In this document: positions 1 to 64,000 of the stretch, in pieces
How positions within the stretch are numbered: the first letter of the stretch is position 1
How the letters are laid out: every line of letters starts with the position of its first letter
Made by a program: the position numbers and the translations under genes
Notes under the pieces: model-generated
Told to the model about the DNA's origin: nothing
Database searches by the model: none
The model's input: only the letters and a program-made list of their open reading frames with translations
Assembly: GCA_008330645.1 (NCBI GenBank)
Contig: VLTN01000014.1
Coordinates: 310,001 to 374,000, forward strand
Reading direction: 5' to 3'
DNA length: 64,000 nt
From: Cafeteria roenbergensis
Taxonomy: Eukaryota > Sar > Bigyra > Bicosoecida > Cafeteriaceae

Positions 1-1079
1 GCTCGCCCACCAGCGCCCTGACTGCCCACCGCGGCGTCCTCCTGTTCCGCACCGTCCTGTGAGCCGCCCTGCCGCTGCTGCTCGCGGAGCTTGGCTGCCA
101 GCTCGGCCAGCCCGAGCCCCTCTGCCGCGGCAATACCTTGGGAGAGAAGCCGCCTGGGAAGGGTCACCCTGTCGGTGTACAGGAACTCTGCGACGGCCCC
201 CAGCGCCTCCGCTCCGACATCGCCCGCTCCGGGGGAGGGCAACACCACGCGAAGGGGTTGTTGGCCTCTCGACGCGAAGGCCGCGGCAGCCAGCCGACGA
301 ATCACCGGCGACCCGGCTGCAGCCACAACGGCGTGAACAGGAACTTCACCAGCATCGGGCCGCGGGGCGCTGCCGGGTGCCTCGCTGGCGCGCCCTGCCC
401 CGCCAGCGGCTGGCAGGCCGGCGCACACAAGCACGCAGTCGGGGCCCAGCCCGTCCTCTGCGGGCCCGTCAATATCGTCGCCGCCCGAGATCCCTGGGGC
501 TTCGTCCGGGGCACTCTTTGCCACGGCCGCGGGGTCCTTGGCACGAACGGCGGCCTGCCACAGCCTGGCAAGGTCCGCATAGAGCGGACCGCGCTGGCGC
601 ACCACTGCGGCGGCGTGCCGGAGAACCCGAGCAATGTCATCAGTCAACGCGCCGTACACAGCCCGCTCCCCGTCGAACGTGCCCGGGTCGCACCTTGCTC
701 CCAGCGAGAGCAGCTTGACCACAGCAGCCTTGTGACCGCAATATGCGGCCAAGTACAGCGGAGTTGCGTTGAAAAAATCCTGCGTATTGGGATCCACGCC
801 TGCTAGCCGGACCAACTCGTCGATTGCCTCCACATCCCCGAGACGCGCGGCTCGATGCAGGTCCCTGCCAGCGTGGATGACGGGAGCGAGGTCCATGGTG
901 TCGTCGACAAGCGTGGACATGTCGGCCTCCCGCTTGTACGTGTCCCACCACGCCTCCACGGAACTATCAGACGCGGCCCCATCACTCTCAGGGTCTGAGG
1001 GCTGGAGGCTGGCTTGGCCAGACTCTGGCTTGTCTCGGCGACTGCCACCGCGTTGGGGGACGTCACTGTGCGAGGCCAT
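1..1079 (-). CDS. ABTB1-like: Ankyrin repeat and BTB/POZ protein, ABTB1-like (3' end beyond window)
   Basis: The open frame runs from an ATG at 1079 down to base 1 without a stop, so the C-terminus lies outside the window. Residues about 72-158 form ankyrin-type helices: DLHRAARLGDVEAIDELV, then TPLYLAAYCGHKAAVVKLL, then GARCDPGTFDGERAVYGAL. The last phrase closely follows the ankyrin region I know from ABTB1/BPOZ (GARC..NTFDGERCLYGALSD). A BTB/POZ-like segment follows at about 205-300 (PDCVLVCAG, VHAVVAAAGSPVIRRL, AEFLYTDRVTLP). ABTB1 relatives are thought to be adaptors for cullin-3 ubiquitin ligases and to bind elongation factor 1A; that role is family knowledge and is not shown here. The first 65 residues are acidic and disordered. 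I see no intron in the visible part. Confidence 0.8.
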   Translation of the reverse strand, partial: MASHSDVPQRGGSRRDKPESGQASLQPSDPESDGAASDSSVEAWWDTYKREADMSTLVDDTMDLAPVIHAGRDLHRAARLGDVEAIDELVRLAGVDPNTQDFFNATPLYLAAYCGHKAAVVKLLSLGARCDPGTFDGERAVYGALTDDIARVLRHAAAVVRQRGPLYADLARLWQAAVRAKDPAAVAKSAPDEAPGISGGDDIDGPAEDGLGPDCVLVCAGLPAAGGAGRASEAPGSAPRPDAGEVPVHAVVAAAGSPVIRRLAAAAFASRGQQPLRVVLPSPGAGDVGAEALGAVAEFLYTDRVTLPRRLLSQGIAAAEGLGLAELAAKLREQQRQGGSQDGAEQEDAAVGSQGAGGR

Positions 1080-1325
1080 TTGCTGCGCCCGGGCTCCTGA
1101 GCCTGCTGTGGGGTAGGCCCACCCTCGTGCGCGGCTACTTTGCCCGGGGTTGGGAGCCCGACCGTGCACGGGCGGCCTCCCTGTGCGAGTCTTGTGTGCG
1201 CGCTCTCGGAGCAAACTCGGCCATGCGCCGCTCTTATTCGACGCGTGCAAATATTCTGCAGGCAGCGCTTTTGCTCCCTCCAAAGTTCCATCAGCGAACT
1301 TTGTCTGCAGAGGCCCACATCATCG

Positions 1326-4300
1326 TCAAGCCTGGTTGTGGCGGTCTTGCGCAAACCAGCCAGCCACAACTGCAGGGCTCTGAAGGCGGCCAGATCGCAC
1401 CGCCTCCAGCACGCGCTTCAGCTGCCGAGGTCCGTACGGCTTGCGCAGCACGGCCGCGAACCCTGCCTCGGGCAGCCGCTCCAGTGTCTCTGCCGTCGTG
1501 GTGCCGGTCGCCGCCACCATCGCACACGGCAGTCCCAGTTCGGCCATGCGGTGGCACAGTCGCTCCCCGTCTAGGCCCGGCATCAGCACGTCGGACAGCA
1601 CCAGGTCAAGCCGCATCTCCTCATGGCCGCCGTCTGCGCTTCCGTGCTCCCCTGCGGCGGGCTGCGACAAGACGCCGTGGCGCTCCAGCCAGCTCTCCAC
1701 CTTGTCGCCGTCGCTCAGCGTCTGCACCTCCGCGCCCAGTCTGCGCAGCATGCGAACCGTCGTGAGCCGGATGGAGGCGTCGTCGTCGACGAAGAGTACT
1801 CTGAGGCCAGCACCTGGCAGGGCCGGTATAGCTTCAACAGCTGCAGGCGGGGCAGCCAGCGCGCCCCCGGCTGCAGCCAGCACCCCACGAATAGGAGCAG
1901 CGACGAGCACGCCGCTCTCGGCTGCTGGAGACGCAGGCTGGTCGCCACTCCCCGCTGTGGGGGCGATGCCCTTGGCACTACTCTCGGCACTAGTAGCACC
2001 GATCGCAGTAGCGATTGCGTTTGCAGTGGCTGGCCGACCAGTCGCTGTCTCCTCGGACGCTGCAGCGCGCCCAGCGTTGCGACTTGCTCTCCGTGCTGCT
2101 CGCGCAGCACGGGATCGAGTCGACAGCCGCCTGCCCGGTGTGGCTCCTCCAGGGCTGCGAGAAGTCGCACTGGGAGAGCCAGACGACGACCCAAGTGAGT
2201 GGCCTGCCCCGACGACAGGCGGGAGAGGCAAGGCAGCCGCCGGGTCGTCGGGAGCTGCCGCATCGCTGCTGCGCTTGTCTGGGCCGTCATGGCTGGAACC
2301 CGAGTCGCTCTCCCGGCTCGGAACTTCGGCCAAAGCGGCAGGCGCAACCACCGCCGCCCACTGGGCGCGCGAAAAGTGAACCCCACGTCCGCTTGAGAAC
2401 GGGCTGGCCAGCGACGGGGGTGCCGGCGGAGGCGCCATCGCCTGCCCGAGAGCGCTGTTCGAGGCATGCTGGCGAGGTCGGGAAGCTTGTCGGCCTGGGC
2501 TCCTCTCCCCAGGGGGTGGGCGTCCCCGGTGCGGAGGTGGGAGTCTCGCCGCAGAATCGAACTGGGGCCGGATGCCGTCATCGCTTGACAGCCGATCGCG
2601 ACTGCTGGCAGCAGACGGCGCGCGCGGCGGTTTTCCAGAACTGGCGTTGCTCTGCGTCCGGCTTGCCGTTCCCACAGACATGCGACCGTGCACATGACTG
2701 CCGGAGCTGTAGCTTGCGCCTCCAAGGTTCGCTCCCGTGGGACCAGCCGGTTGCTTGGTGCTGTGAAACGATGCAGCCGACATCAGGGACGGGCGAAGTC
2801 CAACGTGACTGCTGCCGAGGCTGGCACGAACGCCGTCCGTCGAGTTCCCGGTATAGTCGTGCTGAGCGGCCATCGGCGCGTGCACGGATGAGACCTCCGA
2901 TGGGCCAACCGAGCCGTCAGTTCCGATGCACACTGGGTGGTACCTCCAGCTCGGGTGGGCAACGACATCCAAAGGCAGCCAAAGCTCGAAGATGGCCAAC
3001 CCGCTGGAGCCATTGCACACCGCGCTGGCGCCGGCACCTTGGAGCGCTGACGCAAGCGGGGACAGTACCTGAGAGGCTTTGCGCCCGTCCGCTTGGATCT
3101 GCCTGACCACTCCACCCATCCGCGCAGCTACCTTCTGGGCGCGGTCAAGGCCCAGCCCGGAGGTGCGATGCATTGCTGTTGCTGTCAGCGCAGCTGCTCC
3201 TGCGTCAAACTTTGCGCCAATCAGGGCCGGATCCCTTGCGGACGACTGCCCCGAAGTTCCAGCCCCGGTTGATGTGGAGCTGCGTCTGCCATTGGCACCA
3301 TCGCTAGTTGACCCATGTGACAGTCGCCTTGGATCGGCGTCCGCACACGAGTGCTGTTTCGGTGCCGCGGCATCTCGTGGGCAGGCGGAAGAGGCCACTG
3401 CGCGAATGTCTTCATCTCCAGGGCTCTGTGGAGTCGCAAGTGAGTCCAGCCGAGCTCCGGTATCGAAGATTCGGATGACCAGGCAAGGAGTTGAAGAGCT
3501 GCCCTGCACACCCCGGCTTGCTTGCGGAGACGGCACGACAGTGCTGGGACGCGCAGCGCCCCACCTGCTCGCTGGCCGCGAAGGCCGCCCTCTGGCAATC
3601 GAAGGCGATCGCATTGATCTTCCGGGATTGGACGTCGGCGAGATGAGTGAGTCATCCTCCCCCTCGTTTCCCAGCAGCATGTCTTGCAGGGTAGGCAGAT
3701 TCGCCCGGCCGACCACAGCGACTGGTGCATCGACTGTTCCGCACGAAGTGTCGATTTGGGGCGGAATCCCGGGCAAGGAAGACGATGGCGTTGCGATCAC
3801 GGGACGACGCTGGGCAGGATGCGGCCGGGCCGGAATCGTAGCTGCCGATTGCGAGACGATGGCGAGCCCTGCTTGCTCCCCCAAGAGCGACGGCGAGTAC
3901 CCCGGCTCAAGCTTGCACAGCGGCAGGGTCTCCACGGAACGCCGAGCGAGGCTGCACTCAGTTGGTGGCTTCGGCCCAGCTGCCCCAGGGACATGTCCGG
4001 CGCTGGCCCGTACATTGGACCCAACTGACTCATCGAAGACACCTTGTTCAGTGTTTCGACGCCCGCTGGCAGCAGGAACGCCTTGGTCCCACTGTGGTGG
4101 GCTGCAGCTTGCATCAGGGACAGGAAACACGTCTGCGCTGGCCTCCCCCTCCGTCACCGTCACGGCGATGAAGCCACGCGTCGTGAACGCCGCCGCGCTG
4201 TCCAGCGCCCACCCGACGCACAGCGAGAGCTTCGACGGGTCCAGAACCACGTCGCTCTCCTCCAGTCCGCGCGGCGCGTCCGTCGCGCCCCAGCGCTTGG

Positions 4301-5613
4301 CCAGGGACTCCAGCCCGAACGGACGCTGCACCATGGTCACCACACGCACCCCCGGGTGCGGCGCCACCGCCTCGGCCGCCTCCTCCAGCAGCGCCGCAAG
4401 CGAAACCGCCCGGGGACGCAGCCGCATCCTGCCGGCCTCGAGCAGAGACAGGTCGAGGACCGTGTCCACGAGCTGAGCGAGGGCCTCGGCGGCCGCCTCT
4501 GCTTGGCGCACGTCCTTGCCGATGCCTTTGACGACGCGGCGCACGGCAGCGGGCTGTCCGGGTGTGGCCGCCGCAGCTCTGGCGGCGGCGGGCGCAGCGA
4601 CTTGCGCAGCTGCGGCTGCAGCACCGCCGGCCGACCCGAGAGTCGGGCAGTGCCGGCTCTCGGCCTCCAAGCTCGCGCTGAGCTCCTCAGCGTCTTGCCG
4701 CGCAAACCCGAGCGAGGCCTGCACGATCTGCAGCGGACCCCGCGCCTCGTGAGACAAGTGTGCGACCACGGCGTTCTGGGCGGCCGTCACCGCTTCGAGC
4801 GCCTTGTGCTGGGTCTGCAGCTCGCTGAAGAGGTGGATGCGCTCGGACACCTGCTTCCAAAGGCTGTTGGCGAGGGGCCGCAGGCGGAGGGCCGTCCACG
4901 CCGACACCGCCGCGGCCAGCACCTTGATGCTCATCGTGAACAACGGGATGGAAGTTGCATTCCCGGGGTCGTGGTGGTTGCCCTGTCCCGCCACGGACGA
5001 GAGGCCCATGGCGAAGTGGGAAATGCCGCATAGCATGATGAAGGCCTGCGCAAGGGGAGACAACACGCTCGGGAAAGCGAGGCCGGCTGACACTGTGGCA
5101 TTCCCTCTGTCGCTGGAGCTGTCGCAGTCGGACTTGACACCTTGCTGGCAACGAGGCTGCTGTCACCCTCGGCGCAGCCAAGCGCGAGCCAAGGGCTTCT
5201 TTGCACCGCCACAACATACCTGAAACCAGTGCATGAGAGTAAGCTGCGGGCGCAAGCGGGGGTGCAACCGAAGCAGCGGTGAAGGGCGGGTCTAGCTTCT
5301 GACGCCAAGCCCGAAGGGCGACCCTCCCTGCGGGCGCAGCCACGCTCATCGCCGCTGTCTCACCAGCGCCTTCGGGAGCCCAGTCCGGAACCGCCACTCG
5401 AAGCTGGCCAGCTGGACCGAGATGGCGAGGTATGCCACGGCCAGGGCCATGTCAGAAGTCTGCGACGCGCAGTGTCAGGTGAACAGATGACAATCGCGGC
5501 GGCCCTTCGGCTCTCGGCAGTCCGCCAAAGTTGCGCCGAGCCCGCTTGCGTGTCACTTGCCTCACAATTTCCACGCCTTGAGCAAAGGAGACACCCGCCG
5601 GCCTCGAGGCCAT
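1326..5613 (-). CDS. Ethylene-receptor-like hybrid histidine kinase, copy 1
   Basis: Spliced from four phase-0 exons: 5566-5613, 5364-5459, 5220-5243 and 1326-5045 (1,295 aa). Residues 17-115 form three membrane helices like those of plant ETR1. D19, A25, Y26, I59, C62, H66, K97 and A108 match ETR1 D25, A31, Y32, I62, C65, H69, K91 and A102, the residues for copper and ethylene binding. HisKA follows, with phospho-acceptor H155 in SHEARGPLQ. The ATPase domain has a degraded N-box (WALDSAAAFT, no Asn), then a disordered insertion of several hundred residues, and recognisable G1 (IRIFDTGARL) and G2 (RTSGLGLDRAQKVAARMGG) boxes. The C-terminal receiver has FVDDD, acceptor D1208 in LSDVLMPG and K1258 in RKPYGP. 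There is no GAF domain. The start at 5613 gives phase agreement with the next exon but is the least certain part. Probably a membrane two-component sensor. Confidence 0.85.
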
Positions 5614-5747
5614 TGCGCGCCGGGCGGGGAACAGAGTGTGAGCGGCTCCATCAGAGCGTTTCGCCTAGCGTGCTGATGGAAATGGGCTGAGGAATTAACG
5701 CAAATAACACCTTTCGACTCGCCCACAGACTCGTCAACAAAACTTGC

Positions 5748-7726
5748 CTATTGCGGTTGCATGTTGGCAGCCACAACTGCAGGGCTCTGAAGGCGGCCAG
5801 ATCGCACCGCCTCCAGCACGCGCTTCAGCTGCCGAGGTCCGTACGGCTTGCGCAGCACGGCCGCGAACCCTGCCTCGGGCAGCCGCTCCAGTGTCTCTGC
5901 CGTCGTGGTGCCGGTCGCCGCCACCATCGCACACGGCAGTCCCAGTTCGGCCATGCGGTGGCACAGTCGCTCCCCGTCTAGGCCCGGCATCAGCACGTCG
6001 GACAGCACTAGGTCGAGCTGCACTGGGGCGCGGGTCTCACTGGCACTGTCGAGCGCAAGGCTGGGCAAGACGCCGTGGCGCTCCAGCCAGCTCTCCACCT
6101 TGTCGCCGTCACTCAGCGTCTGCACCTCCGCGCCCAGTCTGCGCAGCATGCGAACCGTCGTGAGCCGGATGGAGGCGTCGTCGTCGACGAAGAGTACTCT
6201 GAGCCCGGCACCTGGCAGGGCCGGTGCGCTTTCGGCATCGACAGCTTGGGCATCCCGGGTCGTTGGCTCGCCCAGGCCGCCGGTGCGCCGGGCAGCTCTG
6301 TCAGCCCGGCGCGAGGCACGGTCTGCGCGCGAGCGGCTGGAGCTCCTGATTTCGCCTGCGTCGCCGGCAGCAGTCGCGTCAGGACCAGAAGCCACCGAGG
6401 CCCCCGGCGATGCCATTGGTGGCCGGCCGCGACTTGGTGTGCGCGATCCCCGAACACCGGCATTGGAACCAACCGTCATCGTCGCCGCAGTCACGCTCCC
6501 TGCCCGAACCCTCGTTCGGGGCTGTGAGCTTGGCGAGGACGAGTGAGCGGCCGCTCTGGCGGGGTCCGCGATGCCCCGCTGGTCCGGCGTGGCCGCTGCG
6601 CCTGACACCGAGCGTCCTTCGTCCCGCGCCCCAGCGGCGGCGCTCGACGTCGCCTCCGCTTCTGTTGGCATACTGCTCGAAGCGGCCGTGCCTCTGGACC
6701 ACGCGACCTTGCCAGGCGACCCGGGCGCCGCGGCGGAACCCATGCCCATTGGCGGGGGCACGCCCACGAGCGTGTCAATGCGAGGGCCGGGCGGGAGGCC
6801 GTTGCCCGCGGACTCGACGCCACCTGCGGCACTGCGACCTAAGGTGTCGTCGCTCTTGAAGCGCTCGTGCGACCTGTCCGAGCCGCGGACATCGATGGAG
6901 CCGGAATCCTCCTCGATGTCTGCAAGCCGGCCGGAGCTGGCGTGCGACGCTGCACGCCGTGCCAGTTCGGCGTCCATGGTATCGTCGTCGGCCGTGACCT
7001 CGGCCAGGGCGGACCCAGGGATGGGCTTCGTCTGCCGGAAGCTCTGCGAGCCGGCAGGGTCTCGGTGGGGAAGTGGCCTGTGGCGCGCTGGCCCGACAGA
7101 GCCGCCCGCTTCGGCCTCCTGGCCTTGCGTGTGGGGGCCGGCAGCGGCCGGCGGAGGGCAAGCTGCGTCCAGCCGGTCGCCAGCAGACGCGATGGGAGGC
7201 GCCACGTCCTTGTCCATTGCAACTTGAGTCAGCTGCATGCGGCTGGCCTGCTCTGGCCACGACGTTGCGAAGCCGCCAGAAGCAGAGTGCGAGATGCGCT
7301 CGAGCTCGTTCGACCACGACGGGTTGGCAATGACGTCAATGGGAATCCAAATCTCAAAGACGGCCACCCCTCCAGAGCCATCGGGGCCTGCCTTCGTCCT
7401 GGCCCTGCGCAGTTCGGCCCTGAGCGGGGCCAGCGTAGCCGCCGCCTCCGGTCCGTCCGCCTGGATCTGCCTCACCACGCCGCCCATGAGTGCAGCCACC
7501 TTGTGCGCCCTGTCAAGCCCGAGGCCGGAGGTGCGATGCATTGCCGTGGCTGTCAGCGGGAACCGCTGCCCCCCGCAGTCTGCCAGGCCCTCTGCAACGT
7601 CGATGGAGCCAAGGCGCGGGGTGAAACCCGTTCCAGCTCGGCTCCCCCGGCCCTCGCCCCCCCACGGGCTGAGCGCTCGCCGGCTCCGGGCCCTGCTTGA
7701 GCTGCGTCCCCTGCTCCGAGTCGGGC

Positions 7727-7757
<31 letters not shown>

Positions 7758-10533
7758 ATCGATGCCATCGTCGTCGGCCCGGCTGACGGAGAGCTGCGGG
7801 CTGAGCGCCCCCGATTTGCCGTCCGAAGTTGTTCGCGTGCGCGGGCCGGGGCTCTTGCTCGATGGCGCAGTGGAGTCCAGACGAGAGCCAGAGTCCACCA
7901 CGCGAATGATCAAGCAGCGCCTGCCTCGGGTGGCCGGAGTAGCGCCCTGGCTGGGGGCACTCGCGGGCGCCACAGCGCCCGAGCGACGAGACCAAGGCCA
8001 AAGGCGGGTGCCCCCTCCGCCATGTTCGCGACTCGCCGACTCAGTCCGCTGCATGATCCGGCTCTGCCTGCGGGACCGGGCCACGGAAGCCGCCTCTCCC
8101 CCCGTGTTCCCAGACGCTGCCGCGAGGTGGCGGGGCGACGGCCCGTCGAGGAGGCCTTCCGTCTCGTCGCCCGCGCCCAGAAGCACGTCCTCAAGCGTGG
8201 GGGGCTCTTCGCCCCGACCACGAGAGGCCGCGGCGAGGCCGATCCCCCGGTCTCTCGGGCGGCCGCCCATGGTCGGAGACCGCCTGCCCAGCGGGTCAGC
8301 TGTGGAGTCAGTCACGACGCGCGGCGCGGGCACGCGCGCCCCTGCTGGGAGCGAACGCACCACCGGCATTGCCGTGGCCAGCTGCGCCGTCTGGTCCCCC
8401 GGGTGGAACTGGACGATGGCGGAGCCCTTATCCATCTCCGCGCTGCCCCTGCCCCCGGCAGCCATCGCTTTTCTACCCTTCCACACGCCTCCGGGGCTCA
8501 CGCGCACCGCAGCGCGCGGCTGCCCCACCGGACTTGGAGTTGCTCGCTGCACGGCGGAGGCTTGTCCTCCGCCACGAAGGCGGGCGCCGCGGCCGAAGCT
8601 GGGGGCGGCGGTGATGTCTGCGAGGGAGCGCTCCGCCAAGGCGTGGCTCGGGGAGTTGCTTGGGTGGGACGACCTGCGACTCGCCCCGCGCCGGTTCAGG
8701 CTGGCGTCGATGTTGGCAGAGCGCGGCGGAAGGGCCGCTTCCTGGCCAAGGTGCCCACCGCTGGACAGCGTGGAAGCGCCGGGGGAGTCGAGCAGCTTCA
8801 TCGAGTCCCTGGCTGCACGGGCGAAGGCCTCGCAAGCTTCAGCCTTGGTCATGGACGGCCGTGCCGCCCAGTCGCGCAGCGAGGGAGGCCGGCAGCTCTG
8901 CGTAGGCACGGGGAACACCTCGTCGGGGTCCGCCTCCCCCTCCGTCACCGTCACGGCGATGAAGCCACGCGTCGTGAACGCCGCCGCGCTGTCCAGCGCC
9001 CACCCGACGCACAGCGAGAGCTTCGACGGGTCCAGAACCACGTCGCTCTCCTGCAGGGTCAGGGGCGCGTCCGTCGCGCCCCAGCGCTTGGCCAGGGACT
9101 CCAGCCCGAACGGACGCTGCACCATGGTCACCACGCGCACCCCCGGGTGCGGCGCCACCGCCTCGGCCGCCTCCTCCAGCAGCGCCGCAAGCGAAACCGC
9201 CCGGGGACGCAGCCGCATCCTGCCGGCCTCGAGCAGCGACAGGTCGAGGACCGTGTCCACGAGCTGAGCGAGGGCCTCGGCGGCCGCCTCTGCTTGGCGC
9301 ACGTCCTTGCCGATGCCTTTGACGACGCGGCGCACGGCGGCGGGCTGTCCGGGTGAGGCCGCCGCAGCTCTGGCGGCGGCGGCCGCAGCAACTGCCCCGG
9401 TGGACGCAGGGCGTCCTGCCGCCGTCGCGGCTGCGCCCATCGACACGGCTGAGGACGAAGAAGACGACGACGACGGCACGCCCCCCTGACCGCCCGCCCC
9501 TCCTGCCCTTGCAACTACCGCTTTGGGCCATTTCGCGGACTTGAGGCTCGCGCTGAGCTCCTCAGCGTCTTGCCGCGCAAACCCGAGCGAGGCCTGCACG
9601 ATCTGCAGCGGACCCCGCGCCTCGTGAGACAAGTGTGCGACCACGGCGTTCTGGGCGGCCGTCACCGCTTCGAGCGCCTTGTGCTGGGTCTGCAGCTCGC
9701 TGAAGAGGTGGATGCGCTCGGACACCTGCTTCCAAAGGCTGTTGGCGAGGGGCCGCAGGCGGAGGGCCGCCCACGCCGACACGGCCGCGGCCAGCACCTT
9801 GATGAACACGGTGAAGGTCGGGATGGGGGGGACCGGGTTCGAGGGGTCGGGCGGCGAGACATAGCCAGCGTAAGTCGTCAGCCCCATCGCGAGGTGGGAG
9901 ATGCCGCATAGCATGATGAAGGCCTGCGACGGCGCGCGAGCCAGAGAGGGGGGAAGGAGCGCGTAGCGCCCGCTGGAAGGGCCGCGGCCCCGCCCCGGCG
10001 CGGGCGCGCAGACTGCCCGAGGCGGCTGGGCAAACGTTGCCAGGGTTGTCCCCCGGACGTGGGCGCGTGGCACGCCAAGTTCTTCCCCAGTACCGGCCTT
10101 CTGGGGGGGGCACGAACGCGCGGCTCACCTGGAAAAGGTGCAAAAGCTTGGTCTGCGATGACTTGGCGCGGGAGCGGCTCGGGGGAGGGGCTGGGTGGGG
10201 CGGGGGGGCGGGGCGGGAGAACACTCGTTGAGCAGCAGCCACGACTCGCTTGTCTCCGCGAGACACGCATACGCACCAGGGAGGCCGGCAGCCCGCTCCG
10301 GAACCGGCATTCGAACACCAGGAGCTGCAGCGAGATCGCCAAGTAGGCCAGAAAGAGGACGCCGTCACCGAGCTGCGGGGTCAGGGCAGCGCGGCGCCCG
10401 GGGCGTCAGCGCGAGGTGGGCTTGCAGCGCGAGGGTACGCTCGGGCACGAGGGCGCGTGTCATTGGACCTGCCGCAGCTCGCGCCGGGCCTCACCATCCC
10501 GACCAGCATGCCTGGCGAGGTGGGGACCTGCAT
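5748..10533 (-). CDS. Ethylene-receptor-like hybrid histidine kinase, copy 2
   Basis: A tandem paralogue of the kinase downstream, with exons 10495-10533, 10277-10372, 10129-10152 and 5748-9923 (1,444 aa). Exons 2 and 3 are exactly the same length as in copy 1 (96 and 24 nt). The ETR1-type sensor residues are again complete: D16, A22, Y23, I56, C59, H63, K95 and A106. HisKA H153 lies in SHEARGPLQ. The N-box is degraded in the same way (WALDSAAAFT), and the disordered insertion is longer and includes an aspartate run coded near 7731-7762. G2 reads RTSGLGLDRAHKVAALMGG. The receiver keeps FVDDD, D1362 and K1412. The start at 10533 is a choice: the frame stays open upstream, but no better ATG was seen before a plausible promoter gap. 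Only 134 bp separate this stop from the first exon of copy 1. Confidence 0.85.
7731..7762. repeat. CGT trinucleotide run (aspartate tract)
   Basis: A run of about ten tcg/cgt triplets, read on the minus strand as consecutive Asp codons inside the disordered insertion of kinase copy 2. Copy 1 has no counterpart. It is a likely length-variable microsatellite. Confidence 0.85.
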
Positions 10534-10849
10534 CACGGCCTCGGCCCCAGGCTCGGCGATGGCGGCACGCGGTCCTGGCAGCCTCTTCGGTTGGAGCTGG
10601 AGCTGTGTGGTTCGCTGCGGGAGAGTCCCCTGGCCAACAACGAGCAACGCGCTTTCGCAAACTGGACAGACGTTGAACTGCCCGCGGCGGCAGGAACGCG
10701 CGCGAGCTGGCCGGCATCGGGCTCGGGCTGCCCGGCGAATGGCCAGGGCTTTGCAGGCAGCTCTGGCCCTTGCCGCCCCGCGTGCACCGAAGCGCTGCGC
10801 TTGGTTTGGGGGCGCAGCGGGCAGCACACAAAACGGCCATCGCTTGCGT
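10534..10849. other. Intergenic, CLN3 stop to kinase copy 2 start
   Basis: This holds the presumed 3' end of the CLN3 transcript and the promoter of kinase copy 2, both on the minus strand. The kinase frame stays open through part of it without a convincing initiator. I see no TATA box, repeat or RNA gene. Confidence 0.5.
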
Positions 10850-12349
10850 TCAGGCAACTGGCAACCCCGAAGACTTGCGCACTCCGTCCAAGAAGGGCTC
10901 CAGCCACACGGATACGCCAGAGGCAACGGAAATGCCGGCGGTGTCGGCCACCGAGGCGGCGCCGAGGTAAAACTCCCGCAAGTGCGGCGGGGACTCGGCC
11001 CTGATTTTGCGAAATGCGTTCACGTACACTGCCCCTCCCAGCAACCCCTCAAACAGCACGAGAGCGAACATGATCCACGAGGACCCGATGAACTGGGTGC
11101 AGCTCTGAATGATGAACACCACCAGCATGATGGTCTGGCCGAGGGGCATCGGCCACAGCGTGTTGATCGGCAGCAGCTGCCCCGACGACCGGGAAATGAA
11201 GACCCCCGCCTGGTACACGAGCTGCGCGCGCTTGTAAAAGTCGTGCTTGGGAAGGCCATCATTGGGGAAGGACAGCGTCCCGGCTACTCCTGAATTGATG
11301 GTGTACTCGGCAAAGTACACCACGAACAGCCAGGTCATGACAGGCAGCAGAGATCGCAGCGCCGTCAGCCGCTGCGCCGTCGTCATGGTCTTGGTGGCGT
11401 CACACGACTCCATCCCCCTTGTCCCCGCCGGCTCAGCCAAGCCCTTCTTGGTGCCGTGCCCGGGGGGGTTGACAAGCCGCGTCGTGTCGCCTTGCCGCGG
11501 CCGCCCCACCATCGACGCCCCAGGCCCGTCCGAGCCCTCCGTGTGCTCCAACTCCAGCCCGGGCCCCACGCTCCCACTGGACGCGTGCTGGTGCAGCTTG
11601 CCCGCGCCCGCCACGGGGGCGCCCGCGGCGTACGGCGACTCATCGGGGACGCCGTCGCTCGCGGAGGACGGCGAGGGCTCGGGCTCAGCGAAGACCGTCC
11701 CTGGGCCCAACGCCACAAAGTAGCAAAGGACGTACATCAGGGGGAAGATGAGGCCGATGAGGAGCGTCGTCCTGTCGGAGATGCCAAACGCGGACGTGAA
11801 CATCACGTAGAAGCCTGCTCCCGCCACGCCCGCGAAGCCCGTCCCGGAGGACCAGGCAGTGACGGCAGACTCTTTGTAGAAGGCGAGCATAGCCAGGCTT
11901 GTGACCTCACCCCAGCCAGAGGAGATGGCTGCGCAAACCACGCCGAGCAACTTGAGCTCCACTGGCTCGCAGAGCGCTGCCAGCAGAAAGGACGCCGCGC
12001 TGAATGCACCACAGAGCGCATACCGAACGCTGTACGGCATGTAGTGCGCCCAGAATGGGGCCGTCGGCTTGATGACGATGACTGGCAAAATGTCCGCCGC
12101 AAGCACGATTCCTGCCCCGCCGGCGATGATGGCCTCGGCGGCGGTGAGGAACACCACGTACCCCACGTTGTTGGTAAGCCCCATCACCCACCACGCCGCC
12201 CAGTTCCGCCAAGTCTCTCCGCTCGAGTCCGCGGGTTCTGCCTCGGGCATGGCGAGCAGCGAGTCGGTCGACTCGTCGGTGACCCCCATCCCGTCCCCCG
12301 ACGCGCCGCGCCTCGCGTATCCGTCCACCACGGCCTCGCGGTCCGCCAT
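10850..12349 (-). CDS. CLN3: CLN3 (battenin) family lysosomal membrane protein
   Basis: A single exon from ATG 12349, 499 aa (human CLN3 is 438). The first 55 residues are acidic and predicted to be cytosolic. Multiple membrane helices follow, with CLN3 hallmarks: WWVMGLTNNVGYVVFLTAA, then VLAADILPVIVIKPTAPFW, SGWGEVTSLAML, and near the end REFYLGAASVADTAGISVA. A disordered loop of about 100 residues splits the helices in the middle, as in other CLN3 proteins but longer. CLN3 acts in the lysosome or vacuole membrane in pH, basic amino-acid and glycerophosphodiester handling (family knowledge). The frame stays open upstream as far as 13771, but that part overlaps the opposing SET gene and shows no homology, so I start at the Met just before the acidic leader. 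Confidence 0.9.
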   Translation of the reverse strand: MADREAVVDGYARRGASGDGMGVTDESTDSLLAMPEAEPADSSGETWRNWAAWWVMGLTNNVGYVVFLTAAEAIIAGGAGIVLAADILPVIVIKPTAPFWAHYMPYSVRYALCGAFSAASFLLAALCEPVELKLLGVVCAAISSGWGEVTSLAMLAFYKESAVTAWSSGTGFAGVAGAGFYVMFTSAFGISDRTTLLIGLIFPLMYVLCYFVALGPGTVFAEPEPSPSSASDGVPDESPYAAGAPVAGAGKLHQHASSGSVGPGLELEHTEGSDGPGASMVGRPRQGDTTRLVNPPGHGTKKGLAEPAGTRGMESCDATKTMTTAQRLTALRSLLPVMTWLFVVYFAEYTINSGVAGTLSFPNDGLPKHDFYKRAQLVYQAGVFISRSSGQLLPINTLWPMPLGQTIMLVVFIIQSCTQFIGSSWIMFALVLFEGLLGGAVYVNAFRKIRAESPPHLREFYLGAASVADTAGISVASGVSVWLEPFLDGVRKSSGLPVA

Positions 12350-12536
12350 GGGCGCGGGCGGCGGAGTGGCTTCAACTCCGGGCTCCAGCAACTGCTTGTT
12401 GCAGCCGGGCGGGCAGAGCCGCGCTCTGGCGAGAGTGCAGTTCGGGCGTGCGGAAACGGGGCGCAGCCCGCTTGCGGCCTCACTGAGCTCCCGCCGCAGC
12501 TGGCCCTTGCCCAAGCACAGGGAGCCTTGCCCGGGC
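12350..12536. promoter_or_regulatory. Divergent CLN3 / SET-gene promoter interval
   Basis: Only 187 bp separate the two start codons once the short first exon of the SET gene is recognised, so a shared or overlapping promoter is likely. I could not identify a specific motif. Confidence 0.5.
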
Positions 12537-15500
12537 ATGGACCCCGTGGACTTTTTCCGCGTGAGGCGGGCTGGCTTCGCGAGTGCCGGCCTGGCGCAGA
12601 GGCCTCGCACACAACCCCTATTGCGCTCGCGCGAGCGCGCTGCGAGCGTCCCTTCCGGGCTTCCCATCGTCGCCTCCCGGCCGCCCGCCCCCTCGCAGTT
12701 CCGCGGCGATGAGGCACTGCGCCGCGGCGATTTCGGGCTGGCGGAGATGATGTACACCAGCGTGAGACGAGCGCTTTTTTTGTTGTTGCCGCGTTTCTGC
12801 CGAGCGCGCGTCTGCGCCGCGTTTGGTCCCAACCGCTTTGGGGGGAGCCCCGCATAGCGCCCTGCTGCGGAGCGCGGGCCGGGCATTCTTGCTTGCTGGC
12901 CTGCCCAGCACCGCGTGTGCGAGGTCCGGGCGCTGCTCGGCGGCGTGCGGCGCTGTGCTCCAGGTTTGCCCGTGTTCGGGTGGGAATATCTCGCGTGGCG
13001 TGGGGCTTCCGCGCGCCTGTGCGGGTGAGAGGCGGCGCAGCGCACGCATGCTTTCACGGCTGAACCCCCCCCCTTCGCCTGCTGTTGCGCTGTGCGGCTG
13101 CAGGCGATGCATCGGAATGCGACGGACCTGCCTTGCCTGATGGGTCGCGCAACTGCCCTGGCGGCCCTCGGCGGCAGCGCCGACTTGCACAGCGCGCAGG
13201 ACGACGCTGCGATGCTGCGCCAGCTTGCGCACACGTGGATTCCTGCGCGGGCCGTCGCTGCCCTGGTGGTGGCAGCCGCCGGGCACCTCGAAGAGGCAGA
13301 CGGCGACCTGGCGGAGTGCGCGCACCTGCTCGAGGTTGGCGGCCAGACCACGATGCGCGGATACGAAGCCTGCGTCATCCGCTCGCAGGAGGCGCTGGTT
13401 CGCGTGGCTCGCAAGTCCCTGCCCGGGCTTGAGCTCCGCACTGAGGCGGAGTCGGCAAAGTCTGTCGGCGACGCTGCCGAAGTTTCCCCGCTGGCCGCAG
13501 CCGACGAGGCGGCCGGCCCCAGCTCCGCCAACGTCAGCACCGGCCACGCCCCGACTGGAGCAAGCGGCAGAGCAGCAGGCTCCGCCAACCCTCCCTCTCT
13601 GCTTGCGGAGGGCAAGTCCCCGCTGTCAACGACCGGCTCGCCGGGCGTGACGGCAGCCGGCCAGGCCGGCAGCGCTGCGGCCCACAGCGCCTCGGCAGCA
13701 GGAGCAGCCGCGGGGGGGGCAGCGGGCCCCGCGGCACTCGCCGTTGAGGCCAGAAGCCTCGGCGGCGGCACCGCCGGAGCAGCCGCCGCGGGCGGGGGAG
13801 CAGGACGCGGCGGCAGCGGTGCCGGCAGCAGTGGCGGCGAGGGCGAGGGCGAGGGCGCGAGCGGAGTCGCACTTGCCGGCCCTCACGCGGGTGCCGCCCC
13901 CGCCGACCCGCGGCCCGCCCCGCTCGTCCCCTCCAGCCCGCTGGCGAGGTCCCCGTCCGGCACGCTGGTTCACGCGTCCCCGTCGGTGTGCGTCTCCTCC
14001 CCCGCCAGGCCGGGCGCCGCGAAGCTGCTCGACAGCATGCCCTCGCCGGCTGGCAGCACGGGCCTCTCGCCTTGCCGCTCCAGCCCCAAGCGGGCCGCCC
14101 CGGCTCCGCCGCAGGTCCTCGGCCTGTACGCCCCTCCCCAGCTGGTGGCCGCGCCTGCCTGCCCGGCGGTGCTGGAGGCGGTGCGCATCACTCTGTCCTT
14201 GGCCGCCCCCGCGGTGTCTGCAATGGCACTTCGCGTCGCGCAGCCCGTCGGCGTATCCCCGGCCGACAAGGCCGTGATCGCCGCCAGGGCTCTGCAAGTC
14301 CCGGCGCACGATTCCGGGTCGGACGGAGCTGGCGGAGCAAGCAGCTCCGCGGCCGCGCCATCGGCTGCGGCGGCGACGGCGGCGGCCGGCGGCTTCGGCC
14401 ACGGCAGCGGAACCGGCGCGGCGTCGCCTGGCAGCCAGCGGGCTGCTGGCAGTGGCAGCCGGGGAGGGCAGGGGGGCGGGGAGGAGGAGGAGAAGAAGGA
14501 GGAGGAGGGCCACCGCCGGGCCGCGTCGTCGGGGGCGAGCAGCGCTGCGGCAGCTGCTGCGGCGGCCGCAGCTCGCGATCGCCGGGCGGTCGGGGCGACC
14601 CCAGACGCTGTGTTCCGCCGCTTGGAGAACTGGCTCGTCTGCGGCAGCCCGGGCGGTCTGGCCGACCCGGCCGCAGCGTCGATGCTCGCTGCCGCTCAGC
14701 GTGCTCCCGAGTCGGACGGAGGCGACCAGCGCGCCAGGACAAGCGCCCGGGCTTCTGCCGGGGCGGAAACTGGCACGGGCGCCGGAGACGAGGACGAGAC
14801 ACCGGCAGAGGACGCGGGCGAGGGGGACTCGGAGGAGGGGGACTCGGAGGAGGCCTCGTCGAGGGGCAGCCCGGCCGCGCGGCGCTCCGCCGGCCTTCCT
14901 GGCGTGCGCCCCGGCTCGGCACGCGCCGACGGCGGCGCGACTGGGGTGGTGCCGCCCGGCGAGGTGCCGGACGAAGCCGTGCTGGCGGCGCCGCGCATCA
15001 CTGGCGGCGGCCCCCTCCTGTCGTCCTTCCCCGCCATCAAGATGCAGAGCTTCGGCGACGAGGGCTACCGCGGCGTGGTCATGGCGCGCGACGTGGAGGC
15101 AGGCGAGGAGATCCTGGCCGTGGACCGCAGGTGTCTCATCACCGTGGAGCATGGCAAGGCCACCCCCGTGGGCCAGCGGATGCTCATGGCCTCGCCCCCG
15201 CTTCGCCTCAGCGCGGCGAAGCACTGCTACACCGTCGTGTTCATCCTGCTCGACCAGGAGAGGGGCGGCTCGTTCTTCCAGCCGTACTACGACGCCCTGC
15301 CCAAGTCCTTCCCGTCGATGCCCCTCTTCTGGCCGAGGGAGCAGCTCCAGTGGCTGAAGGGCTCCTACATCCTCACGCAGGTGGCAGACCGCCGCCGCAA
15401 CCTGGAGAAGGACTACCACGAGATCTGCCGTGTGTCCCCAGACTTTGCCCGGTTCAGCCTGCACCGGTTCACCGTGATGCGAATGGTCGTTGCCTCCCGC

Positions 15501-16361
15501 AACTTCGGCATCGTCGTGGACGGCCGCAAGACCGACGCCATGGTCCCTTACGGCGACATGCTCAACCACCTGCGCCCGCGGGAAACTCGCTGGACGTTCA
15601 ACCGCCACCGCCAGTGCTTCACCATCCACGCCACCACCGGGCTGCGGGCCGGCGACCAGGTGTACGACTCCTACGGCCGCAAGTGCAACTCCAGGTTCCT
15701 CCTCAACTACGGCTTCACGGCAGAAGACAACCGCGACGGGGAGACCTCTCGCAGCCTGGACGAGCTGTGGGTGCGATTGGCCATGCCCCCGCCGCAGCAG
15801 GACGCCTGGTGGAACCGGAAGCGTGTCCTTCTCGATGGCGGCGTCTGCACCCGGGGCATCCGCCTGGCCGCCTGCAACTCGCACATCGGAACACGGGAGG
15901 CCTTCTCCTTCCTTCGCTTCGCCATGGCCGAGGGACGCGACGTCTCTCGCCTGCCCTACATCGGGAGGGACATCCTCCTGGGCTCGAAGCCCATCGCGCC
16001 CCTCAGCGCAGAGAACGAGGCGATGGTGCTGCGCGCTCTTGCCGCAGCATGCCAGGAGCAGCTCGACGGCTATGAGCGCTCGGTGGAGCTGGACCTGGCA
16101 GAGCTGGCGTCCGGGACCTGCCTCCGCGGTTCCAACAGGCGAAACGCGCTCATCCTCCTCAGAGGCGAGAAGCTCACGGCCCGGCACTTCATCAGGCTTG
16201 CAGAGGTGGCAGTGCCCCTGCTCTCCGCATCGCCAGAGGAGATCGCCGAGGTAGTGCGCAGGCCCGTGACGGAGGACTCGGAAATCAACAGCTACGTGCG
16301 CGCCGTGGTTCGGCCGCTTGTCAACGCCGCCGCCTCGCGGTATTACAGCATGGCGTACTGA
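12537..16361 (+). CDS. TPR-SET protein (SETD3/LSMT-class methyltransferase-like)
   Basis: Three exons, 12537-12560, 12699-12761 and 13104-16361, join in phase 0 to give 1,114 aa. The first two exons are tiny but fit well: MDPVDFFR, then FRGDEALRRGDFGLAEMMYTS, which completes a tetratricopeptide helix continued in exon 3 (AMHRNATDLPCLMGRATAL). A run of about 500 low-complexity Ala/Gly/Ser residues follows. The SET domain lies at about 655-885: GYRGVVMARDVEAGEEIL, the split catalytic motif MVPYGDMLNHLRP, and YDSYGRKCNSRFLLNYGF with the SET Tyr. The C-terminal 220 residues resemble the helical substrate-binding domain of Rubisco-LSMT/SETD3 enzymes. The class methylates Lys or His on non-histone proteins; the substrate here is unknown. 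A long open frame on the opposite strand is a GC artefact. Confidence 0.85.
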
Positions 16362-17020
16362 GCCGTGCGAGACGTTCGCGTCCCAGCGTGGCTGTGCGCT
16401 CCAGCCATCGCCTGCTGAGGCTCGCGGTTGTCCTCCGTCCGGCGCCGGAAAACCAATTTGCTTCACAAGTGCGTGTCCCCAAGTCGCGCGACTTTCGGCG
16501 CGCAGGCTTGCTTTCTTCGAGCTTGTGTGTTCCAAATGGCCATCCGTTGTTCTTCCATTGTTTCCGCCTGTTCTTTTGTGAGTGTGCCTGTGTCGGTGCC
16601 TCCGTGACCCGAATGCGCTGGAACTTGCGCTGTGGCCTCGGAGCGGTCGTGCGCATCAAACAGCGAGACGCGAGCACTCGCCTCCACTTGCGCGCCCCTG
16701 ATTACGCGGACCGGAGTCACAACACAGAGTGGCGGCTGGGGGGGGGGGCGTGGGGGCAGTCCGGACGCTGCCTGCAGCCCCTCGTGCTGCTCCGCAGGTG
16801 CAGCCAGGAGCTGGCAGCGGCGGGGCGCGCTCGGCAGAGCAGCCCAAGCATCGTGTTGTTGCCGCGGCGGCGTGGCAGGGAGAAACCACAACCGCCGAGC
16901 GAGCCGCGCAGCCGCGTAGCAGACCGCACCAGAGCGGGCAGTTGGAGCTTGCTCGTCTCTTGCTGGCCACCGGAGCGCGCGCGGACACCCCCGCTTCCCA
17001 GTCAGCCGCCAGCTGCGCGC
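16362..17020. other. Intergenic, SET gene to large disordered gene
   Basis: Tandem plus-strand spacing of 659 bp. It should hold the 3' end of the SET transcript and the 5' leader and promoter of the next gene. The downstream frame is open through all of it, so an upstream exon or earlier start cannot be excluded. No repeat or RNA gene seen. Confidence 0.5.
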
Positions 17021-20000
17021 ATGGACGCAGGCGCGGCTGGGTGGTGGCGTCGCTTGGCGCTTCAAGAGGAGCTGTCCGCTGCCTCGGGGGCGCGCTATTC
17101 GAGCGCCAACGCTGCACTGCTGGAAATCGTTCTTCGGCATGCCAGCGGCTCCATCTCGTCGGAGCAGCTGGCCGGCGTGCTGGAGGGCCAGCGTCTGGAC
17201 CAGCGCAGCGGCGAGGCCGCGGATGACAGGGAGTCAGCCGAGGGCGCGCCGGCGGGGGCCCCAGACGCCCTCAGCGCTGAAACAGTGGCCGCGGTAGTTG
17301 GTGATATTGCGCGCGTGCTGGAGGTGCGCGGGGCCGACGAGCAAACAGTGACACTCAGCCTGGCGGTGCTGTGCGACGAGCAGAATCGCCTCAGCATTCA
17401 GCGCGGCCAAGCCGACGCAGCGTGGCTGCGGGAGGTGGAACGTCTCTTCTTTGCCCTCGACGCGGCTGGGCGGGGCGTGCTGGTGCCCGACGAGGCCGCG
17501 CTCGTGGTGCTTGCTGCAGCCACGCAAGCGCCCCCGCGCGCCGCGCCAGGAGGCGAGCGGCCCCTCTCCGCCTTGACGCGAGCCGTGTGCGCAGCGGGCG
17601 GCCGCCCTGGCGGCTCCGACTCGGCGTCACGCCCGGCCGCCTGGCGCCGCAGCGCGCTGTCCGGGAGCTCCGGCCGGGGCACGGCAGCGGGGGCGAGCAG
17701 CAGGATGCGGGGGGCGGGCGGACTGGCGAGACTGGCAGACTCCGCGTGGCGCTGGCCTGTGGCCTGCTCCCGTGCGCTCGCGGACGGCGGTGACCCGGCG
17801 TCGGCGCTGGCAAGGGGAGCTGGCGCGGTGACGCTTCGCGCGTTCAAGGTGGCACTGCGGACGGCAGGGCTGAGCGCGCAAGCCGTTGCACTGCTCAGGA
17901 GACGGGTCCGCGCTCTCTGCGAGGCGGCGGCCCGCTCAATGGGCAGGGAGGGCGCCCGACCAGCCCGGAGCGGGCCTGAGCTGTGGGTCCCGGTGAGCCC
18001 GCCGACGATCTCCGCTCGCTCTGAGGATGACGGCCCTGAGGGCGGCAACGCCCCAACAGGCCAGCCAGGGGCTTCGGCGGCAGCGTCGTCCCCGGCGCTC
18101 CCGGCGGCCTGGTGGGGGGCAGTGTGCGGGGCGTCAGGAGGCGACGCGTCGCTCTCGGCCTTTCTGCTGGGCCGCGGCGTTGCCGTGCTCACTGAAGCGA
18201 CCCAGGATGGCGCAACCCGCGAGGAGGTGGCCTCAGCGCTCGCGCGTGCCTTCTGGGCCTCGTCGTCCTCCTCGCGCTCCTCCTCCCCGCGCCCCGCCGC
18301 GGACGGCGCGGCTGACGCTGCCCAGTCCAGCGACGCACAGCCGCCGCACCCCAAAGACGACGATGGCGACGACGGGGGAGAGGGGAGCGCGATTCGCCCG
18401 GTGCTGGCTCGTTGCGAGGCCGTGATGGAGGCCTACGCGACGCTCTTTGAGCGGCTCTGCCGGGTGGTGGCTGCAGCGGACGACGTCATTGGCGCCGCAG
18501 CGGTGGCGGACACACTTCTCCACAGACGCCGAGGAGCTGTCGCGCCTGCGCCTGCAGGCCAAAGCGACTCCGCGATGCTCCGGTCTGCCGAGGAGCAGGT
18601 CCGCGCTGCCGGGGAGCGCTGGGCAGCGGCCGCCCTGGGCGCGGACGCGCCTGCGACTGGCTCGCTGGCGGGGACGGGAGCTGTGCCGCCCCCCAGCACC
18701 AAGGCCGCCCTCGGCTCTTCCGCGGCAGCACCCAAGGCTGGCCCAGCGCCAGACGAAGCCTCGGATGCCCCGAGCAGCGACGGCTCAGACTCGTCGGCTG
18801 GGGGCTCGCAACCGGGCCGGCGAACACCGATCGGCACGGTGGGGCCGCCGACGCCGGGCCCGTCGCCAGCTCGCGAGCCGGGAGCCTCCGCCCCGCCAAG
18901 TGACCCGCCCACAAGGGCTTTGGCTTCGGCACCGGAGGCTGGCACAGACGCTGGCGCCGTGACCCCATCGACCCGGCCAGCATCGTCGCCGAACTTGACG
19001 ATCGAAGAGGTGCTGGCAGCCGCAGCGGCGGCGCGGCAGCATGCCTCCGCGGCAGCGGCGCCGCGCCGGGCTGATCTGGGAGTCGCAACGACGGCCGCCG
19101 CGCCGTCGCGTGAGGGCCAGCCTCCGGGCCGCAAGGAGGCCCCGGGCCCGCTCAGCACCATGCAGCAAGCTGCCCCGCGCGTGGTAGTTGGGGCAGACGG
19201 GGTGGTGTCGCTCGCTCGTCCAGGGCCCAGCCCGGCCGCATCGGTGGCCGCGCCCCAGGCCGGGGCCGGCGGGCTGCCAGCAGACAGCGCCCCGCTGACC
19301 ATCGCTTCAGGCCTGCGCGCCACCGCCCCCAGCATCGCGACTGCGGTGGTGCAACCGCCCCCTTCTCGCCAGCGGGCCTCGCTATCGTCGGCCAGGCGGC
19401 CCAGGCCCGGCGCCGTGCGAGCCAGCCTTGTGCGCAGGCGCGACAGGCAGGCAAATGCCACAGTCGAGCCTTGTCCCTCCGCAGGGCCGGCTGCCCCTCC
19501 CAGCCTGCCGCCCCCGCCCCCGGCCAGAAGCGGAGCCTCGGCCACGGCATCGGCCACGGGCACGGCCAAGCTGGTCGCTGCCGCGGGCACCGCGGCCCCC
19601 TCACAGCCAGCCGTCGCGCAGGGCGCGCCAGTGCGGGAGAGGCGCGCATCCGGCCTGGCCGCGGCAAAGGAGGCTATCCAAGCAGTGTCGCGTCAGCTGG
19701 AGAGCAGGATGGCAAGCCAGCCAGCCGAGCATGCGAGGGAGGCGCTGTCCTCCGTCGCCCCAAGTTCTGCGCCGGCTCCAGCGCCCGCGATTTCCGCTCC
19801 TGCTCCTGTTGCCGAGGCAGCCGGCGCTGCCGCTGCTCCCCCGCCGCCTCCTGGGCTGGAGGGCCCGCCTGCCTCGGACAGGCGTCCTAGCCCGCCGCCG
19901 CTCGCGACCAAGCCATCGCCGCCACCGCCGCCGCCGAGTGCCCGCCCGGCTCCGCCTGCCGAGGGCAACGCTGGGCCGACTGCAACTTCAACATCGCTTG

Positions 20001-23000
20001 CGGATGGAGGCGCGGCTGATGCTGGTGGCAGCCGGCAGGCTGTCGAGCAGGACAGAGAAGGGGGCTCCACCGGCAGCCAAGGAAGCGGCGCCGAAGCGGC
20101 CGCGGCCGGGCTCGGTCAGCTGGGCGACGTAGCCGCTGACCAACTGGCGCGGCCAGGCGCCCAGTCGACGGCGCCCGTGCTTGCTCCGTCGAACTCGCAA
20201 GAGTCCGATGTGCCGGCCTCGCTCGGATTGCACCCGAGCGGAACGGCGCCAGCTGGCCCGGAGGCACAGCCCATCAGGAGTGTTTCCCCTGAACGAAGCG
20301 GAGAGGTGCGTGTCAGGCAAGGCCTGCGTTTGCCCGTGCGGAGAGACAGCTCGCATTGCGATGACCCCGGGATTGACTCTGCAACGGGCGACTGGGCCCC
20401 TGCCGCCCCAACGCGCCCATCCAGCCCGGCGCCGACACGGGAGGGGAAGTGGGTGAAGGGGCCGCCCGCGGCACCGGAGGTGGCGGTGGCGGTGGCGTCG
20501 TCGAGAGATGCCACTGCCCCTGCTGCGCCTCCTGCCCCTGATGCGGCTGCTGCCCCAGGGGCAGCAGCCGCTGCAGACGGTGGCAGTGGCGGCGCCAGCG
20601 CGGACCATCCTGGGAATCAGCGGCCACTCGATCGCCCAGCCTCGAAAGCCGGCTCGCCAGGCGGCCTAGAGGCGCCCTCGAGGCCCCCAGGCGTATCGCC
20701 CCCACCGGCTCGCTCGGCCCCGCTGTCGCAGCCAGGCCCCGCGAGCTCCCCGAAGCGAGCTGCTGCGGAAGCAATGCCCTCGACAGCGGAGCGGCCGGCT
20801 CTCCGCGCAGGCGTGTCGGCGCCGAGCCTTCCCCTCGCGGCCCGGGCCGCTCCCAGCGAGGCCGACTCGCAGCACCAACGAGGGCAGGTCTCGCTGATGG
20901 TGAGCCGACGGCCCGGTGCGCTGTCCCTGTCCGACAACGCCAGCGCTCCGGGCGCCCCTGGCAGAGGCGAGCCCCTCCCCCGGCTGGAGCGCCCTGGGTC
21001 TGCAGGGGGTGCTTCTCCAGTCGGGTCGGATGCAACAAGCGCAGTCGCCATCGCGCTTGACCCGGCGATCGAGCTTGCGAGGGTGCTGCTGAACCAGCAG
21101 CAGCGTGCAGCGAGCGACGCGCGCTGGTTTGCTTCACAAATCAGGGCGGCGCCCACGCCGGAGGCGGCACAAGCCCTGCGCAAGCGGGCGGCAGAGGCTG
21201 CGGCCGAGAGCAAGCAGACAATCGCCGCGGTGAGCCGCGCAGCCGCTGCCGCAGCGGTTCGCCAAGATCCCTCCATTGTGTCCGCGCACAAGTGGGCCTC
21301 CGGCGCGTCTGCCCACCCGCGCTCCGTGGGGTGGCGCACGCCTGTGCCGTCCGTCGCCAGCGAGCGCGCGCGCAGCGCAAGGAGCGTCGATGGCTCCGGC
21401 GCCGAAGCCGCCGAGCCGTTGGCTGCGGGAACACCTGGCAGCACGGCCAAGCGCCATCGCGACGTGGTCCCGGTCTCTCTCGGGGTCGCGGCTACCCCGA
21501 GCCGGAGCCAGGCAGTCAGGGTGCGGCGCGGGCGAGGCAGGAGCAGCGCGGCGGCGGAGCCGCTTACCTTCCAGCAGTCGGTGCCGCCGTCGGGGTGGGG
21601 CTCGTCTGCCGCTGCCCACCCCCGGGCCACACCCAGCCAAGCCCTTGCTCATCACCCCGGCTTCGACTCTCCGGAGAAGCTCGGCGGAGGCGGTGGGCCG
21701 TCAGCCCTTGCCTCGCCGCAGGGCGACCCGGGATTCTTCTGCCCGCCAGCCGCCTCCCCTGCGCTGGCGGCGTCCGCAGCCGTCGCGGACGCATCTCCGG
21801 CAGCCTCGTTCATCCCCGGAGACCAGCTGCGGCGCACGCTGGGTCCCGACCTGGTGTCTCCGACGCTCAACCCTGACGCCCCGGCCGGCCACGGGTCTCC
21901 CAGTGGCGGCGAGCGTCGCTCGCTCGCGCCCTCTCAGCCGGGAACAGTCGCTGTGCACGTGGCCAGCCCCCCTCCCCCTCCCCAGCTTCCTGCCGCGCGG
22001 CCAGCTGCCGCCTCGCCTTCTCAGCGGCGCACCGGCCGCCTTGACCGCAGCGACGACAGCGTGGCTGACGGTCGCCACGATGAGCGGCAGAGGCGCTCGA
22101 GCTCCCCCGAGCCGGCGCACGGCGGTCAGTGGCGGGCTGGAGACAGCAACCTGTCACCCTCATCGAGACAAGGTACTTCGCCGTCGACCGGCACGCCCCT
22201 CGCCCCTCGCCACTTCCTGCCCGGGCTGGCGACGTCGCCCCCGATGGCGTTCGAGGACCTGTCAGGCGGATTCACGCCTGCTGCCGGTGCCTCCCTGCGC
22301 CCAGCAGAGCACCTGGCGTGGCCCTCCCCCCACGTCGATGCAGGTGGACTCACGAGCCGCTCTAGCGCCGAGGGGGGGCGCGACGGGGGCTACCGGCCCA
22401 CTGCGGCGGATGGCCGCTCCGGCGGCGTCGGCTGGCCCTCAGCCTCGCCGTCCCCGGCGGATCGCGCCTTTGAGATGACCGTCACGCCCGTGAGGGGTCC
22501 CCCCGGCAGAGCTGGGCACCCTTACAGCGGTGGGGTCGAGCTGCTTGGCGGGGACAGCCTCGACCGGCGCCCAGCCGTGGGCGTTGAGGGGCCCGGCCGC
22601 CGCAATGGTCCTGCCACGCTCTCGGCGGGAAGGCGCCCGCCAGTTCGCGCCCCTGGGCCGCTGGGCGGGCGGCAGGGCCCCACGAGCAGCGACTGCCGCG
22701 ATGGGAGTCGCGCGGATGGCGGGCACTGGAGGAGGGGCCCCGACCGCCCACCCGCTGCAGCGGCACCAGTGCCGCAGCGCCTGCTGCGAGAGACGCAGTC
22801 CTTCAGGCGCCACAAGCAGGCCAGAGAGGAGCCTAGCGACAAGTCGTCCGGCGCGCCTGTGCCCCTGGTGTCCCGGCTGCGGCCGCCGCGACCGGACGAC
22901 GAGCCGCCCAAGTCGTCGAAAGGCGGTCCCGGCGCCTCGGCCTCCCACCGGTCCGCAGAGGTGAAGGCCCGGCTGGCTGCCAGACAGGCCAAGGCTGCCC

Positions 23001-23356
23001 GGGCAGCCGCTGACCGCATGAAGCAGGGGCGGCGCGTTCGGGCGTCGGAGACCGCCACCGCGGCGCAAAACCTCGGTCGACATCCGCCTGGGTTTGTGCC
23101 GCAGAGCGTGGCCCGCCAGCCAGACCAAACGGGCGCGGCGTTGACGGATGCTCCGCGCCCGGGGGACTCCGCCGCCGAGCGCCAGCATGGCGGACCCATG
23201 AAGGGAGCGAGAGCGAGCGCGGGGTCGCTCGCAGTCGCCGCGCCAGGGCCAGCAGCTGCCCCTTTTCCTGAGCGGCAGTGGGCCCCGTTGAGCGTGGGCC
23301 CACTGCGTGGCGCGCCCGCCGTTGCAACGCACGTGGTGGATGGCGGGTGGGGCTGA
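17021..23356 (+). CDS. Very large, mostly disordered protein of unknown function
   Basis: A single exon of 2,111 aa from the ATG at 17021. I do not recognise the family. The first 200 residues look folded and helical, including a degenerate EF-hand-like loop (LFFALDAAGRGVLVPDEA, near residue 146) that lacks the acidic ligands at loop positions 3 and 5. A second helical patch lies around 460-520 (VLARCEAVMEAYATLFERL). Most of the rest is Pro/Ala/Ser/Gly-rich disorder. A coiled-coil-like block occurs near 1350-1420 (IELARVLLNQQQRAASDAR; EAAAESKQTIAAVSR), and a basic helix near the C-terminus (KARLAARQAKAARAAADRMK). The start is the first ATG that opens a clearly protein-like sequence; the frame is open to 16388, but there the composition is not protein-like. 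A cytoskeletal or scaffold role is a guess. Confidence 0.7.
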   Translation: MDAGAAGWWRRLALQEELSAASGARYSSANAALLEIVLRHASGSISSEQLAGVLEGQRLDQRSGEAADDRESAEGAPAGAPDALSAETVAAVVGDIARVLEVRGADEQTVTLSLAVLCDEQNRLSIQRGQADAAWLREVERLFFALDAAGRGVLVPDEAALVVLAAATQAPPRAAPGGERPLSALTRAVCAAGGRPGGSDSASRPAAWRRSALSGSSGRGTAAGASSRMRGAGGLARLADSAWRWPVACSRALADGGDPASALARGAGAVTLRAFKVALRTAGLSAQAVALLRRRVRALCEAAARSMGREGARPARSGPELWVPVSPPTISARSEDDGPEGGNAPTGQPGASAAASSPALPAAWWGAVCGASGGDASLSAFLLGRGVAVLTEATQDGATREEVASALARAFWASSSSSRSSSPRPAADGAADAAQSSDAQPPHPKDDDGDDGGEGSAIRPVLARCEAVMEAYATLFERLCRVVAAADDVIGAAAVADTLLHRRRGAVAPAPAGQSDSAMLRSAEEQVRAAGERWAAAALGADAPATGSLAGTGAVPPPSTKAALGSSAAAPKAGPAPDEASDAPSSDGSDSSAGGSQPGRRTPIGTVGPPTPGPSPAREPGASAPPSDPPTRALASAPEAGTDAGAVTPSTRPASSPNLTIEEVLAAAAAARQHASAAAAPRRADLGVATTAAAPSREGQPPGRKEAPGPLSTMQQAAPRVVVGADGVVSLARPGPSPAASVAAPQAGAGGLPADSAPLTIASGLRATAPSIATAVVQPPPSRQRASLSSARRPRPGAVRASLVRRRDRQANATVEPCPSAGPAAPPSLPPPPPARSGASATASATGTAKLVAAAGTAAPSQPAVAQGAPVRERRASGLAAAKEAIQAVSRQLESRMASQPAEHAREALSSVAPSSAPAPAPAISAPAPVAEAAGAAAAPPPPPGLEGPPASDRRPSPPPLATKPSPPPPPPSARPAPPAEGNAGPTATSTSLADGGAADAGGSRQAVEQDREGGSTGSQGSGAEAAAAGLGQLGDVAADQLARPGAQSTAPVLAPSNSQESDVPASLGLHPSGTAPAGPEAQPIRSVSPERSGEVRVRQGLRLPVRRDSSHCDDPGIDSATGDWAPAAPTRPSSPAPTREGKWVKGPPAAPEVAVAVASSRDATAPAAPPAPDAAAAPGAAAAADGGSGGASADHPGNQRPLDRPASKAGSPGGLEAPSRPPGVSPPPARSAPLSQPGPASSPKRAAAEAMPSTAERPALRAGVSAPSLPLAARAAPSEADSQHQRGQVSLMVSRRPGALSLSDNASAPGAPGRGEPLPRLERPGSAGGASPVGSDATSAVAIALDPAIELARVLLNQQQRAASDARWFASQIRAAPTPEAAQALRKRAAEAAAESKQTIAAVSRAAAAAAVRQDPSIVSAHKWASGASAHPRSVGWRTPVPSVASERARSARSVDGSGAEAAEPLAAGTPGSTAKRHRDVVPVSLGVAATPSRSQAVRVRRGRGRSSAAAEPLTFQQSVPPSGWGSSAAAHPRATPSQALAHHPGFDSPEKLGGGGGPSALASPQGDPGFFCPPAASPALAASAAVADASPAASFIPGDQLRRTLGPDLVSPTLNPDAPAGHGSPSGGERRSLAPSQPGTVAVHVASPPPPPQLPAARPAAASPSQRRTGRLDRSDDSVADGRHDERQRRSSSPEPAHGGQWRAGDSNLSPSSRQGTSPSTGTPLAPRHFLPGLATSPPMAFEDLSGGFTPAAGASLRPAEHLAWPSPHVDAGGLTSRSSAEGGRDGGYRPTAADGRSGGVGWPSASPSPADRAFEMTVTPVRGPPGRAGHPYSGGVELLGGDSLDRRPAVGVEGPGRRNGPATLSAGRRPPVRAPGPLGGRQGPTSSDCRDGSRADGGHWRRGPDRPPAAAAPVPQRLLRETQSFRRHKQAREEPSDKSSGAPVPLVSRLRPPRPDDEPPKSSKGGPGASASHRSAEVKARLAARQAKAARAAADRMKQGRRVRASETATAAQNLGRHPPGFVPQSVARQPDQTGAALTDAPRPGDSAAERQHGGPMKGARASAGSLAVAAPGPAAAPFPERQWAPLSVGPLRGAPAVATHVVDGGWG

Positions 23357-23803
23357 GCGTGGCCGAGTCGGCTCCACTTGCAGTGGCGCCGTCGCTTGCT
23401 CCCACGTTGGGCGCGGCTCTCGCTGTTTCTTCGCGCTTCGGCTTGGGCAGTCGCCACTGCAGCCCGTGCGCTCATGGGTTTAGCACGCGCACGCCAAAGC
23501 AGAAGTGCAAGCGTGCGAGCAGGGCACGCAGTGCAGTTGGGTCCTGATGTGTGTGGCGAGCCGCGCATTCGCGAATTGAGACAATCGTTTGGCTCGGGGC
23601 ACGCGCGCGCCCCGAAGGAAGAGCGCTTCCGCCCTTACGCAAACCCCACCGCCGCAAAGGGCGCCCCTGGCGCCGGCGCCAGAGTCAGCCCTTGCGGGGT
23701 CCGCCATGAAGCGGGGGGCCAGTGCGAGGACAAGCCGCAGTGGAGACAGCAGAATGGCCTACGCAGAGCCGGCCGCGAGAGAACGAGGCGGGGGCAGGCG
23801 CGC
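23357..23803. other. Intergenic between convergent genes
   Basis: Holds the 3' ends of the large plus-strand gene and of ETFA. No polyadenylation signal of animal type is visible, and no coding or RNA feature could be supported. Confidence 0.5.
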
Positions 23804-25614
23804 TCAGCTGCGAGCGGGCAGCTTCTCAGTGAGCTCGGGCACGGCCTTGAAGAGGTCGGCGACGAGGCCGTAGTCGGACACGCCGAAGATGGGAGCCTCC
23901 TCGTCCTTGTTGATGCAGACGATGGTCTTGGAATCCTTCATGCCGGCGAGATGCTGGATGGCGCCGGAGATGCCCACGGCAATGTAGAGGTCCGGAGCGA
24001 CGATCTTGCCGGTCTGGCCGACCTGCATGTCGTTGCTGCAGAATCCCGCGTCCACTGCCGCGCTGCGATGGCAAGGAGAGGGGTAGGGTGGGGATAAGCG
24101 CACGAGGGTGGTGGGAGGCGGTTGCAGGTGGCGGCAAGGGTGCCCTGCGCCACAGTGCCGCGGACAGAGGCTCTTGCAAGGCCAGCAGGTTCAGAGGCGA
24201 GCAAGCTGGCTCACCGGCTAGCGCCAACGGCGGCGTCGAGCTTGTCAGCGAGCTTGAACATGAGCTCGAAGTTCTCCTCGCTCTTGATGCCGCGACCGCC
24301 GGACACAACGACGCTGGCGGACTCAAGCTCGGGGCGGTCGCTCTTGACCATCTCCTCGCTCTTGAAGGCGCTCTTGCCGGCGGACTCGAAGGCGGGGGCG
24401 TCCTCCACGGCGGCGGAGCCTCCCTCGGGAGAGGCCTTGTCGAAGCCAGTGGCGCGCACGGTCATGATCTTGACGGCGCCGGTGGCCTTGACGCGAGCGA
24501 TGGCGTTGCCTGCGAGCGGGAAGGGCTCCCATGGCGCACCAGGACGACTTGGGGCAAGGTCGCACGTGGCACTGATGCGGCCATGCTGCGCGCATTCGCA
24601 GGCTGCGTGGGGCGGCGCTAAGGCGGCGTGGAAGCAAAGCAGCCCGGGTGGGGTCGGCTGGGGCTCACCGGCGTACATGGGGCGGAGGAAGGTGTCCTCG
24701 CCCTCGATGGCCATGACGTCAGAGACCTGGGCCATGTCCAGCTTGGCGGCCACGCGGGGGAGGAAGTTCTTGCCGTAGTTGCTCGCGGGGGTCATGATGT
24801 GCGAGTACTTGTTGGCCTCCTGGCACGCCAAAATGGCGGCAGTCATGTCCTCGGCAATGCCGTTTGCGAGGGCCTGCGAGACCGCAACACACCCAGCACA
24901 TCAAAAAGCAGGCTTCGCGCTCGCAGCCATGGGCCGGGTTGGGGGCACAGAGGGCCACGCCAACGCCACGGACTGAGGCGAGGAAGGCAAACCCTTGGGC
25001 CTCGTCTGCGCGCCGCCCGCTGCTGGCCCCGCCCTTGGCTCCCGGTCTCGCCCACGGACTGCGTTGCTGGCCGCGGGCTCACCTCGTTGTCGGCCTTGAA
25101 GACGCGCGCGACGCCGTCGACCTTGGCGAGGGCCTCCGCGTCCGCGGCTGCGTCCTTGCCCGCAATGAAGACATCAACCTGCAGAAGCCGTGGCAAGGGC
25201 AGTCGGGAGAGCAGCGCCGTTGCGGGCGCGCGCGAAGCAAGAGGCACTGGTGTACTGGCTCGCGTGCCCCCATTCGCCGGCCCGGGGCGGCGTCAAGAGA
25301 GCGGCGCAGCTCGGGCCGGCTGTGTGTTCCGGCGCTCACCGATCCGCCGATGGCCTTGGCCGCCGTGACGGCGGACAGAGTGCCGGGAGAGGCGACGCCG
25401 GCGCCGGGCTCGGCGATGATCTGCGAGTGGGGTGCGGCCAGGACGGGTGGGCGCGGTGGGGGGTGTTGGGGCGCGCGCGCAGGCTTGCGTCATCGCGGCT
25501 GGACGGGGGAACCAAAACGCCCAGCTCGAGGCAGCCCGCCCGGCTCACCAGCGTGGACGCGAAGCGCGCCGAGGCAAGGCCGCGGGTGGCAGTGGCAGAG
25601 GCGCGAGCGAGCAT
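23804..25614 (-). CDS. ETFA: Electron transfer flavoprotein subunit alpha, mitochondrial
   Basis: Six exons (25549-25614, 25340-25420, 25083-25178, 24669-24873, 24215-24509, 23804-24062) join in frame to give 333 aa, the length of human ETFA. The first exon is a typical mitochondrial presequence ([20 protein letters not shown]: Arg/Ala/Ser, no acids). The N-terminal domain carries [19 protein letters not shown] and [19 protein letters not shown]. The C-terminal FAD domain is almost invariant: [58 protein letters not shown] and [20 protein letters not shown]. With ETF beta it passes electrons from acyl-CoA dehydrogenases to ETF-ubiquinone oxidoreductase in the matrix. It is the most intron-rich gene in the window, together with the RNR gene. 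Confidence 0.95.
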
Positions 25615-26178
25615 CGTTCACACGGGCGAGGCGCAAAGAGTGCCGGGCACGGGTCGGAGAGCGCCGGCGGCGGACGCCGAGCAGGCTCTCGGGCTTCAAT
25701 GTCTGCCGCGCGGGCGCGGACTGCGGCTCTGCCAGGCGCGGCCCCTGCCGCGACTGCTCCCGCGGCGGGATTGGCAGCGCACGATCGCAGACCGGATGCT
25801 CGCCACAACCGTCGGAGCCGGCCCTCAGTCAGGGTCGCACGAAACGGCGGGAGCCAGGCGAAGCGCCCCGAACAACAATTCTCAATTGCAATCGTGCGGG
25901 CAGCGAGGAGGCTGCCTCCGCAAACCGGAACGGCAATCTTGCCGCCTCGGCGTTGGCCGGGTTCGGCGTGTTGTGCGAGCGGCGCGTGGTCCATTGCACC
26001 CGGGGTGAGCCTGTGAGGGGGGCTCAACGCGCGACTCGCGCAGCAATAGCGCGACCCTGCAGAGCTGCCGTCGACGCGGCTGAGCAGTCGATCGAGCGCC
26101 TCGCCGGCCAACTGAGCGCCCGCAGCAGCCGCGTGCACAGCAGAGTGGGAGGCTGCAGAGTGGCAAGGTTTGGCTGCG
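25615..26178. promoter_or_regulatory. Divergent ETFA / TMTC intergenic region
   Basis: 564 bp between divergent start codons, so it must contain both promoters. The ETFA frame has no convincing extension into it. I saw no TATA box or repeat. Confidence 0.5.
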
Positions 26179-29100
26179 ATGGTCGCGCGGTGGGAGGCGC
26201 TGGGCCTGTGCGGCATTGCGCTGGTGACGGCTGCCGCGTACTGGCCAACGCTGGATGCTGGCTTCGTGTGGGACGACCGCGCCGCCATCCTGGGGAACTT
26301 CGATGTGCTGGGCCAGACGTCTTGGAGCGAGATGATGAAGCACGACTTTTGGGGTCAGGACATTGGCGCGAAGGACAGCCACAAGAGCTTCAGGCCAGTC
26401 ACGACGACAACATTTCGGATCGAGCACTGGTTGGAGGGAGGCGGCGACTCGCCAAACGCCAGAATGATGCATGCGACGAATCTGCTTCTGCACATTGTGG
26501 CCACCTTGACCGTCCACGAAGCTGCTCGGGCCATGGGGGCGACCTCTGCATCGGCGCTCGCAGCCGCTCTGCTCTTTGGCGTGCATCCAGTGCACGTTGA
26601 CGCCGTTGCGAGCCTGGTTGGCCGCGCGGAGGTTCTCGCTGGAATTTTCTTTGCCCTGTCCGTGGCGTGCTATGCCCGGTCCATCGCACCCCGGCGAGTG
26701 TTCGCAAGCCCGGCAGCCAATCGTGACGAGTCCGCCGCCGCGTGCTCCGGCTGGCCGGCGCTTGCCAGGGGCGCCGTGAGCAGCGCGTGGGTGGCTGCAG
26801 CCCTGCTGTGTATGACGGCCGGGCTGCTCAGCAAGGAAGTGGGCATCACGGCTGTGGCAGTGTTCCTGGCGCTCGAGGCGGTGCCGCCACCCCACCCCGA
26901 CGACACTGCCACTGCGATGAGGGTGCAAGCACGCCTGTCCGCCACGGCTCGTGGCGCCGGGGGCAGCCTGCCTCACAAGGGGGCTGGCCGGGACATTGTG
27001 GCGCCAGAAGCGAGCCTCCCTCGACCGGCTTCCGAGTGGCGCGGCGGGGTCGCCGGGGCGCTGCGGTGGGCCCTGTCTGGCCTCGCACGCCCCGGCGCCT
27101 GGGCCCGGCTTGTCCCTTCCCTGGCAGCAGCCGCCCTTATGGTGCTCTGGCGGTTCGGCACGCACGCCAGCGACGGCATGTATAAGTGGCGTCCGCTCGA
27201 GAACAGGCTGGCCCACATGCCACGGAGCGTTGGCCTCGCGCTCAGCACTGCTATGACGCATGCCGAGTCCGTCAGGCTCATTCTCTGGCCCACGGGCATG
27301 GCCTTCGACCACGGGCTGGGCTGCAGCGACTTGGTATTCAACTTCACGGACCCTCGCAACCTGCTCACGGTCGCAGTCTACAGCCTGCTGCTGGCCATCT
27401 TGGCCCTCTCGCTCGCATTTCGGCGCCGGGCCGCTCTTTTGGGCATGGCCGTGTTCGTAGCTTCGTACGCCCCTGCAGCAAACGTGCTGGTGTTCGTCGG
27501 ACTGGAAGTGGCAGAGCGGGTGATGTACATCCCGAGCGCCGGCCTGATCATCGCTCTGGTGGATTTGGCTCCTGTGGTTGTCCGCTGGGCAGCCTCCGGC
27601 GCGCCGCTGGCAATCGCACGCTCGGCCCTGGGTTGCGAGGCGACTCCGTCGGCAGAGGCCGGCGACGAGGGCGCTAGCCGGCAGCACCGACTCCTGGAGG
27701 CTCTTGGCCAGTGCGCTCCGCCACACTCGTCTCCTGCACGTCAAGATGAGGCCGGACACGGCGCAGCTGGCGCCTGCAGCGACTTCGAAGTCCTGGCTGC
27801 CGAGGCAGAGGCGTGCATTGAGTCCAGCGACGCCGGCGACCCGGATCGCGCTCCAGTCTCCGCCGCAGCTGCCGTTGGATCGTCGTGGGCACGGCGCCTG
27901 GCCTCGCCCTTGGCAATGCTCGTCGTGGCCGTCAGCGCGGTCCTGGCTGCAGCGACGTCCAGCCAGTCCATGGTTTGGAAGGACGAGCCAGCCCTGTTCC
28001 TGAACGGCATTCTGACCTGCCCCGGCCTTGGCGTCAAGGCTGCAAACAACTACGCGTACCTACTCGTCACCAGCCCTGAGGCAACAAACGCGACATTCAA
28101 CGACGCCGAGGCTCTTCTCAGGGGGGCTATCTACGTGTGGCCTATGCACGCGTCTGCCTACCTCAACCTCGCGCTGCTCTGGAGCAAGCGGCCGCCGGCC
28201 GTCAAGGCGGCAATCGCGCCTGATGGCAGCGACGCGGCCGCCGGTGCTGCCCGCGCCAGCAAGCTTCCTGCCAGCATTGTTGAACGCTTCGCCTGCGGGC
28301 CGCCCAGCGTCGACGGGCTGGAAGCCACGGCACGCCGGCTCAACGCCAGCGGCGAGGAGGCCGCCGTGGGACCCCTGTGGATGAGCGCCGTGAGCTTGCA
28401 CGCCACCCCGTCCCAGACTCTGTTCTGGCTCGCCAAGTACTACCTTCTCAAGGCATCTTCCAAGGAGCTGCCTCCACCGGCGTTCACGCCCGAAAAGGCA
28501 ATCAGCGCGCGGGAGCGGGGAATGCCTGAGGGCTCTATCGACGTTGGGAAGGGAGAGGGGTTCACCTCGGCGAGCGTGGAGCTGAGCGCGTTGGACATGG
28601 AGCTTGGGGGCGGGGCCATGGTCGCATGGGCGCTGCGCTTCGTGATACAAGGAGAGAGGAAGGCTTCGGAGGTGCTGGTCAGGGCAGGAACGGCGCTCGA
28701 TCACGGCATCGTGCCTGCGTCCGACTTTAGCTACTTGAGGCGGCACTCTCTTCCGTACCCGGCCGCGTTCTCGCTGGGCGCGGCCAATGACATTCGAGCG
28801 CGCGTGTCCGCGGGGAAACTGGGTGCGCGGCTGATCGAGGAGGCCACCGAGTCTGGCTGCATGGCCATGTTCCCCATTGCTTGCTTTCGATGGCGCGCGC
28901 TCGCCGCATCACTCCAGGGCAACTTTGAGCTGGCGGCGCACGACTCGCAGCAGTGCATTCGGCTTGGAGACGACCACGCCGCGCACGCCGCCGGCATGCT
29001 GCGGTTTTCCGGCGATCTGCCGTCCCAAGGCAAGTCAAAGCAGGTGGCAGAGTCAGCCAGCGACGACGTGCGCGCGTGCCGGGTATTGGCCGCCGGCAGC

Positions 29101-29481
29101 CTTGTGGCACTGGGCCGCGTTGCCGAGGCAGAACAGGCCCTTCAGACAATTCTGGCAGGGCTGTCCGCGGCCCACCTGTCAGACCTCGCCGGGGAAGTCC
29201 GACGAATCGGGCTCACGCGTCTCAGCGCGGAGCTGGCACACCACGTCACAACCATGCCCGGCTTCGAGACGAGCGCTTCGGCGGCCAACAACGCCGGATT
29301 CGCGCTCGAACACGAGGGACGTGCAGCCGAGGCTGCAGCCGTGTACCGTGCCGCTCTGCAGCTGCAGCCGCCGCCGGCCGTGGAGGCAGTGCTCAGGATG
29401 AACCTTGCACGTGCTGAACAGACCGCCAGCCAGGCCCTTGCGGCGGTCCGAGCGCACGAGGAGGCGAAGGCAGACGTGTAG
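26179..29481 (+). CDS. TMTC-like: TMTC-type protein O-mannosyltransferase with C-terminal TPRs
   Basis: A single exon of 1,100 aa. I start at ATG 26179 (MVARWEALGLCGIALV), since the only in-frame codon just before it is TTG. It has the GT-C topology of TMTC1-4. After the first helix comes the luminal acidic motif GFVWDDRAAILGN, then SHKSFRPVTTTTFRIEHWL and HATNLLLHIVATLTVHEAA. Further helices include AAALLFGVHPVHVDAVASL. The DUF1736 segment reads MAFDHGLGCSDLVFNFTDPRN. The last third holds TPR-like helices (ANNAGFALEHEGRAAEAAAV; YRAALQLQ). Animal TMTCs sit in the ER membrane and O-mannosylate cadherin folds; the substrate here is unknown. A long disordered stretch separates the membrane part from a late hydrophobic segment (AMLVVAVSAVLAAATSS). 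Confidence 0.9.
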   Translation: MVARWEALGLCGIALVTAAAYWPTLDAGFVWDDRAAILGNFDVLGQTSWSEMMKHDFWGQDIGAKDSHKSFRPVTTTTFRIEHWLEGGGDSPNARMMHATNLLLHIVATLTVHEAARAMGATSASALAAALLFGVHPVHVDAVASLVGRAEVLAGIFFALSVACYARSIAPRRVFASPAANRDESAAACSGWPALARGAVSSAWVAAALLCMTAGLLSKEVGITAVAVFLALEAVPPPHPDDTATAMRVQARLSATARGAGGSLPHKGAGRDIVAPEASLPRPASEWRGGVAGALRWALSGLARPGAWARLVPSLAAAALMVLWRFGTHASDGMYKWRPLENRLAHMPRSVGLALSTAMTHAESVRLILWPTGMAFDHGLGCSDLVFNFTDPRNLLTVAVYSLLLAILALSLAFRRRAALLGMAVFVASYAPAANVLVFVGLEVAERVMYIPSAGLIIALVDLAPVVVRWAASGAPLAIARSALGCEATPSAEAGDEGASRQHRLLEALGQCAPPHSSPARQDEAGHGAAGACSDFEVLAAEAEACIESSDAGDPDRAPVSAAAAVGSSWARRLASPLAMLVVAVSAVLAAATSSQSMVWKDEPALFLNGILTCPGLGVKAANNYAYLLVTSPEATNATFNDAEALLRGAIYVWPMHASAYLNLALLWSKRPPAVKAAIAPDGSDAAAGAARASKLPASIVERFACGPPSVDGLEATARRLNASGEEAAVGPLWMSAVSLHATPSQTLFWLAKYYLLKASSKELPPPAFTPEKAISARERGMPEGSIDVGKGEGFTSASVELSALDMELGGGAMVAWALRFVIQGERKASEVLVRAGTALDHGIVPASDFSYLRRHSLPYPAAFSLGAANDIRARVSAGKLGARLIEEATESGCMAMFPIACFRWRALAASLQGNFELAAHDSQQCIRLGDDHAAHAAGMLRFSGDLPSQGKSKQVAESASDDVRACRVLAAGSLVALGRVAEAEQALQTILAGLSAAHLSDLAGEVRRIGLTRLSAELAHHVTTMPGFETSASAANNAGFALEHEGRAAEAAAVYRAALQLQPPPAVEAVLRMNLARAEQTASQALAAVRAHEEAKADV

Positions 29482-29829
29482 AAGTCGGACGCGTGATGCC
29501 GCTGTGGTGGCTGCCTTCCAGCGGCCCGGGCACCTCGCCTCGCCAGTGTGGTGTTGGGCTCGCCGGCGCACGGCAGTGGGCCGCTTGGTGGACCGCTCGA
29601 TTGCGCCGAGGACGTCGTCAGCCTTGTTTCCGTTTGCTCCGTCGGCAAGAGTTCGCCGGGGCGCGCACAGTCGTTCCTTCGCTACCAAGGCACGTTTTCA
29701 CAAGCAACCCCACACTTCCACACAGTACTCGCAGGAACTCAAGCACGCGTCTCGGCACGCACCGCGCCGCTGGCAAAGCGAGTCAATGCTCGAGGCTTGT
29801 GCAGGTGATCCCAAGGTCCGGAATGACCG
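29482..29829. other. Intergenic between convergent TMTC and RGG genes
   Basis: 348 bp holding two 3' ends. I see no coding, repeat or RNA feature here. Confidence 0.45.
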
Positions 29830-30936
29830 TCAAGCCGCCCCAGGGCCAGTCGGGGCAGCCCATGCAGCCGGCCATGGCGGCGGTACCTCGGGAATGGCCC
29901 CCACTGCCCAAGACGCCTCGGCGTGTGCAGCAGCCGCCTGTTGGGGCTGCCAAGCTGGGACCTTGCTCGCAGCCAGCCTCGCCATCGCTCGCTCACGCTG
30001 GCGTGCCTCCCGTGCCTCGGCGCGATGGGCTGCCTCCGCCCGACGATCCGCCTCGTCCTGCTCGGCAGCAGCGGCAGCCTCGGCCCTGGCAACGGCAACG
30101 TCGTGCTGGCTAGGCACGCTGGCGGCCACGTGGCCGACACCCATGCCTCCTCCGGCCCCGGGCAGGCCGCTTTCCACCCAGCCACCCCCCCCGCCTGCGG
30201 CCGGGAACCCGCTCCCACCGCCTGCGGCCGGGAACCCGCTCCCACCGCCTGCGGCCGGGAACCCGCTCCCACCGCCTGCGGCCGGGAACCCGCTCCCCCC
30301 GCCTGCGGCCGGGAACCCGCTCCCCCCGCCTGCGGCCGGGAACCCGCCCCCCCCGCCTGCGGCCGGGAATCCGCTCCCCCCTCCTGCGGCCGGGAACCCA
30401 CTCCCCCCTCCTGCAGCCGGGAACCCGCCAGCGCTAGCGCCAGCGAAGCCACCGGGTTGCCAGCCCTGGGCCGCTCCTGCCGCAGGGAAGCCGCCTGCCC
30501 CCGCACTCCCACCGGGAAACCCGCTTCCGCTCCAAGCGCCTGCGCTCGCCCCGCCCGCGTGGCCAAAGCCCCCCTGTCTGTTTCCGCCTTGATGCTGGGA
30601 CTGGTGACCCCCTCGCCCACCCCTGCCCCTGGGCTTGCCTCCGCGACCAGAGTGTCTGCCGCGCCCCGAGTGCGGAGCAGATCCCCATTGCTGCCCGCCC
30701 TGGTGAGCGGGAGCTGCGCTAACTGGGTGTTGAAAAAACTGGCCCTGCGTGCCGGGAATCCCGGCGGCTCCTGCGTGCCCGAAGCCGCCCCCTCCGCCGC
30801 GTCCGCCGCCGCCGCGTCCGCCTCCTCGCCCGCCACGGCCGCCGCCTCGGCCGCCGCCACCACCGCCGCCACCACCGCCACCACCGCCACCACGCCCCGA
30901 GTGTCTCCCTCTGCCTTTGTTCCCCTTCCGCCCCAT
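29830..30936 (-). CDS. RGG-box / GFPAAGGGS-repeat protein
   Basis: A single exon of 368 aa from ATG 30936; an in-frame TTG further upstream is not a credible start. The N-terminus is basic ([17 protein letters not shown]) and runs into a Gly/Arg-rich RGG tract of about 50 residues. Further HSGRG/RGRGG patches lie near residues 100-130. The middle has nine copies of a nonapeptide GFPAAGGGS or GFPAAGGGG. The C-terminal 100 residues are charged and helical ([39 protein letters not shown]). RGG tracts usually bind RNA and support condensates, so an RNA-binding role is the best guess. I do not recognise a family. Few residues are constrained, so coding status rests on frame length, clear domain-like segments and a good Met. 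Confidence 0.65.
30188..30430. repeat. 27-bp minisatellite, nine units
   Basis: Head-to-tail 27-bp units (core ccgggaacccgctccc) coding on the minus strand for GFPAAGGGS. Most units differ by one or two bases, mainly at one Ser/Gly codon. The register of 27 keeps the frame open, so copy number can change without breaking the gene. Confidence 0.9.
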
Positions 30937-31071
30937 AGATGCGACAGGGGGGGCGTCGCTGTGGAGTGACAAGCACTAAAATTCCGGCGGGGCTGCCCCA
31001 GCTCTGCCGGCTGCGCCTCGAAAACTTGGCTGCCGGCTTGCCTCGCACTCGGCTTCTGCGGCCCGACCGGC
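30937..31071. promoter_or_regulatory. Compact divergent promoter, RGG gene / MST kinase
   Basis: Only 135 bp lie between the two divergent start codons, the shortest such gap in the window. Both core promoters and 5' leaders must fit inside or overlap. No specific motif recognised. Confidence 0.5.
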
Positions 31072-33425
31072 ATGGCAGCGGCTGCTCCGCTCTCGTCGAT
31101 GCGCGTGGTGGACGACCCGGGCGAGCTGTACACTCTGGTGGAACGGCTGGGCAGTGGGTGAGCGCTTCGGCGACCTCGGCTGCGCTGCGGGCGCCTGCGG
31201 CCTGCGGAGTGCCAGCCACGCCCCACGCGAGCCCGCCGCCCGATCCTGGCCCCTCGACCCGCAGAACCTACGGCGACGTGTTCTGCGCCCTCGACAAGCG
31301 CCGGGACAAGATGGTGGCCATCAAGGTGCTTGCTCTCGAGTCCGACGACGAGCTGTCCGCGATTCAGGCCGAAATCGACATCCTCAAGCAGTGCGATAGT
31401 CCGTATGTCGTCCAGTACTATGACTCGTTCTTCACCGGAGGCGAGCCATGGGTGCGTTTGGATGCCAGGCTGCGCGCTTGCGACGGGTCTCCGATTCGCG
31501 CTGCCCTGCGCGACCATGCTGGTTGGCCAGACTGGGCCGCGATCTGCTTGTCGCGCGCCCCATGTCCGCCCGCGGCGCCCCCTGCAGATCATCATGGAGT
31601 ACTGTGCATTGAGCTCCCTTGCGGATCTGATGGCTGTGACCGAGCGGACGCTCTCCGAGGAGCAGCTCCGGGACGTGTGCGCCGGCATTTGTCTGGGCCT
31701 TGACTTTCTGCACTCCAAGAAGCCACGCATCGTCCACCGCGACCTCAAGGCCGAGAACGTGCTTCTCAAGACTGACGGCACCGTGAAGCTTGTTGACTTT
31801 GGCGTGTCGACGCTGCTGCAGCACACGGCGTCGCAGCGCAACACCATGACAGGCACGCCGCACTGGATGGCACCGGAGGTGTTCATGCGTTCCGCCTACG
31901 GCCCACCGTGCGACATCTGGTCACTAGGCATCACTGCCATCCAGCTGGCGGAGGGAAACCCCCCTTACGGCGACGTGGTGCACATGCGCAAGGTCATGCT
32001 CATGATCCTGCGGCGCGAGCCGCCCGCGCTCGCTGACCCTTCCCTGTGAGCCTCGAGCTGGAGTCCGGTGGGGACATGCAACGCCACACCGAGCGCGCGT
32101 CTTCTGCCGTGGGGCCGTTTGGTCGCGGTGCCGCCCGCGCAGCGCCGCAGGCCCGTTTATGGTTTCATGTTGCGCGCCACTGCCCACCGCCATCACTGCT
32201 TGCCTTGCATCGCGTTTGCTGAGCCCCCATGTGCAGTTGGAGCCCCGAACTGTCGGACTTCCTGCAGCGCTGCCTCCAGAAGAAGCCTGGAGATCGTCCC
32301 ACGGCGCGCGAGCTTCTCGAGCACCCGTTCGTCAAGGAGGCTGTGGACCGTATCAAGGCCGGCGGTGGCCGCTCGGCCCTGCTGGAGAGCCTCGCGCAAG
32401 ACGCCCTGCCCCTGGTGGAGGCCGCCCGGCGCGAGGACGCGGAGATGGAGGAGGAGGAGGAGGAAGGGGGGGAGGAGGCGGAGGCCGCCGAGGATGACAC
32501 TGCCGGAGGAGACGCGGCGGAGGGCGACGCCGAAGCCGGTGACGGGGACGCCGACGAAGGTGCGGTGCCCGCTCCCAAGGCCGCTGCCCCGGCCCGGGCG
32601 CCTGTCGGTACTATGCGCGCTCGAACCATCCGCTACCCCGATGGCACTGTCATTGCCAACGGGACGCTTCGGCTTTACCGCGGGACCCTCCGCCGTGCTG
32701 AGGATGCCATGGGCGAGCCCGTTCCGTCGCCGCCTGCGTCAGCAGCAGCAGCCGGGCGCGGCGGCGCTCCTGGGCACCGCAGCGAGGGCACCGGCGTGGT
32801 GGTTCACTCAACGGGGCCGAGACAGGGCGTGCCCGCTGCGGCAGCTAGCGGTGGCCCAGCGGCAGGGGGTATGCCCTCGTTCATGCGCGATTTGCACATC
32901 GCACGCGCACCGGCAGCCCCAGCTGCTTCGGCCGAGAAGGAGGCCGAAGGGCCCCTCACGACGCAAGAGGAGGACGATGCAGAGCAGGAAGACGGCGCAG
33001 CAGAGGCAGGCGGTGACGTCCTGGAGCTGCTCCCCGAGGAGCAAGTCAGCAGCCTGGACGACGAGAGCCTGCGCGACAGATTGGCAGCCGTGGGCGAGGA
33101 ATTCCGGACGCGACTGACGGAGCTCTCGGAGGCCCACCGCGCTGCCAAGGCGCAGCTGACTGCGGAGATGGACAGGAGAGGCATCGCGCACGCGGACTCG
33201 CCGGCTGACGAAATGCTGGGCGAGGGGCATGGCGACGAGGGATTCCCGCAGGACGAGTACATGGAGGGAGGCCACGACGACGAGCAGGGCTACGAGGAGG
33301 ACGACGGTGGCTTCGGCGAAGAGGCCAACTACCTGGACGCGGGCATGGAAGCCGACGCCGGCGTGGCGAACACGTACCGCTACAGCTCGACCGGCACTGG
33401 CGGCGGCTTGTACGGGGGCTACTGA
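31072..33425 (+). CDS. MST/Hippo-like: MST1/2 (Hippo) family STE20 kinase with SARAH domain
   Basis: Four exons (31072-31157, 31265-31451, 31588-32045, 32237-33425) join to give 639 aa. The kinase domain occupies about residues 22-285: glycine loop LGSGTYGDVFCALD (split by intron 1), VAIKVL with the catalytic Lys, IVHRDLKAENVLL, VDFGVST, and the activation loop RNTMTGTPHWMAPEVF with the autophosphorylation Thr typical of MST kinases. An acidic, disordered linker follows. Residues about 512-558 look like a SARAH helix (LDDESLRDRLAAVGEEFRTR, then LTELSEAHRAAKAQLTAEMD), the dimerisation module of MST, RASSF and SAV. The tail is acidic and Tyr/Gly-rich. In animals MST phosphorylates LATS/NDR kinases with MOB1. 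Presence of SARAH separates this from generic STE20 kinases. Confidence 0.9.
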
Positions 33426-33871
33426 GCCGGACCCAGGTGCAGCCCGCGCCCGCGATTCGACCCCAGCATGTGTGTGTTTGTGCTTGCTTGCCACCAACCT
33501 TGCCATGGGCTCTTGCGGGAGCGAGTCAGGGCCTTGCAATTCAGCCGCCGGCCCAGCTCCTTGCAAGAGCGCAAACATTGACGCGTCCCATGAGTTGCGT
33601 CGCAGAGCTGTTGCGCGTTCGCCAAGGAGCATGGCCGGATGCAAGCTGCGAGGGCGCCTCGGGGACGCGGGGCTCGTGCGTGTCTACCCGCTGCGCTGTG
33701 GGGGGGTGGCTGGGCGCGCGCAAAGGTCCAGAACTGGGCAACAACGGGGTGCACTGGCGCGGCGGAGCAGTCACAGCCACTTCCGCCTCTGCCGCACCAT
33801 CCGGCGCGCGCCGGCGAGCCACTCCCCGAGTCTTCGGACGGTCGCTTGGCCGCCCCCCCAGCGTCGGAAGC
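33426..33871. other. Intergenic, MST kinase to ATAD3
   Basis: Tandem plus-strand gap of 446 bp with the ATAD3 promoter. Nothing further could be supported on either strand. Confidence 0.45.
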
Positions 33872-35860
33872 ATGTCCAGCTTTGATGCCGAAGCCCTTGA
33901 GCGGGCCGCCAAGGCGGCCCGCGAGCTCGAGAGCTCCAAGCACGTAAAGGCGGCCGTGGAACTGTCCAAGCGCGAGCAAAACGTCAAGGTCCGCGAGTAT
34001 GACGCCCGCAAGGCGGAGGCAAGTGCCGATGCCGAGAAGGCCAAGGCTGCGCAGATCCAGATCGCCGCTGAAGAGCGGCGCAAGACCATCGCCTTCGAGC
34101 GCAAGGCCAAGGAGGTGAGACGCAGTTGTCGCGCCCGACCGCTCAAGCTTGGTCACGTGACGACGGCGCGCCCGTCTCCGCTCACGCGTCGCATTCCGCG
34201 AGGTGTGCTCCACTGCCTCGCGTCCGCGAGGCGGCACCCATGGGTGCCGGAAGGTGGTCCGTCTGTGGGCGCCGCGGAACCCTGGTACGGCCGCGCTGCG
34301 CCAGCTTCGCCTTCTCCACCCCTCTTGCCGCGTCCGGCACCCGTGCGGCTGTGTGTTTGTTCTGGAGCGTTGCAGGAGCTGATGTCGCGCCAGCAGCAGA
34401 TGGAGCGTCAGCGCATGCGCGAGCAGGACCAGCTGTCTCGCCAGCGCGAGCAGGACATGCTGGAGGCAAAGAAGCAGGCCGACATGGAGCGCGACGCCCG
34501 CCGCCTTCAGATGGAGCAGCAGATTCAGGAGGAGCGCCTGGAGGGCGCCCGCCGCCGGGCGGAGGCCGAACGCGCCAACATCCGCGCCAGGGCCATGGCC
34601 GAGGCGGAGGGCCGCATCCTGGAGCAGCGCAAGAACGAGGACATCCACGCTCGCGACATTCAGCGTCGCTCCGAGGCCAAGGCAGCGGAGCTCCGCGGTG
34701 CCATCCAGGAGGCCTTCTCCCAGCTGTCCAGCACTCTGGGGAGCTACATCAAGGACAGCACCGCCCTTCGCAACACCGTCTTCGTTGGCACCGCGCTCGC
34801 CGTGGGCGTATACGGCGTGCGCGAAGGCTCGCGCGTGATCGGCCGCGTGGTGGAGCGCCGGCTGCTCACCCCTGCCCTTGTTCGTGAGACCTCGCGCACA
34901 GCCGGCACCTTCGGCTTGCGCCAGCGCATGAAGCGCGCGCTCGGCATGCTCCCCGCTGAGGAGGTTGGCCTGGACGGCATCGTTCTGGAGGACAAGCTCT
35001 CGTCGCGCATCGTGGAGACCGCCTCGGCGACGACGAACACGCGCCGCAACGGCGCTCCGTTCCGCCACATGCTCTTCTACGGCCCGCCCGGCACCGGCAA
35101 GACCATGGTGGCCAAGCGGCTCGCGCGCACTTCGGGCCTCGACTACGCCGTCATGTCTGGGGGTGACATCGGCCCTCTCGGCAAGGACGGCGTGACCGAG
35201 CTGCACAAGCTGCTGGACTGGGGGGAGACGAGCAAGCGCGGCCTGCTGCTGTTCATCGACGAGGCAGACGCCTTCCTCTCCAGCCGCTCGCGCTCTGCCA
35301 TGTCCGAGGACCACCGCAACGCGCTCAACGCCCTGTTGTACCGCACCGGTGAGGCGTCGCGCTCGCTCATGCTGGTCCTGGCCACCAACCGTCCAGGAGA
35401 CCTCGATGCTGCCGTGACCGACCGCGTGGACGATGCCGTGCTCTTCGGCTTGCCGGATGCCGCCGGGCGGGAGGCCCTCGTGCGCGTGTACTTTGAAAAG
35501 TTCGTTGTGCGGGCGGGCGAGGACGCCCCCAGGCGGCTGATGGGCCTCCTCCCCGCTGCCCGCGCGTCGAAGATCGAGATCGGCGAGGGCTTCACGGACG
35601 AGTACTTCGCGGAGCTGGCAGCGCGCACGGCTGGCTTCTCGGGCCGTGCCATCTCGAAGCTCATGCTCGGCGTGCAGGGCGCCGTGTATGGCCGCGGAGA
35701 GCCCACCCTGACCCTGGAAATCATGGAGGATGTTGTGCAGCGCAAGCTTGCCGAGTTCGACGAGCGCAGGCGGTTGGCAAAGACGGACTACACCGACTCG
35801 GCCAGCGAAGCCGTGACGGGGACAGCTGCCGATGCCGCTGCCCGCAGGTCGTCTGCTTGA
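33872..35860 (+). CDS. ATAD3: ATAD3 mitochondrial AAA+ ATPase
   Basis: Two exons, 33872-34114 and 34376-35860, joined in phase 0 to give 575 aa (human ATAD3A about 590-630). The N-terminal half is the family's charged coiled coil, beginning MSSFDAEALERAAKAARELE and continuing through MSRQQQMERQRMREQDQLSR. A short hydrophobic segment follows (TVFVGTALAVGVYGV) that would cross the inner membrane. The AAA+ module has Walker A FYGPPGTGKTMVAKRLA, Walker B LLLFIDEADAFLSSR and sensor 1/arginine-finger region VLATNRPGDLDAAVTDRVDD. ATAD3 bridges inner and outer mitochondrial membranes and supports nucleoids, cholesterol and cristae organisation in animals. The single intron interrupts the coiled coil and stays open in frame, so read-through would go unnoticed without the splice signals. 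Confidence 0.95.
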   Translation: MSSFDAEALERAAKAARELESSKHVKAAVELSKREQNVKVREYDARKAEASADAEKAKAAQIQIAAEERRKTIAFERKAKEVRRSCRARPLKLGHVTTARPSPLTRRIPRGVLHCLASARRHPWVPEGGPSVGAAEPWYGRAAPASPSPPLLPRPAPVRLCVCSGALQELMSRQQQMERQRMREQDQLSRQREQDMLEAKKQADMERDARRLQMEQQIQEERLEGARRRAEAERANIRARAMAEAEGRILEQRKNEDIHARDIQRRSEAKAAELRGAIQEAFSQLSSTLGSYIKDSTALRNTVFVGTALAVGVYGVREGSRVIGRVVERRLLTPALVRETSRTAGTFGLRQRMKRALGMLPAEEVGLDGIVLEDKLSSRIVETASATTNTRRNGAPFRHMLFYGPPGTGKTMVAKRLARTSGLDYAVMSGGDIGPLGKDGVTELHKLLDWGETSKRGLLLFIDEADAFLSSRSRSAMSEDHRNALNALLYRTGEASRSLMLVLATNRPGDLDAAVTDRVDDAVLFGLPDAAGREALVRVYFEKFVVRAGEDAPRRLMGLLPAARASKIEIGEGFTDEYFAELAARTAGFSGRAISKLMLGVQGAVYGRGEPTLTLEIMEDVVQRKLAEFDERRRLAKTDYTDSASEAVTGTAADAAARRSSA

Positions 35861-36128
35861 GCAGGGCGCTGCCTGGGCGGCTGGTGGCGCAGAGGGTCTC
35901 GCTGTGGCCAGCGTGCTGCGACGCCGAGGTATCCCTCGAGCGAGTGGACACCCTGCGCGGTGCAGTTTCAGGAGGGCTGCGTGTGCATTGGCTCTGAGCC
36001 GCGAGTTTGCGCGTGGGCAGTGGTGCGTTGGCAAAACATCGCTTTGGTAGAGCCGCCGTGGCGCGCGCTCCTGCCTCGCATTCAAGCAAGCGGTTGCACC
36101 CTGCGTAGTCCCAGCGCTGCTCGTTTCG

Positions 36129-37036
36129 ATGGCCACGGGAGCCTCCCTGCGGGGAGTTGTCGAGTCGCTTGCCACACAGCTGCGCGAGCAGGATGTTGCT
36201 GTTGACGCCAACCGGCGGGCGCTCGCGGTGCTGGAGGAGGACACGGTGAGAGCGCGCTGTTTCCCGCTGCCTTGTTTGCGCGACAGTCCCCCGTGTTGTA
36301 GTCCCCCTTCGCGGAGGCATCAGTGCTTGGGGCAGGCGGGGGAGGGTGGGATCGCATGCCAGGGGCCGCCTCCTTGGCCTGGGGAACGACCAGGAGGCCG
36401 GCGCGGTGCTGGCGGCTTGGGCCCGCCTGCCCGGTGGGGGAGCCCCGCGTGATGCAAGCTGCTGGTGGTTGCCACGATGCGTGCCATAGTCGCGCGAAAA
36501 GAGGAAAAGGCGAGTCTGGTGCCGGGGAGGGCGGGAAATGTGACGCGAATGGGCCTCCGTGCAGCGACAAACTCGCTGGTAGCAAGTGCCTTGCGAGCCC
36601 GGCCGAGCGGCACCAAGAGCCGCCCTCTTCCTGACCTGTCGAAGAATTCGGCTCCACCTCGCAGGAAACAATCCGATCTGTGTTGCACAGTCAGGACTCC
36701 ACGCTTCAGTCCCGGCTCACTGCCGAGACGGAGATGCTGAGGACTGCGCTCACCAAGCGAATCGATTCTCAGGCGACAGAGATCTCGCGCATTCGCGACC
36801 ATACAGCATCAGTCGACAAGCAGCTTGACCGTGTCACCGAGCTTCTCGAAAAGCTTGCGGCCCGCATCGCCACTGTGGAGTACGAAGTTGGCCTTGCGCC
36901 TCCGGCATCGAGCCGGAGTGCTGCAGCGTCTGGGCGGCGGTCAGCACCACGCACGCCGGCTGGTGGCGGCAGCGGGGCCTCTCCATGGAGCCCTGCCGGG
37001 AGCGGGACGCTGGCCGGTAGTCGCCATCGAGCTTGA
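36129..37036 (+). CDS. Short coiled-coil protein, unknown
   Basis: Two exons, 36129-36245 and 36665-37036, give 162 aa in phase 0. The first 120 residues are one long amphipathic coiled coil: LRGVVESLATQLREQDVAVD, then LEEDTETIRSVLHSQDSTLQ across the splice, then KQLDRVTELLEKLAARIATV. The last 45 residues are Ser/Gly/Pro-rich and basic. I do not recognise the family; small cytoskeletal or ciliary coiled-coil proteins look like this. The intron (36246-36664, 419 nt) is long for this locus, with donor GTGAGAG and acceptor CTCGCAG. Confidence 0.7.
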
Positions 37037-37459
37037 CACGAATTTTTGACACGTCATTTCGCCGTCGCATCTCTTGTGTGCTTGGTTAACAATGCATAAC
37101 CTGGAAGCAGCGCTAGCAACGACGCACAGCACGCCACACGCACATGTCGGCCAGGAGTCCCACTCTGTGAAACTATGCTTTTGTACAGTGGCAGCCAGCC
37201 GACGCCGCTGCGGAGGCACGAAGCCAACATTGTCAACGATCGGCCGCAAGTCGTCCTCTTGTAGCACTTCGCGCGAAGTTGCTTTCGGCTGGCATGAGCG
37301 ATACATGTTGTCCATATTGGCGAGCTAATGGTGGGGATGGAGCGGAGACGCTGCACCAAGTGTGGCGCCTTTCGCGTCGAACCCTGGGGCGAAGACTCGA
37401 GCGCGAGCACCGTGCCACTGTTATGAAGTAGAGTGAAATCAAGCCATCCGACACAGGCC
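37037..37459. other. Intergenic, relatively AT-richer
   Basis: This stretch upstream of the tRNA is visibly less GC-rich than the rest of the window, with short A/T runs (for example aatttttgacacg near 37041). I searched both strands for a second tRNA B box: one GGTTCGA-like match near 37375 on the minus strand lacks a pairing T-stem. No ORF, repeat or RNA gene is supported. Confidence 0.5.
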
Positions 37460-37530
37460 GTCCTCATAGTCTAGTGGAAGGATGCGACTTTCCGGCGGTC
37501 GCAGCGAGGGTTCGATTCCCTCTGAGGACT
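37460..37530 (+). tRNA. trnR-CCG: tRNA-Arg (anticodon CCG)
   Basis: A full cloverleaf of 71 nt. The acceptor stem is GTCCTCA with TGAGGAC and all seven pairs match, followed by discriminator T at 37530. The D arm is GTCT/GGAT around an AGTGGAA loop. The anticodon stem CGACT/GGTCG closes the loop TTCCGGC, giving anticodon CCG (reads CGG). The variable loop is 4 nt, and the T arm is GAGGG-TTCGATT-CCCTC. An internal B box, GGTTCGATTCC, lies at 37509-37519. No intron and no encoded CCA. Pol III would transcribe it. Confidence 0.95.
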
Positions 37531-37532
37531 TC

Positions 37533-37537
37533 TTTTT
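37533..37537 (+). terminator. RNA polymerase III terminator
   Basis: A TTTTT run starts three bases after the tRNA 3' end, the usual Pol III stop signal. Confidence 0.85.
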
Positions 37538-37858
37538 GTCTTTGTTTCGTCCTCTGCGAGAAATCGCTGATGCTGCAGTGACGTCAGGCAATGCGTGTGC
37601 CCCCCGCCAGGATGGCGTCGCCTGCCCGCGCGCAGCAAAGCGAGCACTGAAAGGGAGGTGCGTTCAACCTTGCTTGGTCCAGCTCTTCGCGGCTCTGGGA
37701 GGGATGCGTCGCGAGGGGCAAACTTGTTGTTGAAGCTGGCAGAGCGAGGATTGGCAAGGCGGCAGCAGCCTTCAGCCCCGGCTGCCCCAAGGCGCGCCGA
37801 GCAAGCACACGGCCGCAGGGACAAGCAGCGGCAAGGCCGTGGGACCTCGCTGCCGGAG
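37538..37858. other. Intergenic, tRNA to acyltransferase
   Basis: Promoter and leader of the next gene. Its frame is open back to 37595, but only through GTG/TTG-type codons and non-conserved sequence. Nothing else seen. Confidence 0.45.
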
Positions 37859-39604
37859 ATGACGTCCGTTTGCTCGTCCGGTGGCGAATGCGATGTCTGG
37901 GGCAACTTGCGCAGCCTTGTTGCACGTCCTGCCGGCGCGATTGGCGTCCTGGACGGCATTCGGGCGCTCGCCGTTGCGTGGGTTCTGGCATTCCACTCGC
38001 TTCTCTTCCTGCCAGCCATTTTCCAGGCGGACCAGAAGACGAAAGGCGTCCCGGTCACGACTCCCTCGGCGTACCCGACCCTCGACGAGGCGTGGTTCAT
38101 GACGCCCATCGCAGTGGGCGAGACTGGCGTTGACATGTTCTTCCTGCTCTCTGGCTTTTTGATCGCTTACCTGCTGGGCAAGGAGGCACGCCGCGGCTCC
38201 GGCATCGGGTACCTGCGCTTCTTGCTCAGGCGCTGGCTGCGCATCGTGCCGGCGTATGTGACGGTGATCCTCGTGTACTTCGTGGCGACGCCAGTGCCAT
38301 GCCTCACGTGGTTCTGGACGAACTTGCTCTTTTTGAACAACTTCATCGGGCCCCAGGTGGTCCAGGGCGCCGACGCCCCCAACACCGCCGACGCGCCGTG
38401 CCTCGGCCACGCTTGGTCGATCGCCGTTGAGTTCCAGATGTACATCCTCTCCCCGCCAATCGTCATGGCGATCCACTACCTCGCCACGAAGCGCGCGGCC
38501 GGCGCGAAGGGGTGGCTGCTCCCGCCCTGGTGGACCATCCCGCTCGTCGGCATCGTGCTCAGCTGCTTGCTTCGGCTTGTCCTGTGGCTGGGCAGCGAGT
38601 TCGAGGGCCTGGACGTTGTTATCTACGACAAGCCCTACACCCGCTGGGGCCCGTACCTGGTGGGCATGGCGGTCGCGCAGATGCTCGGACCTGCTCTCGA
38701 CGCCTCCATGGCCAAGCCCAAGCGGCCCAAGGCCGAAGCCACCACCGACGCCACGGGCAGCACCCCGCTCCTCAGCGCAAGCGACGGCCGCACCTCCTCC
38801 CCGGCCCCGAAGACGGCCGTTGTAGGAGGCGCCTCGCTCGCCGCGAGCGATGTCGTCCCTGCCACGGGAACTGGCGAAGCCGGCGAGCCGCCTCTGCCCG
38901 CCATCCCCGTGGTGCCCTGCGAGCGCTGGGCGCCCGTCATCTACTGGGTCGGCGTGTGTCTGTGGGTGCTGCTCTCGTGGGCCAAGCTCCCCTTCCTCGG
39001 CGGCTCGTTCGTGGACCAGCCTGGCAAGGCCTTCCCCCAGGCCATGTCCATCATGTTCTTCCGCACTCTCTTCGGCATCGGCGTCGGCATGGCGCTCTTC
39101 GGAATCATTGTCGTCCGCCTCCAGGAGAGCCGCGTCGCCCGCGACAAGCAGCGCGCCGCGGCCGTCGCGGACAAGGACGCCGCCGCGGACGCCGAAGCCA
39201 GCTCGCCAGCCGCCGGCGGTACAGCCGTGATCGCGACTGACAGCGAAACTGGGGAGCCTGCCGATCTCGTGGACCCGTGCCGCTGCTGCCCGTCGTGGCC
39301 CCTCGGCAAGTGGCCTGCCAGCGCCCGCAGCCTGGCGTGGTGCCTCGAGCTCAAGGCCCTCGTGCCGCTTGCTCGCGTCAGCTACTCAGTGTACCTGCTC
39401 CAGTTCATCCCCATGTTCCTCGTGCTCGGTTTCCTCGACGTGGGCGAGCACGACTCGGTGGGCACGCTCTGGATCAAGTACATGGTGCTCTGCGCCCTGA
39501 CTCTTCTCCTCGCCTCCCTCGTCAGCGTCGCGGTCTACGTGTGCGTGGAAAGGCCGTGCATGAGCTTGCGTGAGCGCTGCAACGCGTCCAAGCGAGCGGC
39601 GTGA
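37859..39604 (+). CDS. Acyltransferase-3 family membrane protein (NRF-6/OafA-like)
   Basis: A single exon of 581 aa starting at ATG 37859. Polytopic, with the signature motifs of the acyltransferase-3 family: VLDGIRALAVAWVLAFHSLL (the conserved DGxRAL...H), GVDMFFLLSGFLIAYLLGKE, RFLLRRWLRIVPAYVTVI, and GHAWSIAVEFQMYIL (the HxWS..vE.Q motif). A disordered cytosolic loop of about 80 residues splits the helices around 285-360, and a second Ala-rich charged stretch follows near 425-460. Final helices include VSYSVYLLQFIPMFLVLGFL. The family moves acyl groups from membrane or acyl-CoA donors to sugars, lipids or peptides. In nematodes NRF-6 affects lipid handling. The acceptor here is unknown. The N-terminal NRF domain of animal proteins is absent. 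Confidence 0.9.
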   Translation: MTSVCSSGGECDVWGNLRSLVARPAGAIGVLDGIRALAVAWVLAFHSLLFLPAIFQADQKTKGVPVTTPSAYPTLDEAWFMTPIAVGETGVDMFFLLSGFLIAYLLGKEARRGSGIGYLRFLLRRWLRIVPAYVTVILVYFVATPVPCLTWFWTNLLFLNNFIGPQVVQGADAPNTADAPCLGHAWSIAVEFQMYILSPPIVMAIHYLATKRAAGAKGWLLPPWWTIPLVGIVLSCLLRLVLWLGSEFEGLDVVIYDKPYTRWGPYLVGMAVAQMLGPALDASMAKPKRPKAEATTDATGSTPLLSASDGRTSSPAPKTAVVGGASLAASDVVPATGTGEAGEPPLPAIPVVPCERWAPVIYWVGVCLWVLLSWAKLPFLGGSFVDQPGKAFPQAMSIMFFRTLFGIGVGMALFGIIVVRLQESRVARDKQRAAAVADKDAAADAEASSPAAGGTAVIATDSETGEPADLVDPCRCCPSWPLGKWPASARSLAWCLELKALVPLARVSYSVYLLQFIPMFLVLGFLDVGEHDSVGTLWIKYMVLCALTLLLASLVSVAVYVCVERPCMSLRERCNASKRAA

Positions 39605-39961
39605 GACCGCTTGGCGACTGCTGGCTGCCTGTTCGGCGCGCAGGTGCGTGCGCGGACTCTGGCGCCTGTTGCGCGCTTGCCTCCTTGCAGGGCAACCGTT
39701 TCCCTCGCTCGCTTGTTTCAGTGCGTGCGGGTCCATGCGACCCTTGCTCGAAGCTTGCATGCGGTGCGAGGCAGGGCACAAACGTTGCTGCTTTCCCCGG
39801 CGTGAACTGTAAGCGCACCACACGGGCACCGCTGAACATCGAGTCCGCGGGAGACCTCGCGGGAGACTGTTGCGGCCGGCCAGCAGCACTCAGGCCGCTC
39901 GCGCTGCCACAGTTTCACACACTCAAACAAATGAACCAACTGCTGAGCCGCTCTCCCTAGC
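39605..39961. other. Intergenic between convergent genes
   Basis: Contains the two 3' ends of the acyltransferase and the first BTB gene; 357 bp. No coding, repeat or RNA feature supported. Confidence 0.45.
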
Positions 39962-42420
39962 TCACGAGAAGGAGTACGGGATGGGCTCCCTCTTGGAGAA
40001 GGTGAGCACGGTGCGCTTGCCCGTGGAGGTGTCAACGATGATCACGCCGCCGTGGCTTCCACGCTTCTTGTCCCCGGAAGAGGCGCCTGCGCCGTACGAA
40101 GCGCCTGTCGACGGGTCGACGACGGCGTCCTTGCTGCGCGCTGCCACACGGAGGTCCACCTTGGCGTGCTTGCAGCTGGACTCGCCGCCGTCGCCGCCGT
40201 TGGAGCGGGTGCCGCCAGAGCCAGCGCTGCCGCCAGCGCCGTGCGCGTGCCTTCCGGTCTTGCGCTCGCCCCCGGAGTCGCCCGTGCCGCCGTTGCCGTT
40301 GCCGTTCTTGCCGTCCTTGTTGGGGTTGCTCCCGCTGACCACAGCATCACCGCCTTCGCCCACCTTGCCATCCTTGGTGCCGCCGCCGCCTCCACCGCCA
40401 GACGACCAGGACTGGCCAGCAGAGCCGCCGCCGCCGCCGCCAGCGCCTGCCACGACGTCGTCGCCAAACCTGTCGGACGTGAAGTAGGTGGCACCGCCAC
40501 CGCTCCCAGACTGCGAGAAGCGTTGCAAGGCGCGGGCGGGCAGGAGGCAAACCGAGCATTGGTGAGGCAGTTCAAAAGGGAGCGGAAGCCGCGCACGACC
40601 AATGCGACCAAGCCATGCCGAATTGACGCGAGGAGTGCGCCGCCGCGGCCGCCGCAGCTGCTGGCGCGCAACGCACCTTCCAGTTGTAGCCACCGCGTCC
40701 GCTGTTGGGCCACGCCTGCGTGGTGCGCTCCGAGGACCCCTTGTCAGCGTGGCCGCCCTCGCCCACGTAGAACATGAGAGTCTCGCCGGGGCGCAGGCTG
40801 TACTTGACGCGGAGCAGGCCGCCAGCACCACCAGCGCCAGAGTTGCCGTACTTGCCGCTGGCACCGCCGCCGCCCCACATCGAGATGCGAAGCTCCTTCT
40901 CGATGGGCGTGCGCTTCACGGCAGAGAAGCCAGCTAGCTCGTCAAGGGCGTCACGGTCCGCCTTGGGGGTGACCGAGAACGCGAGGACGTCCGCGAGCTC
41001 CTCGTCGGTGAGGACCTCGGTGAGCAGAACCTCTTCGGCAAGCAGGCGGCCGTCCATCAGGGGGAAGCGCACGGCGCGGATGGCGTCGCCGAGCTTGGTG
41101 CGGATCGCAGCGCCGGAGTAGGTCAGGGGCAGGGTGAAGGGGATGTCAGCGTCCTTGACGCCGTCCTTGAGCCACTCCGCCCAGCGCGACTTTGCGCTGG
41201 CTCTGGCCGGCACGTCGGGCCGCCGCTGGCCGCCTCCCTCCTTCTCGAGGGCGATCTCCGCCCACCGGAGCATGGCGCGGAACAAGTTCGTCTCGTTGGC
41301 CGTGGCGCGGTCGTCGGACGCAAAGGAAGCCAGCATGTCGGCGTCCAGCTCGAGGAAGGCGTCGCTGAACATGGCCGACAGCGGGTTGCGGTAGCACGCG
41401 GCGAAGGCGGCCTCCATCATGCCGTCGTCGCCCTCGCGCGCTGCGCCAAGCGCCACATCCAAGGCGCGAGCGGAAGACTTGAGGAAGACCTTGGAGATGG
41501 CCGCAGCCACCACCTCCTCGAAGTCGGCGAAGCCACGGTCCTCCGCGATGCGCCGCAGCATGACCACGTTGGAGGAATCGTAGTCCCACTCGTTGGTGTA
41601 CGCAAAGCGCAGGATCTGTGCCCAGCAGCGCGCGTCGTCCTTGGGGAACTGCGGCGGCCAGCGTCGCAGGAGGCAAGGCCGGAGAAGCGTGCGATTTCAG
41701 CGAGCGCAGGGCGGCAGCAACAAACAGACCCAACAGAGGTCCCGAGGCGGTGCGCGGACGGTGCGGGCACGCGCAAGTCAGGGAGAATGAAGGACGCAAC
41801 GCGGCGTTGCAGGCCCGTCTCGGGCGGGCGCAGTGGCCGGGGCGGCGAGCGCCGGGCGCGGGCGGGAAGGGCTTTGGCGGCTCGCTGGAAAGCTCTGGGC
41901 CAAAGCCTCTCGCTCGCGCAGCCAGCAAAGCAGCCCGTGGGGAGCTGCTGGTCGGGCCCAGTCGGGCGCGACATCCCCTCGCCACGGTGCGCACCGCGAG
42001 ATGCTCCAGTCTGGGGGCGCTTGCCAGAGGCGAGCGGCGTTGCGCCCGCGAGCGGCAGCGCGAGAAGGCGCGAGGCTGGATCGACGGCGCAGCTCGGCCA
42101 CCCAAGGCCGTCGGTGCGCCGGCAGCCGGCGGTTCTCGGCTCACCTTGAGGGTCGCCCTGGGCTCGGAGACCGTGCCTGCGAGCAGCTCGCGGAGCTCGT
42201 CGGAGCGTGCCGCCAGGACAGCCCGGTGGGCGAGGAACTTGCCGCCGCCGGCAACAACGATTTCCAGATCCGCGGTGACCTGGTCGTTCAGGAGCCGCCT
42301 GAAGAACTCCACGGCCGCCTTGGGCTTCGCGACAGTCGATTCGGTGGGCTTGCCATCCTCGCCGGGGCCCGCGGCAGCCGCGGCAGCGGCGCTCATGGAT
42401 GACGCTGCGGCAGCAGCCAT
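39962..42420 (-). CDS. BTB domain plus ALK-type glycine-rich domain protein, copy 1
   Basis: Three phase-0 exons (42145-42420, 40677-41648, 39962-40510) give 598 aa. A BTB/POZ fold at about 35-120 is split by intron 1: TADLEIVVAGGGKFLAHRAV, LAARSDELRELLAGT, then CWAQILRFAYTNEWDYDSS. A helical BACK-like region follows (ADMLASFASDDRATANETNL, FRAMLRWAEIALEKEG). From about residue 340 a glycine-rich module begins: WGGGGASGKYGNSGAGGAGG, VKYSLRPGETLMFYVGEGG and AWPNSGRGGYNWK, then across intron 2 SGSGGGATYFTSDRFGDDVV. It resembles the Gly_rich domain of ALK/LTK receptors, which folds as poly-glycine helices beside a jelly roll. No signal peptide is visible, so it is probably cytosolic. Function unknown; a cullin-3 adaptor is possible from the BTB part. 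Confidence 0.85.
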
Positions 42421-42683
42421 TCCTGTTCGCTGCGAAAGCTCCGAGTGATTTCCGCCCAATGTTGGCGAGTTGCACCGAAGGCCACGGGCAGAGCTGGCTC
42501 GGGCAGCAAAACGCGACGCTTGCGCCCTGATTGAGCGACCGGGCAGGCAAACAGGTGAGCGCAACAACGTTTCGGCAATGCGCGGGATGCACACGCAAGC
42601 GGGGGAGAGGGCAGTCTGGCCCCCACGGGCAGCCTACGAGACGCTCGCTTCTGCAGAAGCGTCATGGTCGTTGTTCAGTGGGA

Positions 42684-44148
42684 TCAAGAGCTGTGCGTAA
42701 ACTCGTAGGGAGTCTTGCTCGGCCGCTTCTTCTTCCCGGCAGCCGTCTGGACAGCAGCGAACTGAACCTCGATGATCTCTCCCGTGTCCTCGATCTGGAT
42801 CAGCGCCAAGCCCGGCTTGCCGCGAACCTTGTCGCCCCCCCGGTCGCCGGAGTGGCCGCCCTCGCCGGCGCTCTTTCGGGTCACTGGGCACACCACCGGT
42901 GCGTAGGTGGTGGCAGCAATCTTGTGAAGCACCTTTGCGTGCTTGTGGCTGGCCTCACCGCCCCCTCCACCGTCGGCTCGCGACGATGCGCCGGACCGGC
43001 CGCCCGCGCCGTGCGGGCTCGCTCCATCCGTGTTGGAGCCACCGGAGTCGTTCCTCCCGCCGCGCCCGTTGCCGTCCACCTCAGCAACCATGGAGCCTGA
43101 CGAAGAAGTCTCGCAGTCGCCTCCAGAGCCCACCTTGCCGTCCTTGGTGCCTCCGCCGCCACCTCCGCCGGAGGAGTAAGACCGTCCCGCGGACCCGCCG
43201 CCGCCGCCGCCAGCTCCTGCCACCACCTCGTCGCCGGTCACGCTGGACAAGAAGTACGTCGCACCGCCGCCGCTTCCGGACTGCGAAGGGAAGGGGCAAC
43301 GTCAAGGCGGAAACAGTTCGCGGTTGGTGCGCGCGCCGACGACAACGGGATTTCAGTCCCGGCACGCGAGGGAGCGCGTGCAGGCACGGCAGCAATGCTG
43401 CCAAGCAAGCCAACGACTCATGCGACCGCCCCAGCAGGCCTTGAGCAGCGGGGAGTGAGAGACGGGTCGCTGGCGCGCAACCCACCTTCCAGTTGTAGCC
43501 GCCGCGTCCGCTGTTGGGCCACGCCTGGGAGGTACGCTCCGAAGAGCTGTTGTCTGCGTAGCCGCCCTCGCCCACGTAGAACGTAAGCTTCTCGCCGGGG
43601 CGCAGGCTGTACTTGACGCAGAGGTAGCCGCCGGCACCGCCATAGCCGCTGTCGTCGTACTTGCCGCTGGCGCCGCCCCCGCCCCACAGCATGATGCGGA
43701 GGGCAGTCTGGATGGGCTTGCGGCGGGCACAGGACCACCCAGACGCCTCGATGATGGCGGAGTTTCCGAAGCCGGGGGGCAGGAAGCGCCAGCTGAAGAG
43801 GGCAGCGAGCTCGTCCACGCTGAAGATGCCCATCGGCGCGACTTCGTTGGCGAGGAACCAGGCAGGCACCAGGGGCCAGCGGACTGCGCTCATCAAGCTG
43901 CCCATGGCGCGGCGGAGCTCAGTCCCGGCGTACTTGGGCTTGAGGCGGCGGCCAATGGGAGCCAGCTCGTCGTACAGAAGCTCCCACTCGTCCCACACGC
44001 GGACGTCGCGACCCTGCCGGATCCACTCCTTCGCGAGGGATGCAGAAGGCGCATCGCTGGAGGCTGGCACATGCCCCTCGAACTCGGGTACGGAGCCCGT
44101 TGAGGTGTGCTGAAACAGCGTGGACATGAAGCCTAGCGCAAGCCCAGC

Positions 44149-44186
<38 letters not shown>

Positions 44187-45399
44187 CGTCTTCGCTGCCG
44201 GCTTCGCTGCGGCTGCGGCTGCGGCTGCGGCTGCGGCTGCGGCTGCGGCCACCGACCGGAGGGGGCACGTCCAGCTCGGCTTCCTTGGATTCAGCCTCCT
44301 CCTCGCCCAGGTCTGCCTCCTTGGACTCGCTCTCAGCCTCGTGGCCGAGGGCAGCAGCAGCGGCCGCTGCGGCAGAGGCAGACGCGGCCTCAGCCGCCGC
44401 CGACGCAGCCGCAGCAGCCGACGCCTTGGCGCGCTGCTCCGCAGCCTCCATCTCATCCGTCCACCACTCGGCCCGGGGCACACGCCGGCCAGCCTCCTCC
44501 TCCTTGTCCAGGCGCGCGATCGCCCACCGCAGGGCTACTCGCATGCAGCGCAGCTCGTTGGACGTCGCGCGATCGTCGCTCAGGAAGGCCGCCAGGGCGC
44601 CCTCCGACATGCTCAGCAAAGTCGGTGACGCGAGCGCCTGCGCCGGCGACCGGAATGCGGCAGCAAAGGCCGAGATGGCAAGCCCGTGGTCGCCCTGTTC
44701 CCAGGCCTGCGCGCCCATGACGAGCCCGTCCTCGAAGTTGCCCGCGAACAAGGCCGCGATGGTCTCCTCCATCAGGCTCGCGAAGGCCTCGAACCCGTAG
44801 CGGTCGGCCGCCTTGCGCAACTGCATTGCGCGCTGTGGGGCCGCCGTCCACGTCTCCGAGTAGCAGAACCGGATCATGTCGCGCCAGCACGCCTCCGAGT
44901 CAGCGGGGAACTGCGACAGCGGAGGCCGAAAGGCGGGCACGGGAGCGGGCTTGGCAGGTGGTGGGCCGGAAAAGGCACCCACTAGCTCCCGGGGCGGACA
45001 CAAGCTCGGGCCACAGCACACGCCACGCAGGGACACACCGCAACGCACCTCGAGGCGCATTCGGCCGGTGGGCCCGCGCGTGGCTGATGCCAGCATTGTG
45101 GTCATGATCTTGCTTCTGCTCGCAATGACAAAGGAGTGGAATGGAATCGGCGCTCCGCCACCGGCGACGACTTCCGCGTCGGCGAACGTCGTGTCCCCCA
45201 CCAGCGCATCGTAGAACTTGATGGCGGCGGCCGCGTCCCGGTGCTGGAAGCGCTCGTTGTCTCGCGACGGCCGCGGCTTGCGCCCAGCGGAGCCAGTCCT
45301 GCCCGCTCCGCCGCTCCGCCCAGGGGCGGCAGTGGCCCCGCCTGCAGCAGCTGCACCTGCCCCTGCGGCGGGCTTCTTACGCGAGAAGAAGCCGAACAT
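42684..45399 (-). CDS. BTB domain plus ALK-type glycine-rich domain protein, copy 2
   Basis: Three phase-0 exons (45049-45399, 43486-44910, 42684-43280) give 790 aa, with introns at the same two places as in the neighbouring copy. The start is MFGFFSRKKP with a basic leader. BTB: DALVGDTTFADAEVVAGGG, PFHSFVIASRSKIMTTML, then ACWRDMIRFCYSETW. The BACK-like region carries ALAAFLSDDRATSNELRCMR. It differs from copy 1 by an insertion of about 110 residues: Ala-rich, acidic, then an (SR)n run followed by a (DS)n run. The glycine-rich domain is well conserved with copy 1: LWGGGGASGKYDDSGYGGAG, YSLRPGEKLTFYVGEGGYA, AWPNSGRGGYNWK and SGSGGGATYFLSSVTGDEVV. Tandem duplication is clear. Function unknown. 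Confidence 0.85.
44150..44250. repeat. Back-to-back hexanucleotide runs coding (DS)n and (SR)n
   Basis: Two pure hexanucleotide arrays lie close together: tcgctg at about 44152-44190 and ctgcgg at about 44208-44248. On the minus strand they read as Ser-Arg repeats followed by Ser-Asp repeats inside BTB copy 2. BTB copy 1 lacks the whole insertion. Confidence 0.85.
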
Positions 45400-45640
45400 T
45401 TCCCCGGCAAGGCTGGGCTGTGGACCGTGCGAGAGTTTTCGGACATTTCTGCTCATCAGATCCGCGCGTGGCCTTGGTCGATCGCCAGACTGTGTGCAAC
45501 TCCAGCACGCGTTCGTCGTGGGTTTGTGGTGCATCGTTGGGCAAAGAGCAGGCGGACGCACAGAAGCAATCGCACACACCGGGAGCACAGCCACGCAGAC
45601 ATACATAGCAGCACGAAAGTGGGGCGCAGGACGGGGCGGC

Positions 45641-48600
45641 TCAGCCCTGGCAGTTGATGCACACGTCCTCGCCGTCGATCTCCGGCGCGAAGCGCAACTT
45701 GGACTGCATTGCCTCGAGCAGGTCCGGCGCCTCCATCTCGGCAGCAGGGGCAGGTGCCACCGGCAGGGGGGTCTTCGCAGCGGGCAGAGGCATGGTCACG
45801 GCGGCGGCAGCCTTGACCGGCGCTGCCAGCGAGGGAGCAGCAGCGGAGGCGGCGGCGGCAGCCGCGGGGGAGCCAGCCGCGGCGTCATCGGCCTCGTCCT
45901 TGGCGTCCTTGTCCTTCTTCATAGCGAGCGCGACCTGGTCCACGGTGAACTGGATGGCGTCGGCCTTGGGCTTGGTGCGCAGGTAGTACTGGCCCGTCTT
46001 GAGGCCGCGCGACCAGGCGTAGAAGTGCATTGCCGAGATCTTGCGGATGGTGGGCTCGGCCACGTGGAGGTTCAGAGACTGGGACTGGCAGATGAAGGGT
46101 CCGCGGTCGGCCGCCATGTCGATGATGTGGCGCTGCTTGATCTCCCACACGGTCTTGTACAGGGCCTTGATGTCGGCAGGGATCTCCCGCACGTTCTGGA
46201 TGGAGCCGCGCTCGGCGATGATCTGGTTGCGGATGGCAGTGGTCCACAGGCCGCGCTCGCAGAGGTCGCGGAGCATGTACTTGTTGATCACCGCGTAGTC
46301 GCCGGCCAGCACGCGGCGAGAAAAGATGTTGGAGTGGAACGGCTCGAACGCCTCCACGTTTCCCATGATGCTCGCCGTCGAGGCGGTGGGCATGGGGGCC
46401 ACCAGGAGGGAGTTGCGGAGGCCGTGCTCCACGACCTTGGCCTTGAGCCCGGTCCAGTCCCAGCCGAGGGCAGGGTTCGGCTCTTCCTCCCAGAGGTCGA
46501 ACTGCAGACGGCCCTCCGACGCCGGGCTGCCCTTGAACGTCTCGTAGGCGCCGTCGCGCATGGCGAGCTCCATGGACGCCTCCACGGCGCCGTAGTAGAT
46601 GGTCTCGAAGATGTCGCGGTTCAGCTGGCGCGCCTCCTCCGAGTCGTAGGGCATGCGCATCTTGATGAACGCGTCGGCCAGACCCTGCACGCCGATACCG
46701 ATGGGGCGGTGGCGCATGTTGGAGCGGCGCGCCTCGGGGATGGGGTAGAAGTTGGCCTCAATGACCTTGTTCAGGTTCCGGGTGACGACCTTGGTGATGC
46801 GGCGGAGCTCCTCGAAGTCGTACTTGCCCTCGGCGGTCACGAACTTGCCCAGGCAGAGGGACGCGAGGTTGCACACGGCCACCTCGTCGGGGCTGGTGTA
46901 CTCGATAATCTCAGTGCAGAGGTTGGAGGACTTGATCACGCCGAGGTTCTGCTGGTTGGACTTGAGGTTGCAGGCGTCCTTGTACAGCATGTACGGGGTG
47001 CCGGTCTCCACCTGGGAGTCGATGATCTTGAACCACAGGGCCTGGGCCTTGACGGTGCGCCTGGCGCGGCCCTCCTTCTCGTACCGCTCGTACAGGGCCA
47101 TGAACTCGTCTCCCACCGTGTCCGCAAGGCCGGGCGCCTCGTTGGGGCAGAAGAGCGACCACTCCCCATCGTCCTTGACGCGCTGCATGAACAGGTCAGG
47201 CACCCAGAGGGCGTAGAACAGGTCGCGGGCGCGCGCCTCCTCCTTGCCGTGGTTCTTCTTGAGCTCCAGGAACTCCTCGATGTCGGCATGCCACGGCTCC
47301 AGGTACACCGCGAAGGAGCCCTTGCGCTTCCCGCCGCCCTGGTCTACGTAGCGGGCCGTGTCGGAGAAGACGCGGAGCATGGGCACGATGCCGTTGGAGG
47401 ACCCCCCAGTGCCACGGATGTACGAGTCGGTGGCGCGGATGTTGTGGATGGAGAGGCCGATGCCACCGGCATACTTGGAGATGGAGGCGCACTGCTTGAG
47501 GGTGTCGAAGATACCCTCGATGCTGTCGTCTTTCATTGTGAGGAGGAAGCACGAGGACATCTGGGGGCGGGGCGCGCCGGCGTTGAACAGCGTGGGCGTG
47601 GCGTGGGTGAAGAATTTCTGGCTCATGAGGTTGTAGGTCTCGATGGCGGAGTCAATGTCGTCCTTGTGGATTCCCACCGACACGCGCATCCACATCTGCT
47701 GCGGCCGCTCCCACACCTTCCCGTCCATGCGCATCAGGTACGACCGCTCCAGGGTCTTGAACGCAAAGAAGTCGAAGCTGCGGGGGCGCATCCGTGGCAC
47801 GCAGAGCAGCGCAAAGGTGCGGTGGCACGAGGCATTGACGGCCCAACTGCGCCCCGAACGGGCAAGCGGGCGCGCTCGCGAGGCGCAGACTGCTCACTCC
47901 ATGTCGCGGGAGTAGTCCACGGCAGCATCGAGGCGTTCAGCGTTGGCCTGGACGATGGCGTTGATCTCCGGGTCCACCATGGGCGCAGGAGCGCCCGTCT
48001 GCGCGAGGCCTCGCGAAGGCGGAGCGGGGACGGGCGCGCGGTTGCAGGCTGCGCGCAAAGCGCACCGGGAGCCCTGAACCGCGTGGCACGCAATCGCTCA
48101 CCTTGGGGTGGGTGTACGAGGCCAGGCGGTCGAAGAGAACGGAGAAGCGCTCAGTCTCCATGGTGCTCTTGTGCAGGTTGGAGACCGCAACGCGAGCAGC
48201 GAGCACCGCGTAGTCCGGGTGCTGCGTGCTTGCGTAGGCCGCTGCGAACACCAGGCACGCGCAAGAGGAGGGAGGGCAGGTTCCGTTCACCATCGCAGGT
48301 CACGCCAAGGCCTTGGGAGCCGAGCGCGGTCGCCGTCGCTTTCGGGTTGGTCGAATGGGCGACCAATTTGAATTGCCGCGCGATTCGAACCGCACAGCCG
48401 CCGCCGCCCTCAGCTGCGCCCCCAGGCCGTCCCAGGGAACATGCTCGCGTGAAAACTTCGGCAACGATCACCCACTCCATCCAAGACCAGCGTTGCGGGG
48501 CAGCGTCCCGCCACAGGCCGCACAAGCGCAAAGGAGGCTCACCCGTCTCCGCGGCGAGCTCGTCGAGCTTGGAGGTTGTCACCCCCGAGTAGATCCCAGA

Positions 48601-48889
48601 CACCACCTTCTGGGCGATGACGGCCTGCGGAAGCGCGAGGCAAGCCACGACTGAAGACGCGTGCGCGCTTGGTCGGGCGCACGGCCAAGGCGTCGGCGGC
48701 TGTGGGGCGCCGAGCCTTTGGGCGTGCGGTGCCAACGTTGGCGCCCGGTGCCGCGCCGGAAGCGTCAGCGCGATGTCTCACGGGGTCCACGAAGCGCGTG
48801 TCCAGGCCATCGCAAAGCTTGCGGATGCGGCTGGTAACCTTGTCGAACTTGACCTCCTCGGTCGCGCCGCTGCGCTTGGTGACGCGCAT
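45641..48889 (-). CDS. RNR1/RRM1: Ribonucleoside-diphosphate reductase large subunit (class Ia)
   Basis: Five exons (48782-48889, 48543-48624, 48102-48241, 47898-47998, 45641-47777) give 855 aa. The ATP-cone starts [20 protein letters not shown]. Catalytic features are complete: [16 protein letters not shown] (first active-site Cys), [11 protein letters not shown] (Asn, radical Cys and Glu), [11 protein letters not shown] (second Cys of the redox pair) and [22 protein letters not shown] is the tyrosine pair for radical transfer. The C-terminal swinging tail, after an Ala/Pro-rich linker, ends CINCQG, giving the CxxC that passes electrons from thioredoxin. It converts NDPs to dNDPs with the small subunit, which is not in this window. 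All four introns lie in the first quarter of the gene. The start gives the human-like order ATP-cone, then YSGVTT, then [14 protein letters not shown]. Confidence 0.96.
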
Positions 48890-49293
48890 GGTTGCGATTG
48901 CAAGTGCACTTGGCAACCGCCCGTTTTGAACCTGCGTCTGGCGGGCTCTGCTCAAAGTCCTGCTCTGCCCCGCAGACTCCGTGTGCCGTCGGCCGGCTCG
49001 CCGGAGCGGGGTCGCTCTGCGCACCCTCCACGTTGCGCAGCTGCGTTGAGGGGAAAGGTTAGGCCGAGTTGCCGTGCGTCGCGCGCTGCGCAGAGCGGCA
49101 CGCCCGCCGAATCCAGCCCCCGACCGCCCCCTCAGGGCCAATATTGACACGGCGCAAGCAATTCTCGCCAGCAAAAAGCCCCTCCCAAACTGCTCGCTCG
49201 CGAAACGCCATCCGAAACGCCACCAGCCCGCAATGGACTCTGCGCGCTTGCTCCCTGCCGGTGCCGCGGGCTTTGCACTGGTCCCCTCCCGGG
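48890..49293. promoter_or_regulatory. Divergent RNR1 / coiled-coil gene promoter region
   Basis: 404 bp between divergent start codons, so it holds both promoters. RNR1 is S-phase regulated in most eukaryotes, but I could not find a convincing E2F/MBF-type site by eye. Confidence 0.45.
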
Positions 49294-51032
49294 ATGGCGA
49301 GCGCAGCGCGAGGTGACGCGTTTCCGCGGGACATCGAGGACCGCATCAAGGGCATGCTGCAGGCCGTTGGCAGCCCGCGCGAGTGCGACGGGCGGGAGCC
49401 GGCTTCGCTTGGAATGCGTACTGGGGTCCCGGGCCATGCAGGTGGTGGCCAGCCCCAAGACGGTGATGACTGGGACGAGGAGGACGACCCTGGAGCCCGC
49501 GGATGGGGCCGAGAGTCGTACGATCCCCCGGCCGACAGTCTCGACGCCCTGGAGGAGGAGTGCCAGTTTTCGAGCGTGAGCGTGGTGCCCAACGTAGTGG
49601 CAAGTCCTGCCTCGGCCAAGCCAAGGCTCGGCCGGCGCCAGCTCGCGACCCGCGCGCCGGTTGCCACGAACGCCGCCGCGGTCCGCAGGCGCTCAGTGCT
49701 GTCAAGTTCTTCTCAAGGATGGGCCACGACGAGGGCGCCGACCGGGCTCTCTCCGCGCTGCTTGACCTGTGCTCGGCCGTTCGCGGCGGCGCGCTGGGTG
49801 AGGCGCGTCGGCTGGCGGGGCCCTCGTCACCGCTGGACGGCGAGACAGTGGCACCCGGCTTTAGTGGCCAGGGGCACAGCCGACGCAGGGCGAGCGACGC
49901 ATCGGACGGTGGGGCGTCTGCTGACAGCCGGGCCCGTCGGCGGGTCGACGCGTCGCTGTTGTCGCCCGCGGCGCTTGCCACTATCGAAGCACAAGCCCTC
50001 TACATGGCCGCAGACGACTTGGGCCCTGGTGTGCCAGAGGGCACACGCGAGCGGGTGCGAGCAGCTGCCGCCGCAATGGTGTTTGAGGGAGGCGACGGCG
50101 GCGAGCCCTGTGCGGTCGCGGAGCTCAGGCAGCTGGCGCGGGCTGCAGCGATGGACGACACTGCTCGGCCTGAGAGTGGATGCGCGGCAGACGCAAGCGG
50201 CGACGACGTCACGGCGGCGGCCCTGGCAGCAACAGACGCCTCAGGAACGCGCGCGTCGGCTCGAGGGCGAGCCCAATTGTGCGGCGCAGCCAGCCCAGCA
50301 GGCACGGGGACGAGCGATGGGACCGGGGACGGCGCAGGGACGAGCGCGTCCTACTCGCAGCTGCGCCTGCAGTTCGACCTGATGCAAGCCGAGCACCGTG
50401 AGCAGCTACGGGAAATGCGCCGGTCGCTGCGCAAGGCGCTGCGGCGCATCGAGGGTCTCAAGACTGCGCGGAGCGCTGCAATCACTGCTCCGGCAAGGCC
50501 CGCAGCCCACTCTGGCGCGGGCCTAGGGAGTGACCCCGAGGCAGTGTCACCCCCCGCATCCGTCCACGCGACGACCCAGGCTGCGGCGGGGGGGCGGGGC
50601 GACCGCAGAGCGCCGCAGCCCGTGCCCCCGTCTCCGCCGTCCAGGCGAGGGTCGGCGGGAGGAGGGGGCGTGGCGATGACGTCACCAGCTGGCTCCAGGC
50701 GGCGGCTTGACGGCCACGCTCCCCCGTCCGGGCAGCGGAGCAAGCGCAAGTCTGCTGTGCAGGCAGTCGGAGAGAGGCAGGACGCGCTGGCGGGAGACGT
50801 TGCGGATATCCGAGCTGAGATGGCTCGGATGCGCCAGGCCATGGCGCGAGAGACGCGTGAAAAGGACGAGCTCGGCCGCCGCCTCGCCCGAACCGCCAAG
50901 GCTGCGACCACCCGCGAGAAGCGCCTCACGCGGGCGCTCAAGGCTGTCGCGTCCAAGCTCCCAGGAGGCTCCAAGGAGTTTCAAAGCCTCCTCCGAGGCC
51001 TGAGCGCTCCAGACGACAGCGCAACTCCCTGA
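49294..51032 (+). CDS. Coiled-coil protein of unknown function
   Basis: Two exons, 49294-49575 and 49689-51032, join in phase 0 to give 541 aa. The donor at 49576 is GTGAGC and the acceptor CCGCAG. Splicing moves the reading from one open frame to another, which supports the join. The N-terminus (DAFPRDIEDRIKGMLQAVG) is helical. A conserved-looking block follows the splice (ALSAVKFFSRMGHDEGADRA). The second half has two coiled coils, FDLMQAEHREQLREMRRSLR and VADIRAEMARMRQAMARETR, and ends with a helical LTRALKAVASKLPGGSKEF. Linkers are Ala/Ser/Gly-rich. I recognise no family. Cytoskeletal, centrosomal or ciliary roles are typical of such proteins but unproven here. Confidence 0.7.
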
Positions 51033-51221
51033 AGCGTGCGCCAGGGCGTCCTCTCCACCGCTTGTGAGCGTGCAGTCTCCTGCTCGCTGGCCTGCCGCGC
51101 GGGGCTGCAGAGCGCGAGCAGAGTCCAACAAATTTTGCAAGCGCCAGGAATTTGCTGAGCCGCGGCACACGAGCGCAGAAGCAAACCGCTTCTGCCAACC
51201 CCCCAGAAGGACCGGGCTTCA

Positions 51222-51917
51222 ATGGCCGCAGCCGCCCGAGTTTCGACCACCCCGCCGCGCGGCAGCCGCAAGGCTCGTACGCGTGCAGTCGCTCCTGCAG
51301 TCTTGGCGGCCGAGGATGCCATGGACAGGGCCAAGCACTCCACAGACCCATCGGACATGGCGATGTCCCTGCGCAGCCCCAGTGCGAGTGTGAGGCTAGC
51401 AGCCCTCAAGCGGCTGTGCCCGTGCAAGCTGCGGGAGTCTGCGGGGCGTGATGAGTTCGAGCCCGTGTGGGACAGCATTTTCGCCCTGGCCTCTGACGGC
51501 GACGCCAGGATTCGCGCCCAGGTGAGCAGCACAAACTTGGTGGTGAAAACAGCAGCAACAGCTACAACAGCTGCTTTGTTCCCCTTGCGGCGCGTTGGTG
51601 GCTGGGCCGGCCGCCAGTCCTTTGTTTGGCGGGGCGGCCGCAGAAATTGCCGTTCCGAGATGACGTACGCCTCGCGTTGCTTGGAGACGACGCCTTGGCC
51701 GCAGCCTCACCGCCCCCCTTGCTTGCCGCACCTGCCTTCCTACTTTTTCTCCCCGCAGACTTTGCACACCATCTGCGACGGCAGCCCCAGCTGCTACGAG
51801 GACCGCGTCAAGGCCGCTCTCGAGCTGTTCAACCGCGACGCCGACAGGAAGATTCGGAGGCAAGCGCACAAGGTCCTCGCTAGCTTGATCCGCACTGGCA
51901 AGTGGAACGTGCTGTAG
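51222..51917 (+). CDS. Small HEAT-repeat protein
   Basis: Two exons, 51222-51521 and 51759-51917, give 152 aa in phase 0. The last 110 residues are three compact HEAT-like helix pairs: SASVRLAALKRLCPCKLRES, then FEPVWDSIFALASDGDARIR, then across the intron LHTICDGSPSCYEDRVKAAL and DADRKIRRQAHKVLASLIRT, ending GKWNVL. This arrangement, with LHxxCDGSP in the middle and a GKWN.L tail, recalls short HEAT proteins I associate mostly with bacteria; that is memory and needs a search. The first 40 residues are basic and Ala/Pro-rich and could be a targeting sequence or a poorly chosen start; an alternative Met is MDRAKHSTDPSD. Confidence 0.8.
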   Translation: MAAAARVSTTPPRGSRKARTRAVAPAVLAAEDAMDRAKHSTDPSDMAMSLRSPSASVRLAALKRLCPCKLRESAGRDEFEPVWDSIFALASDGDARIRAQVSSTNLVVKTAATATTAALFPLRRVGGWAGRQSFVWRGGRRNCRSEMTYASRCLETTPWPQPHRPPCLPHLPSYFFSPQTLHTICDGSPSCYEDRVKAALELFNRDADRKIRRQAHKVLASLIRTGKWNVL

Positions 51918-52185
51918 CGCACGCGGTGCGCGCCCTCTAGAGTTCAGCGCTGCGGTGTCGCGTGTGCGCGCCACCACCCGAGGCAATGAGAGCATTGTTG
52001 CACCAACACCCGGCCGCGAGGCTCCGGGCGCACGCAGTACAAGCGAAGCCAGAACTGCGTCGCAACCACGTCTCCTGTCGACACCAACGCGGAGGTGGGC
52101 GGAGCTTTGCCTCGCAGAGCTACGAACTGCAAGCGCGAGCGCCTTTCGCGCGCTGGCATGTCGGCACCCGCGACCGAGCGGCTGA

Positions 52186-55100
52186 ATGGACCAGTCGTAC
52201 GGGACACTCAACCCCTCGGGGCGTCAGACGCGGCGAGGGCCTCGCTACCTGTCGTCGCTGTCGCCGGCCGTCGAGGCTCTTGACGATGGCCTGCCCTTGG
52301 CCCCAGACCGAGGCGCGATGCAGCTCGACGGGCCGGGAGCGCCCCGTGGCATTGCTGACGCGCTCGATGACGACTCAGCCCTGCTGTCTCACCATCGGCG
52401 GCCAAAGGCTGCTGGCTGCGGGTGAGGCTGCGGCGAGCTTGAGCCACGCGCAGCGCAGCGGCAACTTGCGCCGTCGCGACAGCCGTGTGCCAAGGCACGA
52501 CCTGGCATCCTGGCAGCCCAGCACGCGAGGGTGCACCGACTTTGCCCTTGCGTGCAACAATGGGGCTCGAGAGCGCGGCGCGGCGCGCCCACACGCGGCG
52601 CTGCGCAAGGTTGCAAGACCTGTCTTTCGTCTCCCTCCTGTTTGCTCTCGCGCTGCACCGCAGGGCATGCCAAGAGCCGTTCTGCTGCGGCAGGTGCTCG
52701 CGGTCGCATTGCTTGACGGGGTCTATTCTCGGCACAGTGGTGGGGGTCTTGAGTCTGGGGGCAATCATCCTGTTCGCAGTTGCGCCCGCAGTCGGGCAGG
52801 CTGAAATTCGTGGCGCCACGCTGGCGTTTGAGCAAATCAACATCACCAACCCTCGAGGCAGCCTGTTTGACATGGCTGCGGCTGTGGTGCTCGCCAAGCT
52901 GGAGCCCTTGGGGGGCGACATTGCGGGTGAGAGACCAGGTTGCAGTGTTGAACGTTTGACACACGCGGCCGCCCCAAGCCCCCAATGGCTCGGTGGCTGC
53001 GATGGGCGAGCTGTGCGCGTCGACTGTCACGCCCCGTGTGGGACCGCCTTCCGTGTGTGAGCCGCAGCTCTTCCGCTGACCATGTCGTTCGGCGGCGTGG
53101 CGTTCGCCACCACAACGCTTCCGCCCCACGCGGCCGAGGCCGGGGTCGAGAACAGATTCACCGTCGATTCCGTGGTGTCGGTGACCGACAGGGTCGCCTT
53201 TGGCAGCTTCTCTCGCGCACTTCTGCTCGAGGACTCTGTGACATGGCACTTGAGCGGGAGGGCTGCCGTGACGTCGACCGTGTTCGGCGTGCAGCAGACT
53301 GTGGCCGACCTCATTTTCGAAAAGGACGTCACTGTTCGGGGCGCGGGCGGGCTTCGCCTGCTGACAGTTCGGCGGTTCTCGCTTGCGGACTCCAGTTCCA
53401 AGCAGGTGACGGCAGACTTGGACACCGCCATTTACAATCCCTCCATCGTATCGATCCAGGGCATCGGCGCCCTCTGCGTCAACGTCACCTACAACGACAC
53501 GCAGGTGTCCGTCTCGCGGTCGGACCAGCTGGACCTCACCACCGGGTGGAACTCCGTGTCATTCACCGGCCCCCTCGACCCCACGGACCCGGGCGTGAGG
53601 CAAGACCTCTTCGACAGGTTCCTGGGAGGCCGCGAGGCCAGGGTCAAGGCGAGGGCCTTCGCCTGCGAGGGCACCGCGCCGCTCTTCGCGTCCGCTGTGC
53701 ACGCACTCAGCCTCGACGTGACGCTGCCAGGGGCTGCCTACCCGCTGGTGGACAGCATGTCCGTTGGTGGCATGGAGCTGGTGCCAAAGGAGAGCAGCCT
53801 TGCCGTCGGGCTCAACCTCAACGCGACGGTCACCCTGAACAACCCGCTTGGCGCAACGTCAGGCCTTGTGGTGCAGGACGTGGGCATGCGCGGAAGCCTC
53901 TTCGGCGACGGGGTGGACGTCGGCACCCTGGTCGTGCCCTCCACCAAGGTCGGCCGCATGCAGACCGCGCACGCACCGCGAGACGACGGCGCACGGTTTC
54001 AGCGCCAGGGGCCGTGGGCGGGACATGTGGCCGCTAGCATGGGCGCTGGCGACCGCCCGTTCGGATTGCGAGGCAGCCCGGGCGGCGGCCCCGGACTCGG
54101 CGAGAGCATTCCCCCGCCGCCAGGCCCGCTGCCTGTGGTGCCCCCGTCTCGGATGAACATCAGCTTGCATCTGTCCGGCGAGATCGACCTCTCCGGCAGC
54201 GGCGGCCAGGGCGGCACCGAGGCCGCGTTTGCCGCGTTCGTGGACCGGTTTCTGCTCAACGACACCGTCACGATGGGGGTATCATCGTCCTCTTCGACGG
54301 CCATGGAGACCACGGTGCACTGCGCGCTTGGCGAAATTAAGGTGCGAATTCCGCTTCACATTCCCACCACGACGGTTCCTGCAGCTCGAGGCATCCCGAG
54401 CGTGGAGGTGGAGTCGTTTGACATTGTGGGTCAGGCCCCGGCTGACGAGGGGCTGGCGGTGCGGCTCGTGACGCGAATGACCAACCCGTCCAAGGCAGTC
54501 CTGCCTCTGGGAGGCCGTTGCGTCTTTGGCGTGTTTGGCGGCAAGGAGCGCATCCGCCTCGGCCAAGTGACCGTGTCCAACAGCTCGCTGCAGCCCGGGG
54601 CGAACCAGCTGGCCATGGTCGGCACAATCAACCCTCCGCCTGCAGGACTGCCCTTCGTCGGCAAGATCTTCACAAACTACCTGGCTGGGGTGTCCACCCA
54701 GATCAACACCCGGGGCGAGCGCGTCGAGCCCGGGCCGGGCCGACCCGCGCCCTCGTGGCTCAACTCCGCCATCGCTGACGTCTCGCTCGTGTCCGCGCTC
54801 CCGGGGCTGCCGAACGTGAGCCTCTTCACCAACATGACCGTCAAGGCGATGAACCTGGCCTTCAGCGAGGAAGGGGACATCAACGTGACCGGACACCTCA
54901 CGGGTACAGTGCATCTCCCCTTCACTCGCGTGACCATGGATATCCTGGAGGTCACGGCAAGCCTGACGCTGCTGGACGAGCGTGGGGAGCAAATGGCCGA
55001 GGTGCTGCTGCCCAACGAGCCGGCCAAGTACACCGAGTTCGAAGATGGCGACGCCAGGGCAGCTGCGTCGCTGTCGCAGCCTGCGGCAACGGGCCTGCTG

Positions 55101-56147
55101 GACGTGTTTGTGACGCACCCAGGCGTCATGCGGGTCATTAACAGTTCTGCGCTGTCGCAGTTCATGGCCACCGCGATGTTGGAGCCTGAGGTGACCAACA
55201 CGCTCTCACTGACCGCCTCGCAGGAGGTGAGCCTGTCGTTCGGCAACGTGACCATCAGCAATGTGAGCGCCACGGAGACGGTGACCCTTCCCGGGCTCAA
55301 CAGCTTCCGCACGCCGCCCGCCCAGGTGCTGGGCACCACGCTGCTGGACGCCTCAGAGGACAGCCTGACGTTCGAGGCCCAGCTGAACATTTCGTCCCAG
55401 TCGCCACTGGGGGGCGACTTTGGCCGGAGCGTGCTCGACATGCACTACGAGGGCGAGCGCATCGGCCAGTCCACCGTGGAGCACATGGTCATCAGGCAAG
55501 GGGGCAATCTGCTGCGCGCCGTGACGGTCTACCGGCCAGACAACACCTCTGAGGCCGTCGAAGCGGGGCAGCGCTTTCTCTCCAACTTCCTGACCGGAAA
55601 GACAAGTGCCGTCGAGCTGAGGGGCACGGAGACGTCGACAGCTGTGGAGGTGCTCAAGCTCGGGCTGAGCAAGCTGCGGCTCCACACCGACGTCCCTGGC
55701 ACAGCAACGAAGCTCATCGCCAACGCTACCATGAACATCACATCGCTCCGCACGGGCCTGGTCAACGGGACAATCGGGCTGGTCAACCCGACGGTGGAGT
55801 CTGTGGCCATCACCTGGTCGGACCTGCACGTCTTCGTCTGCAACGAGGAGAACTCGACCGACTATAGCTGCGGCAAGTATGGAGCAGAGGTCGCAGTGTT
55901 TACCCCCGAGGACCTGACGAACGACCCGGTAGTCATCCCGGGGTCTTCCTCCATCATCACCAACGAGCGAATTTTCACGGTGGTGCCCGACTTGGGCGCA
56001 ATGATTCAGCTTCTGGTCGACGCCGCCGACGACGATGGCATCGTCAACACGCGGGTAAACGGCACGGAGCAGGTGCTGATCGGCGGCAAGTTCTCGACTC
56101 GTGTGCACTACGAGCAGGAACAGGTCCTTATGAAGGTCACGTCTTGA
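52186..56147 (+). CDS. Large single-pass membrane protein, DUF3712/LEA2-like repeats
   Basis: Three exons (52186-52421, 52664-52926, 53068-56147) give 1,192 aa. The first 80 residues are cytosolic and disordered. A Cys cluster follows (ACQEPFCCGRCSRSHC), then one membrane helix ILGTVVGVLSLGAIILFAVA. Everything after it is a series of beta-rich LEA2-like repeats: IRGATLAFEQINITNPRGS, then ALPLTMSFGGVAFATTTLPP, which follow the pattern of fungal DUF3712 proteins (short helix, NITNP, then MSFGG.AF..L.LP). At least four repeats are visible. Many N-x-S/T sites (NVTYND, LNATVTL, MNISLHL, NVSLFTNMT, LNISSQ) fit a luminal or extracellular chain. The juxtamembrane Cys cluster could be acylated. Function of the family is not established; vacuolar or surface lipid binding is a guess. 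An in-frame disordered insert sits near 53950-54150. Confidence 0.85.
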
Positions 56148-56386
56148 GGGGTGCGCCGCCCTGCCTTTCGTTTGCGCGCGGCGGCTCGCGCGGCTTTTTT
56201 TTTGCGCGTTGAATCGACTGTGTGGCGTGGAATGCACGCAAGCGCGAGTGGAACACTGCCGCGGGCTTCTCGCGCAGCTCTTGCGGCTGGCCAGCACGGC
56301 GCGAGTAGCGGCAGAGCTGCGTGCGAGCGTGAGGGCCGAGGGCTAAGCACCCGAGCGGAGCTCAGCGCCGGGCCGGGGCCGGCGCA
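56148..56386. other. Intergenic, DUF3712 gene to CWF19L2
   Basis: Tandem plus-strand gap with the CWF19L2 promoter. A T run (tttttttt near 56196) follows the upstream stop closely. Nothing else is supported. Confidence 0.4.
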
Positions 56387-59382
56387 ATGGACCCATTCAG
56401 CGGGATGAAGTGAGGCCAAGCGCTATCTCGCTTTGGTTGCGCGCGCTGCAGCACGCCCAGGCTGCCTGCTCCACGCCCAGCTCGCCCGCGCCCAATGCGC
56501 TGCCGCTTGCGCGCAGGTTCCAGCGCCCTGGAGGGGAAAGCACAAAGCCCCCGCCCGCCAACGCGGCGGCCGGCCCAAGGGCGGAGCGGATGAGCTGGAT
56601 GAACGACCCGGCCGGCTTTGCGAGCGCCCTGGCTGCAAGGTCCGCGCCCGCGCCAAAGACAGCCGAGGAGCGCGCCGAGCAGGAGCGTCTCGACTCTGCG
56701 CGGGCCATGGTGCAGCGCGAGATCAAGGCAGGTCTGCGCGACCCCGAGAGCGGCCAGCGATATGGGGTGACGTATCGGCGCCCGGCCGGGTCAGTGAGCG
56801 GCATTGAGGAGGCGAGGCGCAAGGACCAGGACAAGGCTGGCAGCTCGGCAGGCGGCATGACGGAGAAGGAGTTGTTTCAGCGGATGCTGGCAAGCGCCGG
56901 GACGGCGAGCGGCCCTTTCGCAGGTGCTTCCGGCGCGGAACAGGGAGACGCCTCCGTTGGCGGGCGCATGGATGCAGGGTCCAGCAGCGCGGACCGCCTG
57001 GCTGCCAAGCGGCTGCGCGAGAAGGCGGCACGAGGCCCCTCCGGCCTGGAGATGACCGAAGACCTCGTTGCTGACGCGCTGGGAGAAGGAAGGGCAGGGG
57101 GGCACTCCTCGGCACGACCTGGGGCAGTCGACACTTCTGACGGCGGGGCGAGCTGGAGGCGGCGGATGCAGCGGCGCAGGATGGAGCAGGCAGTGGAAGC
57201 CACTGGCACAGACAAGGGCGCTGCTGCGCTCGCGGCTGCCCGGGCGGCTGCCTCGGCTGCGGCGGAGCCTCGCTCGACACGAAAGGCCGGCGAGCGGCGG
57301 AGCTGGAGGGACCGACGGGGCGGCCACGGGTCCGACCGCGGCCGCGGCGAGCCCAGCCGAGAGGGGAGCATCCGGCGAGACCACCGGCACCGTCGCGAGG
57401 AGGAGCTCGTGGCAGGGAGGAGAGCAAAGCCAGTGGGCGGAAGTGACCGCGGTTCTCATCACAACAGGCGGGGCCCAGGCGGGGACGCACGCCCTTCCTC
57501 GTCACGGACGGCAGACGAGGACCGCGAGCGAGAGCGCCGTCTCTTCGTCCCTCCCGCCCCGCGCGAGGGCCGACCCCGGGGCGAACAGGTCGTCGCTGGA
57601 GCGACGACGCCCGGGCTCTGTGCGCCCGTCGTGAGCCCGCCGGCGACGGTCGTGCTTGGCCCCGAGGCGGCCAATAAGCTGGCTGCCCAGGCGCTGCGCG
57701 CCAAGATGCGGGGGCAAACGGAGCTCTTCCAGAGGCTGGAGGGGCTCAAGGCGGCGGCAGCGCGGGGGCAGCCGGTGCCAGCCGAGGCAGCGCGCGGCGC
57801 GGGCGTGCTTCCCGCTTCCCATGCACGCGTGGCCAGCGGTGGGACATCAAGTCAGCGGGACCCGTGGGCTGCTGCTCCTCCCACTGGGGCTGCGGTGGGT
57901 GAAACGGCCGCCACGCGCGGAGCTGCCACTTCGGGGGGCGCCGTCGAGGCTCGGACGGTGGCCGCGGGCGACTCAAGCGGTGACGAGGGCACGCAGGGCC
58001 GGATCGGAGACGGGCGGCGGGCGCGCAAGCGGCAGCGAAGCGAGGACGGAGGTGGCGCTTCCGACCTCGGCAGTGACGGTGGCAAGGACGATGACCACGG
58101 CGAAGATGCAGGTGACCAGGGCAGCGATTTCGGTCTGGACGAGCGAGGCCGCAGGGTCGCGCTCGTGTCGGGGCTGGACTCGCGTGGAGTTCCCATCCGC
58201 TCTCTGGAGCGAGGGGCTGCCGCGCCGCCCCAGCGCGAGGACGCGCGCGCAGCCGGCTCCAGCAGCCGCGGCAAGCGCCGCCTCAAGGGCCTCGAGCGCG
58301 ACGCGGATGGCAACGTTGTGCGGTACGGCGCTGCGGACGACGTGACACTGAGCGAGCTGGTGCGCCAGGAGCGAGCTGGGCAGGGCATCAACGCGGACGA
58401 AGCGCTGGCCACGTCCATCTCCAGGATGCGCGGCTCGTTCCGCGAGTCCACGCTCGCCGGGAGCCGGGCAGGAGCGGACGAGGAAGCCGATCTGGACGTG
58501 AGGCTGCTGCGCGGAGAGGAGGACCGCTTGACTCCCGCTGAGCGACGGAGGCGGGACCTTGCGCGAGCTGCTGCCGCTGACGCGCGAGTGTCGCGGGCGG
58601 ACGACTCCGATCCCCTGAACGTCATGTCGCCTCGGTTCCCGAGGCACCTTTTGGTGGCGGTGGGGCATCACTGGGTGCTGTTGGCGGCCAGGGGCCGTGC
58701 GCTCCACCCGTTGCAGTGCCTGCTGGTGCCGCGCGAGCCCGGGGGCGCGGTTGCCTCCTTGGACGAGAATGTCTACGCAGAGGGGAACGCGTGGCGAGCG
58801 GCCATCCACAAGGCATTCGCTGTGCCATTGCCAGAGGGCTCTGCCGAGCGGGCAGCGGAGGATGCGGCGTGCGGGGGCTGGGAGCCTGAGCCGCCCGTGT
58901 TCTGCGAGACCGTGCTTGACGCACGGCCTGGGCTCGGCAGGCGGACGAGCGTGGAAGTGGTGCCCATTCCAGCAGAGGCTGCTGCAGACGCAGGCATCTT
59001 CTTCGGCAAAGCGCTGGCAGATTCTGAGGAGGACCCAACCCACGCAGCAGTGATCCACACCCAGGGAAAGGGGCTGCGACGGTGCGTCCCGCCTGGGTTT
59101 CCGTACGCTCACGTTGGCTGGGCGGGGGGTGGCATGGTACACCCGATCGAGGATGCTCGCACGTTCTCTCGTTCCCTCTTGCTGGACGTGGCCGCGGGTC
59201 TGCTGGGCGTACCCCCGGCTGCGTTTGGGCGCCGCGATCAGGCGCGACCGGTGAGCGAGGGAGCGAGGGCGGCCGAGCAAATCGCGCGCCGCCTCCTCGC
59301 GCGCGGGCTCACCTGCGCCGACATGGCCGCATCCGCGAAGCTCGGGGCCGCTGTGGCCCGTGTCAAGTCGGCGGCGCAGTGA
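56387..59382 (+). CDS. CWF19L2: CWF19-like protein 2 (spliceosome-associated)
   Basis: Two exons, 56387-56409 and 56517-59382, give 962 aa. The 23-nt first exon (MDPFSGMK) joins in frame to FQRPGGESTK; the resulting MxxFSGMKF-like start resembles plant and fungal CWF19 proteins. If that exon is wrong, the next Met is at 56590 (MSWMNDPAGF). The N-terminal 550 residues are charged and disordered. The conserved core starts ADDVTLSELVRQERAGQG and leads into CwfJ_C_1 (FPRHLLVAVGHHWVLL, LQCLLVPREPGG, VEVVPIPAEAAADAGIFFG) and CwfJ_C_2 (CVPPGFPYAHVGWAGGGMV, HPIEDARTF). CWF19L2/Cwf19 joins late spliceosomes and helps lariat debranching and release. The usual Cys motif and HIT-type histidines are replaced (see findings). 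Confidence 0.85.
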
Positions 59383-59855
59383 GTGCGCAGCGCGTGTGTG
59401 CGTGAGGCGGCGCGCGGGGGTGTGCTTTCGATGGGCTGTGTGGCCCGCATTGCCACACGCAACCATGCCAGCAGACGCGCCGTCGCTCGCATACACGGCG
59501 CTGTTCCCCCATCGTGGAACTTGCCCCGCGAATCCACGGCGCCGAGGGTGTGGCCATGTCGGCGTCAGCGTGCATCAGCGGTTGCAAACTGGTCACCACG
59601 CGCTCCAACCCTGCGCCAGAGGCTTTCAGGGGCGAGACGGGTGCGACTCAAGCCTCCCCCGCCCGCCCCCCCCGTTTCTGACTCGGTATGCGTGCTTGCT
59701 TGGCTGGTGCGCTGCGAGGGAGCGGCGCGCACTTGGGCGGCCCGTCGCCGCGCCTGGCCAGGCTCGCAGACCCAATATTTGCAGAGCGGCCGCCTGCGGC
59801 TGGCAGAGCCGAAGAGAGGGCAAGGCAAAGCAGCGCACTCTCGAAGGAGGTCAAA
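59383..59855. promoter_or_regulatory. HSP90 upstream region
   Basis: 473 bp between CWF19L2 and HSP90. It should hold the HSP90 promoter. I looked for arrays of nGAAnnTTCn heat-shock elements and found none convincing. A short AT-rich patch (caatatttg near 59772) lies about 80 bp before the ATG. Confidence 0.45.
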
Positions 59856-61516
59856 ATGGCCGCCGCCGCTGCTGCAGTCCCTGCTACCACGACTACTGAT
59901 GGCAAGACGTTCGCGTTCAACGCGGACATCAACCAGCTGATGTCCTTGATCATCAACACGTGAGCGCGCCGCGGAGAGCGCGCGAAGTTTGACCGCCTCG
60001 AGGCCACGCGTTCGCCCAGCGAATCCTTGAGACGGCCCTTCAGCCCGGGCCTCGCCTCGCGCCCCCGCCACGGCCTCCTCCTGCCCTTCGCGATGCCCCG
60101 TTTCCTTGCAGCTTCTACTCCAAGAAGGAGGTGTTCCTGCGGGAGCTGATCTCCAACGCCTCGGATGTGAGAGTCCCGCCACGCGGTGCTGGCCGGCTGC
60201 CAGGTGGCGCGAGCCTTCCGCCCCGCGCAGACCGAAGCCCCCTCTGCCCGCACGCGCCCCCCCAGCCAAGCTCTTGTCTGCTCGCGGTGCATGGTGGGGG
60301 TCGCGGGTCTGCTGGCGGCCCGTTGCCTCCTGCGGAGGTGTCTCAGCGCTCCCGAGGAACACGTGTTCCAATTGTTGGACCTCGCCTGCTTTTTTTTTTC
60401 ACTCTGCCGTCCCGCCCCTCCGCAGGCCCTTGACAAGATCCGCTTCGCTTCCCTCACCGACACCTCGGTGCTCGGCGAGGTGAAGGACCTCAAGATCGAC
60501 CTCATCGCCGACAAGGCCGCCAACACGCTGACCATCCGCGACACCGGCATCGGCATGACCAAGACCGACCTCGTCAACAACCTCGGCACCATCGCCAAGT
60601 CCGGCACTAAGTCCTTCATGGAGGCCCTCCAGGCCGGCGCCGATATCTCCATGATCGGCCAGTTCGGTGTGGGCTTCTACGCCGCCTTCCTCGTCGCCGA
60701 CAAGGTCGAGGTGTTCTCGAAGAACAACGAGGACGAGCAGTACGTTTGGACTTCGTCCGCCGGCGGCTCCTTCACCGTCGAGCGCGACGAGACCGACGAC
60801 CTTGGCCGCGGCACCCGCATCGTGCTCCACCTCAAGGCCGACCAGGGCGAGTTCATCGACGAGAGCAAGATCGAGGCCCTCGTCAAGACCCACTCCGAGT
60901 TCATCTCCTACCCCATCAACCTGCGCAAGACCAAGGAGGTCGAGCGCGAGGTCGAGGAGGACGAGGAGGACGAGGACGAGGACGACGAGGTCAAGGACGT
61001 GGACAAGGACAAGAAGACCAAGAAGGTCAAGGACGTCACCCACGAGTGGGAGGTGCTCAACAAGCAGAAGCCCCTCTGGACCCGCAAGCCCGAGGAGGTG
61101 ACCACCGACGAGTACGCCTCGTTCTACAAGTCCCTCACCAACGACTGGGACAGCCACGCTGCCGTGAAGCACTTCAGCGTGGAGGGCCAGCTCGAGTTCT
61201 CGGCCATCCTCTTCGCCCCGGCCCGCGCCCCCTTCGACATGTTCGAGTCGGGCAAGAAGAAGCGCAACAACATCAAGCTGTACGTGCGCCGCGTGTTCAT
61301 CATGGACGACAGCGAGGAGCTCATGCCCGAGTACCTCTCGTTCGTCAAGGGCGTCGTTGACTCCGAGGACCTGCCCCTCAACATTTCCCGCGAGTCCCTC
61401 CAGCAGAACAAGATCCTGCGCGTCATCAAGAAGAACCTTGTGCGCAAGTCTCTCGAGATGTTCAAGGAGCTCTCCGAGGACGCCGAGGCCTACAAGAAGT
61501 TCTACGAGACCTTCTC

Positions 61517-61547
<31 letters not shown>

Positions 61548-62405
61548 TCTACCAACCGGAGCAAGATCGCCGACCTCCTCCGCTACCAGACCTCCAAGTC
61601 CGGCGAGGACCTCGTCTCTCTCAAGGAGTACGTTGAGCGCATGAAGGAGGGCCAGCCGGGCATCTACTACATCTCCGGCGAGTCCAAGGCCGCCGTGGAG
61701 GACGCCCCGTTCCTTGAGCAGCTCAAGAAGAAGGGCTACGAGGTGATCTACATGACCGACCCGATCGACGAGTACGCCGTGCAGCAGCTCAAGGAGTACG
61801 ACGGCCAGAAGCTCATCTGCGTGACCAAGGAGGGCCTCTCTATCGAGGAGTCTGACGAGGAGAAGAAGGCGTTCGAGGACGCCAAGGCCGCCACCGAGCC
61901 GCTCTGCACCCTCATGAAGGAGGTGCTCGGCGAGAAGGTCGAGAAGGTCGTCGTGTCGACCCGCCTTGCCGAGTCCCCGTGCTGCCTCGTGACCGGCGAG
62001 TACGGCTGGTCCGCCCGCATGGAGCAGATCATGAAGGCGCAGGCCCTCCGGGACGCCTCCATGTCGACCTACATGGCGTCCAAGAAGACCATGGAGGTGA
62101 ACCCCAGCCACCCCATCGTGGTGAGCCTCCGCCAGAAGGCGGCGCACGACCGCGCCGACCGCACCGTGAAGGACCTGATCTGGCTCATGTACGACACCGC
62201 CCTCCTCACTTCCGGCTTCAGCCTTGAGGAGCCCGTGACCTTCGCCGGCCGCATCCACCGCCTCATCATGCTCGGCCTTGGCGTCGGAGACGACGACGAG
62301 GACGCCGACGCCGGCGCCACCGGCTCCGCTGAGGCCCTCTCGGACCTGCCCCCCCTCGACGCTGCCGAGGGCGAGGATGCCTCCGGGATGGAGGAGGTCG
62401 ACTAA
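59856..62405 (+). CDS. HSP90: Cytosolic HSP90 chaperone
   Basis: Three exons (59856-59959, 60112-60166, 60426-62405) give 712 aa. The GHKL ATPase domain has [17 protein letters not shown], then [18 protein letters not shown] with the catalytic Glu and Mg-binding Asn, then [18 protein letters not shown] and [20 protein letters not shown] charged linker (acidic, then Lys-rich, residues about 215-255) precedes the middle domain, which carries [20 protein letters not shown] with the catalytic-loop Arg and Gln. The C-terminal domain ends in MEEVD, the docking site for TPR co-chaperones, marking the cytosolic form rather than the ER or mitochondrial ones. The A-rich leader ([17 protein letters not shown]) is slightly longer than usual. 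Both introns fall within the first 54 codons. Codon use is strongly biased to C-ending codons, as expected for a highly expressed gene. Confidence 0.97.
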
Positions 62406-62668
62406 GCGACGCCTTGCGCGCCCCCCAGGTCGCCATCGACCGCGGGGTGGCTGGACAGTGCGACGACTCGGGCTTTCGGGGCCGCGGCTGTGGCGCTCGC
62501 GGCGCCTCCCTTTGTGTGTGCCTCGGCCTCCCCCGCCTGCCATGTCCCAAACCCGACCTCCGCACTGGGATTGCCGACTGTGTAGGGCAGGCTAGCTCTT
62601 TCGCGCACACTGCAGCGCTGCCGAAGCACACACACGCACACCCGCCGTGCTTCCGATGGCTTGCCAGG

Positions 62669-63277
62669 TCATAGAAGCAAGCTGGAAAGGCCGCTGAGCT
62701 CGCGCGGTGCGACTGAGAGGGACGCCGGGGCCCGGTCAGACGGAGACGCAAGCTCCAAGTGCAGCCCATGTCGCTCTGCCACGCCCGAGATGCGCTCGCT
62801 CGCCGTGCGCGCAAGAGCAGCCGTGTCGGCCAGCGCCCTCGCAGCCGACTCGGGCGCCACGCTGGTGGTGGCGGCTTCCACGGCTGCCCCAACGGCAGCG
62901 TCGACCCGGGCCTGGCGCCCGGCGCCTCGCGGGTGGCTGCGCGGCCACGAGTCGGCCAGGCCTTGCGCGACTCGCACGCGCGCGAGCGCGGCTGATGCCC
63001 GAGCAGCGAGAGCGGCCTCGGCGCAAGCGGCGGACTCGTCGCACCCGCGGTCTACATCGTCGGCTGCCGCCTCGCACTCGCGAGCGGCGGCGCGCAGGGC
63101 GTCGGCGGCCTTGCGGGCGTTCCCGCGGAGCACATCGGCGGAGTGCTGCTTGGCAGCTGCCAGCTCCGCCGCCTCGCGCAGCGCGGACGCCTGCACCGCG
63201 CGCGCCAAGCGCTGCAGGGGGCCGTCCACCCCGCTGCCGGCCATTTCGTCCAGGGCTGCGATCGCCGCCGCAGCCAT
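62669..63277 (-). CDS. Small Ala-rich helical protein, unknown
   Basis: An open frame of 202 aa from ATG 63277. The sequence is almost entirely helical and rich in Ala, Arg, Asp and Glu (VQASALREAAELAAAKQHSA; ALRAAARECEAAADDVDRGC; ESAARALADTAALARTASER), with a C-terminal hydrophobic tail LSGLSSLLL. The frame is open upstream to 63424, adding a Cys-rich stretch (TQTVCCCGARVPLAEPRLAG) that has only a GTG start, so an upstream exon is possible. The codon pattern and balanced charged residues favour this strand over the equally long plus-strand frame. I recognise no family; it could be a small coiled-coil subunit of a larger complex. Confidence 0.5.
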   Translation of the reverse strand: MAAAAIAALDEMAGSGVDGPLQRLARAVQASALREAAELAAAKQHSADVLRGNARKAADALRAAARECEAAADDVDRGCDESAACAEAALAARASAALARVRVAQGLADSWPRSHPRGAGRQARVDAAVGAAVEAATTSVAPESAARALADTAALARTASERISGVAERHGLHLELASPSDRAPASLSVAPRELSGLSSLLL

Positions 63278-64000
63278 CAGAACCGAAAGCGTGCGAGGCT
63301 GCGCGCCGCAAGGGCAACTGCCCGCCAAGCGCGGCTCTGCAAGCGGGACGCGTGCGCCACAGCAGCACACGGTTTGCGTCACAAACAGAGGCTCCGCCAC
63401 TCCCGGCCCGCTGGCGCCGGACACCTAACAGGTGCCCATTTGGCCACTGCCTGGTGCTAGACTACACTTCCCTTCGATCACACACACCAGGGCGAATCGG
63501 AGGCGTTTTCGGACAGACGAGAGCTCCGATCCTTCGAGGGGCGTTCCCAGCACGCTGTGGGGTAGCCGCGTGGCCCGAGAGAGTGCCGATACGCTGCCAG
63601 GTGGCCCGTCTGTTTTGCCAGTGTAGAACCTACGCGTTGCGTGTGATGAAAGTCTTGTGCTGCTGTCGCCTCGAGTTGAGCGGCCCCCCCCCCAGACAGG
63701 GCAACAACCCCGGGCCCGCTCTGCCCCACGGCAAGCGCGGGCCATCCAACCCGCTCGCAAGTCCGCCATCTGGGCGGGCACACCGGTTCGAACCCGCGTG
63801 GGGCTCACCGGCCGCACCCGTACCCGCCGTACGCGCGCGCCCCGAGTTGTGTGTGTGTGTGGTCGATTCGATCGTTTGACCCCTCCCTCCCGTCCCTCGG
63901 GCGACCCCGTGTGGTCCCCGCCGCGAAAAAGTATAGCCATTTAGCCAACATCGGTCCCTCACTCTCACGCGGCCTCCCGACACCCTTGATGGTCAGCAGT
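63278..64000. other. Right-end region without supported gene
   Basis: 723 bp in which I support no gene. A GGTTCGAACCC box near 63785 looks like a tRNA B box, but flanking bases do not pair into a T-stem on either strand. There is a short TG repeat (tgtgtgtgtgtg near 63850) and a C run near 63686. It may hold the promoter of the minus-strand helical protein or of a gene beyond the window. Confidence 0.5.

Follow-up and report, generated by a model that had tools for sequence, protein, structure and literature searches.

An ethylene-binding-type sensor domain in a tandem pair of histidine-kinase-like genes of Cafeteria roenbergensis

Does the flagellate Cafeteria roenbergensis carry a receptor of the ethylene-receptor type, and, if so, what might it sense and how might it signal? 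The question is raised by a 64,000-nucleotide stretch of contig VLTN01000014.1 (assembly GCA_008330645.1, positions 310,001 to 374,000), here called the window, in which a sequence-only reading had assigned an ethylene-binding domain (EBD) to one gene. Analysis at the sequence level confirms an EBD in both copies of a tandem gene pair. Each N-terminus is a predicted three-helix membrane domain homologous to the EBD of ETR1 and of its cyanobacterial and proteobacterial relatives. The original assignment therefore stands for copy 1, and its limitation to that copy falls, since copy 2 carries the same domain.

The window has a GC content of ~69%; a value of ~70% is given for C. roenbergensis (PMC6972860). 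Upstream of the pair is a gene for a CLN3 (battenin) family protein (10850-12349, minus strand, E 7.8e-103). Elsewhere in the window are genes for HSP90 (60171-62405, plus strand, Pfam HSP90 E 3.3e-226), the ribonucleotide reductase large subunit (45641-47893, minus strand, barrel domain E 2.1e-217), an ATAD3-type AAA ATPase (33209-35860, plus strand, ATAD3_N E 6.2e-42), a DUF3712 protein with three matched stretches (53061-56147, plus strand, whole protein E 1.3e-32), an Acyltransferase-3 domain protein (37571-39604, plus strand, E 1.9e-22) and a TMTC-like O-mannosyltransferase fragment (26116-29481, plus strand, DUF1736 E 5.1e-07). A tRNA-Arg (CCG) at 37460-37530 on the plus strand is the sole match in the window to Rfam (gathering scores) and ARAGORN, and no rRNA was found in the window at Rfam gathering scores.

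The two genes lie head to tail on the minus strand (copy 1, 1326-5613; copy 2, 5748-10533), and 134 nt separate the copy 2 stop from the copy 1 ATG. Each is modelled as three short exons followed by a long one:

5566..5613 (48 nt), minus strand, copy 1 exon 1: MASRPAGVSFAQGVEI; ATG, GT donor, phase 0; the least certain exon
5364..5459 (96 nt), minus strand, copy 1 exon 2: EBD helix 1 with D19, A25, Y26, I29 and S30 (S30 is ETR1 Pro36 by alignment)
5220..5243 (24-nt microexon), minus strand, copy 1 exon 3: LTLMHWFQ, start of helix 2
1326..5045, minus strand, copy 1 exon 4: remaining EBD (I59, C62, H66, K97, S104, A108), DHp, degenerate ATPase with inserts, receiver, stop
10495..10533, minus strand, copy 2 exon 1: MQVPTSPGMLVGM; the least certain exon
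10277..10372 (96 nt), minus strand, copy 2 exon 2: EBD helix 1
10129..10152 (24-nt microexon), minus strand, copy 2 exon 3: TKLLHLFQ
5748..9923, minus strand, copy 2 exon 4: remaining EBD, DHp, degenerate ATPase with inserts, receiver, stop

Joined, the four exons encode 1295 aa in copy 1, without an internal stop, and 1444 aa in copy 2. All six introns, three per copy, are GT-AG and in phase 0. The spliced proteins match Pfam ETR1_N (PF25487; curated cut-off 27) at 42.7 bits in copy 1 (E 7.1e-11) and 44.7 bits in copy 2 (E 1.6e-11), and exon 4 by itself gives 14.9 bits in either copy, below the cut-off. The sequence-only reading had proposed that three short exons join the long exon to form an EBD in copy 1, and had suggested a profile search of the assembled N-terminus as a check; phase, splice sites, open frame and a score above the cut-off all bear it out. 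Its range for the domain, 5046-5613, was misplaced, as this holds only exons 1-3 and three introns, and the CxxxH motif and helix 3 are in exon 4, below 5046. Nor does most of the domain lie in tiny exons, as had been thought: exons 1-3 supply 56 of the first 115 residues, about half. The spliced N-terminus of copy 1 has no match at E <= 1 in NCBIfam, nor, by sequence, among PDB chains. A Kyte-Doolittle scan, which reports hydrophobicity only, shows three hydrophobic regions per copy, as in ETR1.

For residue comparisons, the window EBDs were aligned with ETR1 and 97 distinct prokaryote EBDs. The latter derive from 101 loci, which yielded 100 EBDs (L071 had none over threshold), identical ones being counted once. 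It should be pointed out that the set is biased, in that L001-L039 were found via patterns from the query and L040-L101 came from further searches. In the phylum of a betaproteobacterial locus, 398 genomes were searched and 29 had a match; a locus exists for 30 of its 32 listed matches. In the phylum of a cyanobacterial locus, 117 genomes were searched and 37 had a match; here loci were taken for 30 of the 80 listed matches, for the most part the top match in each genome.

Copy 1 D19, A25, Y26, I29, I59, C62, H66, K97 and A108 align with ETR1 D25, A31, Y32, I35, I62, C65, H69, K91 and A102, and both copies keep ETR1 D25, A31, Y32, I35, I62, C65, H69, K91, S98 and A102. The ETR1 positions listed as conserved in the sequence-only reading (D25, Y32, C65, H69, A31, I62, A102) are thus found in both copies. 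Ethylene binding by ETR1 involves seven residues, a set that D25 and Y32 reportedly complete, as Wang et al. are said to have found in 2006. Among the seven, C65, H69, I35, P36 and I62 are described as essential for binding (PMC6586836). Six of the seven, D25, Y32, I35, I62, C65 and H69, are kept in both copies, one short of the full set; Pro36 is Ser in each (S30 in copy 1). Asp25, Cys65 and His69 form the ETR1 copper site (PMC12643061), and D, C and H are present at these positions in copies 1 and 2. The predicted copper site is complete, and the predicted ethylene pocket is altered at one position, Pro36. The sequence-only reading had described residues that hold Cu(I) and ethylene in ETR1 as conserved; the residues that it named hold, and what it left out is the change of Pro36 to Ser, the degenerate ATPase and the published EBD receptors of other non-plant eukaryotes, such as labyrinthulomycetes and free-living amoebae.

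The prokaryote EBDs have Pro at the Pro36 position in 86 of 97 cases, a share that may be raised because the loci are mostly the best match per genome, so that weak, divergent cyanobacterial EBDs are under-represented; the remaining 11 have Ala (5), Ser (4), Val (1) or Leu (1). Asn replaces D25 in 6/97. S98 is reported to have a moderate effect on binding, and S98 and P110 to be essential for signal transmission (PMC6586836). At the Pro110 position, where 87 of the 97 prokaryote EBDs have Pro, the alignment places an Asn in both window copies, though a Pro stands three positions before it. The Cys found near the N-terminus in plant and cyanobacterial receptors has no counterpart in exon 1, and the helix-2 His and helix-3 Lys lie 9-10 residues further apart than those of ETR1. 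Two proteobacterial EBDs, L003 and L042 (genome of L001), have Asn for the copper-site Asp25 and Ser for Pro36, with Cys and His kept.

The reading that we favour, with moderate confidence, is that the window encodes two tandem hybrid histidine-kinase-type receptors, in which an N-terminal EBD would serve as a Cu(I)-dependent sensor of a small ligand, probably ethylene, and the core as a pseudokinase or phosphotransfer scaffold. Pro36 to Ser, Pro110 to Asn, the lack of a Cys in exon 1 and the longer helix 2-3 stretch count against it. Perhaps the domain descends from an EBD and has lost ethylene binding, and senses Cu(I), redox or another small ligand (CO, NO, other alkenes); this is possible, with a real if minor chance of being right. 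D, C and H are kept, yet Pro36 is Ser in both copies, as would fit such a change of ligand, and the prokaryote EBDs with Ser at Pro36 (4/97) or Asn at D25 (6/97) indicate that the pocket drifts in nature. I35, I62, Y32, A31, A102 and S98 are nevertheless all kept, which speaks for ethylene. In addition, ethylene binding in yeast is reported for two mushroom receptors with 2/3 essential residues (PMC9603746), and therefore a single change need not abolish binding.

The putative receptors continue into a signalling core, with the following features located in the sequence:

4665..4874, minus strand, copy 1: linker and first part of DHp, phospho-acceptor motif SHEARGP; HisKA below cut-off
4155..4250, minus strand, copy 1: ATP-binding domain, degenerate N-box (Asn replaced); from sequence blocks and profile alignment
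3138..3188, minus strand, copy 1: ATP-binding domain G2 box, SGLGL kept; from sequence blocks and profile alignment
1371..1805, minus strand, copy 1: receiver domain (DD, D, T, K present), Pfam Response_reg E 4.3e-13
5778..6203, minus strand, copy 2: receiver domain (DD, D, T, K present), Pfam Response_reg E 1.9e-12

The DHp (SHEARGP) comes after the EBD via a short linker in both copies, and exon 4 gives no GAF match at E <= 1 in copy 1 or copy 2. HisKA scores 18.3 and 18.4 bits, both below the cut-off of 26.9. The receivers are intact (VDDD, SDVLMPG, KPYG), and the phospho-acceptor His and receiver Asp and Lys are present. The ATP-binding domain is different in character. Exon 4 as a whole has no HATPase_c match at E <= 1; after removal of inserts the domain reaches 24.3 bits in copy 1 (profile positions 2-110 of 111) and 23.2 bits in copy 2 (positions 2-109 of 111), below the cut-off of 26.4. 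In the profile alignment, the N-box of copy 2 is WALDSAAAFT vs the profile's NLlgNAiKFt, with both Asn positions replaced, and its D-box is DSGSR vs DtGvG, with the Asp kept and the second Gly replaced; its G2 box retains SGLGL. Copy 1 shares this N-box and G2 box, and its D-box, read from the sequence, is DTGAR. The N-box block and D-box are separated by 224 residues in copy 1 and 344 in copy 2, and the D-box and G2 box by 84 and 105, respectively. The degeneracy of the ATPase is drawn from the profile alignment, with a profile from 9 prokaryote ORFs, and from the Pfam scan. Two box patterns were dropped, a strict N-box pattern that missed 15/36 prokaryote ORFs and a looser one that found both boxes in only 9/36.

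Could these be active hybrid histidine kinases, with an ATP site that is divergent but working? We consider this doubtful. Retention of the G2 box SGLGL, the D-box Asp, the DHp His and the receiver Asp would be consistent with activity, as would the near-identity of core parts between the copies. Yet of the N-box Asn, two-Gly D-box and G2 box that mark an active enzyme, only the G2 box is kept: the N-box has lost both Asn and the D-box its second Gly, and HATPase_c stays below its cut-off even with the inserts taken out. As the Mg-coordinating Asn is lost and the ATP-binding domain is split by long inserts, there is probably no self-sufficient kinase. No ATP-driven autophosphorylation would be expected, and the receptor may pass on or remove phosphate or act as a scaffold.

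Under the favoured reading of an EBD receptor with a pseudokinase or scaffold core, a mechanism involving copper, ethylene and an output may be proposed from the homology, residues, splice signals, domain order and degeneracy found in the DNA. In the membrane, a dimer would hold Cu(I) by means of D19, C62 and H66, and ethylene or a similar small pi-ligand would bind the copper. The change would travel via helix 3 straight into the DHp dimer, no GAF having been found. The core is more likely a pseudokinase, in which the DHp His and intact receiver would form a phosphotransfer or phosphatase module fed by another kinase; alternatively, the output may be that of a ligand-gated scaffold, as in plant subfamily-2 receptors.

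Because exon choice can be made to fit, a splice-free scan was run, in which all stop-to-stop fragments of 20 aa or more from six frames of the whole window (n=1037) were compared with a prokaryote-only EBD profile. The top four of the 1037 fragments are the helix-1 and helix-2/3 pieces of both copies, on the minus strand and in the correct order. In copy 1 these score 14.9 bits (helix 1, the best of 1037; E 0.0009) and 8.5 bits (helix 2/3), and in copy 2, 8.5 bits (helix 1) and 11.6 bits (helix 2/3; E 0.0095); the two 8.5-bit pieces have E-values of 0.086 and 0.084. The fifth-best fragment of the window scores 2.6 bits; among the controls, the top fragment reaches 6.3 in the reversed window (E 0.53) and 3.6 in five triplet shuffles. 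Singly, the two 8.5-bit pieces are only modestly above the best control; order and strand add weight, and the set of four is telling. Against the same profile the spliced proteins score 42.7 (copy 1) and 41.0 bits (copy 2), which drop to 31.8 (-10.9) and 28.6 (-12.4) when the 24-nt exon is left out. Part of an EBD can thus hide in a 24-nt microexon, and ORF-based searches overlook such pieces.

The splice signals themselves are uniform. Exons 2 (96 nt) and 3 (24 nt) have the same size and phase in both copies, and all six acceptors are CGCAG, a context found at 443 of the 7850 AG dinucleotides of the window (5.6%). The 5' region of copy 2 has 28 AG and, on the minus strand, just three CGCAG, which are its three acceptors; that of copy 1 has 39 AG and four CGCAG, of which three are acceptors. 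No probability is quoted for this, because the sites are not a random draw. Translation from the ATG without splicing reaches a stop after 53 aa in copy 1 and 50 aa in copy 2. Thus, that the exons were picked to fit and the true N-terminus has no EBD is very improbable: the gene models come from sequence alone, exon 1 is poorly conserved between the copies and the weaker two pieces stand at 8.5 bits each vs 6.3 for the best control, but the scan taken together, the equal exons 2 and 3, the uniform acceptors and the early stops in unspliced reading all argue against an artefact.

The two copies are unevenly alike. DNA identity is 98.6% in the DHp block, 97.6% from DHp to N-box, and 91.0% and 99.2% in the first and second parts of the receiver. 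The sensor exons are much less similar, with 61.5% in exon 2 and 54.2% in exon 3. Exon 1, which holds no key residue, is 48% identical in a forced alignment, and the introns (42-46%) and inter-domain linkers (mostly 40-52%) are no more alike than unrelated DNA put through a forced alignment. Over the 32 codons of exon 2, the third position differs in 17 and the amino acid in 13; D, A, Y, I and the Ser common to both copies are unchanged. Most simply, this pattern suggests repeated gene conversion of parts of the core, together with long separate evolution of the sensor exons. Alternatively, the gene may have been duplicated recently and its 5' part then replaced.

In an EBD tree of 100 rows and 90 columns, copies 1 and 2 join (100/100), and they stand beside one proteobacterial EBD, L064 (99/83), in a tree where long branches are flagged, the bootstrap is not settled and ETR1 is the only other eukaryote. 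No origin is drawn from it, because of the 90 columns, the long branches, the unsettled bootstrap and the sole other eukaryote. A virus origin was considered separately; a scan of viral contigs with the window/ETR1 alignment gave 39 pattern matches and no confirmed relatives, in a short-pattern search that can miss distant ones.

How do the window copies compare with known EBD receptors? The plant receptors of subfamily 1 (ETR1, ERS1) and subfamily 2 (ETR2, EIN4, ERS2) likewise have an EBD with copper-site residues followed by a histidine-kinase-like core, and ETR1, ETR2 and EIN4 also end in a receiver. Subfamily 2 is described as having a diverged kinase domain (PMC9603746). Unlike the plant receptors, the window copies have Ser for Pro36, a longer helix 2-3 stretch and very long inserts within the ATPase, and lack the N-terminal Cys pair; the GAF that follows the EBD in the plant ethylene receptor family was detected in neither copy.

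With the bacterial kinases SynEtr1, GeiEtr1 and AzoEtr1 the window copies have the EBD and histidine kinase in common and share six of the seven key residues; all seven are reported for the bacterial proteins, which have PAS and/or GAF between EBD and kinase (PMC6682694, PMC11819568). The window copies differ from these in having introns and a degenerate ATPase, and in that no GAF was found. The locus L006, recovered by the genome scan, has a 655-codon ORF at the coordinates given for GeiEtr1 (PMC6682694). EBD receptors are known from other bacteria such as Azospirillum (PMC11819568), and have been published for free-living amoebae, labyrinthulomycetes, Capsaspora, diatoms and brown algae (PMC6944256, PMC7700396). 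Early-diverging fungi have ETR homologues that are said to keep all crucial residues, and some of these (Conidiobolus, Basidiobolus) have truncated kinase parts (PMC5285503). The EBD-bearing histidine kinases of these non-plant eukaryotes are of the same kind as the window pair, as compared by description only. For bicosoecids or similar flagellates, a literature search that took in few subscription papers, and which is no proof of absence, found no EBD receptor among the papers listed, and the covered parts of one of these (PMC5447177) mention none for ethylene.

Since EBD receptors have been published for plants, bacteria, fungi and protists, the parts, and to a large extent the way they are combined, have been seen before. 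The predicted proteins stand out by their tandem arrangement, by Ser at the Pro36 position, by having no detected GAF and by the inserts that split a degenerate ATPase. The copies belong with the EBD proteins; they are not placed among demonstrated ethylene receptors, because one of the seven residues is missing and ligand binding is a prediction.

The window pair is an informative further case of a known receptor type, and no new kind of protein. As a compact pair of natural EBD variants, with copper site intact, Pro36 replaced and the kinase apparently disabled, it could help to decide if Pro36 is required in receptors from outside plants, if a cell of this type senses ethylene, and if receptor pseudokinases have had more than one origin. 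It is a speculative and rather unlikely thought that a plastid-less, bacterivorous flagellate senses ethylene, perhaps from nearby cyanobacteria or algae, by means of a receptor pseudokinase pair. If so, the sensing exons would diversify while gene conversion holds the core constant, such that different ligands or concentrations may be fed into one output.
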